Under the pieces are notes generated by a model. The model did not search any database. It saw nothing but the letters and a program-made list of their open reading frames with translations, and was not told the origin of the DNA. From contig CP109468.1 of assembly GCA_036227345.1 (NCBI GenBank), positions 1,054,001-1,118,000 on the forward strand: 64,000 nt of DNA. Reading direction: 5' to 3'. The position numbers and the translations under genes are program-made. The stretch comes from Streptomyces sp. NBC_01463 (GTDB taxonomy: Bacteria; Actinomycetota; Actinomycetes; Streptomycetales; Streptomycetaceae). Shown here one piece after another: positions 1 through 64,000 of this stretch (positions are counted from its first letter, which is position 1; each line of letters opens with the position of its first letter).

Positions 1-149
1 TGAAACGGGGCGCGCTGGAACTCGCGGACGCCTACCGGAAACACGGGCTGACCCGGGAGGACTTCGAGCGGCGCTTCACGCGGCTGGCCGTGCTGCGCGC
101 CGCGACCGACGCCGGTGCAGTCGACGCCACCCTGCGGTGGCACGGGTGA
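1..149 (+). CDS. C-terminal end of an unidentified gene (partial)
   Basis: Reading from position 3, an open frame of 48 codons ends in TGA at 147-149. The visible tail is charged and looks helical, with an RKHGLTREDFERRF stretch and the end LRWHG. The rest of the gene lies before the window and no domain can be named from this piece. The following gene can start with GTG at 146, giving a 4-base GTGA overlap, so this is probably an upstream member of the same glycan operon. Confidence 0.6.
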   Translation, partial: KRGALELADAYRKHGLTREDFERRFTRLAVLRAATDAGAVDATLRWHG

Positions 150-1459
150 CCGCGGCCGGCGAGCAGATGCACGCGCTGGTGGAGCGGCTGTACCCGCTGT
201 GCCGGAGCATCACCGGCGACGGTGTGCGCGCCACTCTGGAGATCATCGACGAGTACGTTCCGCTGCGGGTGCACGAGGTGCCGACGGGGACGCAGGTGCT
301 CGACTGGACGGTGCCGCAGGAGTGGAACATCCGGGACGCGTACATCGCCGACGCCGCGGGCGAGCGGGTCGTCGACTTCGCCGCGTCCAGCCTGCACGTG
401 CTCGGCTACAGCGTGCCGGTGTCGAGGACCATGCCGCTGGCCGAGCTCCGCCCGCACCTGCACACTCTGCCGGACCACCCGTCCTGGGTGCCGTACCGCA
501 CCAGTTACTACGAGCCGGACTGGGGCTTCTGCCTGGCGCAGGAGACCCTGGACGCGATGCCGGACGGCGAGTACGAGGTGCACGTCGACTCCACCCTGGC
601 CGACGGACACCTCACCTACGCCGAGCACGTGGTCCCGGGGCAGGTCGCCGACGAGGTGATCATCTCCTGCCATGTCTGCCACCCGTCGCTGGCCAACGAC
701 AACCTGGCCGGCATCGCGGTGGCGGTGTTCCTGGCCCGGGCGCTGGCGCAGGAGACGCCCTACTTCACCTACCGATTCCTCTTCGCGCCCGGCACCATCG
801 GGGCGATCACCTGGCTGGCCCGCAACACGGAACGGGTGACGGAGGCGTCCGCCGCCCGGTCGGAGCCCGGAACCGCCGGAAAGGTCAGACACGGACTGGT
901 GCTGGCCTGCGCCGGCGACCGGGGCCAACTGACGTACAAGCGGAGCAGGCGCGGTGACGCGGAGATCGACCGGGTGCTCCAGTACGTGCTGGGCACCTCC
1001 GAACGCCCGCACCGGATCACCGAGTTCACTCCGTACGGCTACGACGAGCGGCAGTTCTGCTCGCCCGGGTTCAATCTGGGGGTGGGCTCGCTCACCCGGA
1101 CCCCGTACGCCGGATACCCCGAGTACCACACCTCGGCGGACAATCCGGACTTCGTCTCCCCGGCGGCGATGGCGGACACGCTCGACGTCTGCCGCGAGGC
1201 GTTCGCCGTACTGGACCGCAACCGGAGCTACGTCAATCTCAGTCCCTACGGCGAACCACAGCTGGGCAGGCGCGGGTTGTACGGAGCTCTCGGCGGGCGC
1301 AGCGACGCGAAGCAGGCCCAGATGGCCATGCTCTGGGTGCTCAACCTGTCCGACGGCGAGCACAGTCTGCTGGATGTCGCCGAGCGGTCGGGGCTGCCGT
1401 TCGACACCGTCGCCGCGGCGGCCGGAGCCCTGCGGGGCGCCGGGCTGATCAAGGCGTGA
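146..1459 (+). CDS. DUF4910/DUF2172 aminopeptidase-like protein with C-terminal winged helix
   Basis: A predicted zinc hydrolase of the M28-peptidase fold, of the kind found in surface-polysaccharide clusters; the true substrate is not known. Seen in the sequence: an HVCHPSLANDNLAG motif near residue 175, whose His and Asp fit metal binding, an EYHTSADNPDF motif near residue 327, and a short C-terminal domain from about residue 370 that resembles the winged helix of this family. Total length of about 437 residues is usual. I chose GTG at 146 because it overlaps the previous stop as GTGA, like the other junctions here; GTG at 137 is the alternative. The next gene also overlaps by GTGA. Cytoplasmic, with no signal peptide. 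Family assignment is good; the reaction is inference. Confidence 0.8.
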   Translation: MTAAGEQMHALVERLYPLCRSITGDGVRATLEIIDEYVPLRVHEVPTGTQVLDWTVPQEWNIRDAYIADAAGERVVDFAASSLHVLGYSVPVSRTMPLAELRPHLHTLPDHPSWVPYRTSYYEPDWGFCLAQETLDAMPDGEYEVHVDSTLADGHLTYAEHVVPGQVADEVIISCHVCHPSLANDNLAGIAVAVFLARALAQETPYFTYRFLFAPGTIGAITWLARNTERVTEASAARSEPGTAGKVRHGLVLACAGDRGQLTYKRSRRGDAEIDRVLQYVLGTSERPHRITEFTPYGYDERQFCSPGFNLGVGSLTRTPYAGYPEYHTSADNPDFVSPAAMADTLDVCREAFAVLDRNRSYVNLSPYGEPQLGRRGLYGALGGRSDAKQAQMAMLWVLNLSDGEHSLLDVAERSGLPFDTVAAAAGALRGAGLIKA

Positions 1460-2745
1460 GGCCGGTGTCCACCGAGGGGGAGAGCGCGACGGCACCGGCG
1501 GCCCCGGCCGGACCCGCCCGGCGGGCCGTCGTCGGCAGGCTCTCCTGGGGGCTGGCCGACCAGGCGGCCTCCAGCCTGTCCAACTTCGCGGTGGGCATCT
1601 ACGTGGCACGCTCGCTGGGTCCGGCCGCGTTCGGCGTGTTCAGCCTGGCGTGGGTGACGTACGGCGTGGTGCTCAGCGTCTCCCGCGGTCTGGCGACCGA
1701 TCCGCTCGTGGTGCGCTTCAGCGGCGTGCCGGAAGCGGCCTGGCGGGTGGCGGTGGCCCGGTCGTCGGGGACCGCGCTGGGCGTCGGCGCCGTCCTGGGC
1801 ACGGTGTGCCTGGTGGTCGGCCCGGTGGTGGGCGGCTCGGTGGGGCGCGCGTTCGCGGGCCTCGGCCTGATGCTGCCGGGACTGCTGCTGCAGGACGCCT
1901 GGCGGTACTCGTTCTTCGCCGCCGGTGACGGCCGCAAGGCGTTCGTGAACGACGTCGTGTGGGGTGTGGCGCTCGTCCCGGCCCTGGTGGTGGCGGCCCG
2001 GGTGGGCAGCGTGACCGCGTTCGTGCTGGCCTGGGGCGCGTCCGCCGCGGTGGCCGCGGGATACGGCTGCTTCCAGTCGGGCATCCTGCCCCGGCTGACC
2101 GGAGCGCGCGCGTGGCTTCGCGACCACCGCGACCTCGGCTACCGGTATCTCGTCGAGAACGTCGGGGTCAGCGGCGCGAGCCAGTTGCGGGCGTACGGTC
2201 TCGGCGTGATCGTCGGGGTCAGCGCGGTGGGCGTGATCCGGGGCGCCGAGCTCCTGCTCGGACCGTTCCTCGCCCTGCTGATGGGGCTGTCGCTGGTCAC
2301 CGTCGCGGAGTCGGCGCGGGTGCTGCGGCAGGCCCCGCACCGCCTGGGCCCGTTCTGTCTCTCGCTGGGCGCCGGGCAGGCCGTCGCCGCACTGCTCTGG
2401 GGCGCGGCGCTGCTACTGGTGCCGGACCGGCTCGGCGAGCTCGTTCTCGGTGACGTCTGGAGCGCTTCGTCGGCGCTCATCGTGCCGGTCACGCTCGGTG
2501 TCGCGGCCGCCGGCCTCGGCACCGGGGCCGCCGCCGGGCTGCGCGCGCTGGCCGCGGCCCGGCGCAGCCTGCGCTGCCAGCTGTTCGCCTCCGCCTGCTA
2601 TGTCACGGGCGGGCTCGGCGGGGCGTTGGCGGACGGCACGGTCGGCTCGGCCTGGGGTGTCGCCGCGGCGACCGTCTGCGGCTCGGCCGTGTGGTGGCTG
2701 CAACTGCGGTCCGCTCTCCGCGAGCGCCACCGAGGGGGTGGCTGA
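1456..2745 (+). CDS. Wzx/MATE-like polysaccharide flippase
   Basis: A 429-residue integral membrane protein, hydrophobic along nearly all its length after a roughly 25-residue polar N-terminus, consistent with 12 or more membrane segments. The opening region, with GLADQAASSLSNFAVGIYVARSLGP, matches the first helices of oligosaccharide flippases in the MOP superfamily, which move lipid-linked glycans across the membrane. It starts with GTG overlapping the stop of the DUF4910 gene and is followed by a glycosyltransferase, which fits export of a glycan or glycolipid intermediate. There is a 68-base gap before the next gene. Which lipid-linked sugar is moved cannot be read from the sequence. Confidence 0.8.
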   Translation: MRPVSTEGESATAPAAPAGPARRAVVGRLSWGLADQAASSLSNFAVGIYVARSLGPAAFGVFSLAWVTYGVVLSVSRGLATDPLVVRFSGVPEAAWRVAVARSSGTALGVGAVLGTVCLVVGPVVGGSVGRAFAGLGLMLPGLLLQDAWRYSFFAAGDGRKAFVNDVVWGVALVPALVVAARVGSVTAFVLAWGASAAVAAGYGCFQSGILPRLTGARAWLRDHRDLGYRYLVENVGVSGASQLRAYGLGVIVGVSAVGVIRGAELLLGPFLALLMGLSLVTVAESARVLRQAPHRLGPFCLSLGAGQAVAALLWGAALLLVPDRLGELVLGDVWSASSALIVPVTLGVAAAGLGTGAAAGLRALAAARRSLRCQLFASACYVTGGLGGALADGTVGSAWGVAAATVCGSAVWWLQLRSALRERHRGGG

Positions 2746-2813
2746 CCGCCCGCGCGCCGAACCGCTTTCCGATCCGCATCCGATCCGCATTCGATCCGCG
2801 AAGTGAGGACGTC

Positions 2814-3761
2814 ATGACTGCTCTTCCCCGGCTGAGCATCGGTCTGCCGGTGTACAACGGCGAGGAGTATCTCGCCGAATCGTTCGACGCCCTGCTCGGC
2901 CAGACCTACGAGGACTTCGAGCTGATCGTCTCCGACAACGCGTCGACCGACGGGACCGAGGCCATCTGCCGCCGGTACGCCGCACAGGACTCGCGCATCC
3001 GGTACCTCCGGCTGCCCCGGAACGTCGGCGCGACCCCGAACCACAACCATGTGTTCGCCGAGTCCCGCGGCGAGTTGTTCAAGTGGGCCTCGCACGACGA
3101 CCTCTACGCCCGGGACCTGCTGCGGCGCTGCGTCGAGGCGCTGGACGAGCGCCCGGACGTGATCCTCGCGCACTCCGGGCAGGCGGTCATCGACGGTGAC
3201 GCCCGGGTGAAGGTCCCGTACGACTACGGGCTCGCCACCGATTCGCCGCACGCCCCGGAGCGCTTCCGGAGCCTGCTGTTCGAGCCCGGTGGCGACGACT
3301 TCTACGGGGTGCTGCGGGCCGACGTGCTCCGCCGGGTGAAGCCGCTCGACAGCTACCACCACGCGGACCGCACGTTCGTCGCCGAGATCACCCTGCACGG
3401 GGCCTTCCACCAGGTGCCGGAGCTGCTGTACTTCCGCCGCGACCACGCCACTCGCGCCGAGCGGGCGAACCCGGGCAAGCGCGCCCGGTGCGTCAACCTG
3501 GACCCGCGCCGGTCCGGGCCGCTGCACCCGACGCCCCGGCTGCTCGCCGAGTACGTCTGGGGCTTCGTCGCGGCGATCCGGCGGGCGCCGCTGTCCCCCG
3601 CCGACCGGCGCGCGTGCTACCGCCACCTGGCCGCGTGGATGACCAGCCGGGCCCGGCCCGGCGCCGGCGAGCGCGTCGAGGACCGCGCCCCGGTCGCACC
3701 GGACCGGCTCACGGTCTCCGTCGACGCCCTGGTCGCCGGCCGCGAGGGAAGGCAGGCATGA
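2814..3761 (+). CDS. Family 2 glycosyltransferase
   Basis: A 315-residue GT-A glycosyltransferase. The N-terminal domain shows SIGLPVYNGEEYLAESFDAL and then the SDNASTDGT nucleotide-sugar motif at about residues 40-48, followed by SHDDLY, a DxD-type metal motif, near residue 95. The start is the ATG at 2814, preceded by the ribosome site GTGAGGA; the longer open frame upstream runs into the flippase gene and has no better start. It adds a sugar from a nucleotide-sugar donor to an acceptor in the pathway encoded here; donor and acceptor are unknown. The stop overlaps the next start as ATGA. Confidence 0.87.
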   Translation: MTALPRLSIGLPVYNGEEYLAESFDALLGQTYEDFELIVSDNASTDGTEAICRRYAAQDSRIRYLRLPRNVGATPNHNHVFAESRGELFKWASHDDLYARDLLRRCVEALDERPDVILAHSGQAVIDGDARVKVPYDYGLATDSPHAPERFRSLLFEPGGDDFYGVLRADVLRRVKPLDSYHHADRTFVAEITLHGAFHQVPELLYFRRDHATRAERANPGKRARCVNLDPRRSGPLHPTPRLLAEYVWGFVAAIRRAPLSPADRRACYRHLAAWMTSRARPGAGERVEDRAPVAPDRLTVSVDALVAGREGRQA

Positions 3762-4993
3762 CGCACTCGTCGGAAGTTCCCTTACGCGTCGGGGTGTTCG
3801 GCCTCCTCGGCTCCGGCAACCTCGGCAACGACGCCTCGCTGGAGGCTGTGCTCGGATTTCTCCGCGCCCAGCACCCGGAGGCGGTCGTGGACGCGCTGTG
3901 CGGAGGCGCCGAGGCCGTCACCGGCCGGTACGGCATCCCCGCGACGCGGCTGCACTGGTACCGCGGGGAGTACCGGACCGCCTCGCGTGCGGGCAGGATC
4001 GCGGCGAAGGGTCTGGGCAAGTTCGTCGACGTCTTCCGCACCGCCGCCTGGGTGCGCCGGCACGACGTGGTGATCGTGCCGGGCATGGGCGTCCTGGAGA
4101 CCACGCTGCCGCTGCGGCCGTGGGGGTTCCCGTACGCGCTGTTCCTTCTCTGCGCGAGCGGGCGGCTGTTCGGCACCCCGGTCGGGCTCGTCGGTGTCGG
4201 TGCCTCGGCGATCGGCGACCGGCCGACCCGGACGCTGATGCGCTGGTCGGCGCGGCTGGCCGCCTACCGGTCCTTCCGGGACGCGCCCTCACGCGACGCG
4301 ATGCGGGCGATGGGTGTGGACACGGCTCGCGACGAGGTCCACCCGGACCTCGTGTTCGCCCTGCCCGCGCCACCGGCCGGCGCCGCGCCCGCCGGTCCTC
4401 CCGGCACGGTCTGTGTCGGTGTCATGGCCTTCCACGGCAGCAACGAGGACCGCGCCAGGGCCGGGGAGATCCACCGGCGCTACCTCGACGGCACGACCCG
4501 CTTCGTCCGCGCACTGGCCGAGGACGGCAGGCCCGTCCGGCTGCTCATCGGTGACGCGTGCGACGAACCGGTGGTCGCGGCCATCCTGGCCGCGGTGGAC
4601 TCGCCGCTGGTCACCGTCGCCGCGGCGGCCTCGCCCGCCGACGTGATGCGGGAGACGGCGGCCGCCGACGCCGTGGTGGCGACCCGGTTCCACAACCTGG
4701 TCTGCGCCCTGAAGGCCGGCACGCCGACGCTCGCGCTCAGCTATGCGGCGAAGAGCGACACGCTCATGTCCCGCATGGGGCTCGCCCCGTACTGCCACCC
4801 GGCCCGGGAGGTCGACGCCGAACGGCTGCTCACGCAGTTCCGGGAGCTGGAGCGGCGCTCCCCCGAGCTGCGGCGGATCCTCGCCGAGCGGAACCTCGCC
4901 ATGACCCGGCTCCTCGACCAGCAGTTCACCACCCTGACGACGGCCCTGTTCCCGGCCGACGGCCGCGCCCACTCCCTCCAGGAGACCTCATGA
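3758..4993 (+). CDS. Polysaccharide pyruvyl transferase family protein (TTA codon 9)
   Basis: A 411-residue member of the pyruvyl transferase family, which transfers the enolpyruvyl group of PEP to sugars as ketals. The N-terminus GLLGSGNLGNDASLEAV is the typical start of the family, and the C-terminal half has VVATRFHNLVCALKAGTPTLALSY, the conserved RFH motif near residue 311. It is coupled to the glycosyltransferase before it and to the epimerase after it by ATGA overlaps. Codon 9 (3782-3784) is TTA, the rare leucine codon read by the bldA tRNA, so translation may be tied to development. Substrate not known. Confidence 0.85.
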   Translation: MTHSSEVPLRVGVFGLLGSGNLGNDASLEAVLGFLRAQHPEAVVDALCGGAEAVTGRYGIPATRLHWYRGEYRTASRAGRIAAKGLGKFVDVFRTAAWVRRHDVVIVPGMGVLETTLPLRPWGFPYALFLLCASGRLFGTPVGLVGVGASAIGDRPTRTLMRWSARLAAYRSFRDAPSRDAMRAMGVDTARDEVHPDLVFALPAPPAGAAPAGPPGTVCVGVMAFHGSNEDRARAGEIHRRYLDGTTRFVRALAEDGRPVRLLIGDACDEPVVAAILAAVDSPLVTVAAAASPADVMRETAAADAVVATRFHNLVCALKAGTPTLALSYAAKSDTLMSRMGLAPYCHPAREVDAERLLTQFRELERRSPELRRILAERNLAMTRLLDQQFTTLTTALFPADGRAHSLQETS

Positions 4994-5568
4994 CCGCACC
5001 CGGAATGAAGGCGACTCCGGTACCGGAGATCGCCGGCGCCTATCTGTTCGAGCCGACGCCGCACACCGACGAGCGCGGCTTCTTCTGCCGCACCTTCGAC
5101 GCCGACGTGGTCCGCTCGGTGGGACTGGACCCGCACGCCTTCGTCCAGGACAGCCTGTCCCGCTCGGTGCGGGGCGTGGTGCGCGGACTGCACCTGCGTT
5201 CCGGTGCGGGCGAGGCGAAGCTGGTGCGGTGTTCGTACGGGCGGATCTTCGACGTGGTCGTGGACCTGCGGGCGGACTCGCCGACGTACCTGGGCCGGGG
5301 CTACTTCGAGCTGTCCGACGCGGCGCAGACGACCCTGTACGTTCCGGCGGGGTGCGCGCACGGCTTCCAGGCGCTGACCGGGACCGCCGACGTCTCGTAC
5401 CGGATCGACCGCCCGCACGATCCGGCCCAGGACGTGACGATCGCCTTCGACGATCCGGAGCTCGCCGTCGACTGGCCGCTGCCGGCCGGCTCGACATCCC
5501 GGCGCGACCGGGAGGCACCGGGCCTCACCGAAGTACTGAAGCACCTAGGGGAGGTGAACTCCGCGTGA
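4990..5568 (+). CDS. dTDP-4-dehydrorhamnose 3,5-epimerase (RmlC-like)
   Basis: A 192-residue cupin of the RmlC family, which epimerises C3 and C5 of dTDP-4-keto-6-deoxyglucose on the way to rhamnose or related deoxysugars. Visible landmarks are ERGFFCRTFD, the VVRGLHLR segment with the catalytic His near residue 63, and YVPAGCAHGF near residue 120. Length matches the family. It overlaps the upstream gene by ATGA and the downstream aminotransferase by GTGA. RmlA, RmlB and RmlD are not in the window, so it may use a shared pool or act on a different NDP-ketosugar; the neighbouring aminotransferase hints at an aminodeoxysugar. Confidence 0.87.
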   Translation: MTAPGMKATPVPEIAGAYLFEPTPHTDERGFFCRTFDADVVRSVGLDPHAFVQDSLSRSVRGVVRGLHLRSGAGEAKLVRCSYGRIFDVVVDLRADSPTYLGRGYFELSDAAQTTLYVPAGCAHGFQALTGTADVSYRIDRPHDPAQDVTIAFDDPELAVDWPLPAGSTSRRDREAPGLTEVLKHLGEVNSA

Positions 5569-6890
5569 CCACCGAGGAGTTCCGGTTCCGCCGGTCGCGG
5601 ATCGCGAACGAGCGGCTGCACGCCATGATCCCCGGGGGCGCGCACACGTATGCCAAGGGGGACGACCAGTACCCCGAGAACCTGGCGCCGGTCATCAGCC
5701 ACGGCCGCGGCGCCCATGTGTGGGACGTCGACGGCAACCGCTATGTGGAGTACGGCTCGGGCCTGCGCTCCGTCAGCCTGGGCCACGCCCACCCCCGCGT
5801 CATCGAGGCGGTACGGCGGGAAATCGACCGCGGCAGCAACTTCGTCCGGCCGTCCATCGTGGAGGCCGAGGCCGCGGAACGCTTCCTGGCCACGGTCCCG
5901 ACCGCGGAGATGGTGAAGTTCGCGAAGAACGGCTCCGACGCCACCACCGCCGCCGTACGCCTCGCCCGCGCCGCCACCGGGCGGCCGCGGGTGGCCGTCT
6001 GCGCCGACCATCCGTTCTTCTCCGTCGACGACTGGTTCATCGGCACGACGCCGATGTCCGCCGGTGTTCCGGCGGCGACCAACGAGCTCACCGTGGCGTT
6101 CCCCTACGGGGACCTGGCCGCCACCGAGGAGCTGCTCACCCGGTACGGGAACGAGGTCGCCTGCCTGATCCTGGAACCCGCCACCCACGCCGATCCCCCG
6201 CCCGGCTATCTCGCGGGCCTGCGCGAACTGGCCGACCGGCACGGCTGCGTACTGGTCTTCGACGAGATGATCACCGGCCTGCGCTGGTCCGAGGCGGGCG
6301 CCCAGGGCCTGTACGGCGTCGTCCCCGACCTCTCCACCTTCGGCAAGGCGCTGGGCAACGGATTCGCCGTCTCCGCCCTGGCCGGGCGGCGTGCGCTGAT
6401 GGAGCTGGGCGGGCTGCGCCACTCCGGCGAGCGGGTCTTCCTGCTGTCCACGACACACGGTGCCGAGACGCACTCCCTGGCGGCCGCGACGGCCGTGCTC
6501 ACCACCTACACCGAGGAGGGCATCACCGCGCGGCTGCACAGCCTCGGTGAGCGGTTGGCCGCGGGTGTCCGTGACGCCGCGGCCACCATGGGCGTGGGGG
6601 ACCACGTCGTCGTCCGGGGCCGGGCCAGCAACCTGGTCTTCGCCACGCTCGACGCGAACGGTCAGCCGTCGCAGGAGTACCGCACCCTGTTTCTGCGCCA
6701 GCTCATCGAAGGCGGGGTGCTGGCGCCGTCGTTCGTGGTGAGCAGCGCGCTCACCGACGCCGACATCGAGCGAACCGTCGATGTGGTGGCCCAGGCCTGC
6801 GCGGTGTACCGCAAGGCGCTCGACGCCGACGACCCCGTTCCGTGGCTGGACGGGCGACCGGTGAAACCCGTGTTCCGTCGCTTGGCCTGA
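5565..6890 (+). CDS. Class III PLP aminotransferase, glutamate-1-semialdehyde aminomutase-like
   Basis: A 441-residue PLP enzyme of the class III fold. It has the GSDATTAAVRLARA segment that contacts PLP phosphate near residue 125, LVFDEMITGLR with the Asp that pairs with the pyridine nitrogen, and STFGKALGNG, whose Lys binds PLP, near residue 262. It resembles HemL-type aminomutases, but the last place in a glycan operon argues against tetrapyrrole synthesis; transamination of a keto-sugar or keto-acid precursor is more likely (inference). It starts with GTG overlapping the epimerase stop, preceded by the strong ribosome site GGGGAGGTG. Confidence 0.82.
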   Translation: MTTEEFRFRRSRIANERLHAMIPGGAHTYAKGDDQYPENLAPVISHGRGAHVWDVDGNRYVEYGSGLRSVSLGHAHPRVIEAVRREIDRGSNFVRPSIVEAEAAERFLATVPTAEMVKFAKNGSDATTAAVRLARAATGRPRVAVCADHPFFSVDDWFIGTTPMSAGVPAATNELTVAFPYGDLAATEELLTRYGNEVACLILEPATHADPPPGYLAGLRELADRHGCVLVFDEMITGLRWSEAGAQGLYGVVPDLSTFGKALGNGFAVSALAGRRALMELGGLRHSGERVFLLSTTHGAETHSLAAATAVLTTYTEEGITARLHSLGERLAAGVRDAAATMGVGDHVVVRGRASNLVFATLDANGQPSQEYRTLFLRQLIEGGVLAPSFVVSSALTDADIERTVDVVAQACAVYRKALDADDPVPWLDGRPVKPVFRRLA

Positions 6891-6899
6891 GGTGACGCC

Positions 6900-6919
6900 C
6901 TGACGTGACGTGACGTCAG
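6900..6919. terminator. Weak hairpin between convergent genes
   Basis: CTGACGT at 6900-6906 and ACGTCAG at 6913-6919 can pair around a 6-base loop made of a third TGACG-type repeat. It lies between the aminotransferase stop and the convergent PAP2 stop, which it overlaps. There is no T-run. It could also be a simple TGACG repeat without function. Confidence 0.3.
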
Positions 6920-7575
6920 CGGGACTTCTTCCGGAGGGAGTCGGCCGTGCGGTCGGTCAGCCACGCGGCCGCCGGCACGACGGCCAGTGCGGTGCCGCAG
7001 CCGCCGAGGGCGTCGGTCGGGTAGTGCGAGCCCAGGGCGACCTCCGCCCAGCCCATGGCGGCGCCGGCCGCGAGCCCCGCGCCGAGCACGATCAGGGTGC
7101 CGGCCGTCCTGCCCGCACCGGGCCGGCCGACCACGATCAGTGCCGACACGAGGGCAAGCGCGGTGAGGAAGGAGGTGTGGCCGCTCGGGTAGGCCAGGTT
7201 GCCGCCGTGGATGGTGCGTCCCACCAGGGGCTTGAGTAGCCTCGTCGTCACCACGGCGAGGCCGGGACCGGCCGCGACGAGCACCGCCGCACGAGGGCGG
7301 TGCGACAGCAGGAGGCCGGTCATGACGGCGGCGAGCAGGAGCACCGCTCCCACCGGCTCGCCCAGGAGGTCGATGGCGTCGGCGACATGGCGCCACGGCG
7401 GTCGCACACCGTCGACGACGGCCAGGATCCGCGCGTCCGCCGGTCCTGGTCCGCTGTCGCCCGCGTACAGGCAGCCGAGCACGACGACCGTCACCGCGGC
7501 GAGGACGGAGACGGCACCGAGCCCCGCACGCAGTCCCGGGGGCAGCAGCACGCGCCCCGGACCGCCGCCGGTCAT
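6916..7575 (-). CDS. PAP2-family membrane phosphatase with altered third motif
   Basis: A 219-residue membrane protein with about five or six hydrophobic segments. It has the three parts of the PAP2 acid phosphatase site: KPLVGR near residue 125, PSGHTS near 139, and GSHYPTDALGG near 185. The third motif is usually SRx5Hx3D; here the position of the Arg, six residues before the His, is Glu in AEVALGSHYPTD. The His and Asp remain. Likely acts on lipid or isoprenoid phosphates at the membrane, as undecaprenyl-PP phosphatases of this family do, which would suit the glycan operon it converges on. Starts at ATG 7575. Confidence 0.78.
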   Translation of the reverse strand: MTGGGPGRVLLPPGLRAGLGAVSVLAAVTVVVLGCLYAGDSGPGPADARILAVVDGVRPPWRHVADAIDLLGEPVGAVLLLAAVMTGLLLSHRPRAAVLVAAGPGLAVVTTRLLKPLVGRTIHGGNLAYPSGHTSFLTALALVSALIVVGRPGAGRTAGTLIVLGAGLAAGAAMGWAEVALGSHYPTDALGGCGTALAVVPAAAWLTDRTADSLRKKSR

Positions 7576-8149
7576 CCGCCCACCGCGTGCGCCCGGCGTG
7601 GACGAACCCGCGCGCTCCCGTCGGCCGTACGCCAGATGTGATGCACTGTCCCCCGCCCCCCGTCAGGGCCAAGTCGCCCCCGGTGCAACGATATCCGGAC
7701 CCCGCCCGGGGCGGCCGCCGCCCCGGGGACCCAGGGCGCCCGCCTCAGCTCACCGCCACCGGAACCGCCGCGGTGACCCGAACGAACACGCTTCCCGCCG
7801 CCGGGACGAACACCCTGGCGTGGCGCGGCATGAAGGAGGGCGTACGCGCGGTCGCGGACTCCGGATCACGGGCGCTGCACTACCCATGTCTCCCGGCGGG
7901 AACACCCGGACAAGGGCTCTTCGTGCGGACGAGGCCGGGCTCGCGGTGGAGAGATCGTGCGTATTTCCTACGCGGGGGTAGGCCTGCGCACCCCTCTTGC
8001 TATACCTTCCGTCTAACAGCTTGCTAGACGTGGCGTCTAACAAGCGAGGGCGGCGCCCGGCGGCCGTCGATCTCACCGGGCAGGCCCGGTGCGAGCGAAG
8101 TGACCGGGCGGCCGTCGGGGCGAACTGTCTCGATTCAAGGAGCAGCAGC
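7576..8149. other. 574-base intergenic region between divergent PAP2 and AurF genes
   Basis: No convincing gene: short frames here have no ribosome site and no family resemblance. It holds a very stable GC hairpin with 11-base arms at 7705-7715 and 7717-7727, a region of mixed sequence to about 7980, and then the operator/promoter zone of the AurF gene from about 8000. Upstream control of the PAP2 gene must also lie here, but I cannot point to it. Confidence 0.5.
8001..8045 (+). promoter_or_regulatory. Candidate -10 box and palindromic operator of the AurF gene
   Basis: TATACC at 8001-8006 could be a -10 box. Just after it, GCTTGCTAGACG (8019-8030) and CGTCTAACAAGC (8034-8045) form an inverted repeat matching at 11 of 12 positions around TGG. 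A further copy of the half-site, CGTCTAACA, begins at 8010, so there are three half-sites in 36 bases. This pattern fits a TetR-type repressor. No regulator gene adjoins it; the nearest TetR gene (16228) has a quite different operator of its own, so the binding protein is probably encoded elsewhere. Confidence 0.6.
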
Positions 8150-9064
8150 ATGGCAAGCAGCACCGTTCCGCCGAAGAATCAGGACCGGCCGGCCGAGCAG
8201 GAAGTCGCCCGGCGCCTGCTCGACTCGGCCGCGAAGCTGTCGTACGACCCGGCCACCGAGGTGGACTGGGACACTCCGCTGGACACCGGCCACCACGGCG
8301 CCAGCCCGGAGTGGAGCACGCTCTACAACACCGCGTACTGGCAGGAGTTGACGGAGGATCAGCGGATGGCGCTGACGCGCCAGGAAGCCGCGTCCGTCGC
8401 CAGCACCGGCATCTGGTTCGAGATGATCCTCCAGCAGATGATCCTGCGCGACATGTACGCCAAGGACCCGACCGACCCGCGGTTCCAGTGGGCGCTCACC
8501 GAGGTCGCCGACGAGTGCCGGCACTCCATCATGTTCGCCCGCGGCGCCGCGAAACTGGGTGCCCCGGCCTACCGGCCGCACCGGATGGTGATCGAGCTGG
8601 GCCGCGCCTTCAAGACACTCGCCTTCGGCGAGGCCGCCTACGCGGCGATCCTCGTCGCGGAGGAGGTGCTCGACGTGATGCAGCGGGACTGGATGCGGGA
8701 CGAGCGGGTCGCGCCCTTCGTCCGGACGATCAACAACATCCATGTGGTGGAGGAGTCGCGGCACATGAAGTTCGCCCGCGACGAGACCCGCAAGCACCTG
8801 CGCACCGCCGGCCCGCTGCGCCGGCAGATCAACTCGCTGGTGGTCGCCATCGCCTCGTACTACATCGTCACCAGCATGGTGAACCGGGACGTCTACGCGA
8901 ACGCGGGGCTCGACAGCGACCGCGCACGCGCCGAGGCCCGGACCAACGAGCACCACAAGTCCCTGATGCGGGCCAGCTGTTCGGGCCTGATGGAGTTCCT
9001 GGCCTCGGCCCGGCTCCTGACCCGTCCGGCCCTGTTCTTCTACAAGCGCGCCAACCTGATCTGA
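8150..9064 (+). CDS. AurF-family diiron oxygenase (p-aminobenzoate N-oxygenase-like)
   Basis: A 304-residue helical protein of the AurF family, whose founding member oxidises an aryl amine to a nitro group with a carboxylate-bridged diiron centre. Metal-ligand motifs are visible: RQEAASVASTGIWFE with a Glu near residue 78, VADECRHSIMF (E..RH) near 122, AEEVLDV near 170, and VEESRHMKFARDE (E..RH) near 201. The start is ATG 8150 after AAGGAGC; earlier in-frame starts fall inside the operator. The next gene, 27 bases on, supplies ferredoxin and reductase functions, so the two probably form one redox system. Many actinobacterial members are outside antibiotic clusters and have unknown substrates, and none is obvious here. 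Confidence 0.85.
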   Translation: MASSTVPPKNQDRPAEQEVARRLLDSAAKLSYDPATEVDWDTPLDTGHHGASPEWSTLYNTAYWQELTEDQRMALTRQEAASVASTGIWFEMILQQMILRDMYAKDPTDPRFQWALTEVADECRHSIMFARGAAKLGAPAYRPHRMVIELGRAFKTLAFGEAAYAAILVAEEVLDVMQRDWMRDERVAPFVRTINNIHVVEESRHMKFARDETRKHLRTAGPLRRQINSLVVAIASYYIVTSMVNRDVYANAGLDSDRARAEARTNEHHKSLMRASCSGLMEFLASARLLTRPALFFYKRANLI

Positions 9065-9091
9065 TCCGAGCCGAGAGCCCGAGCTGACGCG

Positions 9092-10738
9092 ATGACCTAC
9101 GCCATCACCCAGACCTGCTGCAGCGACGCCACCTGTGTCGCCGTGTGCCCCGTCAACTGCATCCACCCGACGCCGGAGGAACAGGCCTTCGGCAGTACGG
9201 AGATGCTCTACGTCGACCCGGCGACCTGCATCGACTGCGGGGCCTGCGCGGACGCCTGCCCGGTCGACGCGGTCGTCCCGGTGGACAGCCTGTCCGCGGC
9301 GCAGAAGGAGTACGCCGGCATCAACGCGGCGTACTACGCGGACCGCGCACCGGAGCCGGTGGCCGGACCGGTCTTCCACGCCTGGGGCGCACCCTCGTAC
9401 CCGCGCAGCCTGCCGCACGACTTCGCACCGATCCGGGTCGCGGTGGTCGGCACCGGCCCCGCCGGGATGTACGCGGCCGAGGACCTGCTGCTGCACACCA
9501 ACGCGGAGGTGACGCTGGTCGACCGGCTGCCGGTGGCGGGCGGCCTCGTCCGGTACGGCGTGGCGCCCGACCATCCCGCGACGAAGGGGGCGGGCGAGGT
9601 CTTCGCGCGGTTCCACGCCCACCCCCGGGTGCGGATGCACCTCGGCGTCGAGGTGGGCAAGGACGTCACCGCCGAGGAACTCGCCGCCCATCACGACGCG
9701 GTGATCTACGCGGTCGGCGCGTCCGCCGACCGCCGGCTCGGCATCCCGGGCGAGGATCTGCCCGGCAGCATCCCGGCCACCTCGTTCGTGTCCTGGTACA
9801 ACGCCCATCCGGAAGTCCCGCCGGAGGCCGTCGGCCTGTCCGCGGAGCGGGTGGTCGTCACCGGCAACGGCAACGTCGCGCTGGACGTGGCCCGCATCCT
9901 CGTCACGGACCCCGCCGCGCTCGCGGGTACCGACATCGCCGGCCACGCGCTCGCGGCCCTGCGGGAGTCCGGGGTGCGCGAGGTCGTCCTGCTCGGGCGG
10001 CGCGGCCCCGAGGACACGGCCTGCACCGCATCCGAACTGCTCGCCCTCACCCATCTGCCGGGCGTGGAGCTGATGGTCGACGACCAGGACCCGCGGACCG
10101 GTGCGGCGATCGACGGCGCGGCACCGGGCAGCGCGGCCGCGCTGCTGCGCGGGCTGCCGCGGGTGACGGCCGACTGGTCGCAGCCGCCTCCGGCGGGGCG
10201 GCGCATCGTGTTCCGTTTCCACTCCTCGCCGGTGGAGGTGCTCGGCCGGGACGGCGTCGAGGCGGTGCGGGTGACGGGCGCGGCGGGAGAGGAGGAGATC
10301 CCCGCGGGGCTGTTCCTGCGGGCGATCGGCTACCGGGGCCGGCCCGTTCCCGGGCTGCCGTTCGACGAGACGGCCGGCACCGTGCCGCACGAGGGCGGCC
10401 GGGTGACGGGCATGCCCGGCACCTATGTCGTCGGCTGGATCAAGCGCGGCCCGTCGGGCGGCATCGGGGCCAACCGCACCTGCGCCGCCGAGACGGTCGG
10501 CACCCTGCTGGCGGACGCCGTCGCGGGTGCGCTGCCCTCCCCCGCGTACCCGGCGAAGGCGTTCGGGCGGCTCGCGCGCCGCCGGGTCCGTCAGGTCGTC
10601 GACGCCCGTGGCCTCGCCGCCATCGACCGCGCCGAGCGGTCCCGGGGCGCCGAACACGGGCGCCCGCGGGTCAAGTTCGACACGCTCCCCGCACTGGTCG
10701 CGGCGGCACGGACCCACCGGCTGCGCTCGCCGCGCTGA
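9092..10738 (+). CDS. Ferredoxin-ferredoxin:NADP reductase fusion (FprB-like)
   Basis: A 548-residue protein with an N-terminal iron-sulfur domain and an adrenodoxin-reductase-like body. Residues 9-50 carry the cysteines of a 7Fe/8Fe ferredoxin (CCSDATCVAVCPVNC, then CIDCGACADACPVD). From about residue 115 comes a GTGPAGMYAAEDLL FAD motif, and TGNGNVALDVARIL near residue 256 is the second dinucleotide fold for NADP. The GPSGGIGANRTCA segment close to the C-terminus is typical of the reductase. It would take electrons from NAD(P)H and pass them through its own iron-sulfur domain, most simply to the AurF-type oxygenase encoded just upstream. A perfect hairpin terminator follows. Confidence 0.87.
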   Translation: MTYAITQTCCSDATCVAVCPVNCIHPTPEEQAFGSTEMLYVDPATCIDCGACADACPVDAVVPVDSLSAAQKEYAGINAAYYADRAPEPVAGPVFHAWGAPSYPRSLPHDFAPIRVAVVGTGPAGMYAAEDLLLHTNAEVTLVDRLPVAGGLVRYGVAPDHPATKGAGEVFARFHAHPRVRMHLGVEVGKDVTAEELAAHHDAVIYAVGASADRRLGIPGEDLPGSIPATSFVSWYNAHPEVPPEAVGLSAERVVVTGNGNVALDVARILVTDPAALAGTDIAGHALAALRESGVREVVLLGRRGPEDTACTASELLALTHLPGVELMVDDQDPRTGAAIDGAAPGSAAALLRGLPRVTADWSQPPPAGRRIVFRFHSSPVEVLGRDGVEAVRVTGAAGEEEIPAGLFLRAIGYRGRPVPGLPFDETAGTVPHEGGRVTGMPGTYVVGWIKRGPSGGIGANRTCAAETVGTLLADAVAGALPSPAYPAKAFGRLARRRVRQVVDARGLAAIDRAERSRGAEHGRPRVKFDTLPALVAAARTHRLRSPR

Positions 10739-10746
10739 ACCGGACG

Positions 10747-10789
10747 CCGGAGGATGACTGAGCCGGGGCCCGGCTCAGTCATCCTCCGG
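10747..10789. terminator. Bidirectional terminator with 19-base perfect arms
   Basis: 10747-10765 and 10771-10789 are perfect reverse complements around the loop GGGCC. It sits between the converging reductase and DoxX genes and can end transcripts from both sides. Confidence 0.85.
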
Positions 10790-10806
10790 CTCAGTCCTTC
10801 TCCGGG

Positions 10807-11331
10807 TCACTCCTCTTCCGGCTGCGCGCTCTGCCCCTTGGCGCGCTTGCCGACGACGGCGGCCGCCGCCGCGGCACTGCCCACGAAGGCCAGGGCGACC
10901 ATCCAGGGCTGGTCGAACGCGTGCCGGGTGGCGTGGTCGACGGAGTAGCGGCCGGGTCCGGTCAGCCCGATCGCGGCAGCGGTGAATCCGAGGAAGGCCG
11001 GGTACTCGTAGCCACCGCCCTGTGCGAAGAATCCCGCGGGGGCGTGGACGGCGACGGCTCCCGCCATGGCGCCCGCCGCGGCCGCTCCGGCCGCCGGGGT
11101 GGCCAGGCCCAGCGCCAGCAGGACGCCGCCGCCCGCCTCACCCAGACCGGCCGCGACGGCGCTGTGCCTGGGCGGATGGAAGCCCATGGCCTCCATCCCG
11201 GCCGTGGTGCCCTCGATGCCTCCCCCGCCGAACCAGCCGAGGAGTTTCTGGCTGCCGTGCGCGGCGAGCACCGCGCCGGTGCCGGCGCGCAGGAGAAGCA
11301 GACCGAGGTCGCGACGGTTGACGCTGCCCAT
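10807..11331 (-). CDS. DoxX-family membrane protein
   Basis: A 174-residue protein with four hydrophobic segments. The start LGLLLLRAGTGAVLAAHGSQKLLGWFGG is the DoxX signature, including the conserved HGSQKL. The C-terminal tail GKRAKGQSAQPEEE is polar. DoxX proteins are poorly understood; some take part in redox or thiol stress complexes in mycobacteria. ATG at 11331 follows GGAGA. It is divergent from the dienoyl-CoA reductase gene, and the long palindrome between them could serve both promoters. Confidence 0.8.
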   Translation of the reverse strand: MGSVNRRDLGLLLLRAGTGAVLAAHGSQKLLGWFGGGGIEGTTAGMEAMGFHPPRHSAVAAGLGEAGGGVLLALGLATPAAGAAAAGAMAGAVAVHAPAGFFAQGGGYEYPAFLGFTAAAIGLTGPGRYSVDHATRHAFDQPWMVALAFVGSAAAAAAVVGKRAKGQSAQPEEE

Positions 11332-11487
11332 GGGGGTCTCCGGGAGGGTTCGGGGGCCCGGCCGGACGGAAAGGGGCCCCGGGTGCGGTACGGCTCCACT
11401 CTCCGCGCCTCCGGGCCCGGGCGGGTCGCGTTGTTACGCCGTTCGGGGGATGTCCGGACGGCGCGTGACCCGTGACACAGTGCGACG

Positions 11488-11521
11488 AACGCCATTGTGC
11501 AACTTGTTGCACAATGGCGTT
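11488..11521. promoter_or_regulatory. 34-base perfect palindrome, operator candidate
   Basis: Two 16-base arms (11488-11503 and 11506-11521) are perfect reverse complements around TT, with core TTGTGCAAC..GTTGCACAA. Because it is symmetric it presents TTGCAC, a -35-like box, on both strands, and on the plus strand this is followed by a -10-like box. A dimeric repressor bound here would block the dienoyl-CoA reductase promoter and perhaps the DoxX promoter. The PadR gene just downstream of the reductase is the natural candidate (inference). It could also fold as a hairpin, but no transcript is expected to end here. Confidence 0.7.
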
Positions 11522-11536
11522 TCGGTGGTCTAGAAC
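11507..11536 (+). promoter_or_regulatory. Promoter of the 2,4-dienoyl-CoA reductase gene
   Basis: TTGCAC (11507-11512), an 18-base spacer, then TAGAAC (11531-11536). The -35 box is part of the right arm of the palindrome. The predicted start would be near 11543, leaving a short leader with GAGGA at 11556-11560 before the ATG at 11569. Confidence 0.55.
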
Positions 11537-11544
11537 TGGCGTAA

Positions 11545-13584
<2,040 letters not shown>

Positions 13585-13592
13585 CCACGGCC

Positions 13593-13622
13593 CGGCGGGC
13601 GGACCGTCCGGTCCGCCCGCCG
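13593..13622 (+). terminator. Rho-independent terminator after fadH
   Basis: 13-base perfect arms at 13593-13605 and 13610-13622, loop GTCC, followed by TTTCC. It separates fadH from the PadR gene, which is then read by read-through or its own promoter. Confidence 0.75.
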
Positions 13623-13640
13623 TTTCCTAGGATGCTCCCC

Positions 13641-14192
13641 ATGTCACTCCCGCACGCGATCCTCACCGCCCTGCTCGAGAAGCCTTCGTCGGGGCTGGAG
13701 CTGACCCGCAGGTTCGACCGCTCGATCGGCTACTTCTGGTCGGCCACGCATCAGCAGATCTACCGCGAGCTGGGCAAGCTGGAGCAGGCCGGACAGATCA
13801 GGGCCCTGGAGCCCGCGCAGCCGGCCCGGGGACAGAAGAAGGAGTACGAGGTGCTCCCCGCCGGCCGCGAGGCGCTGTCCGCGTGGGTGGCCCGCCCGGA
13901 GGACCCCAGGCAGGTCCGCGATCCGCTGCTGTTGCGGATGCGGGCGGCGGCGGTCGTCGGGGCGCCCGGGCTGGACGCGGAGCTGCGGCGCCATCTGGGG
14001 CTGCACCGGAGTCAGCTCGCGGAGTACCTGGAGATCGAGGAGCGGGACTTCCCGCCCGGGCGCGAGACGGCGGAGGACCGGCTGCGGCATCTGGTGCTGC
14101 GCGGTGGCATCGATCTGGAGAACTTCTGGATCGGCTGGCTGACCCGCGCGCTGGACGAGGACCCGGAGACCGTGGCGTCGCACGCCGGGTGA
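13641..14192 (+). CDS. PadR-family transcriptional regulator
   Basis: A 183-residue protein. The N-terminal winged helix (SLPHAILTALLEKPSSGLEL, then FWSATHQQIYRELGKLEQAG) is characteristic of PadR, and the C-terminal half (from about residue 95) is the helical Vir_C-like dimerisation region. PadR proteins are usually repressors of a nearby operon and respond to small molecules. Lying 56 bases behind the dienoyl-CoA reductase gene, it is the likely ligand of the 34-base palindrome upstream (inference). ATG 13641 has AGGA upstream; ATG 13632 is a weaker alternative. Confidence 0.86.
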   Translation: MSLPHAILTALLEKPSSGLELTRRFDRSIGYFWSATHQQIYRELGKLEQAGQIRALEPAQPARGQKKEYEVLPAGREALSAWVARPEDPRQVRDPLLLRMRAAAVVGAPGLDAELRRHLGLHRSQLAEYLEIEERDFPPGRETAEDRLRHLVLRGGIDLENFWIGWLTRALDEDPETVASHAG

Positions 14193-14206
14193 GGACGATC
14201 CGCCGT

Positions 14207-14261
14207 CGGCACGGTCCGGGCGGCGGCCCTCCGCACCCGCCGCCGCGGAACCGCCGTGCCG
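14207..14261. terminator. Probable terminator between convergent PadR and DMT genes
   Basis: CGGCACGG (14207-14214) pairs with CCGTGCCG (14254-14261); the interior holds a further GGCGG/CCGCC pairing. There is no T-run. The place between two convergent stops supports a terminator role. Confidence 0.5.
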
Positions 14262-14271
14262 GGGGCAGTCG

Positions 14272-15228
14272 TTACGGGCGCCCGGCCCTGATCCGGCGCA
14301 GGTGTCCGTGGTCCGGGCGGAACGCGGCGCGCGGGCTCTTGATGACCACCCTCGACGGGGTGACCGGGGCGGGTCCGGCAGCGGCCGCGGCGGCGGGCGT
14401 GGTCTGCGCCTGGGCGCGGCTGAGCAGGATCACTCCGCGTACGGCCGCCGCCGAGCCCAGCAGGGCCGGGAGCAGGCTGATCGTGCCGCCCTGGAGCCGC
14501 TCCCCCAGCAGGGCCAGGCCGATGGCCGCCGCGGCGACCGGGTTGGCCAGGGTGACGACGGCGAGCGGTGCGCCGAGGCCGCCCCGGTAGGCGGTCTGGG
14601 AGAGCAGCAGCCCGCCCATCGCGAAGGCCGACACGAGCACCGCGACGGTGACCAGACGCCAGCTGAACAGCGGACCCGTGGTGTGGTCGGTGACGGCGAC
14701 GGTCAGTGTCTGGGTGAGTGCGGAGGCGACGCCCGATGTGATGCCGGAGGCCGCCGCGTGCCGCAGTCCGGGGCGTGCGCCCGGGCGGCTGAGACCTGCG
14801 ACCACGGCCATGGTCCCGGCGCCGACGGCCAGTGCCTCGGCCAGGCTCAGCGTCTCGTGCGGGGCGGAGCCGCCCGCGGTCATCAGCAGGGCGCCCAGAC
14901 CCAGCAGGGTCAGGAGCGTGCCGCGCCACTCGGTCGTGGAGACCTTCCGGCCTGCGGCCCGTGCGCCCAGCGGCACGGCGGCGACCAGCGTGAGCGCGCC
15001 GAGCGGCTGGACGAGGGTCAGCGGGCCGTACTTCAGCGCGGCGACGTGCAGCAGCGCGCCGCCCGCGTTGAGCCCGACGGACGACCACCACGCGCCGCTG
15101 GCGAGCAGCCGGAGTGCCCCGGTGCCCGGTGCGGTGCGTCCGGCGAGGCGTGCCTGCGCCACCGCGGCCGACGCGTAGGCGGCGGCGGAGACGAGGGACA
15201 GCGCGACTGCGACCAGAGTGGCGTTCAT
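14272..15228 (-). CDS. DMT-superfamily (EamA-like) transporter
   Basis: A 318-residue membrane protein with about nine or ten hydrophobic segments, arranged as two repeats as in the drug/metabolite transporter superfamily. YGPLTLVQPLGALTLVAAVPLGA near residue 68 and LAVVTLANPVAAAAIGLALLGERL near residue 228 are the matching helices of the two halves, with a soluble C-terminal tail. It starts at ATG 15228, overlapping the stop of the upstream PAP2 gene as ATGA, so the two are one operon controlled from the repeat region at 16121-16192. Substrate unknown. Confidence 0.78.
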   Translation of the reverse strand: MNATLVAVALSLVSAAAYASAAVAQARLAGRTAPGTGALRLLASGAWWSSVGLNAGGALLHVAALKYGPLTLVQPLGALTLVAAVPLGARAAGRKVSTTEWRGTLLTLLGLGALLMTAGGSAPHETLSLAEALAVGAGTMAVVAGLSRPGARPGLRHAAASGITSGVASALTQTLTVAVTDHTTGPLFSWRLVTVAVLVSAFAMGGLLLSQTAYRGGLGAPLAVVTLANPVAAAAIGLALLGERLQGGTISLLPALLGSAAAVRGVILLSRAQAQTTPAAAAAAGPAPVTPSRVVIKSPRAAFRPDHGHLRRIRAGRP

Positions 15229-16061
15229 CGCCCGGTCCCGGACGATGCGTAGGAACGGGACGCAGCGCGTGGGGCGGCTACGGCGTGGGCCGGCACACCG
15301 GCCGTGGACGGCCACGGCAGATGCGCCCTGACCGGCTCCGCGCGCGGCAGCCGCAGCGCGGCGAACGCGACGGAGAGCAGGGCGGCCACCACGATCGAGT
15401 CGAGCCAGTAGTGGTTGGCGGTGCCGACTATGACGAGCAGGGTGACCGCCGGGTGCAGCAGCCACAGCCAGCGCCACCGCGAGCGGGTGGCGACGACCAG
15501 GCCGACGCCGACCATGACCGCCCAGCCGAAGTGCAGCGAGGGCATGGCCGCGAACTGGTTCGCCATCGAATCGGTGGCGGGCGTCGACCCGTACACCGTC
15601 GGTCCGTAGACCTGGCCGGTGTCGACCAGTCCGGTGGCGGCGAGCAGCCGCGGCGGGGCGAGCGGGAAGAGCAGGTGCAGGGCCAGTGCGGCGCCGGTGA
15701 GCACGGCGAGGATGCGGCGCGACCAGACGTAGTGGCGCGGGCGGCGCCAGTACAGCCAGCCGAGGAAGAGCAGGGTGGCCGGGAAGTGCACGGTGGCGTA
15801 GTACGTGTTCGCCACGTGGATCAGGGTCTCGTCGTGGAGCAGCAGGCCCTGCACGGCGCCTTCGCCCGGCAGGTGCACGGCGCGTTCGAGATCCCACACG
15901 CGCCCGGCGTTGTGGTACGCCTCGTCGACGTGACCGTTGGCCGCCTGGCGGCCGAACTTGTAGATCACGAAGAGTCCTACGACGAGAAGAAGCTCGCGGA
16001 CGAGGGGCGGTCGGGCAGAAGTGTCCGGCTCCCGATCGGCGGGCTTGCTACCGGCGAACAT
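15225..16061 (-). CDS. PAP2-type membrane protein, inositolphosphotransferase-like
   Basis: A 278-residue membrane protein of the PAP2_3 type, related to inositol phosphorylceramide synthases. Motifs: AMPSLHFGWAV (the SLH of motif 2) near residue 172, and TANHYWLDSIV (the HYWLD of motif 3) near residue 218; the motif 1 region shows RPRHYVWSRR. It probably transfers or hydrolyses a lipid phosphate at the membrane. I chose ATG 16061 because the longer upstream frame reads through the operator repeats. Operon with the DMT transporter; divergent from the TetR gene. Confidence 0.8.
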   Translation of the reverse strand: MFAGSKPADREPDTSARPPLVRELLLVVGLFVIYKFGRQAANGHVDEAYHNAGRVWDLERAVHLPGEGAVQGLLLHDETLIHVANTYYATVHFPATLLFLGWLYWRRPRHYVWSRRILAVLTGAALALHLLFPLAPPRLLAATGLVDTGQVYGPTVYGSTPATDSMANQFAAMPSLHFGWAVMVGVGLVVATRSRWRWLWLLHPAVTLLVIVGTANHYWLDSIVVAALLSVAFAALRLPRAEPVRAHLPWPSTAGVPAHAVAAPRAASRSYASSGTGR

Positions 16062-16120
16062 CACCCGGTGCCCCTTTGCTGACGATGCGGTGTTTCGGCG
16101 GCAGGGAACGGGTCCGTGCC

Positions 16121-16192
16121 GTATCGATACGCCAGTGTACCGATACGGAGGCGTATCGGAACACTCGCGTATCGGTACACTGGCGTATCGAT
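16121..16192. repeat. Array of 16-base operator repeats, head to head, in the PAP2-TetR interval
   Basis: To the right of about 16150 the unit CGTATCGGNACACTSG occurs in tandem (16152-16167, 16168-16183) and a partial copy, CGTATCGATGG, begins at 16184. To the left the same unit occurs on the other strand (16132-16147) with a partial GTATCGATACG at 16121-16131. The central pair makes a palindrome, AGTGTACCGATACG to CGTATCGGAACACT (16134-16165). The outer parts make a perfect 25-base inverted repeat (16123-16147 and 16168-16192). This is a cooperative operator, most likely for the TetR protein encoded at 16228, controlling both directions. Confidence 0.75.
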
Positions 16193-16227
16193 GGACCTCG
16201 TCGCAGAGTCGCAGAGAGGGAAAGCGC

Positions 16228-16857
16228 ATGCCGTCGCTCGAACCGGAGCCGGAGCAGGCCACCGCGTCGCGCCGCTCGAAGATCACGCCGGAGCGGGCCC
16301 AGGAGCTCTACACGGCCGTGCTCGACATGCTGCGGGAGGGCGGCTACGAGTCGCTCACCATGGAGGGCGTCGCCCACCGGTCCCGCTGCGGCAAGTCCAC
16401 GCTCTACCGCCAGTGGGGCTCGAAGCCCGAACTGGTCGTCGCGGCACTGCACGGCACCAGGCGCGGCCTGCTGGCCCGGATCGACACGGGCACCCTGGCC
16501 GGGGACCTGCGCGAGGCGGCCCGGGCCATAGGCCTGGGCTCGGGGCGTGACACGCCCCTGATGCTGGCCCTGAGCCATGCCGCCCTTCAGAGCCCGGAGC
16601 TGCTGTGCGCGCTGCGCGAGTCGCTGATCCTGCCGGAACTGGCGGCCATCGACGCCATGGTGGCGCGCGGCGTGGAGCGCGGCGAGGTGGCCGCGGACAA
16701 CCCGGCCACGGAGTTCGTCTCCACGCAGTTGCTGGGCGTGATGCGCGCCCGCCCGCTGCTGGAGTGCGCCTACGCGAATGAGACCTTTCTCATTCGCTTC
16801 GTGGAGGGCGCGGTCTTTCCCGCACTCGGCCTGGACGCCCACGCGCCCGGGTCCTGA
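16228..16857 (+). CDS. TetR-family transcriptional regulator
   Basis: A 209-residue regulator. The N-terminal HTH runs from about residue 22 to 68: AQELYTAVLDMLREGGYESL, MEGVAHRSRCGKSTLYRQWG, then SKPELVVAAL. The C-terminal half is a helical ligand-binding and dimer domain (a TetR_C-type ending with FVSTQLLGVMRARPLLE). ATG 16228 follows GAGAGGGA. Divergent from the PAP2/DMT operon and only 36 bases from the operator array, so it probably represses both itself and that operon, with release by a ligand that may be exported by the DMT protein (inference). Confidence 0.87.
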   Translation: MPSLEPEPEQATASRRSKITPERAQELYTAVLDMLREGGYESLTMEGVAHRSRCGKSTLYRQWGSKPELVVAALHGTRRGLLARIDTGTLAGDLREAARAIGLGSGRDTPLMLALSHAALQSPELLCALRESLILPELAAIDAMVARGVERGEVAADNPATEFVSTQLLGVMRARPLLECAYANETFLIRFVEGAVFPALGLDAHAPGS

Positions 16858-16933
16858 CAGACGTGGGCCGTCGTCCCAGCGGATGACGACGGTCCGCCCG
16901 CGCCGCACCGTGGGGACGGGGGCGGCGCACCAC

Positions 16934-16973
16934 CGGCCGGCCGGTGACTTCTGCGGAAGTCGCCGGCCGGCCG
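16934..16973 (+). terminator. Terminator after the TetR gene
   Basis: 18-base arms at 16934-16951 and 16956-16973 with one G-U type mismatch, loop TGCG, followed by TGTTTCC. A good intrinsic terminator. Confidence 0.75.
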
Positions 16974-16984
16974 TGTTTCCCGCC

Positions 16985-17024
16985 GGACCGCCGAACCGCC
17001 GAACCGCCGAACCGCCGGACCGCC
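16985..17024 (+). repeat. Five tandem 8-base repeats
   Basis: GGACCGCC, three copies of GAACCGCC, then GGACCGCC. A simple-sequence tract in the space before the SPFH gene. I see no function; copy number could vary between strains. Confidence 0.6.
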
Positions 17025-17138
17025 TCGCCGCCGGCGGGGCGGCGAGGCCGCACCGCCGCAGACACCTCTTCTCGTCCCCTTGACGATATGCGGCCGTCCC
17101 GCTTATCGTCTCCATGACGAGAACGAGGGGGTCCCATC

Positions 17139-18152
17139 ATGGCCGACATCACCCGCCGCTTCGGCTGGCGTCATCTGCGCTCCGCGCCCACGGCCCACAT
17201 CCGCCACCACAAGCGCGGCCTGCTCGCCCACGACGGCGCGGGGCTCAGCTTCTGGTACCGGTCGCTCAGCGCCGCGCTCTCCGAGGTACCGGTCAACGAC
17301 CGCGAACTGGCCATGGCGTTCCACGCGCGCACGGCCGACTTCCAGGACGTCACCGTGCAGGCCACCGTGACGTACCGGATCAGCGATCCGGCCGAGGCCG
17401 CGGCGCGCCTCGACTTCTCCGTCGACCCCGACACCGGCGCCTGGCGCGGCGCGCCGCTGGAGCAGATCGCGACGCTGCTCACCGAGACGGCGCAGCAGCA
17501 CACCCTCGACGTGCTGGCCCGCACCCCGCTGGCCGGTGCGCTGGTGGACGGTGTCGCCGCGGTGCGCGAGCGGGTGGCCGCCGGACTGGCCGGTGAGCCC
17601 CGGCTGCCCGCGACCGGCATCGACGTGGTGGCGGTGCGCGTCGTCGCCATCCGCCCGGAGGCCGAGGTGGAACGGGCCCTGCGCACCCCGGCCCGCGAGC
17701 AGATCCAGCAGGAGGCCGACCGGGCCACCTACGAACGCCGGGCGGTGGCCGTCGAGCGGGAGCGGACGATCGCCGAGAACGAGCTGGCCAGCCAGATCGA
17801 ACTGGCCCGGCGCGAGGAGCAGCTGGTCGAGCAGCGCGGCACCAACACCCGCCGCGAGGCCGAGGAGAACGCGGCGGCCGACGGTGTACGCGCGGAGGCG
17901 GAGGCGGCGCGCAAGGTGCGCCTGGCCCGCGCCGAGGCCGAAGCGGCGCGTGAGGTCGGCGCGGCCCGTGCCGAGTCCCAGGCGGCCTGGCTGCGGGTGC
18001 ACGGCGAGGTCGAGGCCGCGACGCTGCACGCGCTGGCCGCCACCCGGCTCGCCGAGAACCTGCCGCGCATCGACAGCCTGACCCTCTCCCCCGACGTCCT
18101 GACCGGCCTGCTGACCAAGCTGGGCAGGCCCGCCCCGGAGACCCGGGCGTGA
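17139..18152 (+). CDS. SPFH/Band 7 domain protein
   Basis: A 337-residue protein. The SPFH fold covers roughly residues 25-185 (VPVNDRELAMAFHARTADFQDVTV and the following beta-rich region, ending in IDVVAVRVVAI). Residues 186-300 are a long, charged, Ala/Glu/Arg-rich coiled coil, as in flotillin-like proteins, and a short hydrophobic C-terminus follows. No transmembrane segment is evident at the N-terminus, so it would be cytoplasmic or peripherally attached. ATG 17139 follows GAGGGGGT. The stop overlaps the NAD-kinase-like gene as GTGA, so the two products are probably made together. Confidence 0.82.
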   Translation: MADITRRFGWRHLRSAPTAHIRHHKRGLLAHDGAGLSFWYRSLSAALSEVPVNDRELAMAFHARTADFQDVTVQATVTYRISDPAEAAARLDFSVDPDTGAWRGAPLEQIATLLTETAQQHTLDVLARTPLAGALVDGVAAVRERVAAGLAGEPRLPATGIDVVAVRVVAIRPEAEVERALRTPAREQIQQEADRATYERRAVAVERERTIAENELASQIELARREEQLVEQRGTNTRREAEENAAADGVRAEAEAARKVRLARAEAEAAREVGAARAESQAAWLRVHGEVEAATLHALAATRLAENLPRIDSLTLSPDVLTGLLTKLGRPAPETRA

Positions 18153-19048
18153 GCCTGGCGCCGCGGGCGGTGCTGGTCCACCGCACGACCGAGTACGAGG
18201 AGCTGCTGGCCCGGCACGGGACGCACGGCCAGGCGGCGTTCATCCTCTCCAGCCGGGGCCGGTCCATCGACGAGGTGGCCCGGCGGCACGAAAGGACCCG
18301 GCAGGCGCTGGCCGACGTGGCGGCGGCGGTGCCGCTCCAGTGGCGCCGGTCCCGGGTGGAGCGGGCTGATCTGGACCGCTTCCTGTTCGCGCCGGAGGAC
18401 GTGGTGGTCGTCGTCGGCCAGGACGGGCTGGTCGCCAACGCCGCCAAGTACCTCTCCGGCCAGCCGGTGGTGGGCATCGACACCGATCCCGGCCGCAATC
18501 CGGGCGTCCTGGTCCGCCACCGCCCGGCCGACGCACCCGCGCTGCTGCGGGCGGCGGTCACCCCGGGCGGCCGGGCGGACGAACTCACCATGGTGGAGGC
18601 GGTGGCCGACGACACCCAGCGGCTGCTGGCCCTCAACGAGATCTACCTGGGCCCGTCCGGGCACCAGACGGCTCGCTACCGGCTCGGCCCGGACGGGGTG
18701 GACTCCCCCGCCGAACCGCAGGCCTCCTCCGGTGTGCTGGTCGGCACGGGCACCGGTGCCACCGGGTGGCTGCGCTCCCTGTGGCAGGAGCGCCGCAGCC
18801 CGCTCACCCTGCCGGGACCGACCGATCCGCGGCTGCTCTGGTTCGTCCGGGAGGCCTGGCCGTCCCCGGCCACGGGCACCTCGCTCGTCTCGGGCGAGCT
18901 CGGCCGCGAACAGGGTCTGCGGCTGACCGTCGAGTCCGACCGGGTGGTGGTCTTCGGCGACGGCATGGAGGCGGACGCGCTGGAGCTGACCTGGGGGCAG
19001 ACCGTGCGGCTCGGCATCTCGGCCACCTCGCTGCGGCTGGCCGTCTGA
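18149..19048 (+). CDS. NAD kinase-like protein with altered GGDG motif
   Basis: A 299-residue protein that resembles NAD kinases in plan: VLVHRTTEYEELLARHG at the start, an acidic nucleotide-binding motif, and LNEIYLG followed by the glycine-rich SGVLVGTGTGATGW near residue 195. The key GGDG(T) of NAD kinase is GQDGL here (about residue 93), and the DG-x-x-STPTGSTAY motif is SGVLVGTGTGATGW, so activity on NAD is uncertain. It may be a divergent kinase of a nucleotide or sphingoid-like substrate, or a binding protein. Translationally coupled to the SPFH gene. Confidence 0.7.
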   Translation: MSLAPRAVLVHRTTEYEELLARHGTHGQAAFILSSRGRSIDEVARRHERTRQALADVAAAVPLQWRRSRVERADLDRFLFAPEDVVVVVGQDGLVANAAKYLSGQPVVGIDTDPGRNPGVLVRHRPADAPALLRAAVTPGGRADELTMVEAVADDTQRLLALNEIYLGPSGHQTARYRLGPDGVDSPAEPQASSGVLVGTGTGATGWLRSLWQERRSPLTLPGPTDPRLLWFVREAWPSPATGTSLVSGELGREQGLRLTVESDRVVVFGDGMEADALELTWGQTVRLGISATSLRLAV

Positions 19049-19121
19049 CCACCGCCGGGGCCGGCCCGCCCGCCCGTAGGCTCGGTGGCACGTACCCGTC
19101 ACCGGCCTCGTGAGGAACACC

Positions 19122-19625
19122 ATGGACAGCGACGCGACTTCGCGGATCCCCGCCCGCAACTCCCGCCCGCCCCTGGCCCAGGCGGCGCTGGGTGTCGGCG
19201 TGCTCGTGCTCGACGGGCAGGGCCGCGTCCTGCTCGGCCGGCATCACAGCGGCACCTGGGAGCTGCCCGGCGGCAAGGTCGATCCGACGCACGAGTCGAT
19301 CGCGGCGGCGGCGGTGCGGGAACTCCGCGAGGAGACGGGCCTGGAGGCCGAGGAGCACGAGGTGCGCGTCTTCGCGATGCTCCACGACGCGGTCCACGGG
19401 ATCAACCGGGTCACGATGGCCGCGCTGGTGACAGCCGGGGACGGCGCCGCACAGGTGACCGAGCCCCACCTCATCAGCACCTGGCGGTGGACCCGGCCCG
19501 AGGACCTGCCGAAGGCGCTCTTCGACCCCTCCGCACAGATCCTCGCGGCCTGGCGCCCGGACCTCGGCATCGCGCATCCGCCCGTGCACCGGCTGGACAT
19601 CGTGACCGAGGGCACGCAGGCGTAG
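19122..19625 (+). CDS. Nudix hydrolase
   Basis: A 167-residue Nudix protein with a complete Nudix box, GGKVDPTHESIAAAAVREL followed by REETGL at about residues 50-74 (Gx5Ex7REUxEExGU), which binds Mg and cuts nucleoside diphosphate derivatives. The opening QAALGVGVLVLDGQGRVLLGRH and GTWELPGGK are those of the MutT/ADP-ribose group. The substrate cannot be told. ATG 19122 is preceded by GTGAGG at a good distance. No operon partner: 73 bases separate it from the gene before and a promoter follows. Confidence 0.87.
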   Translation: MDSDATSRIPARNSRPPLAQAALGVGVLVLDGQGRVLLGRHHSGTWELPGGKVDPTHESIAAAAVRELREETGLEAEEHEVRVFAMLHDAVHGINRVTMAALVTAGDGAAQVTEPHLISTWRWTRPEDLPKALFDPSAQILAAWRPDLGIAHPPVHRLDIVTEGTQA

Positions 19626-19644
19626 ACCTACACCCATTAATCAT

Positions 19645-19673
19645 TTGCCTAGGGGTCATAGGCGGCGTTAGCT
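19645..19673 (+). promoter_or_regulatory. Promoter for a probable leaderless mRNA (FBP-domain gene)
   Basis: TTGCCT (19645-19650), 17-base spacer, TTAGCT (19668-19673). The ATG at 19682 lies 8 bases after the -10 box, where transcription would begin, and no ribosome site precedes it. Confidence 0.6.
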
Positions 19674-19681
19674 TCGTAGAC

Positions 19682-20176
19682 ATGAAGGCCGTGACCGAGC
19701 AGGACATCCGCACATCGTTCGTGAATTGCTCCAAGGGAGAAGCCAAGCGCCTGCCGCTGCCCCGCGACTTCGACGAGCTGCCGTGGGACGATCTCGACTT
19801 CCTGGGCTGGCGTGACCTCTCCGCCCCGGGACGGAGCTACATCGTCACCGAGCACGAGGGCAGGCTGACCGGCATCACGCTGCGCTTCCCCTCCCAGCAG
19901 CGCGGCTTCCTGCACCGGAGCATGTGCTCGCTCTGTCTGACCACGCACCCGGGCAGCGGGGTGTCGCTGATGACCGCCCGCAAGACGGGCCCGGCGGGGC
20001 GGGACGGCAATTCGGTCGGCCTGTACATGTGCACCGACCTGGCCTGCTCGCTCTATGTGCGGGGGAAGAAGGCCGTGGCCTCGGGCGCCCGCTTCAAGGA
20101 GTCGCTGACCGTGGAGGAGCAGATCGCCCGCACGACGGCCAACCTCACCGCGTACGTCGCCAAGCTCTTCGCCTGA
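19682..20176 (+). CDS. FBP-domain (FusB-like zinc finger) protein
   Basis: A 164-residue protein of the FBP_C group related to FusB, the Staphylococcus protein that binds elongation factor G. The treble-clef zinc site is visible as MCSLCLTTH near residue 80 and MCTDLACSLYVRGKK near residue 116, with four cysteines available. The N-terminal part (IRTSFVNCSKGEAKRLPLP, then WRDLSAPGRSYIV) is as in other actinobacterial members. The likely role is helping EF-G or ribosome recycling, by analogy. The start codon coincides with the predicted transcription start. Confidence 0.82.
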   Translation: MKAVTEQDIRTSFVNCSKGEAKRLPLPRDFDELPWDDLDFLGWRDLSAPGRSYIVTEHEGRLTGITLRFPSQQRGFLHRSMCSLCLTTHPGSGVSLMTARKTGPAGRDGNSVGLYMCTDLACSLYVRGKKAVASGARFKESLTVEEQIARTTANLTAYVAKLFA

Positions 20177-20292
20177 GCGGGCCGCGGCGGACGCGGCGGC
20201 GCGGGTTCCGCCGCGCGCTGCCGTTCCGGCCCTCGCCGGCGACCCCGCCGCACGGGCAGGTGCGCGGGTCCGGCTATCCTGACCGCCGAACC

Positions 20293-20368
20293 GGACACGG
20301 GGTGCCCCACAAGGGGCTGAGAACACACCCGTCGAACCTGAACCAGTTAGCACTGGCGGAGGGATGTC
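20293..20368 (+). promoter_or_regulatory. TPP riboswitch (thi-box) containing the ribosome site
   Basis: The conserved TPP aptamer parts are present in order: GGGGTGCC, GGCTGAGA (20315-20322), ACCCGT, GAACCTGA (20334-20341), CCAGTTAGCACTGG, and GCGGAGGGA (20356-20364). GACA at 20294-20297 can pair with TGTC at 20365-20368 as P1. GGAGGG (20358-20363), part of the aptamer, is also the ribosome site of the ATG at 20371. Ligand binding would therefore hide the ribosome site directly, with no separate expression platform. Confidence 0.92.
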
Positions 20369-20370
20369 TC

Positions 20371-21771
20371 ATGTCATTGCCGTATGCCCAGGACGAGCGC
20401 GCAGCGGTGGAAGCCCGGCCCGCTTTCGGCGGGCGCATGCCCACCGCCCCCGGCGATCTGCGCGTCGAGGCGCACGGCATAGCCCCCGTGCCCGAGGACC
20501 GCCGCTACGGCGGGCCCGGCCGGCTGTTCACCGTCTGGTTCGCCCCCAACCTGACCATGACCGGGGTCTTCACCGGCACGGTCGGCATCGCGCTGGGCCT
20601 GGACTTCGCGACGGCGCTCGCCGCCGTCGTGCTCGGCACGCTGGTGGGCGCCGTGCCCACCGCGTACCTGGGCACCTGGGGCAGCCGGACCGGTGCCGGG
20701 CAACTCCCGCTCGCACGGCTGGCGTTCGGGCGGGGCGTCGTCGTCCCCGGCGCCCTGCAGTGGCTGTCGTCCATCGCCTGGGACGCGCTGATCGGTCTGT
20801 TCGGCGGGGACGCGCTGGCCCAGTTGTGCGGCTGGCCGTTCTGGCTCGGCGTGCTGGTCATGATGGCAGCGCAGGGGGCGCTCGGCGTCCTGGGGTACGA
20901 GGTGATCCACCGGCTCCAGACCGTCATGACGTTCGCGCTGGCCGCCGCCTTCCTGGTGCTCGCCACGAAGCTCCTGGACGGTGTGCACCCCGCCTCGACC
21001 GGCTCGGTGCACGGCGCCGACCGGGCCGGTGCCTTCGTCCTGACCTGCACCATCGCACTGAGCCTCGCCGTGTCCTGGGCGCCGTACGCCAGTGACTTCA
21101 GCCGCTATCTGCCGGCCACCGCGTCCCGGCCGCGGATGTTCTGGGGCACGCTGCTCGGCATCAGCGCCTCGTTCGTCGCGGTCCAGACCCTCGGGCTGTG
21201 GGGTGCGTCCGTCTTCACCGACCAGACCGCGCACGGCATCGACACCCTGCTGGGCGGCGGCGCCCTCGGCGGGTTCGGGCTGCTCGCGGTGGCGCTCGCC
21301 GCGCTGTGCAGCAACGCCATGAACGACTACAGCGGATCGCTGGCGCTGCAGACCATGGGGGTCCGCCTGCCGCGCCCCGTCGCGGCGGCACTCGCCGCCG
21401 CGCTCGGATTCCCGCTGGTGCTGTGGATGCACGCGGCCGACACCACGGCCCGGTTCCAGAACGTGCTGCTGCTCGTCGGCTACTGGATCCCCGGCTTCGT
21501 CGCGATCGTCGCCGTCGACTGGATCGTCCGGTCGAGGGCCCGCGGTGGCGCGCCGGTCGATCTGGCCGCCGAGAGCTCCCGCCCGCAACCGTGGTGGCCG
21601 GCGCTCACCGCGTTCGCCGTCGCCTTCGCGGCCGCGGTGCCGTTCATGAACACCAGCCTGTACGTGGGCCCGGTGGCCACGGCGCTGCACGGGGCCGACC
21701 TCGCCTACGGTGTGGCGTTCCTGGTGGCCCTGGCGGTCTACGCACCACTGCGGTTGAGCCGACGCTCCTGA
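20371..21771 (+). CDS. cytX: NCS1-family permease under TPP control, probable hydroxymethylpyrimidine transporter
   Basis: A 466-residue membrane protein with about 12 hydrophobic segments. FTVWFAPNLTMTGVFTGTVG near residue 50 and SWAPYASDFSRYLP near residue 235 are the NCS1 nucleobase:cation symporter signatures. The TPP riboswitch two bases upstream means it is turned off when thiamine diphosphate is plentiful, so its cargo is most likely a thiamine precursor pyrimidine, as proposed for CytX. No other thiamine gene is near. Its last 34 bases overlap the 3' end of the convergent mannosidase gene. Confidence 0.87.
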   Translation: MSLPYAQDERAAVEARPAFGGRMPTAPGDLRVEAHGIAPVPEDRRYGGPGRLFTVWFAPNLTMTGVFTGTVGIALGLDFATALAAVVLGTLVGAVPTAYLGTWGSRTGAGQLPLARLAFGRGVVVPGALQWLSSIAWDALIGLFGGDALAQLCGWPFWLGVLVMMAAQGALGVLGYEVIHRLQTVMTFALAAAFLVLATKLLDGVHPASTGSVHGADRAGAFVLTCTIALSLAVSWAPYASDFSRYLPATASRPRMFWGTLLGISASFVAVQTLGLWGASVFTDQTAHGIDTLLGGGALGGFGLLAVALAALCSNAMNDYSGSLALQTMGVRLPRPVAAALAAALGFPLVLWMHAADTTARFQNVLLLVGYWIPGFVAIVAVDWIVRSRARGGAPVDLAAESSRPQPWWPALTAFAVAFAAAVPFMNTSLYVGPVATALHGADLAYGVAFLVALAVYAPLRLSRRS

Positions 21772-24700
21772 GAGGGACCTGCGCCCGGTCCTGCCGGGCG
21801 CAGGCGCAGGGTGCGGATCTGGAAGGGGCGCATCCGCAGCTCCGCCGACGACGGGCCGGGCGGGCCCGAACCCGGCTCGGCCGGTGGCATCAGCTCCTGG
21901 TCCGGTTCTTCGAGCAGGTCGCAGTCGGCGATCCCGGCGACGGGGAAGCCCGCCGTCAGCCGTGCCGTGACCGCTCCCCCACAGGCCTCGTACAGCCGCA
22001 CGATCACGTCTCCGCTGCGGTCGTCGGCGAGCTTGACCGACTCCACGACGACATCCGTCGTGTCGAGGGTGACCAGCGCGCGGGCCTCGGCCGGAGCGGG
22101 ACGCAGGGGCAGGTTGAGCGCGTACCCGCCCGCGATGGCCTCCTCGACACCGGCGCCGGTGAGCAGGGCGTAGCTGAACGCGTGGCGCCCCCGGTCCGCC
22201 TGCGGGTCGGGGCTGTGCGGGGCCCGCAGCAGCGAGAGCCGGACGGTCGTGGTGGTGCCGCCGTCCTCCTCGCGGGTGTCGCGGCCGATGTCGTGGCCGT
22301 AGGTGGAGTCGTTGAGCAGGGCGGCGCCCCAGTGCCGTTCGCCGACGTGCACCCAGCGGTGGGCCCACAGTTCGAAGCGGGCGGCGTCCCAGCTGGTGTT
22401 CTCGTGGGTGGGCCGCTGCACATGGCCGAACTGGATCTCGGCGCTCTCCCGTTCCGCGTGCACGTCGAGCGGCCAGGCCGCCTTGAGCACGGCGTCGCGC
22501 TCCTGCCAGTCGATGTCGGTGCGGACGGTCAGCTGACGGCTCTCCGCGGTCAGTTCGAGGTGCTGGACGATCGTGGTGGCGCGGTGGGTGCGCTCGACGC
22601 GTACGGAGGCGAGCAGCGGGCCCGCGTCCGTCAGGGTCACCGAGTCGGCCTCGTCGAGGTCGTGCACGGTGTCGCGGTAGTACCGGTCGATGTTCCAGGC
22701 GGACCACAGGTTGGGGTCGTCGGGATGGATCTGGAGCAGGTTGCCCGCGGCGCCGGGCGCGATCGCCTCGCGCCGGGCGGTGCGGTCGTACACCGAGGTG
22801 ACCAGCCCCCGGCTGTCCACGACCACGGTCAGCAGGCCGTTGTCCAGGACGTATCCGCCGTCGTCGGCGCGTGCGGTGACGGCCTGGCGGGGACGGCCGA
22901 GCGTGCCGCCGGTGGCGAGCGCGGGCACGTCGGCGAGGACCGCCTCCCTGCCGTCGGAGAGCTGCTGGGCGTGCGGCAGCCCGGTGCCGCCTGCGACGAC
23001 GGCGACCTCGCGGCGGGCGTAGGGACCGGCGTTGAGCAGGGCGGGGCCGCCCGGCAGATGCCCGGCGGCGGCCCCGGTCATCGCTTCCAGCTCGGCGCGG
23101 ATCTCCCGGTACTCCCGCTCGGCCTGCTGGTGCACCCAGGCGATGGAGGACCCGGGCAGGATGTCGTGGAACTGGTTGAGCAGCACCCGCCGCCACACCG
23201 CTTCCAGCCGCTCGTACGGGTAGGGCGCGCCGGCCAGGACCGATGCCGTCGCGGCCCAGAGCTCGGCCTCCCGCAGCAGGGCCTCGCTGCGCCGGTTGCC
23301 GCGCTTGGTGCGGGCCTGGCTGGTGTACGTACCCCGGTGGTTCTCCAGGTAGAGCTCGCCGCGCCACACGGGCGGCCGGTCCTGCTCGGCGCGGGCCTCG
23401 GCGAAGAACCGGCCGGGGGCGACGATCTCGACCTTGGGTGACCCTTCGAGGTCGCGGAGCCGGCGCGCCTTCTCCAGCATGGTGCGGGTGGGCCCGCCGC
23501 CGCCGTCGCCGTAGCCGAACGGGACGAGGGAGCGCCTCGCCACACCCTTGTCCGCGAAGTTGGCCTCGGCGTGGGCGTTCTCGCTCGCGCTGAGCGAGGC
23601 GTTGTACGTGTCGACGGGCGGGAAGTGGGTGAAGATCCGGGTTCCGTCGATGCCCTCCCAGTCGAAGGTGTGGTGCGGGAGCTTGTTGGTCTCGTTCCAG
23701 GAGAGCTTCTGGGTGAGGAACCACTTGGCGCCTGCCAGCCTGGCGAGCTGCGGATAGGCGGCGGTGTAGCCGAAGGAGTCGGGCAGCCAGACGCCGTCCT
23801 GCTCGGTCCCGAACTCCTCGGCGAAGAACCGCCGCCCCATGACGAGCTGACGGGCCAGCGCCTCACCGCCGGGCAGATTGCCGTCCGCCTCCACCCACAT
23901 GCCGCCGACCGGAACCCAGGTGCCGTCGGCGGCCGCCTTCCGCATCCGGGCGAAGATCTCCGGCCGCTGCTCCTTCATCCACGCGTACTGCTGGGCGGAG
24001 GAACAGGCGAAGACCAGCTCGGGGTACTCCCGGGCCATCGTGGTCATGTTGGTGAAGGTGCGGGCGCACTTGCGTACGGTCTCGCGGACCGGCCAGAGCC
24101 AGGCGGAGTCGATGTGGGCGTGGCCGACGGCGCTCAGGGTGTGCGCGGAGGCGTGCGCGGGCCGGGACAGCACACCGGCGAGCCGGCTGCGGGCCGCTGC
24201 CGCGGAGCGCGGCACGTCGTCGGGGTCGACGGCGGCGGCCGCGCGGCGCAGGGCGTGCAGGATCTCGTGGCGGCGCGAGGACCCCTCGGGGAGCTCGTGC
24301 ATGAGCTCGTCCAGCACCTCGATGTCATGGATGAGGTGCCAGACGTCGTCCTCGCGGACCGCGATCTCCGCCTGTTCGAGGCGGTAGAGGGGGTCGTCGC
24401 CCGCGGTCTCCAAGGAGCCGTGATGGGTGTGGAGGCCGGCGCTGCCGACGATCGGCGGGTTGGCGGCCAGTTCGATCAGCAGGTCGACGGGCGAGTCCGC
24501 CGTGGCCGCATCGGTCAGCAGCACACTGCGGTGGTACGGGTGCAGCCCCTGCAGGGGCGAGCCGTGGGCGTCGTGAACCAGCCCCTCGGCCTGGCCGCCC
24601 GGCCCCCGGTCGAGGTCGAAGCCGAGGTCGAAGACGGCCTCGACACGGCGGCCCGCCCAGGCGGCGGGAATCCGCGCGGTGGCCCGCAGCCAGGTCGTCG

Positions 24701-24899
24701 ACCAGGGGCCGCCCCAGGTCCCGCCGGCCGTGAACGGTTCGTACACGGCGGTCAGGGCGTCGGCGACGGGCACGGGCTCGCCGTCGACGTGCCAGGCGGA
24801 CAGGGTGAGCGGGAGGGCGGAGGTGTACAGGGCGGGGCGGACGACGCGATCGAGCAGCGTGCGGATCCGCTGCTCGATGATCCGGCGTTCGTCGTGCAC
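21738..24899 (-). CDS. GH38 alpha-mannosidase, catalytic residues intact
   Basis: A 1053-residue cytoplasmic enzyme of glycoside hydrolase family 38. An N-terminal beta domain (1-245) precedes the catalytic barrel, with GHAHIDSAWLWP (zinc ligands His262, Asp264), WLPDSFGYTAAYPQ (nucleophile Asp374) and LNQFHDILPGSS (zinc His near 594); beta-sandwich domains make up the rest. It removes alpha-linked mannose from oligosaccharides taken into the cell. It starts with GTG 24899 behind AGGAAGGA. Last gene of the operon ThuA - Gfo/Idh - GH38 - GH38. Its end overlaps the cytX gene convergently. About 35-45 per cent similar by eye to the next gene upstream, so probably an old duplication. Confidence 0.9.
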   Translation of the reverse strand: MHDERRIIEQRIRTLLDRVVRPALYTSALPLTLSAWHVDGEPVPVADALTAVYEPFTAGGTWGGPWSTTWLRATARIPAAWAGRRVEAVFDLGFDLDRGPGGQAEGLVHDAHGSPLQGLHPYHRSVLLTDAATADSPVDLLIELAANPPIVGSAGLHTHHGSLETAGDDPLYRLEQAEIAVREDDVWHLIHDIEVLDELMHELPEGSSRRHEILHALRRAAAAVDPDDVPRSAAAARSRLAGVLSRPAHASAHTLSAVGHAHIDSAWLWPVRETVRKCARTFTNMTTMAREYPELVFACSSAQQYAWMKEQRPEIFARMRKAAADGTWVPVGGMWVEADGNLPGGEALARQLVMGRRFFAEEFGTEQDGVWLPDSFGYTAAYPQLARLAGAKWFLTQKLSWNETNKLPHHTFDWEGIDGTRIFTHFPPVDTYNASLSASENAHAEANFADKGVARRSLVPFGYGDGGGGPTRTMLEKARRLRDLEGSPKVEIVAPGRFFAEARAEQDRPPVWRGELYLENHRGTYTSQARTKRGNRRSEALLREAELWAATASVLAGAPYPYERLEAVWRRVLLNQFHDILPGSSIAWVHQQAEREYREIRAELEAMTGAAAGHLPGGPALLNAGPYARREVAVVAGGTGLPHAQQLSDGREAVLADVPALATGGTLGRPRQAVTARADDGGYVLDNGLLTVVVDSRGLVTSVYDRTARREAIAPGAAGNLLQIHPDDPNLWSAWNIDRYYRDTVHDLDEADSVTLTDAGPLLASVRVERTHRATTIVQHLELTAESRQLTVRTDIDWQERDAVLKAAWPLDVHAERESAEIQFGHVQRPTHENTSWDAARFELWAHRWVHVGERHWGAALLNDSTYGHDIGRDTREEDGGTTTTVRLSLLRAPHSPDPQADRGRHAFSYALLTGAGVEEAIAGGYALNLPLRPAPAEARALVTLDTTDVVVESVKLADDRSGDVIVRLYEACGGAVTARLTAGFPVAGIADCDLLEEPDQELMPPAEPGSGPPGPSSAELRMRPFQIRTLRLRPAGPGAGPSQERRLNRSGA

Positions 24900-24982
24900 G
24901 GTGAGGGTCCTTCCTGAGGGGAGGTGCGCCGTCCGGGCGGGGACACGGAGGGTGGGCCGGAAGCGGCGGCCGGCCGCGGGGG

Positions 24983-27900
24983 TCAGGCGCGCGGCAGGCG
25001 CAACGTCACCATCTGGAAGGGCCGGAGGGACAGGACCACCCCGTCCCCCGCGGTGTCCGGTGGCCCGGCGTCGGCGATCGGGCGCTCCAGCAGATCCGTC
25101 ACGGCGGCCCGTCCGGCGGCGAAGGCGTCCGCCGTGACCGTGGCGCGGGCGCGTCCTCCGTTCGCCTCGTAGACCCGGACGACGAGGTCGCCGCTGCGGT
25201 CGTCCGCCAGCTTCACGGCGCTCACCACCACGGCATCGTTGTCAACGGTCACCAGCGGGGCCACCTCGGCGGAACCGGTCACCCGCCGTTCGGGCACGTT
25301 CACCCGGAATCCCTCGCGCACCGCGTCACCGATCGTCGCGCCCGGCACCAGCGCGTGCCGGAAGCGGTGGACGCCCTGGTCGGTCTCCGGGTCGGGGTAG
25401 CGCGGGGCGCGCAGCAGGGAGGCCCGCACGGTCGTCGTGGTGCCCTCGTCCGCGGTGCGCACCGAACGGCTGACGTCGTGCCCGTAGGTGGAGTCGTTGA
25501 CGAGGGCCACGCCCCAGCCCGGCTCGTCGAAGTGGACGAAGCGGTGGTTGCAGGCCTCGAACTTGGCCCACTCCCAGCTGGTGTTCTGGTGGGTGGGCCG
25601 GTAGGCGTGGCCGAACTGCGTCTCGGAGGCGTACCGGTCGGCCTTCACGTCCAGCGGGAAGGCCAGCTTCAGGAACTTCTCCGTCTCGTGCCAGTCCACC
25701 TCGGTGTCGATGTCGAGCCGTCTGACGTCGGCCGGAAGCGACAGGAGCTGGGTGACCCGGGAGTCGCCGAAGACGCGGACCACCCGCACCCCGTCCGCGT
25801 CGGCGGTCAGTTCGGCGACGTCGGTGAGGTCGCTGCCGACATTCCGGTAGAAGGCGTCGACGTCCCACGCGTCCCACTGGTTGGGGAAGTCCGGGTGGAG
25901 CTGGAGCAGGTTGGCCGCCTGATCCGGCGCGATCGTCTCCCGGCCCGCGGCGATGTCGTAGGCGGAGACCACCAGTCCCCTCGCGTCGATCTCGACCCGC
26001 AGGAGCCCGTTGTCGAGGACGTGGCCGCCGCCCTCGCGTGCGGTGGGGATGACCGGCCGGTCGTGGGCGGACGCGCCGGACGCGCCACCGGCCGGGACTC
26101 CGCCGCGGGTGTGCGGGGCCGCGTTGAACACGAGTTCCGTGGTGGCCGGTCCGACTCCGGCGAGCGCGCGCTGCGCGGCGGCGATGACCGCGCCGAGCTC
26201 CTCGGCGACGCGTGCGTAGGTGGCCCGTGCCTCCCGGTGGACCCACGAGGTCGAGGAGCCGGGCAGGATGTCGTGGAACTGGTGCAGCAGCACCGTCTTC
26301 CAGATCCGGTCCAGTTGCTCGTACGGGTACGGGGCGCCGGTCCGTACGGCCGCCGTGGCCGCCCACAGTTCGGCCTCCACGAGGAGGTGCTCGCTGCGCC
26401 GGTTGCCCTGCTTCGTCTGCGCCTGGCTGGTGAACGTGGCGCGGTGCAGTTCGAGGTACAACTCGCCGACCCAGACGGGCGGGTCGGGGTATTCGGCCTC
26501 GGCCTTCGCGAAGAAGGCGGCCGGCTCCTCCCACTCGACGATCGCCGATCCGTCCAGGCTGCGCATCCGGGCCGCCTTGGCGACCATCTCCCGCGTCGTG
26601 CCGCCGCCGCCGTCGCCGAAGCCTGTCGGCGCGAGGGAGCGGGTGGCGACCCCCTTCTCCTTGAAGTTCCGTGCGGCGTGGGCTATCTGACGGCCCGACA
26701 TTTCGCAGTTGTAGCTGTCGACGGGCGGGAAGTGGGTGAAGATCCGGGTTCCGTCGATGCCCTCCCAGTCGAAGGTGTGGTGCGGGAACTTGTTGGTGCG
26801 GTTCCACGAGATCTTCTGGGTGAGCAGCCACTTGGAGCCGGCCGCCTTGATGATCTGCGGCAGACCCGCCGCGAAGCCGAACGTGTCGGGGAGCCACGCC
26901 TCGTCGTTCTCGACGCCGAACTCGTCGAGGAAGAAGCGCTTGCCGTGCACGAACTGCCGGGACATGGCCTCGGAGCCCGGCATGTTGGTGTCGGACTCCA
27001 CCCACATGCCTCCGGCGGGTACGAACCTGCCCTCCGCGACGGCCTTCTTCACCCGGGCGTACACCTCGGGGCGGTGCTCCTTGATCCAGGCGAACTGCTG
27101 GGCCTGGGACATCGTGAAGACGAAGTCGGGCTCCTCCTCCAGCAGGGCCGTCATGTTGGAGGCGGTGCGGGCCACCTTCCGCACGGTCTCGCGCAGGGGC
27201 CACAGCCAGGCCGAGTCGATGTGGGCGTGGCCGACGGCGCTGATGCGGTGGGCCGTCGGCAGGGCGGGGGCGGCGAGCACCGCGGCCAGTTCCTGCCGGG
27301 CGGCCGCCGCCGTGGCGTTGACGTCCTGGAGGTCGACGGCGTCCAGGGCGTTGCTGACGGCGCGCAGGATCTCCCAGCGGCGTGCGCCGTCGAGCGGGAG
27401 TTCCGCCATGAGTTCGCCCAGGACCTCCAGGTCCATGACGAGGTTCCACACCGCCTCGTCGCGTACGGCCAGTTCCATCCGGCCGAGCACGTACTGCGGG
27501 GCGTCGCCCGCGGTCAGCCGGTCGCCCATGAGTGTGGGCTGGAACGGCACCCCGCCGGCTTCGAGATCGGGGTTGGAGGCCGCTTCGACGTGCCAGTGGA
27601 TCTGCTCGCCGCCGACGGCCGGGGAGGCGACGGGGACGTAGGAGTTGCGGGGGTGGAGTCCCTTGACCGGGGTGCCGTCGGGCCGGTGGACGAGCCCTTC
27701 GCACTGGAATCCCGGGGTGCGTGGGGAGAATCCGAGGTCGAGCACGGCCTCGACGGTGAGTCCGGCCCACTCCTCGGGCACCGTGCCGCCGACCCTGAAC
27801 CAGCTCGTCCCCCAGGGCGCGCCCCACGGCGTGCCCGCGGCGATGGGACGGGTGGGGGCCGCGATCCCCTCCGCCACGGAGACCGGCTCCCCCGTGGTGG

Positions 27901-28009
27901 ACCAGATCTCCACGTCGAGCGGGATGGTCCTGGGGTGGATCGCGGGGCGGATGCGCTCCCTGAGGACGCGCTCCAGACGATGTTCGACCAGTGTGCGGTC
28001 ATCGTGCAT
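24983..28009 (-). CDS. GH38 alpha-mannosidase, second copy, catalytic residues intact
   Basis: A 1008-residue GH38 enzyme with the same plan as its downstream neighbour: GHAHIDSAWLWPLRE near residue 265 (zinc His and Asp), WLPDTFGFAAGLPQ (nucleophile Asp), QFHDILPGSSTSWVH (zinc His), and the FPHHTFDWEGIDGTRIF segment. No signal peptide, so it acts on imported sugar. ATG 28009 has GGAG upstream. The two copies differ in the loops between catalytic segments, which suggests different linkage or chain-length preference rather than simple redundancy (inference). Confidence 0.9.
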   Translation of the reverse strand: MHDDRTLVEHRLERVLRERIRPAIHPRTIPLDVEIWSTTGEPVSVAEGIAAPTRPIAAGTPWGAPWGTSWFRVGGTVPEEWAGLTVEAVLDLGFSPRTPGFQCEGLVHRPDGTPVKGLHPRNSYVPVASPAVGGEQIHWHVEAASNPDLEAGGVPFQPTLMGDRLTAGDAPQYVLGRMELAVRDEAVWNLVMDLEVLGELMAELPLDGARRWEILRAVSNALDAVDLQDVNATAAAARQELAAVLAAPALPTAHRISAVGHAHIDSAWLWPLRETVRKVARTASNMTALLEEEPDFVFTMSQAQQFAWIKEHRPEVYARVKKAVAEGRFVPAGGMWVESDTNMPGSEAMSRQFVHGKRFFLDEFGVENDEAWLPDTFGFAAGLPQIIKAAGSKWLLTQKISWNRTNKFPHHTFDWEGIDGTRIFTHFPPVDSYNCEMSGRQIAHAARNFKEKGVATRSLAPTGFGDGGGGTTREMVAKAARMRSLDGSAIVEWEEPAAFFAKAEAEYPDPPVWVGELYLELHRATFTSQAQTKQGNRRSEHLLVEAELWAATAAVRTGAPYPYEQLDRIWKTVLLHQFHDILPGSSTSWVHREARATYARVAEELGAVIAAAQRALAGVGPATTELVFNAAPHTRGGVPAGGASGASAHDRPVIPTAREGGGHVLDNGLLRVEIDARGLVVSAYDIAAGRETIAPDQAANLLQLHPDFPNQWDAWDVDAFYRNVGSDLTDVAELTADADGVRVVRVFGDSRVTQLLSLPADVRRLDIDTEVDWHETEKFLKLAFPLDVKADRYASETQFGHAYRPTHQNTSWEWAKFEACNHRFVHFDEPGWGVALVNDSTYGHDVSRSVRTADEGTTTTVRASLLRAPRYPDPETDQGVHRFRHALVPGATIGDAVREGFRVNVPERRVTGSAEVAPLVTVDNDAVVVSAVKLADDRSGDLVVRVYEANGGRARATVTADAFAAGRAAVTDLLERPIADAGPPDTAGDGVVLSLRPFQMVTLRLPRA

Positions 28010-28088
28010 GAGGACAGTCTCCTGTTAGCTGCAGACATGCGTGGTGAGGCCGTGGTGGGGGGCGCGGGGCAGCGGGCTGCCGGCCGGA

Positions 28089-29177
28089 TCAGTCGCCGGC
28101 GGACTCCACGGGGGCCGGGCGCTCGCAGGTGCTCGTCACGGGGAGCGCCGTCCCCCGGTCCGCCGCGTCCATGAGCGTGAGCATGATGTCCAGGACGTGG
28201 GCGGCGAGTTCCGCGGAGGCCCGGTGCGGCCGCCCGGCCGCCAGGGCGTCGGCGAGGTCGGCGAGGCCGGTGCCGCGTCCGCCGTCCGGGTATCCGGCCG
28301 ATACGGGCAGCGTCTCCCATCCGCCGCCCCGGTGGATCTCGACAGGGCCGTCGAAGCCGTTCGGGTCGGGCACCGAGAGGGAGGCCGCGGTGCCGTGCAC
28401 CTCGATCCGCGGCAGCCGTGCGGCACGGACGTCGAAGCTCATCACGAGCGTGGACAGGGCGCCGCCGGCGTGTTCCAGGATGCCGGTGACATGGGTGTCC
28501 ACCTCGACCGGGAAGCGCTGTCCGGCACGCGGGCCGCTGCCGATCTCGCGTTCCGCGCGCGGCCGCGAGGAGGCTCCGGTCACCCGGACGACCGGGCCGA
28601 GCAGATGGACCAGCGCGGACAGGTAGTAGGGACCCATGTCGAGCAGGGGACCGCCGCCGGGCCGGTAGTAGAACTCGGGGTCCGGGTGCCAGGCCTCGTG
28701 GCCCGCGGTCGTCATGAACGCGGTGGCGGCGACCGGGGTGCCGATGAGTCCGTCGTCGACGGCCCTGCGCGCGGTCTGGGTGCCGGTGCCGAGGACGGTG
28801 TCGGGTGCGCAGCCCACCCGCAGTCCGTGTTCGCGCGCCGCCGCCAGCACGGTGCCGGCCTCCTTGCGGTCAGCGGCGAGCGGCTTCTCGCCGTAGACGT
28901 GCTTGCCTGCCCGCAGCGCGGCCAGGGCGACCTCGGCGTGGACGGCGGGCACGGTGAGGTTGAGGACCGCGTCCACGTCGTCCCGCGCCACCAGGCCGGC
29001 CACGTCCTCCACCACGGCCACCTCTCCGCCGGCTTCGGCGGCGGCCGCCTCGGCGCGGCCGCGGTCGAGGTCGGTGACGGCCGTCAGGCGTACGCCGGGC
29101 AGTCGTGCCAGTGTCGAGAGGTAGGCGCCGCTGATCTTGCCCGCGCCGACCATGCCGATCCTCAACGGCTCGCCCAC
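28089..29177 (-). CDS. Gfo/Idh/MocA-family oxidoreductase
   Basis: A 362-residue NAD(P)-dependent sugar oxidoreductase. The Rossmann motif is RIGMVGAGKISGAYLSTLA at the N-terminus, and GKHVYGEKPLA near residue 93 is the family's EKP signature. The C-terminal part (from about 130) is the GFO_IDH_MocA_C beta sheet. GTG 29177 is chosen because AGAGGGG lies at the right distance and it overlaps the end of the ThuA gene by 16 bases. With ThuA it resembles the ThuAB type of pair that oxidises the 3-position of disaccharides; here the substrate is probably mannose-containing (inference). Confidence 0.86.
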   Translation of the reverse strand: MGEPLRIGMVGAGKISGAYLSTLARLPGVRLTAVTDLDRGRAEAAAAEAGGEVAVVEDVAGLVARDDVDAVLNLTVPAVHAEVALAALRAGKHVYGEKPLAADRKEAGTVLAAAREHGLRVGCAPDTVLGTGTQTARRAVDDGLIGTPVAATAFMTTAGHEAWHPDPEFYYRPGGGPLLDMGPYYLSALVHLLGPVVRVTGASSRPRAEREIGSGPRAGQRFPVEVDTHVTGILEHAGGALSTLVMSFDVRAARLPRIEVHGTAASLSVPDPNGFDGPVEIHRGGGWETLPVSAGYPDGGRGTGLADLADALAAGRPHRASAELAAHVLDIMLTLMDAADRGTALPVTSTCERPAPVESAGD

Positions 29178-29821
29178 AGCAGTCCCCTCTCGGTGAGTGT
29201 GCGTACTTCCGGCACGTCGAAGTCGTCCGGCTTGTGGCCGATCGTCGAGACGAAGACACGGCCCCGGCCGCAGGTCCGGGTCCAGACGGCGGGCATCACG
29301 GCCGGGCGGTCGTGGGTCTCGCCGGCCGGGAAGGTCGTGGTGGCCAGGACGTCGACGAGCGGGTCGGTGGACATCCAGTACTGCTCGGTGTGGACGGTGA
29401 AGTCCTGGAGGCCGCTGATGACCGGGTGGCTCGCCTGCTCCGGGAGCAGGCGCACGGTGTGGTCGTGGTAGCCGGGCGGGTGCATGACGAACTGGCCGCC
29501 GGTCAGCATCTGGTAGTCGAGGTCGCCGCGGAAGGCGTCGACGATGCCGCCGTGCCATCCGGCGAGTCCGGTGCCGGCCCGGACCGCGGCGGACAGTCCC
29601 GCGGTCTGCTCGCGGGTGATGGTTCCCATGGTCCAGCACTGCACCACCAGGTCGGTGGCGGCGAGGAGTTCGGCGTCCTCGTAGACCGCGAGGTCCTCGG
29701 CGGTCTCGACGGCGAAGCCCTCCTCCTTGAGGAACGGGAGGAACAGGTCGGTGATCGTGACGGGCTGGTGCCCGTCCCAGCCACCACGGACGACGAGCGC
29801 CCTTCGGGTGTCGGTGCTCAA
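29162..29821 (-). CDS. ThuA-domain protein (trehalose-utilisation family)
   Basis: A 219-residue protein of the ThuA fold, related to class I glutamine amidotransferases but lacking their catalytic cysteine. RALVVRGGWDGHQP at the start, GLAGWHGGIVDAF near residue 86 and VFVSTIGHKPDDFDVPEV near 188 are typical. ThuA proteins work next to Gfo/Idh oxidoreductases in sugar catabolism, perhaps on 3-keto sugars. It is the first gene of the four-gene mannosidase operon. Promoter near 29997-30026 leaves a leader of about 170 bases. Confidence 0.83.
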   Translation of the reverse strand: MSTDTRRALVVRGGWDGHQPVTITDLFLPFLKEEGFAVETAEDLAVYEDAELLAATDLVVQCWTMGTITREQTAGLSAAVRAGTGLAGWHGGIVDAFRGDLDYQMLTGGQFVMHPPGYHDHTVRLLPEQASHPVISGLQDFTVHTEQYWMSTDPLVDVLATTTFPAGETHDRPAVMPAVWTRTCGRGRVFVSTIGHKPDDFDVPEVRTLTERGLLWASR

Positions 29822-29996
29822 GGGTCTTGCACACTCCTATCGACGCCACGCGGCAGGGCGCGGCGATCGGACGTCGGATGATGATCGAGGTGGGGGCGGA
29901 GGCCGCGCCGAGCCGTGGGCCGGAGAGCCGGCCGGGCGGGTGACCGTCGCAGGTGGATTCCTCTGCACGGGTGGTGTCGCGGCGAACAGCCACTCG

Positions 29997-30026
29997 AACC
30001 TACGAAGCGCCGAACCAATTCGTCAA
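29997..30026 (-). promoter_or_regulatory. Promoter A, ThuA/mannosidase operon
   Basis: On the minus strand: TTGACG (30026-30021), 18-base spacer containing GTTCGG, TAGGTT (30002-29997). Over 43 bases from the -35 box it matches the promoter upstream of the mannonate-dehydratase-like gene (38379-38408) at 33 positions, including GTTCGGC inside the spacer and TGGCTGT just after the start region. Shared sequence this long implies a shared regulator. Confidence 0.65.
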
Positions 30027-30104
30027 GGGGCCATACGAATAGGGCCGGCCGTCACTCGCGTCCCGCCGTCACGGCGGAACGGACCGTAGCCATCGGCAGC
30101 TTCC

Positions 30105-30123
30105 GGAAAGTAAATAGCCTGAC
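30105..30123 (+). promoter_or_regulatory. 19-base motif, candidate ROK-type operator (copy 1)
   Basis: GGAAAGTAAATAGCCTGAC matches GGAAAGTAATTCACTTGAC at 36984-37002 in 15 of 19 positions. The two lie in the control regions that flank the ROK/pseudo-mannosidase operon and the GH99-like gene, so the ROK hybrid regulator is the likely binder (inference). Confidence 0.5.
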
Positions 30124-30133
30124 ATATCACCTC

Positions 30134-30163
30134 TTGCGCGGCGACGGAGAGCCCGACTACGTT
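30134..30163 (+). promoter_or_regulatory. Promoter D, GH99-like glycosidase gene
   Basis: TTGCGC (30134-30139), 18-base spacer, TACGTT (30158-30163). The -10 box is the same as in promoter B at 38379-38384. The 19-base motif ends 10 bases before the -35 box. Confidence 0.5.
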
Positions 30164-30260
30164 GCGGCACGGGCCCGTTGGAGCTGAGCGGGCCCCTGCC
30201 GCACACCCCCACACGCGCCCCGGCGCACTCAGGCAGACCCCACTCAGAAGGAGTCCCCCC

Positions 30261-31523
30261 ATGGCCCTCTCCAGACGTGCCCTCATCCGGTCCGCACTCG
30301 CCACCACCGCCGGCGCGGGCATCATCGCCGGAGGCCGTGCCGCCTACGGCACCTCCCCCTCGGCCCCGCGGGTCTCGGCGAGCGGACCCGGCGACGTCGT
30401 CGGGAAGATCACCGTCGGCTACCAGGGCTGGTTCGCGTGCAAGGGCGACGGAGCGCCGATCGACGCCTGGTGGCACTGGGCCCCCAACTCGCAGAACGCG
30501 CCCTCGCCCACGAACAAGGGCATCAAGTCCTGGCCGGACGTGCGGGAGTACTCCCGCACCTACCCGACGGACTTCCCCGGCCTCGGCGGCGGAGCGCCCG
30601 CGGCCCTGTTCTCGTCGTACGACCAGCAGTCCGTGGACACCCACTTCGCCTGGATGCGCGACCACGGCATCGACACGGCCGCGCTCCAGCGCTTCAACCC
30701 GTACGGCTCCGAGGGCCCCACCCGCGACGTCATGGCGCAGAAGGTGCGCCAGGCGGCGGAGGCCACCGGCCGGAAGTTCTACATCATGTACGACGTCAGC
30801 GACTGGACGTCGATGCAGTCGCAGATCAAGGAGGACTGGACGTCGAAGATGCGGGCGCACACCGCCTCCGGCGCGTACGCGGTCCAGAACGGCAAGCCGG
30901 TCGTGTGCATCTGGGGCTTCGGCTTCAACGACAACCAGCGGCCCTTCGAACCCGCCCCCTGCCTGGATGTCGTCAACTGGTTCAAGAACCAGGGCTGTTA
31001 CGTGATCGGTGGCGTCCCGACCCACTGGCGCAAGGGCGAGGGGGACTCCAGGCCCGGGTTCTCCGACGTCTACCACGCGTTCGACATGCTCTCCCCGTGG
31101 ATGGTGGGGCGCATCGGCAGCGCAGCGCAGTCCGACGAGTTCTTCGCCAACGTGAACACACCCGACCAGGCGGACTGCGACGCCCACGGCATCGACTACC
31201 AGCCGTGTGTCATGCCGGGTGACCTCCAGGAACGGCACCGGGCGCACGGCGACTTCATGTGGCGGCAGTTCTACAACATGGTGCGGGTCGGCGCGCAGGG
31301 CATCTACATCTCGATGTTCGACGAGTACAACGAGGGCAACCAGATCGCCAAGACCGCCGAGAGTGCCGCCCAGGTGCCCGCCGGCTCCGGCATCTGGGCC
31401 CTCGACGAGGACGGCACCAGCTGCTCGTCCGACTACTACCTGAGGCTGACCGGCGACGGCGGCCGGATGCTGAAGAAGGAGATCGCCCTGACGGCCACCC
31501 GGCCCACGCCGCCGCGGGTCTGA
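30261..31523 (+). CDS. Tat-exported glycoside hydrolase, GH71/GH99-like
   Basis: A 420-residue secreted protein. The N-terminus LSRRALIRSALATTAGAGII is a twin-arginine signal, with cleavage expected near residue 30-36. The mature part starts VGKITVGYQGWFACKGDGAP and contains DAWWHWAPN, DHGIDTAALQRF, and ISMFDEYNEGNQI near the C-terminus, a layout shared with bacterial proteins annotated as family 71/99-like. Family 99 includes endo-alpha-mannosidases, which would suit the mannosidases next door: outside cleavage, import, then trimming. ATG 30261 follows AAGGAG. Catalytic residues cannot be assigned with confidence by eye. Confidence 0.75.
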   Translation: MALSRRALIRSALATTAGAGIIAGGRAAYGTSPSAPRVSASGPGDVVGKITVGYQGWFACKGDGAPIDAWWHWAPNSQNAPSPTNKGIKSWPDVREYSRTYPTDFPGLGGGAPAALFSSYDQQSVDTHFAWMRDHGIDTAALQRFNPYGSEGPTRDVMAQKVRQAAEATGRKFYIMYDVSDWTSMQSQIKEDWTSKMRAHTASGAYAVQNGKPVVCIWGFGFNDNQRPFEPAPCLDVVNWFKNQGCYVIGGVPTHWRKGEGDSRPGFSDVYHAFDMLSPWMVGRIGSAAQSDEFFANVNTPDQADCDAHGIDYQPCVMPGDLQERHRAHGDFMWRQFYNMVRVGAQGIYISMFDEYNEGNQIAKTAESAAQVPAGSGIWALDEDGTSCSSDYYLRLTGDGGRMLKKEIALTATRPTPPRV

Positions 31524-31567
31524 TCCGTCCTCCGCCACGGTCCCCCGTGGCTGCGCGCGGGTGTCCA

Positions 31568-33736
31568 CTACTGGCCCTCCCGTCCGCGCAGCCGCGGGGT
31601 GAAGGTGGCGTGGAAGATGGTCGAGGCGGCGCCCACGGCCGCCGCCTCGGCGCTCAGCACGGACGGTTCGACCTCGACCCTGCGCAGCCGCCGGGCGGTG
31701 GGGAAGTCGTTGACCATGCGGCTGATCTCCTCCAGGTAGAAGCCCGCGACGTCGTCCGTGAAGAACGGGCCGCCGAGCACCAGCAGGTCGATGTCCAGCA
31801 GGTCGACGAGGCCGAGCGCGCCCTGCCCCACGGCCCTGGCCACCGCCCGGACGGCCGCGGTCGCGGCCGGGTCACCGGCCGCCGCCGCGGCCGCGACCGT
31901 GCGGTAGCCGGGGTTCTCCCGGTCCAGGCCGCCGCGCACCGCGAGATCCGGCACCGAGAACGGCGGGTTGCACTCGGGCAGGATCTCCGGCCGGCCCTCC
32001 GCGTCGACCCGGCCGAGCGCGATCGCGCAGAGCTGCCCGAACTCACCCGCGTTCGCGCTGACTCCCCGGTAGAGGTCACCGTTGAGATAGAGACCGGTGC
32101 CGACTCCCGTACCGAGGTAGATGTACGCGAAGTCCCTGGCCCTGCGGTCCCGGCCGGTCCAGCGCTCCCCCGCGGCTGCCGCGGTGGAGTCCTTCTCGAT
32201 GATGACCGGACAGGGGAACCGTTCCTGGAGGAGGTACTGCAGGGGCAGGTCGTGCCAGGCGGACATCAGGGGCGGCGCGAGGACCGTGCCCGAGGCGATG
32301 TCCACGGGGCCCGGAACCGCGACCCCCACGCCCAGGAAGCCGTCGTCGCGCACCGCCCCCTGTGCCTGTTCCAGCGTCCTGCGGCCCAGCTCCGCCACCT
32401 GCTCGACGAACTCGCCGGGCTCGGTGTCCGGGGCGACGGGCCGGCTGCGGGTGCAGACGATCGCTCCGTCGAGGTCGATGACGACCGCGGTGATCACCTC
32501 GGGGTCGATGTGCATGCCCAGCGCGTGCGCCGCGCTTCCGCGCAGCCGGACGGGGGTGCGCGGTTTGCCGGACGTGCCGCGGCGCTGGGCGTCCTCGATG
32601 AGGATGCCGCGGTCGAGCAGGGAGCGGGCGATGCGGGAGACGGACTGCTGGGTCAGGCCGGTGCGGTGGGCGATCTCCCCGCGGGTGATGGTCCCCGCGA
32701 GCCGTACGGCCTCGATGACCACGCACTCGTTGAACGAACCGAGATCGATCTGGTTGACGCCGCTCGCCGACTGCGCGGGCTGTGCGGGGCCGTGAGCGGC
32801 GGGCTCGCCCCGCAGGCGTCCCGCGACCGTCTCGCGCAGCCAGCTGACCGGCGCGGGCCGGCCGTACCGCTCCAGGGCCGCGACCAGGTCGAGGTAGACG
32901 CGCCGGGACGACTCCGGGTGCCGGGTCGAGTCGAGTGCGGCCATCGCGCCCACGAAGCTGCGCCAGCTGGAGCGGGCCGGCGGCCGGTGCCAGGTCACGG
33001 ACCCGCCGTGCGGACCGGCCGCGGGCGGCGCCTCCTCCCGGTCCCAGAGCATCACCGCGTGCAGGGCGATGTCCGGATGGCTCTCTGCGGCCGCGGCGAG
33101 GTAGCCGGCCAGGTCCCGTCCGGAGGCGTCGGCGTCCGGTGACGTGGTGAGCGACGGTGCCGGGGCGTCGTGTGCGGCGACCAGCGCCCGGTCCAGTCCG
33201 TCCAGCACGTCCTGGCCGATCGGGGTGTCCGCGACCGCCGCGGCGGCGGGCGGCCTGGTCCCGATGAGCAGGACCGCCCGCAGCGGGTCGACGTACAGCC
33301 CCATCACCCACACCTCGGCGCAGGGCAGGGGCGGGCGCGTCGGCACCTGGGGTGCCGGGGACTCGTCCGGGTTCAGCCGCCAGCGGCGGCGGACGGCGGC
33401 CACGGTGGCGTGCGACAGGCCGAGTTCGCGGGCCACGGCACGGGTGGCGCCACTGGATCCGGGCGCGAGGAGTGCGCGGCTGACGACCTCCCCCTCGTCC
33501 ACCGTGACCGGTCTTCCGGTCCGCGGCCGTTGCTCCAGACCGTCCAGCCCCGAGGTCTGCCAGCGGTGGCGCCAGGTGCCCACGGTCTGCCTCGACACCC
33601 CGAGCCGCCGCGATATCTCGGCGTCCCGCAGCCCGCCGGCCACGAGCAGGACGACCCGCGCGCGGATGGCGAGGGGGCCGCTGCTGCTCTCCCAGCGGCG
33701 CAGCACGGCCCGGGTTTCGGGTTCGAGGTCAGGCAC
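31568..33736 (-). CDS. Hybrid regulator: degenerate IS630-type transposase domain fused to ROK repressor
   Basis: A 722-residue protein in two parts. Residues 1-125 hold two HTH units (LRDAEISRRLGVSRQTVGTW near 36-55 and ARELGLSHATVAAVRRRW near 102-119) and the linker DGLEQRPRTGRP, as at the start of IS630/Tc1 transposases. Residues 140-290 follow the transposase DDE core in outline (VMGLYVDPLRAVLL; WHRPPARSSWRSFV in place of HFTPTSSSWxNQVE), but no catalytic acid is kept. Residues 328-400 are a ROK winged helix (GEIAHRTGLTQQSVSRIARSL), and 405-722 a ROK sugar domain (GVGVAVPGPVD, YLGTGVGTGLYLNGDL) without the usual CxCGxxGCxE zinc motif. It starts at GTG 33736 behind GGAGG and overlaps the pseudo-mannosidase stop by 8 bases. 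Confidence 0.8.
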   Translation of the reverse strand: MPDLEPETRAVLRRWESSSGPLAIRARVVLLVAGGLRDAEISRRLGVSRQTVGTWRHRWQTSGLDGLEQRPRTGRPVTVDEGEVVSRALLAPGSSGATRAVARELGLSHATVAAVRRRWRLNPDESPAPQVPTRPPLPCAEVWVMGLYVDPLRAVLLIGTRPPAAAAVADTPIGQDVLDGLDRALVAAHDAPAPSLTTSPDADASGRDLAGYLAAAAESHPDIALHAVMLWDREEAPPAAGPHGGSVTWHRPPARSSWRSFVGAMAALDSTRHPESSRRVYLDLVAALERYGRPAPVSWLRETVAGRLRGEPAAHGPAQPAQSASGVNQIDLGSFNECVVIEAVRLAGTITRGEIAHRTGLTQQSVSRIARSLLDRGILIEDAQRRGTSGKPRTPVRLRGSAAHALGMHIDPEVITAVVIDLDGAIVCTRSRPVAPDTEPGEFVEQVAELGRRTLEQAQGAVRDDGFLGVGVAVPGPVDIASGTVLAPPLMSAWHDLPLQYLLQERFPCPVIIEKDSTAAAAGERWTGRDRRARDFAYIYLGTGVGTGLYLNGDLYRGVSANAGEFGQLCAIALGRVDAEGRPEILPECNPPFSVPDLAVRGGLDRENPGYRTVAAAAAAGDPAATAAVRAVARAVGQGALGLVDLLDIDLLVLGGPFFTDDVAGFYLEEISRMVNDFPTARRLRRVEVEPSVLSAEAAAVGAASTIFHATFTPRLRGREGQ

Positions 33737-36700
33737 CGGTACCTCCGACGGCCAGGCGCAGGGTGAGGATCTGGAAGGGGCGCAGGCACACGGTGACGTC
33801 GCCGTCGTGATGGGGGTGTCCGGCGAGCGGCCGCTCCAGGAGGTCCGTCTCGCACACGGATGCCAGGGCGAATCCCGCGGTGAGCGTGGTGCGGGCGCGT
33901 CCGCCGCGCGCCTCGTAGAGCCGCACGACGACATCGCCGGAGTGGTCGTCCGCCAGTTTGACCGCTTCGACGACGACATCGGGGTGATCGACGGCGAGCA
34001 GCGGGCGGGCGGACCGGCCGGGCCTGAGCGGCAGATCGAGGCGGTATCCCTCGGTGATCGCGTCGCCGGGGTCCGCGCCCGGCCTGAGCGTGTGGCGGAA
34101 GAGCTGCGGCCCCCGGTCGGCGTGCGGGTCCCGGCCCTGCCCGGCGCCGAGCAGGGTGAGCCGGAGGGTGGTGGTGGAGCCGCCGTCGTCGCGCGTCCGC
34201 CGTACGACGTCGTATCCGTGGCCGGTGTCCGAGGCGAGGGCTACGCCCCAGCGGTGCTCGCCGATGTGCAGCCAGCGATGGGTCCGGTGCGCGGCGGCTA
34301 CGTCGGTGGCATGCCCGGCGAGTCCGAACGCGATGTCTCCCAGGACGTGTTCCGCGTGGACGTCGAGGGGCCACAGCGACTGAAGCGCACTGTCCCGCTC
34401 CCGCCAGTCGATGGCGGTGTCGATCGCGAGGGCGTGACCGCCGGCCGCCAGGGACAGTTCCTGTACGACGGTGGAGCGCCCCGTGGTCCGTTCCACCCGG
34501 AGCCGCACCATCAGCGGGCCCTCGTCGGTGAGCCGTACGCTCAGCGCCTCGGTGAGGTCCCGGCCGGCGCGGCCGGGCCCGGGAGGCCGGCCGGCCGGGC
34601 CGTCCGGCCGGAGCCGGAGGAGGTTGCCGAGGCGGCCGGGGGCGATGGCGTCGCGGCCGGTGGCCAGATCGCACACGGAGCCGACCAGGCCACGGGCGTC
34701 GACGCGGACCGATGTCAGCCCGTTGGCCAGGAGGTATCCGCCGTCCGGCGTGCGCCGGACGGTGACCGGTGGGGTGCCGTCGAGCGGCAGCCCCGCCCGG
34801 CCGGTCCCGAGTGCGGGTGCCTCGGCGAGATGCGCCCGGCGCCCGTCGGCCAGGTCCTGGCCGTGCGGGATCAGGGGGTCGGCGTCGACGACGACCACTT
34901 CGCGGCGGTCGTACGGGGCCGCGTTGAGCACCGCCGGTCCGTCGGCGGGTCCGTTGACGCGACGGATCAGGGCCTCCAGCCGGCGGTGGATGTCGCGGTG
35001 CTCCAGCTCGGTCTCCTGGTGGACCCAGGAGATGCCCGTCCCGGCGGCGACGTCCTGCGCCTGGTGGAGCAGGACCCGCTTCCAGAGGGTGTCGATCTCC
35101 TGGTACGGATAGGGCACACCGCCGTGGACGGCCGCTGTCACCGACCACAGTTCGGCCTCGCGCAGCAGCGCCTCCGCCCGGCGGTTGCCGCGCTTGGTGC
35201 GGGCCTGCGCGGAGTAGGTGCCGTGGTGGGCCGCGAGGCGGAGCTCTCCTCGGTGCGCCGGGAGGGATCCGTCGTCCATTGCGGTGCCGTCGCTGCTGTC
35301 GCCGCCGACGAGGTACTTGAAGGCATCCGCGGGACGGCCCATGGTGACGCGCGGTGATCCTTCGAGGTCGTGGAGCCTGCGGACCGCCTCAAGCAGCTCC
35401 CGGGTGGGGACCGCCCCGCCCGCCCCGGACGCGCCGAGGGGCAGCAGCGCGGGAGCCTCGGGTCCGGCCTCGACGGCCGACGCGGCGGCCGATCCGATGG
35501 CGGGTCCGAGAGCGGCCGGCCCGGTGCCGTCCGGGTCCGCGGGGGCGAGGCGGCACGGGATGCGGGTCCCGTCGATGCCCTCCCAATGGAACGCGGCGCC
35601 GGGCGGGACGGCGATCCCTTCGGCCGGTGTCTTCCCCGCCGCTGCCGGGGCGAGGAGCCAGCGGGCCCCGGCGAGGGCCGCGAGTTGCGGAAGCGCCCCG
35701 TTCAGCTCCGGCGCGGCGGGCAGCCAGACGCCGTCGGTGTCCACGGCGAACTCGTCGCGGAAGAAGCGGTGTCCGTGGACGAACTGCCGGACCAGTGACT
35801 CGCCGCCCGGGACGCCCGGGTCGGCCTCGACCCACATGCCGCCGACCGGCGCCCAGTTGCCGTCGGCGACCGCCTTGCGTATCCGTTCGAAGATGTGCGG
35901 CTGATGGTCGCGCATCCAGGCGTAGTGCTGGGCCGACGAGGCGGCGAAGACCAGCTCCGGATACTCCTCGGCGAGGCTGACCGCGGTGGCGAAGGCCCGT
36001 GAGGCCCGGCGTATCGACTCATGCACCGGGAGCCGGCCGGTGTCGACGCGGGCGTGCCCGAAGGCGATCACCGGCTGCGCCGACTCATGGGCCCTGCGGG
36101 CCAGTTCGGGGGCGAGGAGCGTACGGGCCCGGTGCACGGTGCCCGCGATGTCCTGGGGGTCGACGGCGTCGGCGGCCCGGACGAGGGCGGTACGGATGCG
36201 GTGCCGGCGCGGCTCGGCCGCGGGGAGTTCGCGCATGAGCCGGCCGAGGGTCTCGATGTCGTGGATGAGCTGCCAGACGCCCTCGTCGCGTACGGCGAGG
36301 TCGGCGGCCCGGAAGCGGTACAGCGGTTCGCCGCCGGCGGTGGCCGGGTTCCCGAACCGGGCCGCGGGGCCGTGGCGGGTGTCCACGAACGGGGTGGCGG
36401 CGGCCTCGACGAGCAGGCGTATGCGCTCTCCGCCGTCCGCCGCCGCGCTGATGGTGACGGGCTCTCCCCCGCCGTGCAGTCCCTGGAGCGGGATGCCGGA
36501 CGCGTCGTGGACCAGCGCCTCGGCCGGACGGGCGGGCCCTGCGGCGGGGTCGCCGGAGCCGAGGTCGACGAGCGCCTCGACACGTCGCCCGGCCCAGCGT
36601 TCGGGCACCCGGGCCTCGAGCCGGAACCAGGTGGTGGACCAGGGCCGGCCCCAGTCGTCGCCGGCCAGAAAGGGTGCGTAGCCGGCCCGCAGCGCGATCC

Positions 36701-36836
36701 GTACGGGAACGGGCTCCCCCGGCGCCTGCCATGCGCCGATATCGAGGGGAATCCGCTGCGGGTGCAGTGCGGGGCGCAGGATTCCGTCGAGGAAGCGGGA
36801 AATGCGGTCCTCTTCGGCGGTCCACCGGTCATGCAT
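33729..36836 (-). CDS. GH38 pseudoenzyme: alpha-mannosidase homologue without catalytic residues
   Basis: A 1035-residue protein that lines up with the two active mannosidases along its whole length (same start MHDxx, GGMWVEAD, WEGIDGTRI, SAQARTKRGNRRAEALLREAELW, and the C-terminal sandwich). At the active site GHAHIDSAW is GHARVDTGR (zinc His263 to Arg), WLPDSFGY is WLPAAPEL (nucleophile Asp374 to Ala), and QFHDILPGS is QAQDVAAGT (zinc His594 to Gln). Only Asp265 of the four is kept. The frame is intact, with normal codon use, so it is a maintained protein rather than a decaying gene. It probably binds sugar without cutting it. ATG 36836 follows GGGAGGG; it overlaps the ROK gene. Confidence 0.85.
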   Translation of the reverse strand: MHDRWTAEEDRISRFLDGILRPALHPQRIPLDIGAWQAPGEPVPVRIALRAGYAPFLAGDDWGRPWSTTWFRLEARVPERWAGRRVEALVDLGSGDPAAGPARPAEALVHDASGIPLQGLHGGGEPVTISAAADGGERIRLLVEAAATPFVDTRHGPAARFGNPATAGGEPLYRFRAADLAVRDEGVWQLIHDIETLGRLMRELPAAEPRRHRIRTALVRAADAVDPQDIAGTVHRARTLLAPELARRAHESAQPVIAFGHARVDTGRLPVHESIRRASRAFATAVSLAEEYPELVFAASSAQHYAWMRDHQPHIFERIRKAVADGNWAPVGGMWVEADPGVPGGESLVRQFVHGHRFFRDEFAVDTDGVWLPAAPELNGALPQLAALAGARWLLAPAAAGKTPAEGIAVPPGAAFHWEGIDGTRIPCRLAPADPDGTGPAALGPAIGSAAASAVEAGPEAPALLPLGASGAGGAVPTRELLEAVRRLHDLEGSPRVTMGRPADAFKYLVGGDSSDGTAMDDGSLPAHRGELRLAAHHGTYSAQARTKRGNRRAEALLREAELWSVTAAVHGGVPYPYQEIDTLWKRVLLHQAQDVAAGTGISWVHQETELEHRDIHRRLEALIRRVNGPADGPAVLNAAPYDRREVVVVDADPLIPHGQDLADGRRAHLAEAPALGTGRAGLPLDGTPPVTVRRTPDGGYLLANGLTSVRVDARGLVGSVCDLATGRDAIAPGRLGNLLRLRPDGPAGRPPGPGRAGRDLTEALSVRLTDEGPLMVRLRVERTTGRSTVVQELSLAAGGHALAIDTAIDWRERDSALQSLWPLDVHAEHVLGDIAFGLAGHATDVAAAHRTHRWLHIGEHRWGVALASDTGHGYDVVRRTRDDGGSTTTLRLTLLGAGQGRDPHADRGPQLFRHTLRPGADPGDAITEGYRLDLPLRPGRSARPLLAVDHPDVVVEAVKLADDHSGDVVVRLYEARGGRARTTLTAGFALASVCETDLLERPLAGHPHHDGDVTVCLRPFQILTLRLAVGGTGA

Positions 36837-36866
36837 GACTGCCCTCCCTGTCCAGGCGTAACAGCC

Positions 36867-36895
36867 ATGTAAAACCATGTGTGTTATCAAGTCAA
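36867..36895 (-). promoter_or_regulatory. Promoter E, pseudo-mannosidase/ROK operon
   Basis: Minus strand: TTGACT (36895-36890), 17-base spacer, TTACAT (36872-36867); the predicted start lies near 36860. TGGCTGTTACGCC follows at once, resembling TGGCTGTTCGCC after promoter A. The segment is unusually AT-rich for this genome. Confidence 0.55.
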
Positions 36896-36983
36896 CGCTT
36901 ACTCCCCTGACATTCCTATGCCTGGTCCTGACCTGCGGAAGAGGCTTTGTCAGGCAATTAAATAAACACCATGGGCTCATTTC

Positions 36984-37002
36984 GGAAAGTAATTCACTTG
37001 AC
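36984..37002 (+). promoter_or_regulatory. 19-base motif, candidate ROK-type operator (copy 2)
   Basis: GGAAAGTAATTCACTTGAC, 15 of 19 identical to 30105-30123. It lies about 90 bases upstream of promoter E, in the AT-rich gap between the enolase-family gene and the pseudo-mannosidase gene. A related GTCAGGCAATTAAAT stands at 36949-36963. Confidence 0.5.
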
Positions 37003-37062
37003 CATTCCGCACGGAAAAGGGGCGGCCGGGTGGCCGCCCCTCGCGGTGCCGGGTCCCCTCGG

Positions 37063-38334
37063 TCAGGGCCGGCCCACACTCCCGTCGGTGTGGCGCAGCA
37101 GGGCCCACCGGTCGTGCACACCCGGCTCCGGAACCGGGTACCGGCGCGCCGCCGCCTCGTCGAAGTCGACGCCGTGCCCGGGTGCTTCGTTCGGTACGAG
37201 CCCGCCGTCGTGCGCCACGACGGTGCCCGGGAAGACCTCGTGGACGGCCGGCTTGAAGACCGCCGCCTCCTGGACGCCGAAGGCGTGGCTGCTGATGTCC
37301 AGGGCGAGGGTCGCGGCCTGGGCGACCGGGCTGACGTCGGCGGGCCCGTGCGGAGCGAGGCGCACGCCGCGCAGTTCACAGACGGCGGCCAGCTTGCGGG
37401 CGGGGGTGAGGCCGCCGAGGGTGGGGACCCGGATGCGGGCGAAGTCGATGGAAGGACCCTCCAGCACCTCCATGAACTGGCGCGTGTCGTGGAAGAGTTC
37501 GCCGACGGCGAGCGGCACCGGGCTGCTCGCGTGCAGCCGGCGGAAGTGCCCGGCGTCCTCGGGTGCGAGCAGGTCCTCGACGAAGTAGAGCGCGGCGCCC
37601 TCGATCCGCCGCAGGAAATCCCTGGCCTGTCGCGGATCGAGCCGCTCATGGACGTCGTGGAGCAGCTCCACCTCGTCACCGACGCGTTCACGCACCCGGG
37701 TGAGCACGTCCGGCACGGTCTTCAGGTAGGCGGCGGAGTTCCACGGGACGGTGCGGTCGGACGAGGCGGCGCCGGCGGCTCCGTAGGTGTCCGATCCGGG
37801 GACGGCCGCCTGGATGCGGACGTGCCGGTAGCCGCGCTCGCGGGCCGCCGTCACCTTGTCGGCGATCTCGTGCGCGTCGGCGCCGTCGACGTGCGTGTAG
37901 GCCTCGGCGAAGGTGCGGACCCGGCCGCCGAGCAGGGAGTGCAGTGGCGCCCCGAGCCGTTTCGCCTTGAGGTCCCAGAGTGCGACGTCGATCCCGCCCA
38001 GGGCGTTTCCCGTGACCGAACCACCCCTCCAGTAGGCGCTGTTGAGCAGCAGCCGGTGGATGTCCTCGATGTCGTCCGGGTCGCGGCCGATGAGCAGGGG
38101 GGCGAGGTAGTCGTCGAGGACCGAGCGGACCGCGAGGGTACGCTGCGGATCGCTGGCGCAGCCGAGGCCGTAGAGTCCGGGATCGCTGGTCTCGACACGG
38201 ACGATGAGGTGGGGGCAGCCGTGAGGGGCCGTCAGAAAGGTGCGGACGGCCGTGATGCGGATCCGGTCCCCCCGCCCGTCGGCCCAGGGGGCCGGGGCGA
38301 GGAGGGTGCCGGTACGGGCATCGGACGGGGCCAT
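37063..38334 (-). CDS. Enolase-superfamily dehydratase, D-mannonate dehydratase/RspA-like
   Basis: A 423-residue member of the mandelate racemase/muconate lactonising group, mannonate-dehydratase subgroup. Metal-site and catalytic segments: LLHDVHERL (Asp and His) near residue 217, YFVEDLL (Glu) near 243, VGELF (Glu) near 268, RVPTLGG, and APHGPADVSPV (His) near 318; GNALGGIDVALWDLKAK near 114 is also typical. It would dehydrate an aldonic acid such as D-mannonate to the 2-keto-3-deoxy acid, though many relatives are nearly inactive and may be regulatory. ATG 38334. It has its own promoter just after the IclR gene. Confidence 0.82.
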   Translation of the reverse strand: MAPSDARTGTLLAPAPWADGRGDRIRITAVRTFLTAPHGCPHLIVRVETSDPGLYGLGCASDPQRTLAVRSVLDDYLAPLLIGRDPDDIEDIHRLLLNSAYWRGGSVTGNALGGIDVALWDLKAKRLGAPLHSLLGGRVRTFAEAYTHVDGADAHEIADKVTAARERGYRHVRIQAAVPGSDTYGAAGAASSDRTVPWNSAAYLKTVPDVLTRVRERVGDEVELLHDVHERLDPRQARDFLRRIEGAALYFVEDLLAPEDAGHFRRLHASSPVPLAVGELFHDTRQFMEVLEGPSIDFARIRVPTLGGLTPARKLAAVCELRGVRLAPHGPADVSPVAQAATLALDISSHAFGVQEAAVFKPAVHEVFPGTVVAHDGGLVPNEAPGHGVDFDEAAARRYPVPEPGVHDRWALLRHTDGSVGRP

Positions 38335-38349
38335 GCGAACTCCCGCATG

Positions 38350-38363
38350 CAGATAGCCGAATG
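38350..38363 (-). promoter_or_regulatory. 14-base motif CATTCGGCTATCTG, candidate IclR operator (copy 1)
   Basis: On the minus strand CATTCGGCTATCTG begins 15 bases after the -10 box of promoter B. The identical 14 bases occur at 39343-39356, at the same distance from the -10 box of promoter C. A repressor bound here would cover the transcription start. Confidence 0.65.
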
Positions 38364-38378
38364 ATGTACAGCCATCCG

Positions 38379-38408
38379 AACGTACGGAGGGCCGAACACG
38401 TTTGTCAA
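38379..38408 (-). promoter_or_regulatory. Promoter B, mannonate-dehydratase-like gene
   Basis: Minus strand: TTGACA (38408-38403), 18-base spacer with GTTCGG, TACGTT (38384-38379). Near-consensus, and 33 of 43 positions agree with promoter A. It starts 31 bases behind the IclR stop. Confidence 0.7.
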
Positions 38409-38438
38409 CGGAGCTGATGAATCCGGTGCGAGCGCCCC

Positions 38439-39233
38439 TCAGTGCTGCCCGAGTCTCTTGATCAGGGTCCGCAGCGAATGGGCCGCGTCGGTGACGGTCC
38501 GGGCGATCTCCGCCATCCGCACATCGTCCATCCTGCTGCGGGGCGCGGAGCAGGAGATCGCGTCGCCGCCGCCGTGCGCCGCGTCCAGTGCGACGGCCAC
38601 GCAGCGGATGTCCACCGAGTTCTCGCCGTCGTCGCTGGCCCACCCGCGCAGCCGCGCCTCGGCGAGCTGGGCGACGAGCGCGTCCGGGTCGGTCACGGTG
38701 TCCGGAGTGAGCTGCTCCAGCGGCCAGTTGAGCCTGCGCTGGACCTCCAGGGCGTCGTACTGCGAGAGCACGGCCTTGCCCAGCGCCGTGGCGTGGGCCG
38801 GCAGCCGGCGGCCGACCGCCGAGTGCATGCGAAGGGCGTGCCGGGACTCGCGTTTGGCCAGGTAGACGATGTCCGTGCCGTCGAGCCTGCCGAGGTGGAC
38901 GGTCTCACCCGTCTCCTCCGCGAGGCTGTCGAGCACCGGTCCCGCGAGGCTCGCGACGTCGTCCCCCTCCAGATAGGCGGTGCCGGTCAACAGCGCCTTG
39001 AGGCCCAGGCTGTAGCGCGTCCCCGAGGGGTCGACGTCCACCCAGCGGTGCGCCTCCATCGTCCGCAGAATCGCGTGCAGACTGCTCTTCGGCACCGCCA
39101 TGGCCTGGGCCATCTCCGCGAGGGAGAGCAACGCGCCTTCCGCCCCGAGGAGTTCCAGGACCTCCAGCACCCGAGCTGCGGACTTGACCTCTTCCGGCTT
39201 GCGCGCCCGCGCCGTTCCCGCCACCGATTCCAC
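38439..39233 (-). CDS. IclR-family transcriptional regulator
   Basis: A 264-residue regulator: winged helix at about residues 15-75 (SAARVLEVLELLGAEGALLSL, MAVPKSSLHAILRTME) and the IclR effector domain after it (ETVHLGRLDGTDIVYLAKRE, GRRLPAHATALGKAVLS, and VDIRCVAVALD). It stands between the enolase-like gene and the divergent ABC transporter genes, both of which carry the same 14-base motif, so it probably controls both. GTG 39233 is used because CGGAGG lies 5 bases upstream; another GTG is further up. The effector is likely a sugar acid or sugar. Confidence 0.87.
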   Translation of the reverse strand: MESVAGTARARKPEEVKSAARVLEVLELLGAEGALLSLAEMAQAMAVPKSSLHAILRTMEAHRWVDVDPSGTRYSLGLKALLTGTAYLEGDDVASLAGPVLDSLAEETGETVHLGRLDGTDIVYLAKRESRHALRMHSAVGRRLPAHATALGKAVLSQYDALEVQRRLNWPLEQLTPDTVTDPDALVAQLAEARLRGWASDDGENSVDIRCVAVALDAAHGGGDAISCSAPRSRMDDVRMAEIARTVTDAAHSLRTLIKRLGQH

Positions 39234-39298
39234 AGAACCTCCGCTCACGCACCGGCGCCCTACGGCCCTCCGGACGACCACCAATTCTCAACTGTCTC

Positions 39299-39327
39299 TT
39301 GACGCTATATCACGTCGAGCCTAAGTT
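39299..39327 (+). promoter_or_regulatory. Promoter C, sugar ABC transporter operon
   Basis: TTGACG (39299-39304), 17-base spacer, TAAGTT (39322-39327) followed by CGG, giving the TAnGTTCG core also found in promoters A and B. A minus-strand TATAGC (39311-39306) could serve the IclR gene, so the two divergent promoters may overlap. Confidence 0.65.
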
Positions 39328-39342
39328 CGGTCACTCCAACGC

Positions 39343-39356
39343 CATTCGGCTATCTG
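39343..39356 (+). promoter_or_regulatory. 14-base motif CATTCGGCTATCTG, candidate IclR operator (copy 2)
   Basis: Identical to the motif at 38350-38363 and equally spaced from the -10 box. It lies in the leader of the transporter operon, 27 bases before the ATG at 39383. Confidence 0.65.
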
Positions 39357-39382
39357 AACGGTCGAACCCCTAGGTAGGGCTC

Positions 39383-40771
39383 ATGCGTACTCCATTCTCC
39401 AGAAATATCCGTTTCGTGGCCCTTGCCACAGCGACCGTGCTCTCGGCCGGCTCCCTTGCCGCCTGTGGCGGCTCCTCCGGCTCCGGCGACTCCAAGTCCC
39501 TCACCATGTGGACGTTCAAACAGTCGCACGTCACCGGACTCCGGCACGCTGCGGCGGAGTTCAAGAAGAAGACCGGCATCGACGTGAAGATCCAGGCATA
39601 CACGCCGGACGACGCGTACGCCACGAAGATCCAGAGTTCGGCGAAGACCGGCAACCTGCCCGACGTACTGGAGATCCACTCCGACGGTGAGGAGCGGGTC
39701 TTCGGCGCGGCCGGGATCGTCTCCGACTTCGCCGGCGACTTCAAGGGCGCCTGGGCCGACCGCATCCAGCCGGCCGTCAAGGAGTCGGGGCTCATCACCG
39801 AGGCCCGGTTCAAGGACGCCGAGCCCAAGACCGCCAAGGACCACGGCATCGTGAAGGGCGCCCGCTACAGCGTGCCCCTCACCGTCGGCACCTTCGGCAC
39901 GGTCTACGCCAACAAGAAGAAGCTCGCCGCCGCCGGAATCACGAAGGCCCCGGCCACCTGGGAGGAGTTCCTCGCCGCACTCAAGGCGACCAAGGCCAAG
40001 GACAGCGCGTCCGGAGGGCTCTCGCTCGGCCTCAAGGTGCAGTCCACCGGACTCACTTGGGTGCTTCAGCCGCTCGCCTTCGCCCAGCTCGGCCAGCAGG
40101 GGTACGAGAAGCTGTTCGGCAAGGACAAGAGCGCCGACTTCAGCTCCCCGAACGGCCTCAAGGTCCTGTCGATGTACAACGAGCTCACGCCGTACTGGAT
40201 GGCCGGCAGCCAGAGCCTGACCATCGACCAGGCCGACCAGGCGTTCGCCCAGGGGAAGTCCACCTTCAACATCGGCGGTACCTTCACGCTCGCCTTCCTC
40301 AAGGAGAACGGCATGAAGCCCGAGGACGTCCTCGCGTTCGGGCTGCCCGCTCCCGAGAACGGAGCCGTGCCCGACCGGGCCCTGGGCGCCCTCGCCCTCA
40401 CCGGGCTCAGCGTCACCGCGACCAGCAAGCAGCCGGACAACGCCAAGAAGTGGATGCAGTTCCTCTCCGAGCCGAAGGTCGCGGCGGACTTCGCCAAGGA
40501 CGCGTCCGACATTCCCGCCACCGAGCTGGGCGCCGACTCCGCCAAGGTGCTGGGCCCCACGCTCACCGCGCTGGTCGAAAGCACCAAGGGCACCCCGCAG
40601 AACACCTACGACCCCGCCCGGGGCAACGAGTTCCGCGCGCCCGGCTACGAGCAGGACGACGCGGGCACCATCCTCGCCGACCTGACCCCGCTGAAACAGT
40701 TCACCGTTCCGGAGACCGCGAAGAAGCTCAGTGAACTGAACGCGGCGTACTGGAAAGCGGCCGGCCAGTGA
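39383..40771 (+). CDS. Sugar ABC transporter substrate-binding lipoprotein
   Basis: A 462-residue extracellular binding protein of the MalE-like cluster. The signal peptide ends in the lipobox LAACGGSS (Cys near residue 29), so the protein is anchored by lipid. The mature protein begins [20 protein letters not shown] and has [19 protein letters not shown] near the C-terminus, both typical. First gene of the operon: binding protein, two permeases, a uronate-dehydrogenase-like enzyme, and then the secreted beta-helix protein. It is preceded by TAGGTAGGG as ribosome site. The cargo is probably an oligosaccharide released outside the cell. Confidence 0.9.
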
Positions 40772-41766
40772 CGCTCGCTTCCCGGCCGGCGGAATCGGGA
40801 ACGGCCGGGGGCGGGAGCAGGAGCCCGCTCCCGGCCGGGGCACCGGCACCGCTCCGCACGAGGCGTCGCCGGATCGGCGCCGAGGCGGTCAGCGGCTACC
40901 TGTTCGTCGCACCCGCCGTGATCCTGTTCTGCGTCCTGGGCCTGTACACCGTCGGCTACGGCTTCCTGCTCTCCTTCGCCACCTGGAACGGCTTCACCCC
41001 GAACTGGACCTGGGTCGGCCTGGACAACTACGCCGACCTGCTGTGGCGCGACCCGGTCTACGCCCCGCGGCTGCGCCACGCGGCCCTCAACACCCTGTAC
41101 GTGATGCTCGCCGCCCCTGCCCTGACGGTCCTGGTGTCGTTCCCGCTGGCCGTCCTGCTCAACCAGGTCAAACGGCTGCAGACCGTGCTGCGTTCGGTGT
41201 ACTTCCTGCCGTACGTCACCAGCGGCATCGCGGTCTTCTTCGCCTGGCAGTACATCCTCCAGCCGGACGGCGCCATCAACTCCCTGCTGGACTCCCTGGG
41301 GCTCGGCTCGCTCCAGCAGCCGCAGGGCTGGCTGGGCAATCCCACCACCGCGATGCCCACCATGATCATGGTGACGGTGTGGGGGCACGTCCCGGTGGCG
41401 ATGCTGCTGTACCTGACGGGACTGCAGGGCATCGACCGCAGCGTGCTGGAGGCCGCGCAGCTGGACGGCGCGGGCTGGTGGCGCACCAACGCGTCGGTGA
41501 TCTGGCCGCTCGTACGCCCGATCACCGCCATCGTGGTGCTGCTCAACCTCCGTGAGTCGTTGCAGGGGTTCCAGACCTTCCTGGTGATGACCAACGGCGG
41601 TCCCGGTGACCACACCAACGTGATGGGTCTCGAGGCCTACCGGCTGGCCTTCCTCAAGAACCTGTCGCCCACCCTGGGCCTGGCCAGCGCACTGGGCTGG
41701 ATCCTCTTCGCCCTGGCCCTCGTCCTGGCCCTGATCAACCTGCGAGCGCTGCGGAGCAAGACATGA
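40768..41766 (+). CDS. Sugar ABC transporter permease (MalF-like)
   Basis: A 332-residue membrane protein with six hydrophobic segments after a polar, Arg-rich N-terminus of about 45 residues. The EAA loop that docks with the ATPase is LEAAQLDGAGWWRTNASVIW near residue 228. GTG 40768 overlaps the binding-protein stop. There is no ATPase gene in the window; streptomycetes usually supply a shared one, MsiK. Confidence 0.9.
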   Translation: MTLASRPAESGTAGGGSRSPLPAGAPAPLRTRRRRIGAEAVSGYLFVAPAVILFCVLGLYTVGYGFLLSFATWNGFTPNWTWVGLDNYADLLWRDPVYAPRLRHAALNTLYVMLAAPALTVLVSFPLAVLLNQVKRLQTVLRSVYFLPYVTSGIAVFFAWQYILQPDGAINSLLDSLGLGSLQQPQGWLGNPTTAMPTMIMVTVWGHVPVAMLLYLTGLQGIDRSVLEAAQLDGAGWWRTNASVIWPLVRPITAIVVLLNLRESLQGFQTFLVMTNGGPGDHTNVMGLEAYRLAFLKNLSPTLGLASALGWILFALALVLALINLRALRSKT

Positions 41767-42638
41767 CAACGATTTCCCTCGGCGGCGGCACGGCCGGAAC
41801 ACCCCGCAGGAAGGCGGCGGGCAGGACCGCCGCGCGTCTGGTCGTCGGCGCGCTGCTGCTGATCTACGGGCTGGTCAGCGTCTACCCGTTCCTGTGGATG
41901 GTGTCGGCGGCCTTCAAGGACCAGGTCGAGGTCGTGCGCGGCGGTCATCTGATCCCGGAGAACCCCACGTTCCAGACGCTCGTCGACACCTGGAACACGC
42001 TGCACTTCTTCGACTTCTTCGTGAACAGCCTGCTGGTGACGCTGTACACGGTGGTGCTGACCCTGGTCGTGTACGCGGCGGCCGGCTACGCCTTCGCCGT
42101 GCTCCGCTTCCCGGGCCGGGGGCTGCTCCAGAAGCTCTTCGTCTCCCTGCTGTTCGTGCCGGGGGTGACCGTGATGCTGCCGATCGTGCTGCTGGAGAAC
42201 AAGCTCGGCATCCTGGGCAGTCACTGGGGTCTGGTCCTGCCGTTCGTCAACGGCGGCGCGCCGCTGTCCATCCTGCTGATGACCGGCGCGTTCATGGCGG
42301 TCCCTGCCGAGCTGCGGGACTCGGCCCGGGTCGACGGTGCGAGCGAACTGCGCATCTTCACCGGCATCTACGTGCCGCTCGCCCGGCCCGCGCTGATCAC
42401 CGTTGCGCTGCTGACGGCCATCCCGACCTGGAACGAGTACCTCCTCACCCGGGTCTCGCTGAACGACCCCTCGACGTACACCCTCCCGCTCGGCCTGCAG
42501 ACGCTGTCCGCGGAGAACGTCCCGCACTACAACAACCTGATGGCGGGATCGCTGATCGTGGTCATCCCGGTGATCGTGCTCTTCCTCAGCCTCCAGCGCT
42601 ACTTCGTCAACGGCCTGGTCGGGGCGGTGAAGGGCTGA
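41763..42638 (+). CDS. Sugar ABC transporter permease (MalG-like)
   Basis: A 291-residue membrane protein with six hydrophobic segments, the usual size for the second permease. The EAA-type loop is LRDSARVDGASELRIFTGIY near residue 181. It starts with ATG overlapping the first permease gene as ATGA and its stop overlaps the next start as TGATG. Together with its neighbour it forms the channel of the importer. Confidence 0.9.
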   Translation: MTTISLGGGTAGTPRRKAAGRTAARLVVGALLLIYGLVSVYPFLWMVSAAFKDQVEVVRGGHLIPENPTFQTLVDTWNTLHFFDFFVNSLLVTLYTVVLTLVVYAAAGYAFAVLRFPGRGLLQKLFVSLLFVPGVTVMLPIVLLENKLGILGSHWGLVLPFVNGGAPLSILLMTGAFMAVPAELRDSARVDGASELRIFTGIYVPLARPALITVALLTAIPTWNEYLLTRVSLNDPSTYTLPLGLQTLSAENVPHYNNLMAGSLIVVIPVIVLFLSLQRYFVNGLVGAVKG

Positions 42639-43471
42639 TGCGCGTCCTCGTCACCGGGGCCGCCGGACACATCGGCGGCCATGTCCTCGACGACCTGCTG
42701 GCACACGGGCACCAGGTCGTCGCAACGGATCTGACGCCGGTGGACGATCCGCGCCTGGACGGGGTGCACACCGGCGACCTCCGCGACCCGGAGCTGGTCC
42801 GCAAGGCCATGGACGGCGTGGCGGCCGTCGTCCACCTCGGGGCGATCCCCCACCCCAACGGTCCCGACCCCAGCGCCCTCTACGCCACCAACTGCCTCAC
42901 CGCGCACCGGGTGCTGGACGAGGCGGGCCGCACCGGGGTCGGCCGGGTCGTCGCCGCGTCCAGCGCGGCGGCGGTCGGCCTCGCCTGGTCGCCCGTCCCC
43001 CAGTCCCCCCGGTACGTGCCGCTCGACGAGGAGCATCCGACCCTCGTCCAGGACCCGTACGGGCTGTCCAAGCTGGCCCTCGAGGAGGCCGCACGCGCGG
43101 CCCACCGCCGCTGGGGCACCGGCATCGTCTGCATGCGGTTCCCGTTCACCGGCACCGGCGACCGGCTGGCCAAGCAGCTGGCCGCGGTGCGCGAGGACCC
43201 CGGCGGCCACCGGATGGACCTCTGGGGCTGGCTGGACACCCGGGACGCGGCGACCGCCGTGCGCCTGGCCCTGGAGCGGGAGCTGACCGGCTGCCACATC
43301 GTCAACGTCGCCGCCCCCGACACCTCCTCCCCGCTGCCCACCGCCGAGCTCATGGAGCGCTTCCACCCGGGAGTGCCGGCCTTCGCCGAACTCTCCGGCC
43401 GTACCTCCCTGTTCGACACCCGGGCCTGCTTCGAGCTGCTCGGATTCCACCCGCCCCACCGACCCCAGTAG
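42638..43471 (+). CDS. NAD-dependent epimerase/dehydratase family enzyme, uronate-dehydrogenase-like
   Basis: A 277-residue short-chain extended dehydrogenase. GAAGHIGGHVLDDL at residues 7-20 is the NAD motif, HLGAIPHPNGPDP near 68 and QDPYGLSKLALEE near 141 (catalytic Tyr and Lys in YGLSK) follow. The HLGAIP and YGLSK contexts resemble uronate dehydrogenases, which oxidise hexuronates to aldarates; other NDP-sugar enzymes share them in part. Coupled to the permease gene by TGATG, so it acts on the imported sugar. Confidence 0.8.
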   Translation: MRVLVTGAAGHIGGHVLDDLLAHGHQVVATDLTPVDDPRLDGVHTGDLRDPELVRKAMDGVAAVVHLGAIPHPNGPDPSALYATNCLTAHRVLDEAGRTGVGRVVAASSAAAVGLAWSPVPQSPRYVPLDEEHPTLVQDPYGLSKLALEEAARAAHRRWGTGIVCMRFPFTGTGDRLAKQLAAVREDPGGHRMDLWGWLDTRDAATAVRLALERELTGCHIVNVAAPDTSSPLPTAELMERFHPGVPAFAELSGRTSLFDTRACFELLGFHPPHRPQ

Positions 43472-43479
43472 AGGCCCTC

Positions 43480-46400
43480 ATGCCCCGCAGAGACCCCGCC
43501 GGCCGCAGACGCGGGCGGCTCGCCGCTCTCGTCCTGCTCCTGTTAACCGCACTCCTCGCCCCCGCCCCCGCCGCGTTCGCCGCGACGCCCGGGATGTACC
43601 CGCACGGAGTCGGGGCCGATCTCGGCCCCACCCCGAAGACCCTCGGTATCCGGCCGAGCGCCGGCGACGACCCCGCCGGGCTCCGCACCGGCGAACTCGA
43701 CGGCCGTACGTACTGGCGGACGGACGTGGCGAAGGGCACCGGCCATCTGGACCTCGCCCTCGACGCGGACTATCTGAAGGGCGTCGACGCCGACGGAGTG
43801 ACCGTCAGCGTCACCTACCGGGACACGGGCGCCGGCACCCTCGTGCTCGGCGGCGCCACCCCGCTGCGGCTCACCGGCAGCGACACCTGGAGGACCGGCA
43901 GCTTCGACGTGGCCACGGCCGATGCCGCCGTGCTGCGCCTGTCCGGAACGGACGGAGCGGAGGGCGGCGACGGCACCGCGCCGGCCGACATCACGGTCGC
44001 CGCCGTGCGCGTCGGCACCTCGGGCGCCTCCGTGACCCTCGGGGAGGCACCGCAGCCCTCGGGGATCACCCCGCGTGCGGGTGACGCCGGCAGCGGTCTC
44101 GTCACCGGGGTGGAGGCCGGCCGGGGCTACTGGGGCACCGACCGGAGCGCCCCGGCGCCGGGGCTGAACTTCTTCTACATGAACGTCTCCGACACCTTCC
44201 TCTACGACACCCGGGACAAGGTGCTCGTCAGCGTCGACTACTTCGACGCGGGCAACGGCACGTTCGGCCTGCACTACGACTCGCCGGGCAGCGCCACGAG
44301 CGACATGTTCAAGCCGTCGGAACTCTTCGCCTACGGGGACACGAAGACGTGGAAGACCCACACCTTCGCCCTCGACGACGCGATCATGACCAACCGCTCC
44401 AACGGCTCGGACTTCCGCATCACGACGGACGGCGGGGCCGCCGAACTGAAGGTCGCCGCGGTACGGATCACCGTCGTGCCGGCCGAACTGAAGCCGGCCG
44501 AGGGCCTGCAACTCCTCGTCGCCGACGCGCGGCGGGCCTGGACGGCGGCGCGCGAGGGCGGGCGAGACGGGCAGTACCCGCCGGGCGCGAAGGCCGCGCT
44601 GCTGGACTCGATCGCCGCCGCGCAGAAGGCCGTCGACACCGGCGGCACGACGGAGGCGGAGCTGAAGGCCGCCCTGGACGCGCTCGACACCTCGCTCCGG
44701 GACTTCCGGAAGTCCGCGGTGAACACCAACCTGGCCCGCGGCACGAAGGCCACCGCGAGCAGCGGCACGCCCGCGGCCGCGGTCGACGGGGACGCCTCGA
44801 CGGCGTGGACCAGCGGCGACGGCGGCACCGGCGAGTGGATCACGACGGACCTGGGCTCGGTGAAGTCCGTCAACGACGTCCGGATCCAGTGGGGTTCGAC
44901 CTTCGCCCAGGACTACACGGTGCAGGTGTCCCGCGACGGCCGGGACTTCACCACGGTGGGCCGCAACGGCGCCATCGCCACGAAGACGATCCGCACCCGC
45001 TTCGCGACCACGGCCGCACGCTATGTGCGGATCGCGGTCAAGGGGTACGCCCCGGGCGCCAGGAACATCACGATCGGCGAACTGGAGGTGCGCAAGGAGC
45101 GCACCGTACGGCCGAGGCCGCATGCGGTGAGGACGGACTTCCCGGTGGAGTCCCCGGTCGTCGCGGACTTCGACGCCCGCGACTACGGCGCCGACCCGAG
45201 CGGCCGCAAGGACTCCACCCACGCGATCCAGCAGGCCGTCTACGACTGCTACGACGCGGGCGGCGGCACGGTCTGGCTCCCCTCGGGGACGTACCGGGTG
45301 ACCGACACCGTCGAGGTGCACTCCTTCTGCACCGTGCGCGGTGACCGGCGCGATCCCGACCGCGGCAGCGGCGGGTACGGCACGGTGATCTCAGCCGACC
45401 TGCCCGCGGGTGCGGACGGACCGGTCCTGTTCCGGATCGGCGGCAGCGCGGGCGTCATGGGCGTCACCACCTACTACCCGCGCCAGAGTGCGGCCTCGCC
45501 GGTCGCGTACAACTCGACGTTCCAGATCCCCGGCGGTGCGTGGATCGGCAACGAGAACTACATGATGGCCACCGTCTCCGACGTCACGATGCTCAACTCG
45601 TACAAGGGCGTGGGGATCAGCACCATGCCCAACGACCAGGGCGTGGCGCCCTCCTCGGGCCAGGTCCACGAGTCGGCGACGCTCCGCAACATCAAGGGGA
45701 CCGTACTGTCCGAGGGCTTCCGTGCCTTCAACGGCGCGGACGTGGGCACCTGGGAGAACATCACCCTGGACAACGGTTACTGGGCGGACGCCCCGGCGGC
45801 CTACCACCCGCCGAAGCGGGCCGCGCTGGACACCTGGACCCGCGCGCACGGCACCGGATTCGTCCTCGGTGACCTGGAGTGGGACCAGTTCTACCGGATC
45901 AAGGCCGCCGACTACCGCACCGGGATCCACATCGTGGCCGGTCAGCGGGCCTCGTTCACCGGCAGCTTCGTGCAGAGCGAGATCCGCCGCACGGATGTCG
46001 CGCTGCTGGCGGACAGCTTCGACTCGCGCTGGGGCATGTCCTTCGCCTCCAGCGTCCTGGAGGGCAGCGAGGCGGCCGTCCGGAACGGCTCCGAGGCGTA
46101 TGTGAAGCTCACCGACACCAAGGTGTCCGGAGCCGTCTCGGGCATCGTCCACCGCATGTCCGGCACGGTCCCGCGCTACGACCAGAAGCCGCTGCCCCGG
46201 CCCGCGCGGGCCGCGCTGTACGTCGCGGACCGGGCTCCGCGCGAGACCGGCATCATGCCGCGGCGGGACGCCACGGCCGCCGTCCAGCAGACCCTGGACC
46301 GGGCGGGCCGCGAGGGCGGCGGGACCGTCTACCTCCCGGCCGGCTGGTACCGCGTCGACGGCCACCTCCGGGTGCCCGCCGGGGTGGAGCTGCGCGGCGC

Positions 46401-47376
46401 GTCGCCCGTACCGAACCGCGATCTGGTCGGTGCGAGCGGCGGCACCGTCCTGATGGCGTACGAGGGCCGGGACACCGGCAGTCCCGACACGGCGACGGCG
46501 CTGATCACGCTGAACGGCAAGCGGGCGGGCGTCCGCGGCCTGCGGGTCCTGTACCCCGAGAACAACCCGGCGGCGGCGGACGGCCCGGTCCCCTATCCGT
46601 TCGCCGTGCGCGGCAACGGTCCGGGCACCTACGCCCTCGACCTCGGCCTGCCCAACGCCTGGAACGGCATCGACATGGCCGCGCACCGCAACGACGGATT
46701 CACCGTCCGCAAGCTGGCCGGCGCCGTCTTCAACCGGGCCATCACGGTCGGCCGCAGCGACGGCGGCCGGATCGAGGGGGTACTCAACAACGGGAACGCG
46801 GTCGCGCGGGTCGCCTACGCCCTGCCGGACTGGGTCCTGGAGTCGAACATCTTCCCCGATGTGATCGACGACCCGATGCGCAAGCAGTCGCAGATCGTGA
46901 CGGTCGACGGCGCCACCCGGCTGACGGTGCTCAACGCCTTCGCCTACGGCTTCCACCACGGTCTGGTCGTCCGCTCCGGTGAGGTGACCGCGTACAACCT
47001 GGGCACCGACAACCTCGGCACCGACGGCTTCACGGTCGAGGCGGACGGCGGAGACGTCACGGTGGTCAACCTCCTGCGCTACAACGGCGCCTCGGTCACC
47101 GGCCCGGCGCGTGCGTACAACATCATGGCGATCAACATGCTCCAGAACGGCCTGACCGCCGAGGCCGCACCGGCGGGACACGGCACCGTGACCCTCGTCG
47201 GCAACGAGACGGAGCCGGGCCGCTACGAACGGGGCTCCACGGTCACCGCCGAGGCGAAGCCGCTCCCCGGCCACCGATTCCTGAGCTGGACGGTGGACGG
47301 CGAGGTGATCTCCACCGGTCCCTCGCTGGAGATCACGGTCGACGCGGACAGGACGGTGACGGCCACCTTCGACTGA
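43480..47376 (+). CDS. Secreted multidomain beta-helix protein with discoidin domain (TTA codon 22)
   Basis: A 1298-residue exported protein. Signal peptide: residues 1-35 (RRRGRLAALVLLLLTALLA, cut after AFAA). Two beta-rich N-terminal domains (40-330) are followed by a helical spacer (340-412), an F5/8-type-C carbohydrate-binding domain (416-541: ATASSGTPAAAVDGDASTAW and later RYVRIAVKGYAPG), then a pectate-lyase/GH55-like right-handed beta-helix (from 557, FDARDYGADPSGRKDSTHAI) with a second copy from about 920 (DATAAVQQTLDRAG), and a C-terminal bacterial repeat domain (1229-1298). GH55 enzymes split beta-1,3-glucan, so it may attack fungal wall; pectin-type substrates are possible. Codon 22 (43543-43545) is TTA, inside the signal peptide. 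Confidence 0.82.
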   Translation: MPRRDPAGRRRGRLAALVLLLLTALLAPAPAAFAATPGMYPHGVGADLGPTPKTLGIRPSAGDDPAGLRTGELDGRTYWRTDVAKGTGHLDLALDADYLKGVDADGVTVSVTYRDTGAGTLVLGGATPLRLTGSDTWRTGSFDVATADAAVLRLSGTDGAEGGDGTAPADITVAAVRVGTSGASVTLGEAPQPSGITPRAGDAGSGLVTGVEAGRGYWGTDRSAPAPGLNFFYMNVSDTFLYDTRDKVLVSVDYFDAGNGTFGLHYDSPGSATSDMFKPSELFAYGDTKTWKTHTFALDDAIMTNRSNGSDFRITTDGGAAELKVAAVRITVVPAELKPAEGLQLLVADARRAWTAAREGGRDGQYPPGAKAALLDSIAAAQKAVDTGGTTEAELKAALDALDTSLRDFRKSAVNTNLARGTKATASSGTPAAAVDGDASTAWTSGDGGTGEWITTDLGSVKSVNDVRIQWGSTFAQDYTVQVSRDGRDFTTVGRNGAIATKTIRTRFATTAARYVRIAVKGYAPGARNITIGELEVRKERTVRPRPHAVRTDFPVESPVVADFDARDYGADPSGRKDSTHAIQQAVYDCYDAGGGTVWLPSGTYRVTDTVEVHSFCTVRGDRRDPDRGSGGYGTVISADLPAGADGPVLFRIGGSAGVMGVTTYYPRQSAASPVAYNSTFQIPGGAWIGNENYMMATVSDVTMLNSYKGVGISTMPNDQGVAPSSGQVHESATLRNIKGTVLSEGFRAFNGADVGTWENITLDNGYWADAPAAYHPPKRAALDTWTRAHGTGFVLGDLEWDQFYRIKAADYRTGIHIVAGQRASFTGSFVQSEIRRTDVALLADSFDSRWGMSFASSVLEGSEAAVRNGSEAYVKLTDTKVSGAVSGIVHRMSGTVPRYDQKPLPRPARAALYVADRAPRETGIMPRRDATAAVQQTLDRAGREGGGTVYLPAGWYRVDGHLRVPAGVELRGASPVPNRDLVGASGGTVLMAYEGRDTGSPDTATALITLNGKRAGVRGLRVLYPENNPAAADGPVPYPFAVRGNGPGTYALDLGLPNAWNGIDMAAHRNDGFTVRKLAGAVFNRAITVGRSDGGRIEGVLNNGNAVARVAYALPDWVLESNIFPDVIDDPMRKQSQIVTVDGATRLTVLNAFAYGFHHGLVVRSGEVTAYNLGTDNLGTDGFTVEADGGDVTVVNLLRYNGASVTGPARAYNIMAINMLQNGLTAEAAPAGHGTVTLVGNETEPGRYERGSTVTAEAKPLPGHRFLSWTVDGEVISTGPSLEITVDADRTVTATFD

Positions 47377-47394
47377 CCTGCCGGCTCCCTCCCC

Positions 47395-47434
47395 CGGCCA
47401 CGCCGGCTCCCGCGCCAGGGAGCCGGCGTGGCCG
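47395..47434 (+). terminator. Terminator of the transporter/beta-helix operon
   Basis: 17-base perfect arms at 47395-47411 and 47418-47434 around GCGCCA. No T-run. It lies 18 bases behind the stop of the beta-helix gene. Confidence 0.75.
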
Positions 47435-47529
47435 CGCGCACGCTGCGAGGCGCACCGGGACTCCTCACCCGATGTGGCGCCCGGCCCGCGTGTGCGGCGG
47501 CGAGGAGCGGGCACCTGGCCGATATTGAA

Positions 47530-47551
47530 GGCACTGCGTCCACGCAGTGCC
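47530..47551. promoter_or_regulatory. 22-base palindrome upstream of the MFS gene, operator candidate
   Basis: GGCACTGCGT (47530-47539) and ACGCAGTGCC (47542-47551) are perfect reverse complements around CC. GATATT just before it could be a -10 box, which would place the palindrome over the transcription start. No regulator gene is adjacent. Confidence 0.5.
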
Positions 47552-47580
47552 CGCTCCGCACGGACGAGGAGACAACCGCT

Positions 47581-49077
47581 GTGACAATCCCCGCAGCGCC
47601 GGGCGACTCCGGAACCGGTGTCGTCACGACGGCCCTACCGGCGCGACTGGACCGTCTGCCGTGGTCACGCTGGCACTGGATGATCGTCATCGGCCTCGGG
47701 ACGGTGTGGATCCTCGACGGGCTGGAAGTGACGACGGTCGGCAACATCGCGGGCCGGCTTTCGGAGGAGGGATCGGGGCTGGACATCACGTCCGCCCAGG
47801 TCACCGGACTGGCCGCGGCCCTCTACGTGGCGGGGGCCTGCGCGGGTGCGCTCTTCTTCGGATGGCTCACCGACCGGTTCGGCCGCAAGAAGCTGTTCAT
47901 GGTGACCCTCGCGGTCTACCTGGCGGCGACGGCGATGACCGCACTGTCCTTCAGCGCGTGGTGGTTCTTCCTCTTCCGCTTCCTCACCGGTTTCGGCATC
48001 GGCGGGGAGTACGCGGCCATCAACTCGGCGATCGACGAACTGATCCCCTCGAAGTACCGGGGCCGGGTCGACCTCATCATCAACGGCAGCTACTGGCTGG
48101 GCGCCATCGGCGGGGCGCTGCTGTCGATCGTCATGCTGAACACGGACTACTTCCCCAAGGACCTGGGCTGGCGGCTCACCTTCGCCCTGGGTGTCGTCCT
48201 GGGCCTCGTGATCCTGCTCGTCCGGCGGCACGTACCGGAGAGTCCGCGGTGGCAGCTCATCCACGGCCACCGCGAGGACGCCGACGAACTCGTCTCCTCC
48301 GTCGAGCGGGAGATCGAGGACGAGAGTCACGAGAAGCTGCCGCCGCCGGCCGGTGAGATCACGGTCCACGAGCGCAAGAGCATCGGCTTCGGGCTCATCG
48401 CGAAGACCGTGTTCCGCAGCTATCCCAAACGTGCGGTGCTCGGGCTGTCCCTCTTCATCGGGCAGGCGTTCCTCTACAACGCGATCACGTTCGGCTTCGG
48501 CGCGATCCTCACCAAGTTCTTCGACGTCGAGAGCGGTCGGACCGGCTACTACTTCGCGGTGATCGCGGCCGGCAACTTCGTCGGACCACTCGTACTCGGC
48601 AAACTGTTCGACACGATCGGGCGGCGCATCATGATCGCGGCCACGTACATCGTTCCGGGCATCCTGCTGTTCGTCACGGCCTGGCTCTTCGACCGGGGCT
48701 CCCTCGACGCCAACAGCCTGACCGCCTGCTGGTGCGTGGTGCTGTTCTTCGCATCCGCCGGGGCGAGCAGTGCCTATCTGACCGTCTCCGAGATCTTTCC
48801 CATGGAGACCAGGGCCATGGCCATCGCCTTCTTCTACGCGGTCGGCACGGCGGTCGGCGGCATCAGCGGCCCGCTCATCTTCGCCGACCTCACCGAGTCC
48901 GGCGTCGCCCGCGACACGGCACTCGCCTTCTGCATCGGTGCCGCGCTGATGTGCGCGGCCGGCATCGTCGCCGCCTTCCTCGCGGTCGACGCCGAGCAGC
49001 GCTCCCTGGAGGACATCGCGCGACCGCTCTCCCAGACGGAGAAGGCCGGCGGCCGGGGCGACGACGCGGGCCGGTAG
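47581..49077 (+). CDS. MFS transporter, sugar-porter-like
   Basis: A 498-residue major facilitator protein with 12 likely membrane segments. The signatures GWLTDRFGRKKLF (D-R-x-G-R-[RK]) near residue 98 and RRHVPESPRWQL (PESPRW) near residue 218 place it in the sugar-porter/metabolite:H+ symporter group, and LGKLFDTIGRR repeats the first motif in the second half. GTG 47581 is preceded by GAGGAG; longer in-frame starts would run through the palindrome. Cargo unknown, but sugars or aromatic acids are common for this group. Confidence 0.85.
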   Translation: MTIPAAPGDSGTGVVTTALPARLDRLPWSRWHWMIVIGLGTVWILDGLEVTTVGNIAGRLSEEGSGLDITSAQVTGLAAALYVAGACAGALFFGWLTDRFGRKKLFMVTLAVYLAATAMTALSFSAWWFFLFRFLTGFGIGGEYAAINSAIDELIPSKYRGRVDLIINGSYWLGAIGGALLSIVMLNTDYFPKDLGWRLTFALGVVLGLVILLVRRHVPESPRWQLIHGHREDADELVSSVEREIEDESHEKLPPPAGEITVHERKSIGFGLIAKTVFRSYPKRAVLGLSLFIGQAFLYNAITFGFGAILTKFFDVESGRTGYYFAVIAAGNFVGPLVLGKLFDTIGRRIMIAATYIVPGILLFVTAWLFDRGSLDANSLTACWCVVLFFASAGASSAYLTVSEIFPMETRAMAIAFFYAVGTAVGGISGPLIFADLTESGVARDTALAFCIGAALMCAAGIVAAFLAVDAEQRSLEDIARPLSQTEKAGGRGDDAGR

Positions 49078-49243
49078 CGGGAGTCACCCGAGCGCGCGGC
49101 CCGGTGTGCGCGCCCGGGGCGGCGGTGCCATGTTTCGGACGGGGCACTGCGGCAACCCGGGTGGTGGGCATCGGCCGCGTCGCTGTCCCCGGTGCGGGCC
49201 GGGTGCCCCGGAGAAGAGACCCGAGAACGAGAAGGAGAACGCC

Positions 49244-49570
49244 ATGCCGGCCGGATCCAGTCGCAAGCGTGAGCGTCAGTACGAACACGTGAAGGAGAGC
49301 GCCGAGAAGCGCGGCGAGCCGGAGAAGCGCGCGAAGGAGATCGCCGCCCGTACCGTCAACAAGGAACGGGCCCGCTCGGGTGAGTCGAAGACGGCGAGCA
49401 GGACATCCACACAGGACCCGAAGTCGGCGTCCCAGCGAGGCGGGGAGCGCTCGCACAAGGGCGCGCAGGGGCGTACCCGGGACCAGCTGTACGAAGAGGC
49501 CAGGAAGAAGAACATCGAGGGCCGCTCCACGATGAACAAGGAGCAGCTCCGCAAGGCGGTCAGCCGCTGA
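49244..49570 (+). CDS. Small basic Rho_N/SAP-like protein
   Basis: A 108-residue, very hydrophilic protein full of Lys, Arg, Glu and Ser, probably largely disordered over residues 1-75. The last 30 residues, RTRDQLYEEARKKNIEGRS and then MNKEQLRKAV, look like the Rho-termination-factor N-terminal (SAP-like) fold, which binds nucleic acid. Actinomycete homologues are often labelled plasmid stabilisation protein, a name with little basis. ATG 49244 has AAGGAGA upstream. Role unknown; nucleoid or stress related is a guess. Confidence 0.72.
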   Translation: MPAGSSRKRERQYEHVKESAEKRGEPEKRAKEIAARTVNKERARSGESKTASRTSTQDPKSASQRGGERSHKGAQGRTRDQLYEEARKKNIEGRSTMNKEQLRKAVSR

Positions 49571-49637
49571 TTCACCGAAACCGCCGGCCGCGTCGCGTCG
49601 CGGCCGTACCCCTGGCCGACAGGAAGGACGTCAGCGG

Positions 49638-50216
49638 ATGAGCGACCACGATGCGGCCGAGCGCAAGGTGCTGGCCATCGTCACCAACTACGGCGTCGAG
49701 CAGGACGAGCTCGTCGTCCCGCTCGACCACCTGCGCGGGTGGGGCGCCCAGGTCGATGTCGCGGCCGTGACGAGGGACTCGGTCGAGACCCTCGTCGGTG
49801 ACAAGGAGCCCGGCAGAACCCTGGAGCCCGACCTGACGCTGGACGAGGCCGATCCGGACGGTTACGACCTTCTGCTCGTACCGGGCGGGACGCTGAACGC
49901 CGACACACTCCGCACGCAGAGCTCCGCGTGCCGGATCGTGCGCGCGTTCTCCGCAGCGGGCCGCCCCGTCGCCGCGATCTGCCACGGGCCCTGGGTGCTG
50001 GTGGAGGCCGGCGTGATCCCGGGAAAGCGGCTCACGTCCTACGCCTCGCTGCAGACCGACATCCGCAACGCGGGCGGCGACTGGACGGATCAGCCGGTCG
50101 TCACGGACGAGTCCGGCGGCTGGAAGCTCATCACCTCACGGAACCCGGACGATCTGGAACCGTTCGTGCGGGAGATCGACGCGGCGCTCGCCGTCCCGGG
50201 CCTGTCCGGCCTCTGA
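49638..50216 (+). CDS. DJ-1/PfpI-family protein
   Basis: A 192-residue protein of the PfpI/YhbO group. AICHGPWVLVEAGV near residue 114 carries the nucleophile elbow Cys, VTNYGVEQDEL near residue 18 supplies the conserved Glu, and DLLLVPGGTLNADTLR is the usual strand-loop before it. Members act as glyoxalase III or protein and nucleotide deglycases, or chaperones, in stress. ATG 49638 follows AAGGA. A strong terminator shared with the convergent tRNA gene follows. Confidence 0.85.
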   Translation: MSDHDAAERKVLAIVTNYGVEQDELVVPLDHLRGWGAQVDVAAVTRDSVETLVGDKEPGRTLEPDLTLDEADPDGYDLLLVPGGTLNADTLRTQSSACRIVRAFSAAGRPVAAICHGPWVLVEAGVIPGKRLTSYASLQTDIRNAGGDWTDQPVVTDESGGWKLITSRNPDDLEPFVREIDAALAVPGLSGL

Positions 50217-50254
50217 TCCGCGTCCGGGGGCCCTCGCGCGCGTGCACGCAACGG

Positions 50255-50294
50255 CCGAGGGCCGGTATCGGATTTCTCCGATACCGGCCCTCGG
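50255..50294. terminator. Bidirectional terminator with 18-base perfect arms
   Basis: 50255-50272 and 50277-50294 are perfect reverse complements around TTTC. Ends the PfpI transcript and the minus-strand tRNA transcript. Confidence 0.82.
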
Positions 50295-50311
50295 TCCACG
50301 ACTGTCTCCAG

Positions 50312-50385
<74 letters not shown>

Positions 50386-50434
50386 CTGCCAGTCCCCCGG
50401 TCGTGCCGGGCGGCTGCGCAGGACAAACATTACC

Positions 50435-53068
50435 TCACTCCGTGGACCGGATCGACGCCCGCGCCTGCTGGGCGCGGGTCGCCAGGGACTCGGCGCCGCA
50501 GGCCGTGGCCAGCTTCTGTGCCCGGGCGAGCTCACGGGGCGACCGGGTGGCGATGCCGTAGTCGAGGAGGGCGAGGGCCAGCTCGTAGCCGGACGGTGAC
50601 GCCTCCAGGTGGCGGACGGCCTCACCGAGCAGGTGGGCCGCCTCCTCCGGGCGGGCGAAGAGGGCGACACAGCGCAGGGCCTCGCCGATCGCCGTATCCG
50701 TGCCGAAGCGCTCCGCGTGCACCCGGGCGGAGTTGGCGAGCTGGGCGGCGCGGCCCGGGTCGTCGTCGGCGAGGGCGCGGGCCAGGTCGCCCGCCCAGGG
50801 GCCCCAGATGCCGTTGAACCTGCCGCGTGGTTCGAGGGCGTGCCCGGCCGCCTCCAGCTCGGTGACGGCTTCCTTCGTACGGCCTTCGGCCAGCAGCAGG
50901 CGGCCGCGGACGCACGGTGCGTCGGGCAGGACCATGGCACTGGGATAGGGCAGACCGAAGTCGTACTGGTCGGCGACCTTGCGGGCCTCGGTGACCCGGC
51001 CGCGGGCCAGCAGGGTGTCGATGAGGAGGCAGGCGGCGTCCCAGTGGACGGGCAGTCCGCTGCCGACACGGTCGGCGAGGCGCAGTCCCTCGCGCAGGAA
51101 GCCCTCCGCCTCGGCCAGCCGGCCGCGACGGCGGTGGACCAGGCCGAGCAGGGTGTGGGCGAAGGCCAGGTGGGCGCCGCTCCAGCCGGAGATCTCGAAG
51201 GCGCGCACGGCCTCGCCGAAGAGTTCCTCGGCCCGGTCGAGCTGGTCGGTGAAGGCGTAGGTGATGCCGAGCAGGGTGGGGAGCTCGAAGCCCCATTCGG
51301 TGTCGGTCCAGCCCAGGCCGCGGGCGGGGTGGCCGTTGACCAGGGCGCGTTCGCACAGGTCCACGATCAGCTGGGAGTTCTCGCCGCGCAGCATGGCGTC
51401 GAAGGCGCGGAGCGTGAGGAGCGCCCGTTCGGCGTTGTCCCGGCCGGTGAGGTGGTCGGCGTTGGCGGCGAGCCGGCGGGAGCGGCCGGGCCCGTCCTCC
51501 TCGGTGGCCTGCATGCCCTCCCAGAGGAAGTGGGCGGCCTGCAGGCGCATCAGGCCCGGTCCCGGCGCCGTGCGCTCGGCCTCGGCCGCCAGTGCCAGGG
51601 CCGCTTCCTTCAGCTGGTTGTTGTGTGACAGAGCTGCGGCCAGCCGGAACGTGGCGTCGACCCGCAGTTCGTCGGCGAGGCCGGGCATGTCGAGTGCGGC
51701 CCGCAGGTGCTGCACGGTGGTGGGCGGGGAGCTGAGCAGGGTGGCGCAGCCCAGCTCGTACAGGAGGGTGGCGCGTACGTCGTGGCGCGGCGGTTCCTGG
51801 AGCGCCCGCTCCAGGCAGCGGCGGGCGGCTTCGGGGGCGCCGACCGCGAGGTGCTGGTTGGCGGCGGCCCGCAGCTGCTCGACGAGTTCCTGGTCGTCGT
51901 CCGGGTGGACTTCGAGCAGGTGCCGGGAGGCCGCCGCGGGTCCGAGGCCGGCCCGGGTGATCGCCCAGGCGGCTCTGCCGTGCATGGCGGTGCGGGTGGC
52001 GGGCGGAATGGAGCGGTACACGGCGGTGGCGATCAGCGGGTGCACGAACTCCAGCGGGTCGAAGCCGCTGACGATACGGGCCTCGCGCAGCCGGGCGGTG
52101 CAGTCCGCCGCCTCGGCGGGGCTCATTCCGGCCAGGGTAGCGGCGAGTTCCTGGGAGATGTCGGTACCGAGGACGGCGGCGGCCCAGGCGAACCGGTTGG
52201 CGTTGGTGCCGAGCCGTTCGAGCCGGGCGACGAGACCGCTGCCCCGGGCCGACGCGCCGAGTTCGCGGAGCAGTCCGGCGGACTCCTCCAGCGGGGCCAG
52301 TTCACGGTCCTGGACCTTCGCGACGAGCTCGACCGCCTCGTAGGGGTTGCCGCCGGTGACGGCCCACACCTCGCGGCAGAACGGGTCGTCGGCGTGGTCG
52401 CCGAGGGTGGCCCGGACCAGTTCGGACGTGGCGTCGGGGGTGAGTGCGCGCAGGGCGACACGGACCTGCGCCGGATGGCCGCCCGCGGCGGTGCGCTGGG
52501 CCTCGCGGGCCGCGAGCTCCTCCGGGCGGTGCGCCTGGACGACCAGGACCTTCAGTTCACCGAGCCGGGCGGTGAACGAGGCGAGCCAGGCGAGGGATTC
52601 GCCGTCCGCCCAGTGCGCGTCGTCGATGACGAGGAGCAGCGGACGGTGGCTCAGCCGGGAGGCGAGCCGGGAGACGACCCAGTCGAGGCCGTCGCGCACA
52701 CCCTGCGGGTCGGGCTGCGGGCCGGTGGGCTCGGAGAGTCCCAGGGCCGGTGCCGCGATCTCGTACCAGGCGCCGAACAGGGCCTTCACGTCGTCGGCGG
52801 GGAACTGGTCCAGCGCGGGCTGGAGCAGCTGGCGCACGACGTGGAACGGCACCGAGGTGACCGTCTCGCCGCCGCGGGCGGACCAGACGGTGCAGCGGTC
52901 GGCGGCCATGGCCTGGATCTCGGCCAGCAGCGCGGTCTTGCCGATGCCCGCCTCGCCGCTGAAGACCAGCAGCCCGCCGGCGGCCTGCGCGCCGCAGAGG
53001 GCGTCAACGGCCTGTGCGGCGGCGGCGAGTTCCGGTTCGCGTTCGTACAGCGGCCGGGACGGCTTCAT
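50435..53068 (-). CDS. Large AAA ATPase/TPR regulator-like protein without LuxR domain
   Basis: An 877-residue protein. At the N-terminus YEREPELAAAAQAVD opens an AAA_16-type ATPase: Walker A SGEAGIGKTALLAEI at about residues 37-51, Walker B LLLVIDDAHWAD near 146. From about residue 400 to the end it is helical repeat (TPR-like). This is the architecture of LuxR-type LAL/MalT regulators, which normally end in a LuxR HTH; here the protein ends RAQQARASIRSTE with no HTH, and the tRNA gene follows 50 bases on, leaving no room for a lost domain. It may work through a partner protein. ATG 53068 follows GGAGAG. Confidence 0.8.
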   Translation of the reverse strand: MKPSRPLYEREPELAAAAQAVDALCGAQAAGGLLVFSGEAGIGKTALLAEIQAMAADRCTVWSARGGETVTSVPFHVVRQLLQPALDQFPADDVKALFGAWYEIAAPALGLSEPTGPQPDPQGVRDGLDWVVSRLASRLSHRPLLLVIDDAHWADGESLAWLASFTARLGELKVLVVQAHRPEELAAREAQRTAAGGHPAQVRVALRALTPDATSELVRATLGDHADDPFCREVWAVTGGNPYEAVELVAKVQDRELAPLEESAGLLRELGASARGSGLVARLERLGTNANRFAWAAAVLGTDISQELAATLAGMSPAEAADCTARLREARIVSGFDPLEFVHPLIATAVYRSIPPATRTAMHGRAAWAITRAGLGPAAASRHLLEVHPDDDQELVEQLRAAANQHLAVGAPEAARRCLERALQEPPRHDVRATLLYELGCATLLSSPPTTVQHLRAALDMPGLADELRVDATFRLAAALSHNNQLKEAALALAAEAERTAPGPGLMRLQAAHFLWEGMQATEEDGPGRSRRLAANADHLTGRDNAERALLTLRAFDAMLRGENSQLIVDLCERALVNGHPARGLGWTDTEWGFELPTLLGITYAFTDQLDRAEELFGEAVRAFEISGWSGAHLAFAHTLLGLVHRRRGRLAEAEGFLREGLRLADRVGSGLPVHWDAACLLIDTLLARGRVTEARKVADQYDFGLPYPSAMVLPDAPCVRGRLLLAEGRTKEAVTELEAAGHALEPRGRFNGIWGPWAGDLARALADDDPGRAAQLANSARVHAERFGTDTAIGEALRCVALFARPEEAAHLLGEAVRHLEASPSGYELALALLDYGIATRSPRELARAQKLATACGAESLATRAQQARASIRSTE

Positions 53069-53176
53069 GCCTGCTCTCCCCAAAGTCGGATCGATGACAG
53101 TCGAGCCTAGTCGTGCGCGGGGGGCCACCGACAGGGGTTCAGGCAGTTCTCCGCAGGTACGAGGCACAATCGGGGG

Positions 53177-53725
53177 GTGGACGAGACTCGCAGGGACCGG
53201 GACGCCGAGGGCCGGGCGCACAACGCGCGCCCCCGGGACGGGCTGGGACGCCCCCTGCCGTACGGGACGCAGGGGGTGGAGCGGCAGCCCGAGGGCGTGG
53301 TCCGTTCGCCCGGGGAGACGGTGCGGGAGGCGCAGCGGCTGCTGGACGCCGGAATGCCGTTCCACGCCCATGAGGTGTTCGAGGACGCGTGGAAGTCGGG
53401 GCCCGACGCGGAACGGGAGTTGTGGCGGGGGCTGGCGCAGCTGGCCGTCGGTCTGACCCATGCCGCCCGGGGCAACGCGACGGGCGGTGCGCGGCTGCTG
53501 CGGCGGGGCGCGGGGGCGCTGGCGGGATTCGCCGGGGCCGGTGGGGCCGCCGGGGCTCCCGGCGGGCCGGACACTCCGGCCGCTCGGGTTCCGGCGGCGC
53601 ACGGGATCGACGTCGACGCGCTGAGCGGCTGGGCGCTGGAGCTGGCCGGGCGGGTGGAGGGCGAGGGGGCCCCGGTCGTCGACGCGGCCGCCGAGGCGCC
53701 GCGGCTGCGGGCCGACGGCGGCTGA
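53177..53725 (+). CDS. DUF309 protein
   Basis: A 182-residue protein with the DUF309 helical core: LLDAGMPFHAHEVFEDAWK near residue 56, ELWRGLAQLAVGLTHAARGN near 78, and GARLLRRGAGAL. The flanks are low-complexity and Gly/Ala/Arg-rich. Function unknown. GTG 53177 is the first start; CACAAT at 53165-53170 could be its -10 box, with transcription beginning almost at the GTG, so it may be translated without a leader. Confidence 0.75.
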   Translation: MDETRRDRDAEGRAHNARPRDGLGRPLPYGTQGVERQPEGVVRSPGETVREAQRLLDAGMPFHAHEVFEDAWKSGPDAERELWRGLAQLAVGLTHAARGNATGGARLLRRGAGALAGFAGAGGAAGAPGGPDTPAARVPAAHGIDVDALSGWALELAGRVEGEGAPVVDAAAEAPRLRADGG

Positions 53726-53854
53726 CCGCGGTGCAGCGGGACCGGGTCGCGGCGCACCGGGACGGAGGGCACGGAGCCCGAACTCCCCTTCCTTTCCCTC
53801 TCCTTGACCGAGAGCGGTGAACAGGGGCGTGCGGAGCCATTACGATCCGGCCTC

Positions 53855-54193
53855 ATGAGCACTTCTGACCAGGACCAGGACCAGGCCCTAGACGCCCCGA
53901 TAGCCGAACCCGAGGACACCGCGGCGGCCGAGGACCGGCGGCTGACGCCACGCCAGGCGAGACGACTGCGCATCGTCCTCTCCTCGGTCGGGATGGTGGC
54001 GATGGCGGTCGTCCTGGGGCTGCGGATCGCGAGCCGGTCCTCCGTCCTGGTGGTCGGGGTGTACGGGCTGGCGCTGATCCTGTGCGGGATCGTGATCGAG
54101 CTGAGCAGGAACGGCCGGACCCGGCTCGGCAGCTGGCTGCTGGGGGTCGGTCTGGTGGCGGCGATCGGGTCGGACTGGCTGCTGATCCCCTGA
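53855..54193 (+). CDS. Small membrane protein (DUF3017-like)
   Basis: A 112-residue protein: acidic, polar residues 1-35, then three hydrophobic segments (IVLSSVGMVAMAVVLGL, SVLVVGVYGLALILCGIVI, LGSWLLGVGLVAAIGSDWLL). It resembles DUF3017 proteins of actinobacteria. No function known. GTGAAC (53817-53822), an 18-base spacer and TACGAT (53841-53846) lie so close to the ATG at 53855 that the mRNA is probably leaderless; no ribosome site is visible. Confidence 0.68.
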   Translation: MSTSDQDQDQALDAPIAEPEDTAAAEDRRLTPRQARRLRIVLSSVGMVAMAVVLGLRIASRSSVLVVGVYGLALILCGIVIELSRNGRTRLGSWLLGVGLVAAIGSDWLLIP

Positions 54194-54234
54194 ACGCCGG
54201 GCCTGCCTGGCGCGGCCCGTTCCGCGCGTCCCGG

Positions 54235-55464
54235 TCAGTCCAGTGAGACGTGCACCGTCCCGCCGTGCGGATCGGCCCGGTCCAGCCAGCCGGCGGGCAG
54301 GTGGAAGGGGCGGCCCGGCCGGGCGGGCCGCAGCAGGCGCCGGCGGTGCAGCTCCACACCGTCCTGGCGGACGACGAGCAGCGGGGCCGTGAGGCTCCGG
54401 CCGGTCCGCAGGATGAACCGGTCGCCCAGCGGCCGGTCGTCCCCGGGCCCGATGAGGTTGGGCGTGATCCACTCCAGCGGTGCCGCGACGGCGACCGCGG
54501 GGCGGTCCGCGGGCCAGTCGCCGGTGGCGAGATGACGGAGTACGGGTACGGCGAGGGCGCGGCCCTCCGCCGCCGCGGTGCCGGCGCTCTCCACGCCGTG
54601 CAGCACATTGCCCACGGCGAAGACACCGGGCTCGCCCGTGCGGTACGCGGCGTCGTGCGCGGGGCCCCGGGTACCGGCGTCCAGCGGCAGGCCCGCGCGC
54701 CGCGCCAGTTCGTGTTCGGGGATCCAGTCGCCCGTGAACACCACGGTGTCGCACGGCAGGGTCGTCGTGCGGCCGTCCTCGTGGCGCACCGCGACGCCGG
54801 TGAGCCGGGGACGGCCGGTCAGGGCGGTGACGGCGGTGCGGGTGAGCAGCGGGGCGCTATGGAGCGGTTCCAGGGCGGCGGGCCGGACCGGGGGCCGGTC
54901 GGTGACCCGGGCGACGACTTCGACGCCGGCCGCGCGCAGGGTGCCGGCGGCCGCGTCGGCGACCGGTTCGTCGCCGACGATCACCGCCCGGCTGCCGATG
55001 TGCTGGTGGTGGAGGTGGACGGCCTGCTGGAGTTCTCCGGTGGTGTAGACGCCCGCCGGGCGGGTGCCGGGGACCAGCCGGGCGCTGCGCGGGCGTTCCC
55101 GGGCTCCGGTGGCGAGGACGACGGTCCTGGCGGTGATCCGTTCCAGTCCGCCCGGTCCTGTGGTGTCGAGGATGCGTGGACCCGCCCAGCCGGTGACGGT
55201 GATGCCGGTGCGCAGGACGGCGCCGGCGCCGGTCGCGGCAGCCGCGCTGCGCCGGGCGTACTCGGGGCCGCTTATCCCTCCGCTCGTGCGCCGGCTGCCG
55301 AACCCCTTGTGGTGGCAGTGGCGCGGGATGCCGCCCGCGGTCTGTTCGCGTTCCAGGACCTCGACCCGGCGCACCCCGGAAGCGGCGAGTGCGGCCGCGG
55401 CGCCCAGACCGGCCGGGCCCGCCCCGACGACCAGCACGTCGACGCTCCGCTCGCGGCGGGTCAT
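54235..55464 (-). CDS. NAD(P)/FAD-dependent oxidoreductase of a glycerol-type operon
   Basis: A 409-residue pyridine-nucleotide disulfide oxidoreductase-like flavoprotein. [20 protein letters not shown] at the N-terminus binds FAD; GGIPRHCHHKGFG and VVLATGARERPRSARLVPG (near residue 113) follow; SRAVIVGDEPVADAAA near 165 is the NAD fold. It lacks a CxxC redox pair. Such proteins go with GlpA-type dehydrogenases and FGGY kinases in actinobacteria and rhizobia and may pass electrons from the dehydrogenase. It is coupled to the dehydrogenase gene by ATGA and is the last gene of the operon. Confidence 0.82.
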   Translation of the reverse strand: MTRRERSVDVLVVGAGPAGLGAAAALAASGVRRVEVLEREQTAGGIPRHCHHKGFGSRRTSGGISGPEYARRSAAAATGAGAVLRTGITVTGWAGPRILDTTGPGGLERITARTVVLATGARERPRSARLVPGTRPAGVYTTGELQQAVHLHHQHIGSRAVIVGDEPVADAAAGTLRAAGVEVVARVTDRPPVRPAALEPLHSAPLLTRTAVTALTGRPRLTGVAVRHEDGRTTTLPCDTVVFTGDWIPEHELARRAGLPLDAGTRGPAHDAAYRTGEPGVFAVGNVLHGVESAGTAAAEGRALAVPVLRHLATGDWPADRPAVAVAAPLEWITPNLIGPGDDRPLGDRFILRTGRSLTAPLLVVRQDGVELHRRRLLRPARPGRPFHLPAGWLDRADPHGGTVHVSLD

Positions 55465-56891
55465 GTCCGGCTCCCCTCCTCGATGCGTGCGCGGAGACCG
55501 GCGCCGCAGGAGAAGCCCTGGCAGCGTCCGTTGCCGGCCCTGGTCCTGCGGGCCAGGCCCGCGACGGAGCGCGGCGGGAGGGTGGAGCGGAGGGCGTCTC
55601 GGATCTCGCCCTCGGTGACGCGCTCGCAGTGGCAGACCAGGGTGCCGTACGCGGGGTCCCGGGCGATGAGTCCGGCGTCCAGGCAGGGGCGTTCGCCCGT
55701 CTCACCGAGTCCGGGCATGGTGAGGGGCTCCAGCGCGACGGGGGTGCCCAGGGCGAGGCCGGTGTCGGCGAGGAGCGCGGTGACGTGGTCGGCGATGGCC
55801 ATGGAGGCGGTCAGTCCGGTGGAGCGGATTCCGCCGACCGCGATGTAGTTCAGGCCGGGGTGGGCCTGGATCCGGTAGTCCTCGTGGCCGGTGGCCGCCC
55901 GCAGTCCCGCGTACACGGCGGTCACCTCCTCGTCGAGGAGCCGGGGCAGGATCCTTCGGCCCTTCTCCCGCAGCAGGGCGATTCCCTCCTGTGTCGACTC
56001 GGTGGCGGTCTTGTCGTCGAGTTCCTCCGCTGTGGGGCCGAGCAGCACGTTGCCGAAGACGGTCGGGGCCACCAGGACGCCCTTGCCCGCGGCGGTGGGG
56101 ACGGGGAGCAGGATGTGCCGGACCAGGTCGCGGGCGAGCTTGTCGAACACGATGAGCTGGCCGCGGCGCGGGGTGACGGTGAAGTGGTCGTGGCCGAACT
56201 GCCGGTCGATCTCGTCGGCGTGCAGCCCGGCGGCGTTGATCAGGTACCGGGTGCGCAGCGGGCCGCGCCCGGTCGTGAGGGTGTGGTGGTCCGGTGCGGG
56301 CTCGATGCGGCCGACCCGGCAGTCCAGGTGCAGATGGACGCCCGCGCGGACGGCCTGGGTGGCGAAGGCGAGCGGTGTGGTCCAGGGACAGATGACGGAT
56401 TCGTCGGGGACCTCCAGCGCGCCGAGTGCCCCCGGGCCGAGGTGGGGTTCCCGCTCGGCGACCTCGTCGGCGTCCAGCAGCCGGGCGGCGTGGTAGCCGT
56501 TGGCCTCCGCCTTGGCCAGCAGGGCGGGCAGCGCGGCGAGTTGTCCGGCGTCCCAGGCGACGAGGAGGGCGCCGACGCGCTCGACCGGGATCCCCGTCCC
56601 GGCGGCGTACGCGGCGAGTTTCCGCTGCCCCTCGCGGACGAGGCGGGCTTCCAGGGAGCCGGGGACGGCGTCGAAGCCGGTGTGCAGGATCGCGGTGTTG
56701 GCCTTGGACGTGCCGTCGCCGATGTCGTCCGACGCCTCGACCAGGGCGGTGCGGACCGGGTGGTGGGCGAGGGCGCGGGCGATGGCGGTGCCGACCACGC
56801 CCGCTCCGATGACGGTGACGTCGTACGGGGCGCCGCCGGGCAGTTCCGGCAGGGGGTCCCCGGCGGTGGTGACGGTGACGGGCTGCGTCAT
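55461..56891 (-). CDS. GlpA-like FAD dehydrogenase with C-terminal [2Fe-2S] BFD domain
   Basis: A 476-residue flavoenzyme. VTVIGAGVVGTAIARALAHH near residue 25 is the FAD site, the DAO fold continues to about 390, and the C-terminal BFD-like domain has four cysteines: LVCHCERVTEGEI near residue 416 and GRCQGFSCG near 452. The combination is that of glycerol-3-phosphate dehydrogenase GlpA and L-2-hydroxyglutarate-type enzymes. Lying between a glycerol-kinase-like gene and a second flavoprotein, glycerol-3-phosphate oxidation is the best guess. ATG 56891 lies 19 bases after the kinase stop. Confidence 0.83.
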   Translation of the reverse strand: MTQPVTVTTAGDPLPELPGGAPYDVTVIGAGVVGTAIARALAHHPVRTALVEASDDIGDGTSKANTAILHTGFDAVPGSLEARLVREGQRKLAAYAAGTGIPVERVGALLVAWDAGQLAALPALLAKAEANGYHAARLLDADEVAEREPHLGPGALGALEVPDESVICPWTTPLAFATQAVRAGVHLHLDCRVGRIEPAPDHHTLTTGRGPLRTRYLINAAGLHADEIDRQFGHDHFTVTPRRGQLIVFDKLARDLVRHILLPVPTAAGKGVLVAPTVFGNVLLGPTAEELDDKTATESTQEGIALLREKGRRILPRLLDEEVTAVYAGLRAATGHEDYRIQAHPGLNYIAVGGIRSTGLTASMAIADHVTALLADTGLALGTPVALEPLTMPGLGETGERPCLDAGLIARDPAYGTLVCHCERVTEGEIRDALRSTLPPRSVAGLARRTRAGNGRCQGFSCGAGLRARIEEGSRT

Positions 56892-56910
56892 CGGGCCGCT
56901 CCGGCCGGGG

Positions 56911-58344
<1,434 letters not shown>

Positions 58345-58664
58345 CGGGTCTCCAGCGGTACGCAAGCCCCCGGGCTTGAACGGAATCGTGATCATCGGTC
58401 GCGGCAACCCAGGGTGGTGCAGCCCAGCGGTTACGTCAAGCGCCCGCAGGAGATGTCGCCGGAACCCGGCGCGTCCGCTCAACCTCCTGTTTGCACAAGT
58501 GACTTGAAGAAGATCCACGATTCGTTCGGGAGTTCGGCACGGAGGGCTCTACACTCACCGCCGAGCAACAACCGGACGCTTTACAGCAGTTCACATTTCA
58601 ACTGCTGCTTCACCCCCCACGTCCCGAGGATCGATGAGACCGACACCATGCTCCGAGCACGTCC
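58345..58664. other. 320-base divergent region between kinase operon and unknown gene
   Basis: Holds TACACT at 58550-58555 as a possible plus-strand -10 box and, in the leader after it, the inverted repeat CAGCAGTT (58584-58591) and AACTGCTG (58600-58607), which could be an operator or RNA hairpin. On the minus strand TTGACG at 58437-58432 is a possible -35 box, but I see no fitting -10. No gene. Confidence 0.45.
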
Positions 58665-59672
58665 ATGGCCAACAGTGAATTCCGGCCGGTCTACCATCCG
58701 GCCGGCCACGACAACGCACTCCGCTCCGCGTTACAGGACTTACGCACCGGCCGCTGGCTGTCGATGCGTGATCTCCTGGAGAGCACCCCGGACTGGACCC
58801 TGTGGACCCAGCGCACCCAGGTGTTCGGGGCGGTCGCGGCGGGATCGGACGCGGTTCGGGCCTGGCTGACGGAGGAGCCGCGCAGCGTCGCGGCCGCCGT
58901 GATGCACGCGCGGGTCGCCGTGGAGCGGGCGGTACGGGCCCACCGCGCCGACCACCCGCGCGGACAGGAGCTGTGGCAGGAGGCCTGGGAGGCGTGCCGC
59001 TCGGCCGCCCACGCCTCACCGGCGGACCCGGTGCCCTGGGTGTGCCTGCTGGCGCTGGCCCAGCTCGACGAGCGCCAGCGCCTGGAGGAGCACCGGCTGC
59101 ATCCCCCGGGCCCCATGCTCTTCCCCGGGCCGTGGGGGCTGCTGGCGGAGGCCGACAAGCGCGATCCGTACAACCGCGAGGCCTATCACCGGATGCTCCA
59201 GTTCGTCTATGCGCGCAAGGCCGGGGGCGTCCTCTCCGAGGCGGTCAACTTCGTTCAGTGGGCGGCCTCCTCGGCACCCGACGGCTCGGCGCTGCACGTT
59301 CTCCCGCTGTATGTGCGGGTCGAGCGCTACCGCCGCGAGAACGGTCACGAGAAGGCGCTGGACCTGCACTGGGTCACCGAGGACGCCGAGCGCGAGGCCC
59401 TGCGCGCCCTGGAGATCTGGTTCCTGCGCACTCCCCCGGCCACCCACACCCTGCTCGATCTGAACCATCTCGCGCACGCGCTGTGGGGGGCGCTCCAGTT
59501 CGCCGACGCCGCTCCGGTCTTCCGTGAACTCGGCCCGTACTTCACCTCGTTGCCGTGGGCGTACCGCACCCGCGACCCCAAGGATCCCGGCGGCGCCGAG
59601 GAGGTTTTCCTGCGCGCCCGCAGCCGCGCCATCGCCGCCGCCCGCGATCCGGACCGGGGCCCGCACGGCTGA
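58665..59672 (+). CDS. Conserved protein of unknown function with two TTA codons
   Basis: A 335-residue soluble protein that I cannot place in a family with certainty. It is rich in Trp, Arg and Glu, with long helices (AVMHARVAVERAVRAHRADH, WEACRSAAHA, LLALAQLDERQRLEEHRLH) that suggest a TPR-like helical array, and a C-terminal stretch LLDLNHLAHALWGALQFADA. Codons 23 and 26 (58731-58733 and 58740-58742) are both TTA, so it should be translated only when the bldA tRNA is present. ATG 58665; no clear ribosome site precedes it. Confidence 0.72.
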   Translation: MANSEFRPVYHPAGHDNALRSALQDLRTGRWLSMRDLLESTPDWTLWTQRTQVFGAVAAGSDAVRAWLTEEPRSVAAAVMHARVAVERAVRAHRADHPRGQELWQEAWEACRSAAHASPADPVPWVCLLALAQLDERQRLEEHRLHPPGPMLFPGPWGLLAEADKRDPYNREAYHRMLQFVYARKAGGVLSEAVNFVQWAASSAPDGSALHVLPLYVRVERYRRENGHEKALDLHWVTEDAEREALRALEIWFLRTPPATHTLLDLNHLAHALWGALQFADAAPVFRELGPYFTSLPWAYRTRDPKDPGGAEEVFLRARSRAIAAARDPDRGPHG

Positions 59673-59733
59673 CCCGGTCCGCTCCCCCCTGTCCTGTGTC
59701 CCGTTCCCCCTTACCGCTCACGGAGGTCCTTCC

Positions 59734-61263
59734 ATGTCCCTATCCACCTCGACCCAGCAGGGTGCCGAGGCCCCCGCACCCAAGGACGAGGAGCAGCGGC
59801 TGCGCGAACTCGGCTACCAGCCGGTGCTGGCGCGCCGCATGGGCGGCTTCGGCAACTTCGCCATCAGCTTCTCCGTCATCTCGATCCTGTCCGGCTGCAT
59901 GACCCTGTACGGCTTCGGCATGTCCACCGGCGGGCCGTCGGTGATGCTGTGGGGCTGGGCCGGGGTCGGTCTGTTCGTGCTCTGCGTCGGCATGGCGCTC
60001 GCCGAGGTCACCAGCGCCTATCCGACGTCCGGGGCGCTGTACTACATGGCGGACCGGCTCGGCGGCCGCAAGTGGGGCTGGTACACCGGCTGGCTGAATC
60101 TGCTCGGGCTGCTCGGCGCGATCGCCGGCATCGACTACGGTGCCGCGCTGTTCACCGGTGCGCTGATGAACCTCCAGTGGGGGTTCTCGCCCACCCCCGG
60201 CAAGACGATGATCATCTTCCTCTGCATCCTGCTGCTGCACGCCGTGCTGAACCTGTTCGGTGTCCGGCTCGTCAGCGTGCTCAACTCGATCAGCGTGTGG
60301 TGGCACCTGGCCGGTGTCGCGGTGATCGTGTCCGTACTGGCGATCGTGCCCTCGCACCACCAGTCGCCGTCGTTCGTCTTCACCGAGTTCGTCAATGACA
60401 CCGGCTGGGAGAACCCGCTCTACGTGGCGGCGATCGGCCTGCTGCTGGCGCAGTACACGTTCTGCGGCTACGACGCCTCCGCCCACCTGTCGGAGGAGAC
60501 GTCGGACGCCTCCGTCTCGGCGCCCCGCGGCATCGTCCGGTCGATCTGGGTGTCGTGGCTGGCCGGTTTCGTGCTCCTCGCTGGGCTGACGTTCGCGATC
60601 CAGGACTACGCGGGCACCCAGAACAGCGCCACCGGAGTGCCGCCGGCCCAGATCCTCATCGACGCGCTGGGGACCTCGGGCGCGACCGCGATGCTGCTGA
60701 TCGTGATCGCCGCGCAACTGTTCTGCGGCAACGCCGAGGTCGCCGCCACCAGCCGGATGGTGTTCGCCTTCAGCCGCGACAACGCGCTGCCGGGCTCCTC
60801 GCTGTGGCGCAAGGTGAGCGCCCGTACGCAGACGCCGGTCAACGCGGTGTGGCTGTCGGTGATCGTCGCCGGGGTGCTCGCCCTGCCGTCGCTGTACTCG
60901 GCGACCGCGTACGGCGCGGTGACCGCGATCAACGTCATCGGCATCACGCCGGCGTACGCGATCCCGATCTTCCTGAAGCTGCGCGCGGGTGACCGCTTCG
61001 ATCGCGGGCCGTGGCACCTGGGCCGCTGGTCCAAGCCGGTCGGCTGGATCGCCGTCACATGGGTCGTGATCGTCACCGTGCTGTTCCTGCTGCCGCAGAA
61101 GTCGCCCGTGACGATCGACTCGATGAACTACGCCTCGATAGCCCTGGTCGCCGTGCTGGTCCTGGCGACCGTGTGGTGGTTCGTCGCGCGTCGCTCGTAC
61201 GGCACCCCGTCGGCGTACGGAAACGCCCGTGAGCAGGCCGAGATCGAGGAGGGCATCGTCTGA
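59734..61263 (+). CDS. APC-family amino acid permease
   Basis: A 509-residue permease with 12 likely membrane segments. NFAISFSVISILSGCMTLYGFG near residue 45 and AEVTSAYPTSGALYYMADRLGG near residue 90 are the first-helix and Y-P-x-S-G motifs of the amino acid/polyamine/choline superfamily, closest to the GabP/BAT1-like group. FCGYDASAHLSEETSDA near 247 is also typical. Likely imports an amino acid or GABA-like compound. ATG 59734 follows CGGAGG. Ends at a terminator shared with the convergent TauE/SafE gene. Confidence 0.87.
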   Translation: MSLSTSTQQGAEAPAPKDEEQRLRELGYQPVLARRMGGFGNFAISFSVISILSGCMTLYGFGMSTGGPSVMLWGWAGVGLFVLCVGMALAEVTSAYPTSGALYYMADRLGGRKWGWYTGWLNLLGLLGAIAGIDYGAALFTGALMNLQWGFSPTPGKTMIIFLCILLLHAVLNLFGVRLVSVLNSISVWWHLAGVAVIVSVLAIVPSHHQSPSFVFTEFVNDTGWENPLYVAAIGLLLAQYTFCGYDASAHLSEETSDASVSAPRGIVRSIWVSWLAGFVLLAGLTFAIQDYAGTQNSATGVPPAQILIDALGTSGATAMLLIVIAAQLFCGNAEVAATSRMVFAFSRDNALPGSSLWRKVSARTQTPVNAVWLSVIVAGVLALPSLYSATAYGAVTAINVIGITPAYAIPIFLKLRAGDRFDRGPWHLGRWSKPVGWIAVTWVVIVTVLFLLPQKSPVTIDSMNYASIALVAVLVLATVWWFVARRSYGTPSAYGNAREQAEIEEGIV

Positions 61264-61283
61264 CCGACGCCCGGTCCGCTCGG

Positions 61284-61318
61284 CGGCCCTCCCGGATCCC
61301 CGCGGTCCGGGAGGGCCG
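61284..61318. terminator. Bidirectional terminator, permease and TauE/SafE genes
   Basis: 13-base perfect arms at 61284-61296 and 61306-61318 around a 9-base loop, between the two convergent stops. Confidence 0.72.
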
Positions 61319-62089
61319 CTACGGGTTCAGGAGCAGTTGCAGACCGCCCAGCACGGTGGCGCCGATGACCAGTCGCTCGAACAGGGTCTGGTTGATCCGG
61401 TCCACGCACTTCCGGCCGATCCAGGCGCCGGGCACGACGAACAGCAGCATGCAGGCGTCCAGCAGCAGGGACCGGCCGTCGATCAGCCCGAGGCCCACAC
61501 TGAACGGCACCTTGGACGTGTTGACGATCAGGAAGAACCACGCCGACGTGCCGAGGAAGCCGAGTTTGCGGAACCCGGCGGAGAGCAGATAGAGCGACAT
61601 GACGGGGCCGCCCGCGTTCGCGACCATGGTCGTGAAACCGCCGAGCACTCCGTAGGAACGGGCCTTGACCCGCTCGGCCGCGGTCGGCGGTCCGGTCCCG
61701 GCCTCCGGCTCCTCACCGGCCGTCGCGGTCCGGCGCCGCCACATGGTGACGCCTGCCATGAACAGCAGGATCGCGCCGATCGAGGTCCGGACGGCAGCGT
61801 CGCCGGCCCACATCATGAACAGCGTGCCGGCCACCACGCCCACCGCTACGGCGGGGAAGAGCCGCAGCAGGGTCGGCCAGTGCGCATGGCGCCGGTAGGT
61901 GAGCACGGCGAGCAGGTCACCGGCGATGAGGATGGGGAGCAGCACTCCGGTGGACTCGCGGGCGGGCAGTACCGCCGCGAAGACCGCGAGACTGATCGTG
62001 TTGGCACCGCTGACGGCCGTCTTGGAGAAGCCGACGAGCGCGGATGCCGCGGCCAGTGCCGCCAGTTGCCAGAGCGTAAGGGTGTCCAT
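61319..62089 (-). CDS. TauE/SafE-family membrane protein
   Basis: A 256-residue membrane protein with about seven or eight hydrophobic segments in two repeats: LVGFSKTAVSGANTISLAVF near residue 18 and VLGGFTTMVANAGGPVMSLYLL near residue 146 are the paired motifs of the TauE/SafE family, which exports sulfite, sulfonates or other small anions. ATG 62089 lies 11 bases after TACGAT (62106-62101, minus strand), and there is no ribosome site, so its mRNA may have almost no leader. Confidence 0.82.
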   Translation of the reverse strand: MDTLTLWQLAALAAASALVGFSKTAVSGANTISLAVFAAVLPARESTGVLLPILIAGDLLAVLTYRRHAHWPTLLRLFPAVAVGVVAGTLFMMWAGDAAVRTSIGAILLFMAGVTMWRRRTATAGEEPEAGTGPPTAAERVKARSYGVLGGFTTMVANAGGPVMSLYLLSAGFRKLGFLGTSAWFFLIVNTSKVPFSVGLGLIDGRSLLLDACMLLFVVPGAWIGRKCVDRINQTLFERLVIGATVLGGLQLLLNP

Positions 62090-62177
62090 GCCAAGGGTAG
62101 ATCGTAATATCTCTGATTTCCGGCTCTGCGGCTGCCCGGGCGGCGGCATGGTTATGCTGCGCTCCAAGCGCTCACAC

Positions 62178-62190
62178 GAAGCGTTCAAAC
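62178..62190 (-). promoter_or_regulatory. Candidate operator of the DeoR-LacI hybrid regulator (own promoter)
   Basis: On the minus strand GTTTGAACGCTTC; it agrees in 12 of 13 positions with GTTTGACCGCTTC at 63384-63396 upstream of the binding-protein gene. TATGCT at 62153-62158 may be the -10 box of the regulator gene, so the site covers the start of transcription. Confidence 0.55.
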
Positions 62191-62226
62191 GAACAACGCG
62201 CAGCGTACGGCGAGGGGGCCAGCACC

Positions 62227-63381
62227 ATGCGGGAGCCGGTGGAACTCAGGCGTCAGCGAATCCTGGCGGTGGTGGAGTCGCGCGGCGCGGTCAAGGTGAG
62301 CGCGCTCGCGGAGGAGCTGGCCGTCTCCGTCGTCACGGTCCGCCGGGACGTGGAGGAGTTGGCCCGGGCGGGGCGGCTGCGGCGGGGGCACGGTACGGCG
62401 CGGCCGGTGCGCGATCCGGCGGGGCCGCCGGCCGTTCCGTCGCCCCGGGCGGGTGAGACCCCGGGCGACGGGGGCGCGGTCGCCCTGATCGTTCCGGAGC
62501 GGCATTCGTACCTGTACGAGACGCTGCACGGCGCCCGGACCGTCCTGGAGGACGCCGGCATCCGCATCGCCCTGCACATCGCACCGCAACTGGCGGGCGC
62601 CGAACGGCCGCTGGCGGAGCGGGCGCTGGCCGACGGGGCGCGCGGGCTCCTGATCGCCCCGCGCTGGCGCAGCGCCGAGTCCGAGGAACAGGACTACGGC
62701 TGGCTGGCGGACGTGGGCGTGCCGACCGTGCTGATGGAGCGGCGGCCCCGGCCGGGCAGCGCCCTGCACGCCCTGGACTCGGTCTGCTCCGACCACTGGT
62801 ACGGGATGCACCTCGCGGTGGAGCACCTGCTCTCGCTCGGGCACCGCCGGATCGTGCTGGCCGCCCGCGACGACAGCCCGACGGCGCGCACACTGCGGGC
62901 GGCCTTCGCCGACATCGCGGCGGCGCGGCCGGAGGTGGCGGACTGGCCGGTGGTGCTGAGTTCGCCGGACGCGGTGCCCGGACCCGGGCCTTCGGGGGCC
63001 GGACAGCAGCCCGCGGGGGCCGTGCCGGAGGGCGCCCCGCTCGATCTCGCCGCGCTGCTGCGCGAGCGCGGCGCGACGGCCGCGGTGCTGCACGGTGACG
63101 TGGACGCGCTGATGCTGGTGCAACGGCTGGCCGAGAGCGGGGTCCAAGTGCCGCGGGACTGCTCGGTCGTGGCGTACGACGATGTGGTGGCCGCACTGGG
63201 CAGCACCCCGCTGACCGCGGTGTCCCCGCCCAAGGCGGACATCGGCAGGGCCGCCGCCGAGCTGCTGCTGCACCGGCTGTCCGGGGCGCCCGGGGCGGCG
63301 GGGCCGGTGCGCAGGACCCAGTTGCTGCCTGCGCTCAAGGTCCGCGGATCGACGCAAGCGATCACCCTTGCCACGGACTGA
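62227..63381 (+). CDS. Hybrid regulator: DeoR-type HTH with LacI-type sugar-binding domain
   Basis: A 384-residue protein. Residues 1-60 are a DeoR winged helix (RRQRILAVVESRGAVKVSAL, VSVVTVRRDVEELARAGRL), and from about residue 85 a periplasmic-binding-protein-like domain as in LacI/GalR repressors (GAVALIVPERHSYLYETLHG, VEHLLSLGHRRIVLAA, VAYDDVVAALGSTPLTAVSPP). This combination is known in streptomycetes. It most likely controls the sugar-binding protein gene that follows, since the same 13-base site precedes both. ATG 62227 follows CGAGGGGG. Confidence 0.85.
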   Translation: MREPVELRRQRILAVVESRGAVKVSALAEELAVSVVTVRRDVEELARAGRLRRGHGTARPVRDPAGPPAVPSPRAGETPGDGGAVALIVPERHSYLYETLHGARTVLEDAGIRIALHIAPQLAGAERPLAERALADGARGLLIAPRWRSAESEEQDYGWLADVGVPTVLMERRPRPGSALHALDSVCSDHWYGMHLAVEHLLSLGHRRIVLAARDDSPTARTLRAAFADIAAARPEVADWPVVLSSPDAVPGPGPSGAGQQPAGAVPEGAPLDLAALLRERGATAAVLHGDVDALMLVQRLAESGVQVPRDCSVVAYDDVVAALGSTPLTAVSPPKADIGRAAAELLLHRLSGAPGAAGPVRRTQLLPALKVRGSTQAITLATD

Positions 63382-63383
63382 GC

Positions 63384-63429
63384 GTTTGACCGCTTCAATT
63401 TTCTTCTGAGCGATCTATTGACCGCTATC
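63384..63429 (+). promoter_or_regulatory. Operator pair upstream of the sugar-binding lipoprotein gene
   Basis: Two similar sites: GAGCG-TTTGACCGCTTC (from 63380) and GAGCGATCTATTGACCGCTATC (63408-63429), both with TTGACCGCT. The first matches the regulator's own-promoter site. TTGACC at 63418-63423 could also be a -35 box. Confidence 0.55.
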
Positions 63430-63483
63430 GATCAGCCGATCAGGATTCCCCGTGTCTTGAATCAGGAGCCGCGGGAGGCGCCC

Positions 63484-64000
63484 ATGCCCGGTCGACAGAG
63501 CCGTCGATCCGTGCTCGCCACGATGACCGCACTACCGCTGGCGGGTGCCATGAGCGCCTGCAGCACCGGTTCATCGGGGTCGGACAGCACGAGCAGAACC
63601 AGCACCGCCGGCAGCAGGGCCGGCCGCAACGCCACGCACATCACGTTCTGGTCCGCCCTGCGCGGGAGTCAGGAGGTGGTGGACGCGTTCAACCGGACGC
63701 ACGACACGATCCAGGTCGACTTCCAGCAGATCCCCTCGGGACCGCAGGGCGGTTACGCGAAGCTCAGCAACGCATCCCGGGCCGGGAACGCCCCGGACGT
63801 CGCGACGATCGAGTACCCCCAGCTCCCGGGCTTCGCCATCGACGGGGTCGCCCGGGACCTCACGGACCTGCTCACCGACCGCCTGCGGGCCGAACTGCTG
63901 CCGCAGGCCCTGGCGCTGACCACGTTCGAGAAGCGCGTCTTCAGCGTGCCGCTCGACGTCGAACCGATGGTGATGCACTACCGCACCGACCTCTTCGCCG
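63484..64000 (+). CDS. Sugar ABC transporter substrate-binding lipoprotein (partial, runs off the window)
   Basis: 172 codons are visible. The N-terminus RQSRRSVLATMTALPLAGAM followed by SACS has a twin-arginine signal and a lipobox (MSAC, Cys near residue 26), so it is probably exported folded and lipid-anchored. A Ser/Thr-rich linker follows and then THITFWSALRGSQEVVDAFN, the start of a family 1 solute-binding protein. ATG 63484 has GGGAGG upstream. Permease genes should follow beyond the window. Confidence 0.85.
   Translation, partial: MPGRQSRRSVLATMTALPLAGAMSACSTGSSGSDSTSRTSTAGSRAGRNATHITFWSALRGSQEVVDAFNRTHDTIQVDFQQIPSGPQGGYAKLSNASRAGNAPDVATIEYPQLPGFAIDGVARDLTDLLTDRLRAELLPQALALTTFEKRVFSVPLDVEPMVMHYRTDLFA

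Follow-up and report, generated by a model that had tools for sequence, protein, structure and literature searches.

Can a sugar-sensing regulator of a bacterium carry a captured transposase as an extra DNA-binding arm? The question is raised by one gene of Streptomyces sp. NBC_01463, in which a reading made from the DNA letters alone (the sequence-only reading) had seen a ROK regulator fused to a dead IS630-type transposase. We analysed this gene within a stretch of 64,000 nucleotides (the window), to which the coordinates below refer. ORF translation and Pfam searches confirmed the two described parts, and the ORF from 33736 to 31568 is predicted to encode one protein, in which a full-length dead IS630-type transposase precedes a complete ROK regulator. 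The gene and its parts, all on the minus strand, were as follows:

31568..33736 (-): IS630-ROK fusion gene, 722 aa, GTG start at 33736, stop included
33536..33670 (-): HTH 1, IS630-type, residues 23-67 (Pfam HTH_23, 59 bits)
33509..33523 (-): GRP linker RTGRP, residues 72-76, read from the sequence
33377..33448 (-): HTH 2, residues about 97-120 (Pfam HTH_32 at 51-113, HTH_50 at 97-116; aligned with IS630 HTH 2)
32807..33361 (-): residues 126-310, comprising the eroded DDE core with the tail; T160, L230 and G263 at the triad positions (profile alignment)
32762..32806 (-): variable linker, residues 311-325 (no invariant column among 15; pooled dN/dS of 1.2)
32600..32731 (-): ROK winged helix, residues 336-379 (Pfam MarR_2; 32 of the 70 columns of 326-395 invariant)
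31622..32497 (-): ROK sugar domain, residues 414-705 (PF00480, 113.4 bits against a cut-off of 22.9)

The start residue of the ORF was matched by the homologues P0003 and P0005. The protein was present as a single copy in its own genome (9.07 Mb in two contigs), and the nearest named relative found was Streptomyces brevispora, with 88% identity over residues 1-325.

Ancestry and decay of the transposase arm

Pfam placed HTH_23, HTH_29 and HTH_28 inside residues 23-82 and HTH_32 at 51-113, and none of the best 25 of the 36 families listed matched residues 126-310. Since DDE_3 (PF13358) was absent from the listed Pfam matches and the NCBIfam IS630 model NF033545 reached 60.4 bits at residues 25-83, under its cut-off of 100, the transposase core appears too eroded for standard annotation. 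By profile-profile alignment (hhalign), the fusion family (55 rows used of 74) was compared with a diverse IS630 profile of six rows, chosen from 19 candidate frames for having an SSWxNxxE-like motif. As the sequence-only reading had expected of the N-terminal part, arm residues about 4-301 were collinear with IS630 from HTH 1 through the tail (score 222, E 4e-31), and the P-x-x-SSW segment that it had placed at the IS630 SSW position did fall there, the RSSW of the fusion lying opposite SCSWLNLVE. An earlier IS630 profile (18 rows, mostly near-alike) gave a weak score of 31.9 with the core alone and was superseded by the six-row profile. Against the latter the arm without its HTHs scored 46.2 (E 2e-6), in an alignment limited to residues about 202-301, and 100 column shuffles of this HTH-less arm reached at most 18.8. 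The control, the ROK half against IS630, attained 36.8 through HTH-to-HTH similarity, so the core-only score is supportive, not decisive. We regard the full-length score and the collinearity as decisive for the transposase ancestry read from these profiles.

Conservation was examined in 74 aligned members, 33 of them from loci including the window and 41 from the 120 listed homologues. The linker residues G74, R75 and P76 were invariant in all rows. No member carried an acid at any triad position, which bears out the claim that every expected catalytic acid had been replaced; an acid within two residues of position 230 was found in 49 of the 74. The DDE core had been described as kept in outline. 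That description held for the collinear alignment, tail included, and failed in the middle of the core, which is degenerate and variable in length: 54-332 residues separated its two flanking motifs (both present in 115 of the 120 listed homologues), which makes an intact RNase H fold in the arm doubtful. The arm is thus, as far as alignments can tell, a full-length IS630 transposase by descent and catalytically dead. The longest separations, 271-332 residues, were insertions in P0087, P0090, P0099 and P0104, from Streptomyces niveus and relatives.

Constraint was uneven along the arm, with 26 of 118 columns invariant in the HTH part against 14 of 185 in residues 126-310. The pooled dN/dS of the DDE remnant was 0.67 against 0.49, 0.21 and 0.33 for the other domains, i.e., the remnant evolves faster; these values come from a simple count method over 528 GC-rich and partly saturated pairs and serve for ranking.

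Among PDB sequences the ROK half matched Lmo0178, Mlc and other ROK structures. The ROK zinc motif CxCGxxGCxE, already reported missing in the sequence-only reading, was present in 0 of the 74 members, and the DND segment was replaced by EKD in all 74 clade-1 rows. Four examined rows of a second clade (see below) had lost the zinc motif too. The nearest unfused ROK proteins, L131 and L132, retained both the motif and the DND segment; two distant unfused ROK proteins of the same genome as the window, L005 and L006, were also without the motif. Its loss is therefore not unique to the fusions, and by these alignments it goes with the fusion among close kin.

Spread of the fusion and other apparent captures

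Both parts lay in one frame in 34 of 40 fetched relatives; four of the others ended at contig ends and two had frame changes. (A 41st fetched locus, L049, was an unrelated ROK and was left out; in L029, L030 and L039 the match consisted of two same-frame pieces.) The two frame changes within the fusion gene, in L040 and L021, each came from a single draft genome. The sequence-only reading had named homologues with two separate genes, joined here by a sequencing error, as the finding that would overturn it. The relatives keep one frame instead, and an artefact of sequencing or assembly, already refuted by them, retains a practically negligible probability.

The carriers belonged to Streptomyces, Actinacidiphila, Streptacidiphilus, Catenulispora, Actinospica and Nonomuraea, in four actinobacterial families, and the search of other actinomycete genomes also revealed a second, divergent fusion clade (G010, G377, G285, G078 and G271). 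Separate trees of the two halves (13 clade-1 and 4-5 clade-2 members) both grouped the fusions together, with support of 100/99 and 100/100, and showed identical main branching with small internal differences. Because the two trees match, the data fit a single old fusion event, probably followed by mostly vertical descent. The profile alignment, the loss of the triad, the same-frame relatives and the matching half-trees together support the transposase-ROK fusion. In plasmid records, no single place covering 80% of the protein was found, and carriage of the fusion on plasmids was rejected.

Dead IS630 arms were also found on GntR/FCD regulators (L122:2103-3893 (+), L130:703-2487 (-) and L134) of a few Streptomyces genomes. 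The arms of L122 and L130 branched among true transposases, apart from the ROK fusions (support 84/99 at the open fork), and this position points to an independent transposase capture. Other GntR/FCD proteins presented the IS630 HTHs alone in front (L127:285-1451 (-), L128 and L129; about 385-390 aa from the chosen starts), a type for which the Pfam evidence comes from L127. The idea that GntR fusions are common was rejected: among 197 genomes only G219 and G218 were found with that query, and G411 came from a separate search.

The transposase half might be functionless debris carried along by chance, as its weaker constraint relative to the rest of the protein and the insertions of up to 332 residues between the flanking motifs would suggest. 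Several families have nevertheless preserved it in the same frame and with HTH residues that do not vary, and GntR regulators apparently recruited a similar arm separately; we consider debris highly improbable.

Two candidate operators at the locus

The surroundings of the fusion gene contained the following genes:

33729..36836 (-): GH38 alpha-mannosidase (Pfam, run from 36869; start 36836 placed by comparison)
30261..31523 (+): secreted protein that we take to be GH99-like
29162..29821 (-): ThuA-domain protein (Pfam)
28089..29177 (-): Gfo/Idh/MocA oxidoreductase (Pfam)
24983..28009 (-): second GH38 alpha-mannosidase (Pfam)
21738..24899 (-): third GH38 alpha-mannosidase (Pfam)
38439..39284 (-): IclR regulator, a rival binder of the dyad described below (Pfam)
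39383..42638 (+): sugar ABC transporter genes, SBP and two permeases (Pfam)

All these neighbours were inside 21.7-42.6 kb of the window. The end of the first GH38 gene overlaps the start of the fusion gene by 8 nt, and a GH38 gene was immediately upstream of the fusion in 29 of the 40 fetched loci. Given this and the surrounding GH38 and sugar genes, the locus likely serves alpha-mannoside use. The GH99-like gene had no Pfam, NCBIfam or PDB match; it was kept next to the regulator in many loci.

Upstream of the GH38 gene, and before the GH99-like gene, we located these putative regulatory elements:

36866..36896 (-): promoter GTTGACTTGATAACACACATGGTTTTACATG, with -35 TTGACT, a 17 nt spacer and -10 TTACAT
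36870..36886 (-): 17-bp pseudo-palindrome inside the spacer, kin of TAAATCCAnTGGATTTA, proposed ROK site
36948..37003 (-): 56-bp dyad built on half-site TGTCAn4AATTA, to which the transposase arm is proposed to bind
30092..30124 (+): candidate second operator before the GH99-like gene, one strong half-site (dyad model R1)

The promoter element GTTGACTTGATAACACACATGGTTTTACATG scored 27-31 of 31 in 30 of the 33 main-branch sequences, window and L095 included; the remaining three (L023, L025 and L048) end at contig ends. Scores were 17-24 of 31 in the Catenulispora/Streptacidiphilus branch, where 17 equals background, and 21-22 of 31 beside the unfused ROKs L131 and L132. From these two loci and the divergent fusion L121 we built the idealised palindrome TAAATCCAnTGGATTTA. 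In L161, the locus of an unfused ROK fetched after the definition, 15 of 16 positions matched, and in the other four divergent fusion loci 12-13 did (5 of 5 counting L121, which helped to define it); no score of L161 or of the divergent fusions was equalled by any of 60 shuffles. All 15 further ROK loci (L003-L008, L162-L169 and L172) were no better than shuffles, among them L172, the nearest unfused ROK of the same genome as the window, whose lack of the palindrome counts against the model. In L123 the palindrome was downstream of the fusion gene, ahead of the next gene. We propose the 17-bp palindrome as the putative natural site of the ROK winged helix.

The dyad consists of TGTCAnnnnAATTAnnnnCCG plus its mirror image and lies upstream of GTTGACTTGATAACACACATGGTTTTACATG. 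Its half-site has three conserved blocks about 9-10 bp apart, as might suit a bipartite arm. In a scan with a 20-base half-site, 26 of 37 sequences reached at least 24 of 38 matching positions, and 23 of the 26 shared one spacing (in one of these 23, L039, at a GH99-like promoter); the remaining 11 had 20-22 matches. As controls, 19 downstream stretches gave 19-24 matches, the top four being at GH99-like promoters, and five window tiles gave 19-20. The motif that served to find the dyads had first been noticed at GH99-like promoters, and their symmetry was partly selected for. In the 9.07-Mb genome dyad model R1 matched best at the GH38 promoter (E 1e-8), which had been used in training, and second best at the GH99-like promoter (E 0.05), a match that is not fully independent given the origin of the locating motif.

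Over 391 genomes of the order, scanned with stricter filters that lose weak matches, the dyad model reached E of at most 0.001 in five, all of them fusion carriers, and in none of the 375 genomes outside the clade-1 fusion carriers. Among the 16 genomes with a clade-1 fusion, counted from the listed fusion matches, the dyad model reached this level in five of six from the main branch and in 0 of 10 from the other. Three of the five genomes had supplied training sites (G000, G221 with L019, and G303 with L042); G282 and G377 had not. The sixth main-branch carrier, G393, had a 54-bp dyad immediately in front of its fusion gene (L095, 17 bits). Counting against the model, no dyad as such was found in the Catenulispora/Streptacidiphilus branch, which presented shorter GTCA-type repeats ahead of the ROK-like element instead, and the predicted operator layout of this branch differs from that of the main branch. 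The ROK-like element with GTCA-type repeats was also seen before another glycosidase-like gene (secreted, named by eye) in L034 at about 2210-2360 and in L037 at about 5380-5530. At the loci of the unfused L131 and L132 the dyad model listed nothing. We rejected the idea that the half-sites are relics of IS630 ends: seven presumed terminal-repeat arms from four loci scored at most 0.1 against at least 13.8 for true sites (one arm was beaten by just 14 of 500 shuffles, the other six by 47 to 306).

The distance between the centres of dyad and palindrome was nearly fixed. Over 22 loci it measured 97.5 bp in 14, 98.5 in four, 96.5 in three and 95.5 in one; it was 94.5 bp in L039, L047 and L095, and 130.5 bp, longer by some three helical turns, in L020, L022 and L045, where the dyads were recognised by eye from the kept outer TGTCA/TGACA and 56-bp length. 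The 130.5-bp spacing of the iranensis branch counts against a fixed-spacing model. The near-fixed distance otherwise suggests that one complex could occupy both sites. In L019, L039, L047 and L095, which have no GH38 gene in between, both elements immediately preceded the fusion gene; their position is thus tied to the regulator rather than to the enzyme gene. Conservation of the dyad proves little by itself, because in 14 loci of equal length the spacer was nearly as conserved (0.92 bits against 1.10 bits). The two distinct DNA-binding modules proposed by the sequence-only reading thus receive indirect support, from two conserved elements at a near-fixed distance, one common to unfused ROKs and the other seen with fusions only.

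The dyad accompanies the fusion, yet in five of the six dyad genomes the IclR regulator is a confounder. The dyad could be the operator of this neighbour, the arm then having another DNA target or none. An IclR orthologue was encoded, at the same locus, in exactly the five of 391 genomes with a dyad-model match, with 81-86% identity in the four besides our own and 50% for the next best listed. On the other side, G393 combines the fusion and its 54-bp dyad with a best IclR match of 46% identity, L039, L047, L020, L022 and L045 had dyads and no IclR orthologue in the locus DNA examined, and no dyad was listed at E up to 5 between the IclR gene of the window and the divergent transporter. We hold an IclR operator to be unlikely.

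Still somewhat less likely, in our judgement, is an arm that serves for dimerisation or tetramerisation, with the ROK winged helices or another factor reading the entire promoter and its dyad. ROK regulators act as oligomers, and a helix and the tail in residues 126-310 are conserved (the 14 of 185 invariant columns) around a relaxed middle of the core, as such a device would allow. The best-conserved residues of the arm, however, are those of the HTHs (26 of 118 columns), and TGTCAn4AATTA is unlike the ROK palindrome and has no listed match at L131 and L132. The arm itself is favoured as the dyad binder by that silence of the dyad model at L131 and L132, which do share the ROK site, by the dyads without an IclR orthologue, in G393 and in the examined locus DNA of two branches, and by the lack of a listed dyad at the IclR promoter of the window.

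We consider it probable that a domesticated dead IS630 transposase forms the N-terminal arm of a ROK repressor of an alpha-mannoside locus, with the ROK part on the promoter and the arm on the dyad. By occupying the 17-bp palindrome that separates -35 from -10, the ROK winged helix would block transcription. The two HTHs of the arm would recognise the paired half-sites of the 56-bp dyad upstream, in which TGTCA and AATT lie about one helical turn apart, a distance that would be expected of a bipartite arm. Since both modules reside in one polypeptide, an oligomer could hold palindrome and dyad together over about 97.5 bp, so that a stable repressor complex with a loop or bridge would form on the GH38-regulator promoter. 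The arm would also mark the GH99-like promoter, and the fusion gene would regulate its own expression. Release would come from a mannoside-derived sugar in the ROK domain, with signalling perhaps altered, as the zinc motif is lost.

Known systems and related proteins

Animals offer well-known examples of transcription factors that arose from transposases, and IS630 is kin to Tc1/mariner. SETMAR is a host protein fused in frame to a mariner-type transposase; PAX proteins kept only the DNA-binding part of a transposase. When the arm was searched against PDB sequences, SETMAR was the best match (E 5e-4) and the PRD paired domain the third (E 0.37, not significant). The paired domain of PAX proteins, similar to the DNA-binding domain of Tc1-like transposases, is held to be transposase-derived and merged with another DNA-binding domain (PMC4901127). 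Paired domain and homeodomain thus resemble arm and ROK as two DNA-binding domains in one protein; PAX proteins are from animals, whereas the ROK fusion retains the whole transposase length and has a sugar-sensing regulator as partner. SETMAR targets transposon ends and represses bound loci (PMC8327481); it is human, and the candidate operators of the ROK fusion are unlike the IS630 ends tested.

NagC, Mlc, Lmo0178 and RokB share the winged helix and ROK domain of the fusion, which differs from them by the transposase arm, the far-upstream dyad and the lost zinc motif. For RokB of S. coelicolor, the binding site spans 28 bp and includes an inverted repeat (PMC4856308). IS630 transposases have two HTHs, GRP linker, core and tail collinear with the arm, whereas the fusion is joined to a regulator, has no triad acids, stays under the NF033545 cut-off and has no DDE_3 match. 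TldR proteins, derived from TnpB, are likewise regulators held to come from an inactivated mobile-element protein; they belong to another protein family. They are RNA-guided transcription factors of bacteria or phages (PMC13418256). Judged by sequence, the protein is a host-transposase fusion regulator and not a working IS630, and within the ROK family it is a regulator without the zinc motif.

A 2022 review of recruited prokaryotic mobile elements describes regulators derived from phages and toxin-antitoxin systems in the text available to us, in which the term IS630 is absent (PMC8987985), and in titles and abstract beginnings of open-access PMC articles we found no report of a transposase fused to a ROK or GntR regulator. 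We lean slightly towards viewing the fusion as a bacterial counterpart of PAX and SETMAR, in which a transposase captured once would have become a fixed-length DNA bridge over a ROK site and a dyad about 97.5 bp off, and the same kind of transposase would have been captured again by GntR regulators. If true, transposase capture would repeatedly have given actinobacteria new transcription factors. With donor family, receiving family, nearest unfused kin and two candidate operators identified, the contribution of the arm to the regulator is directly testable.

The genome of the window strain had one DDE_3 match, an IS630; it and L050, a stand-alone dead relative, were 38-42% identical to the arm. 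Stand-alone degenerate IS630-like proteins of about 275-350 aa were found at L050:399-1301 (-), L110, L112 and L116, with one in the genome of the window strain, and are possibly another domesticated regulator family.
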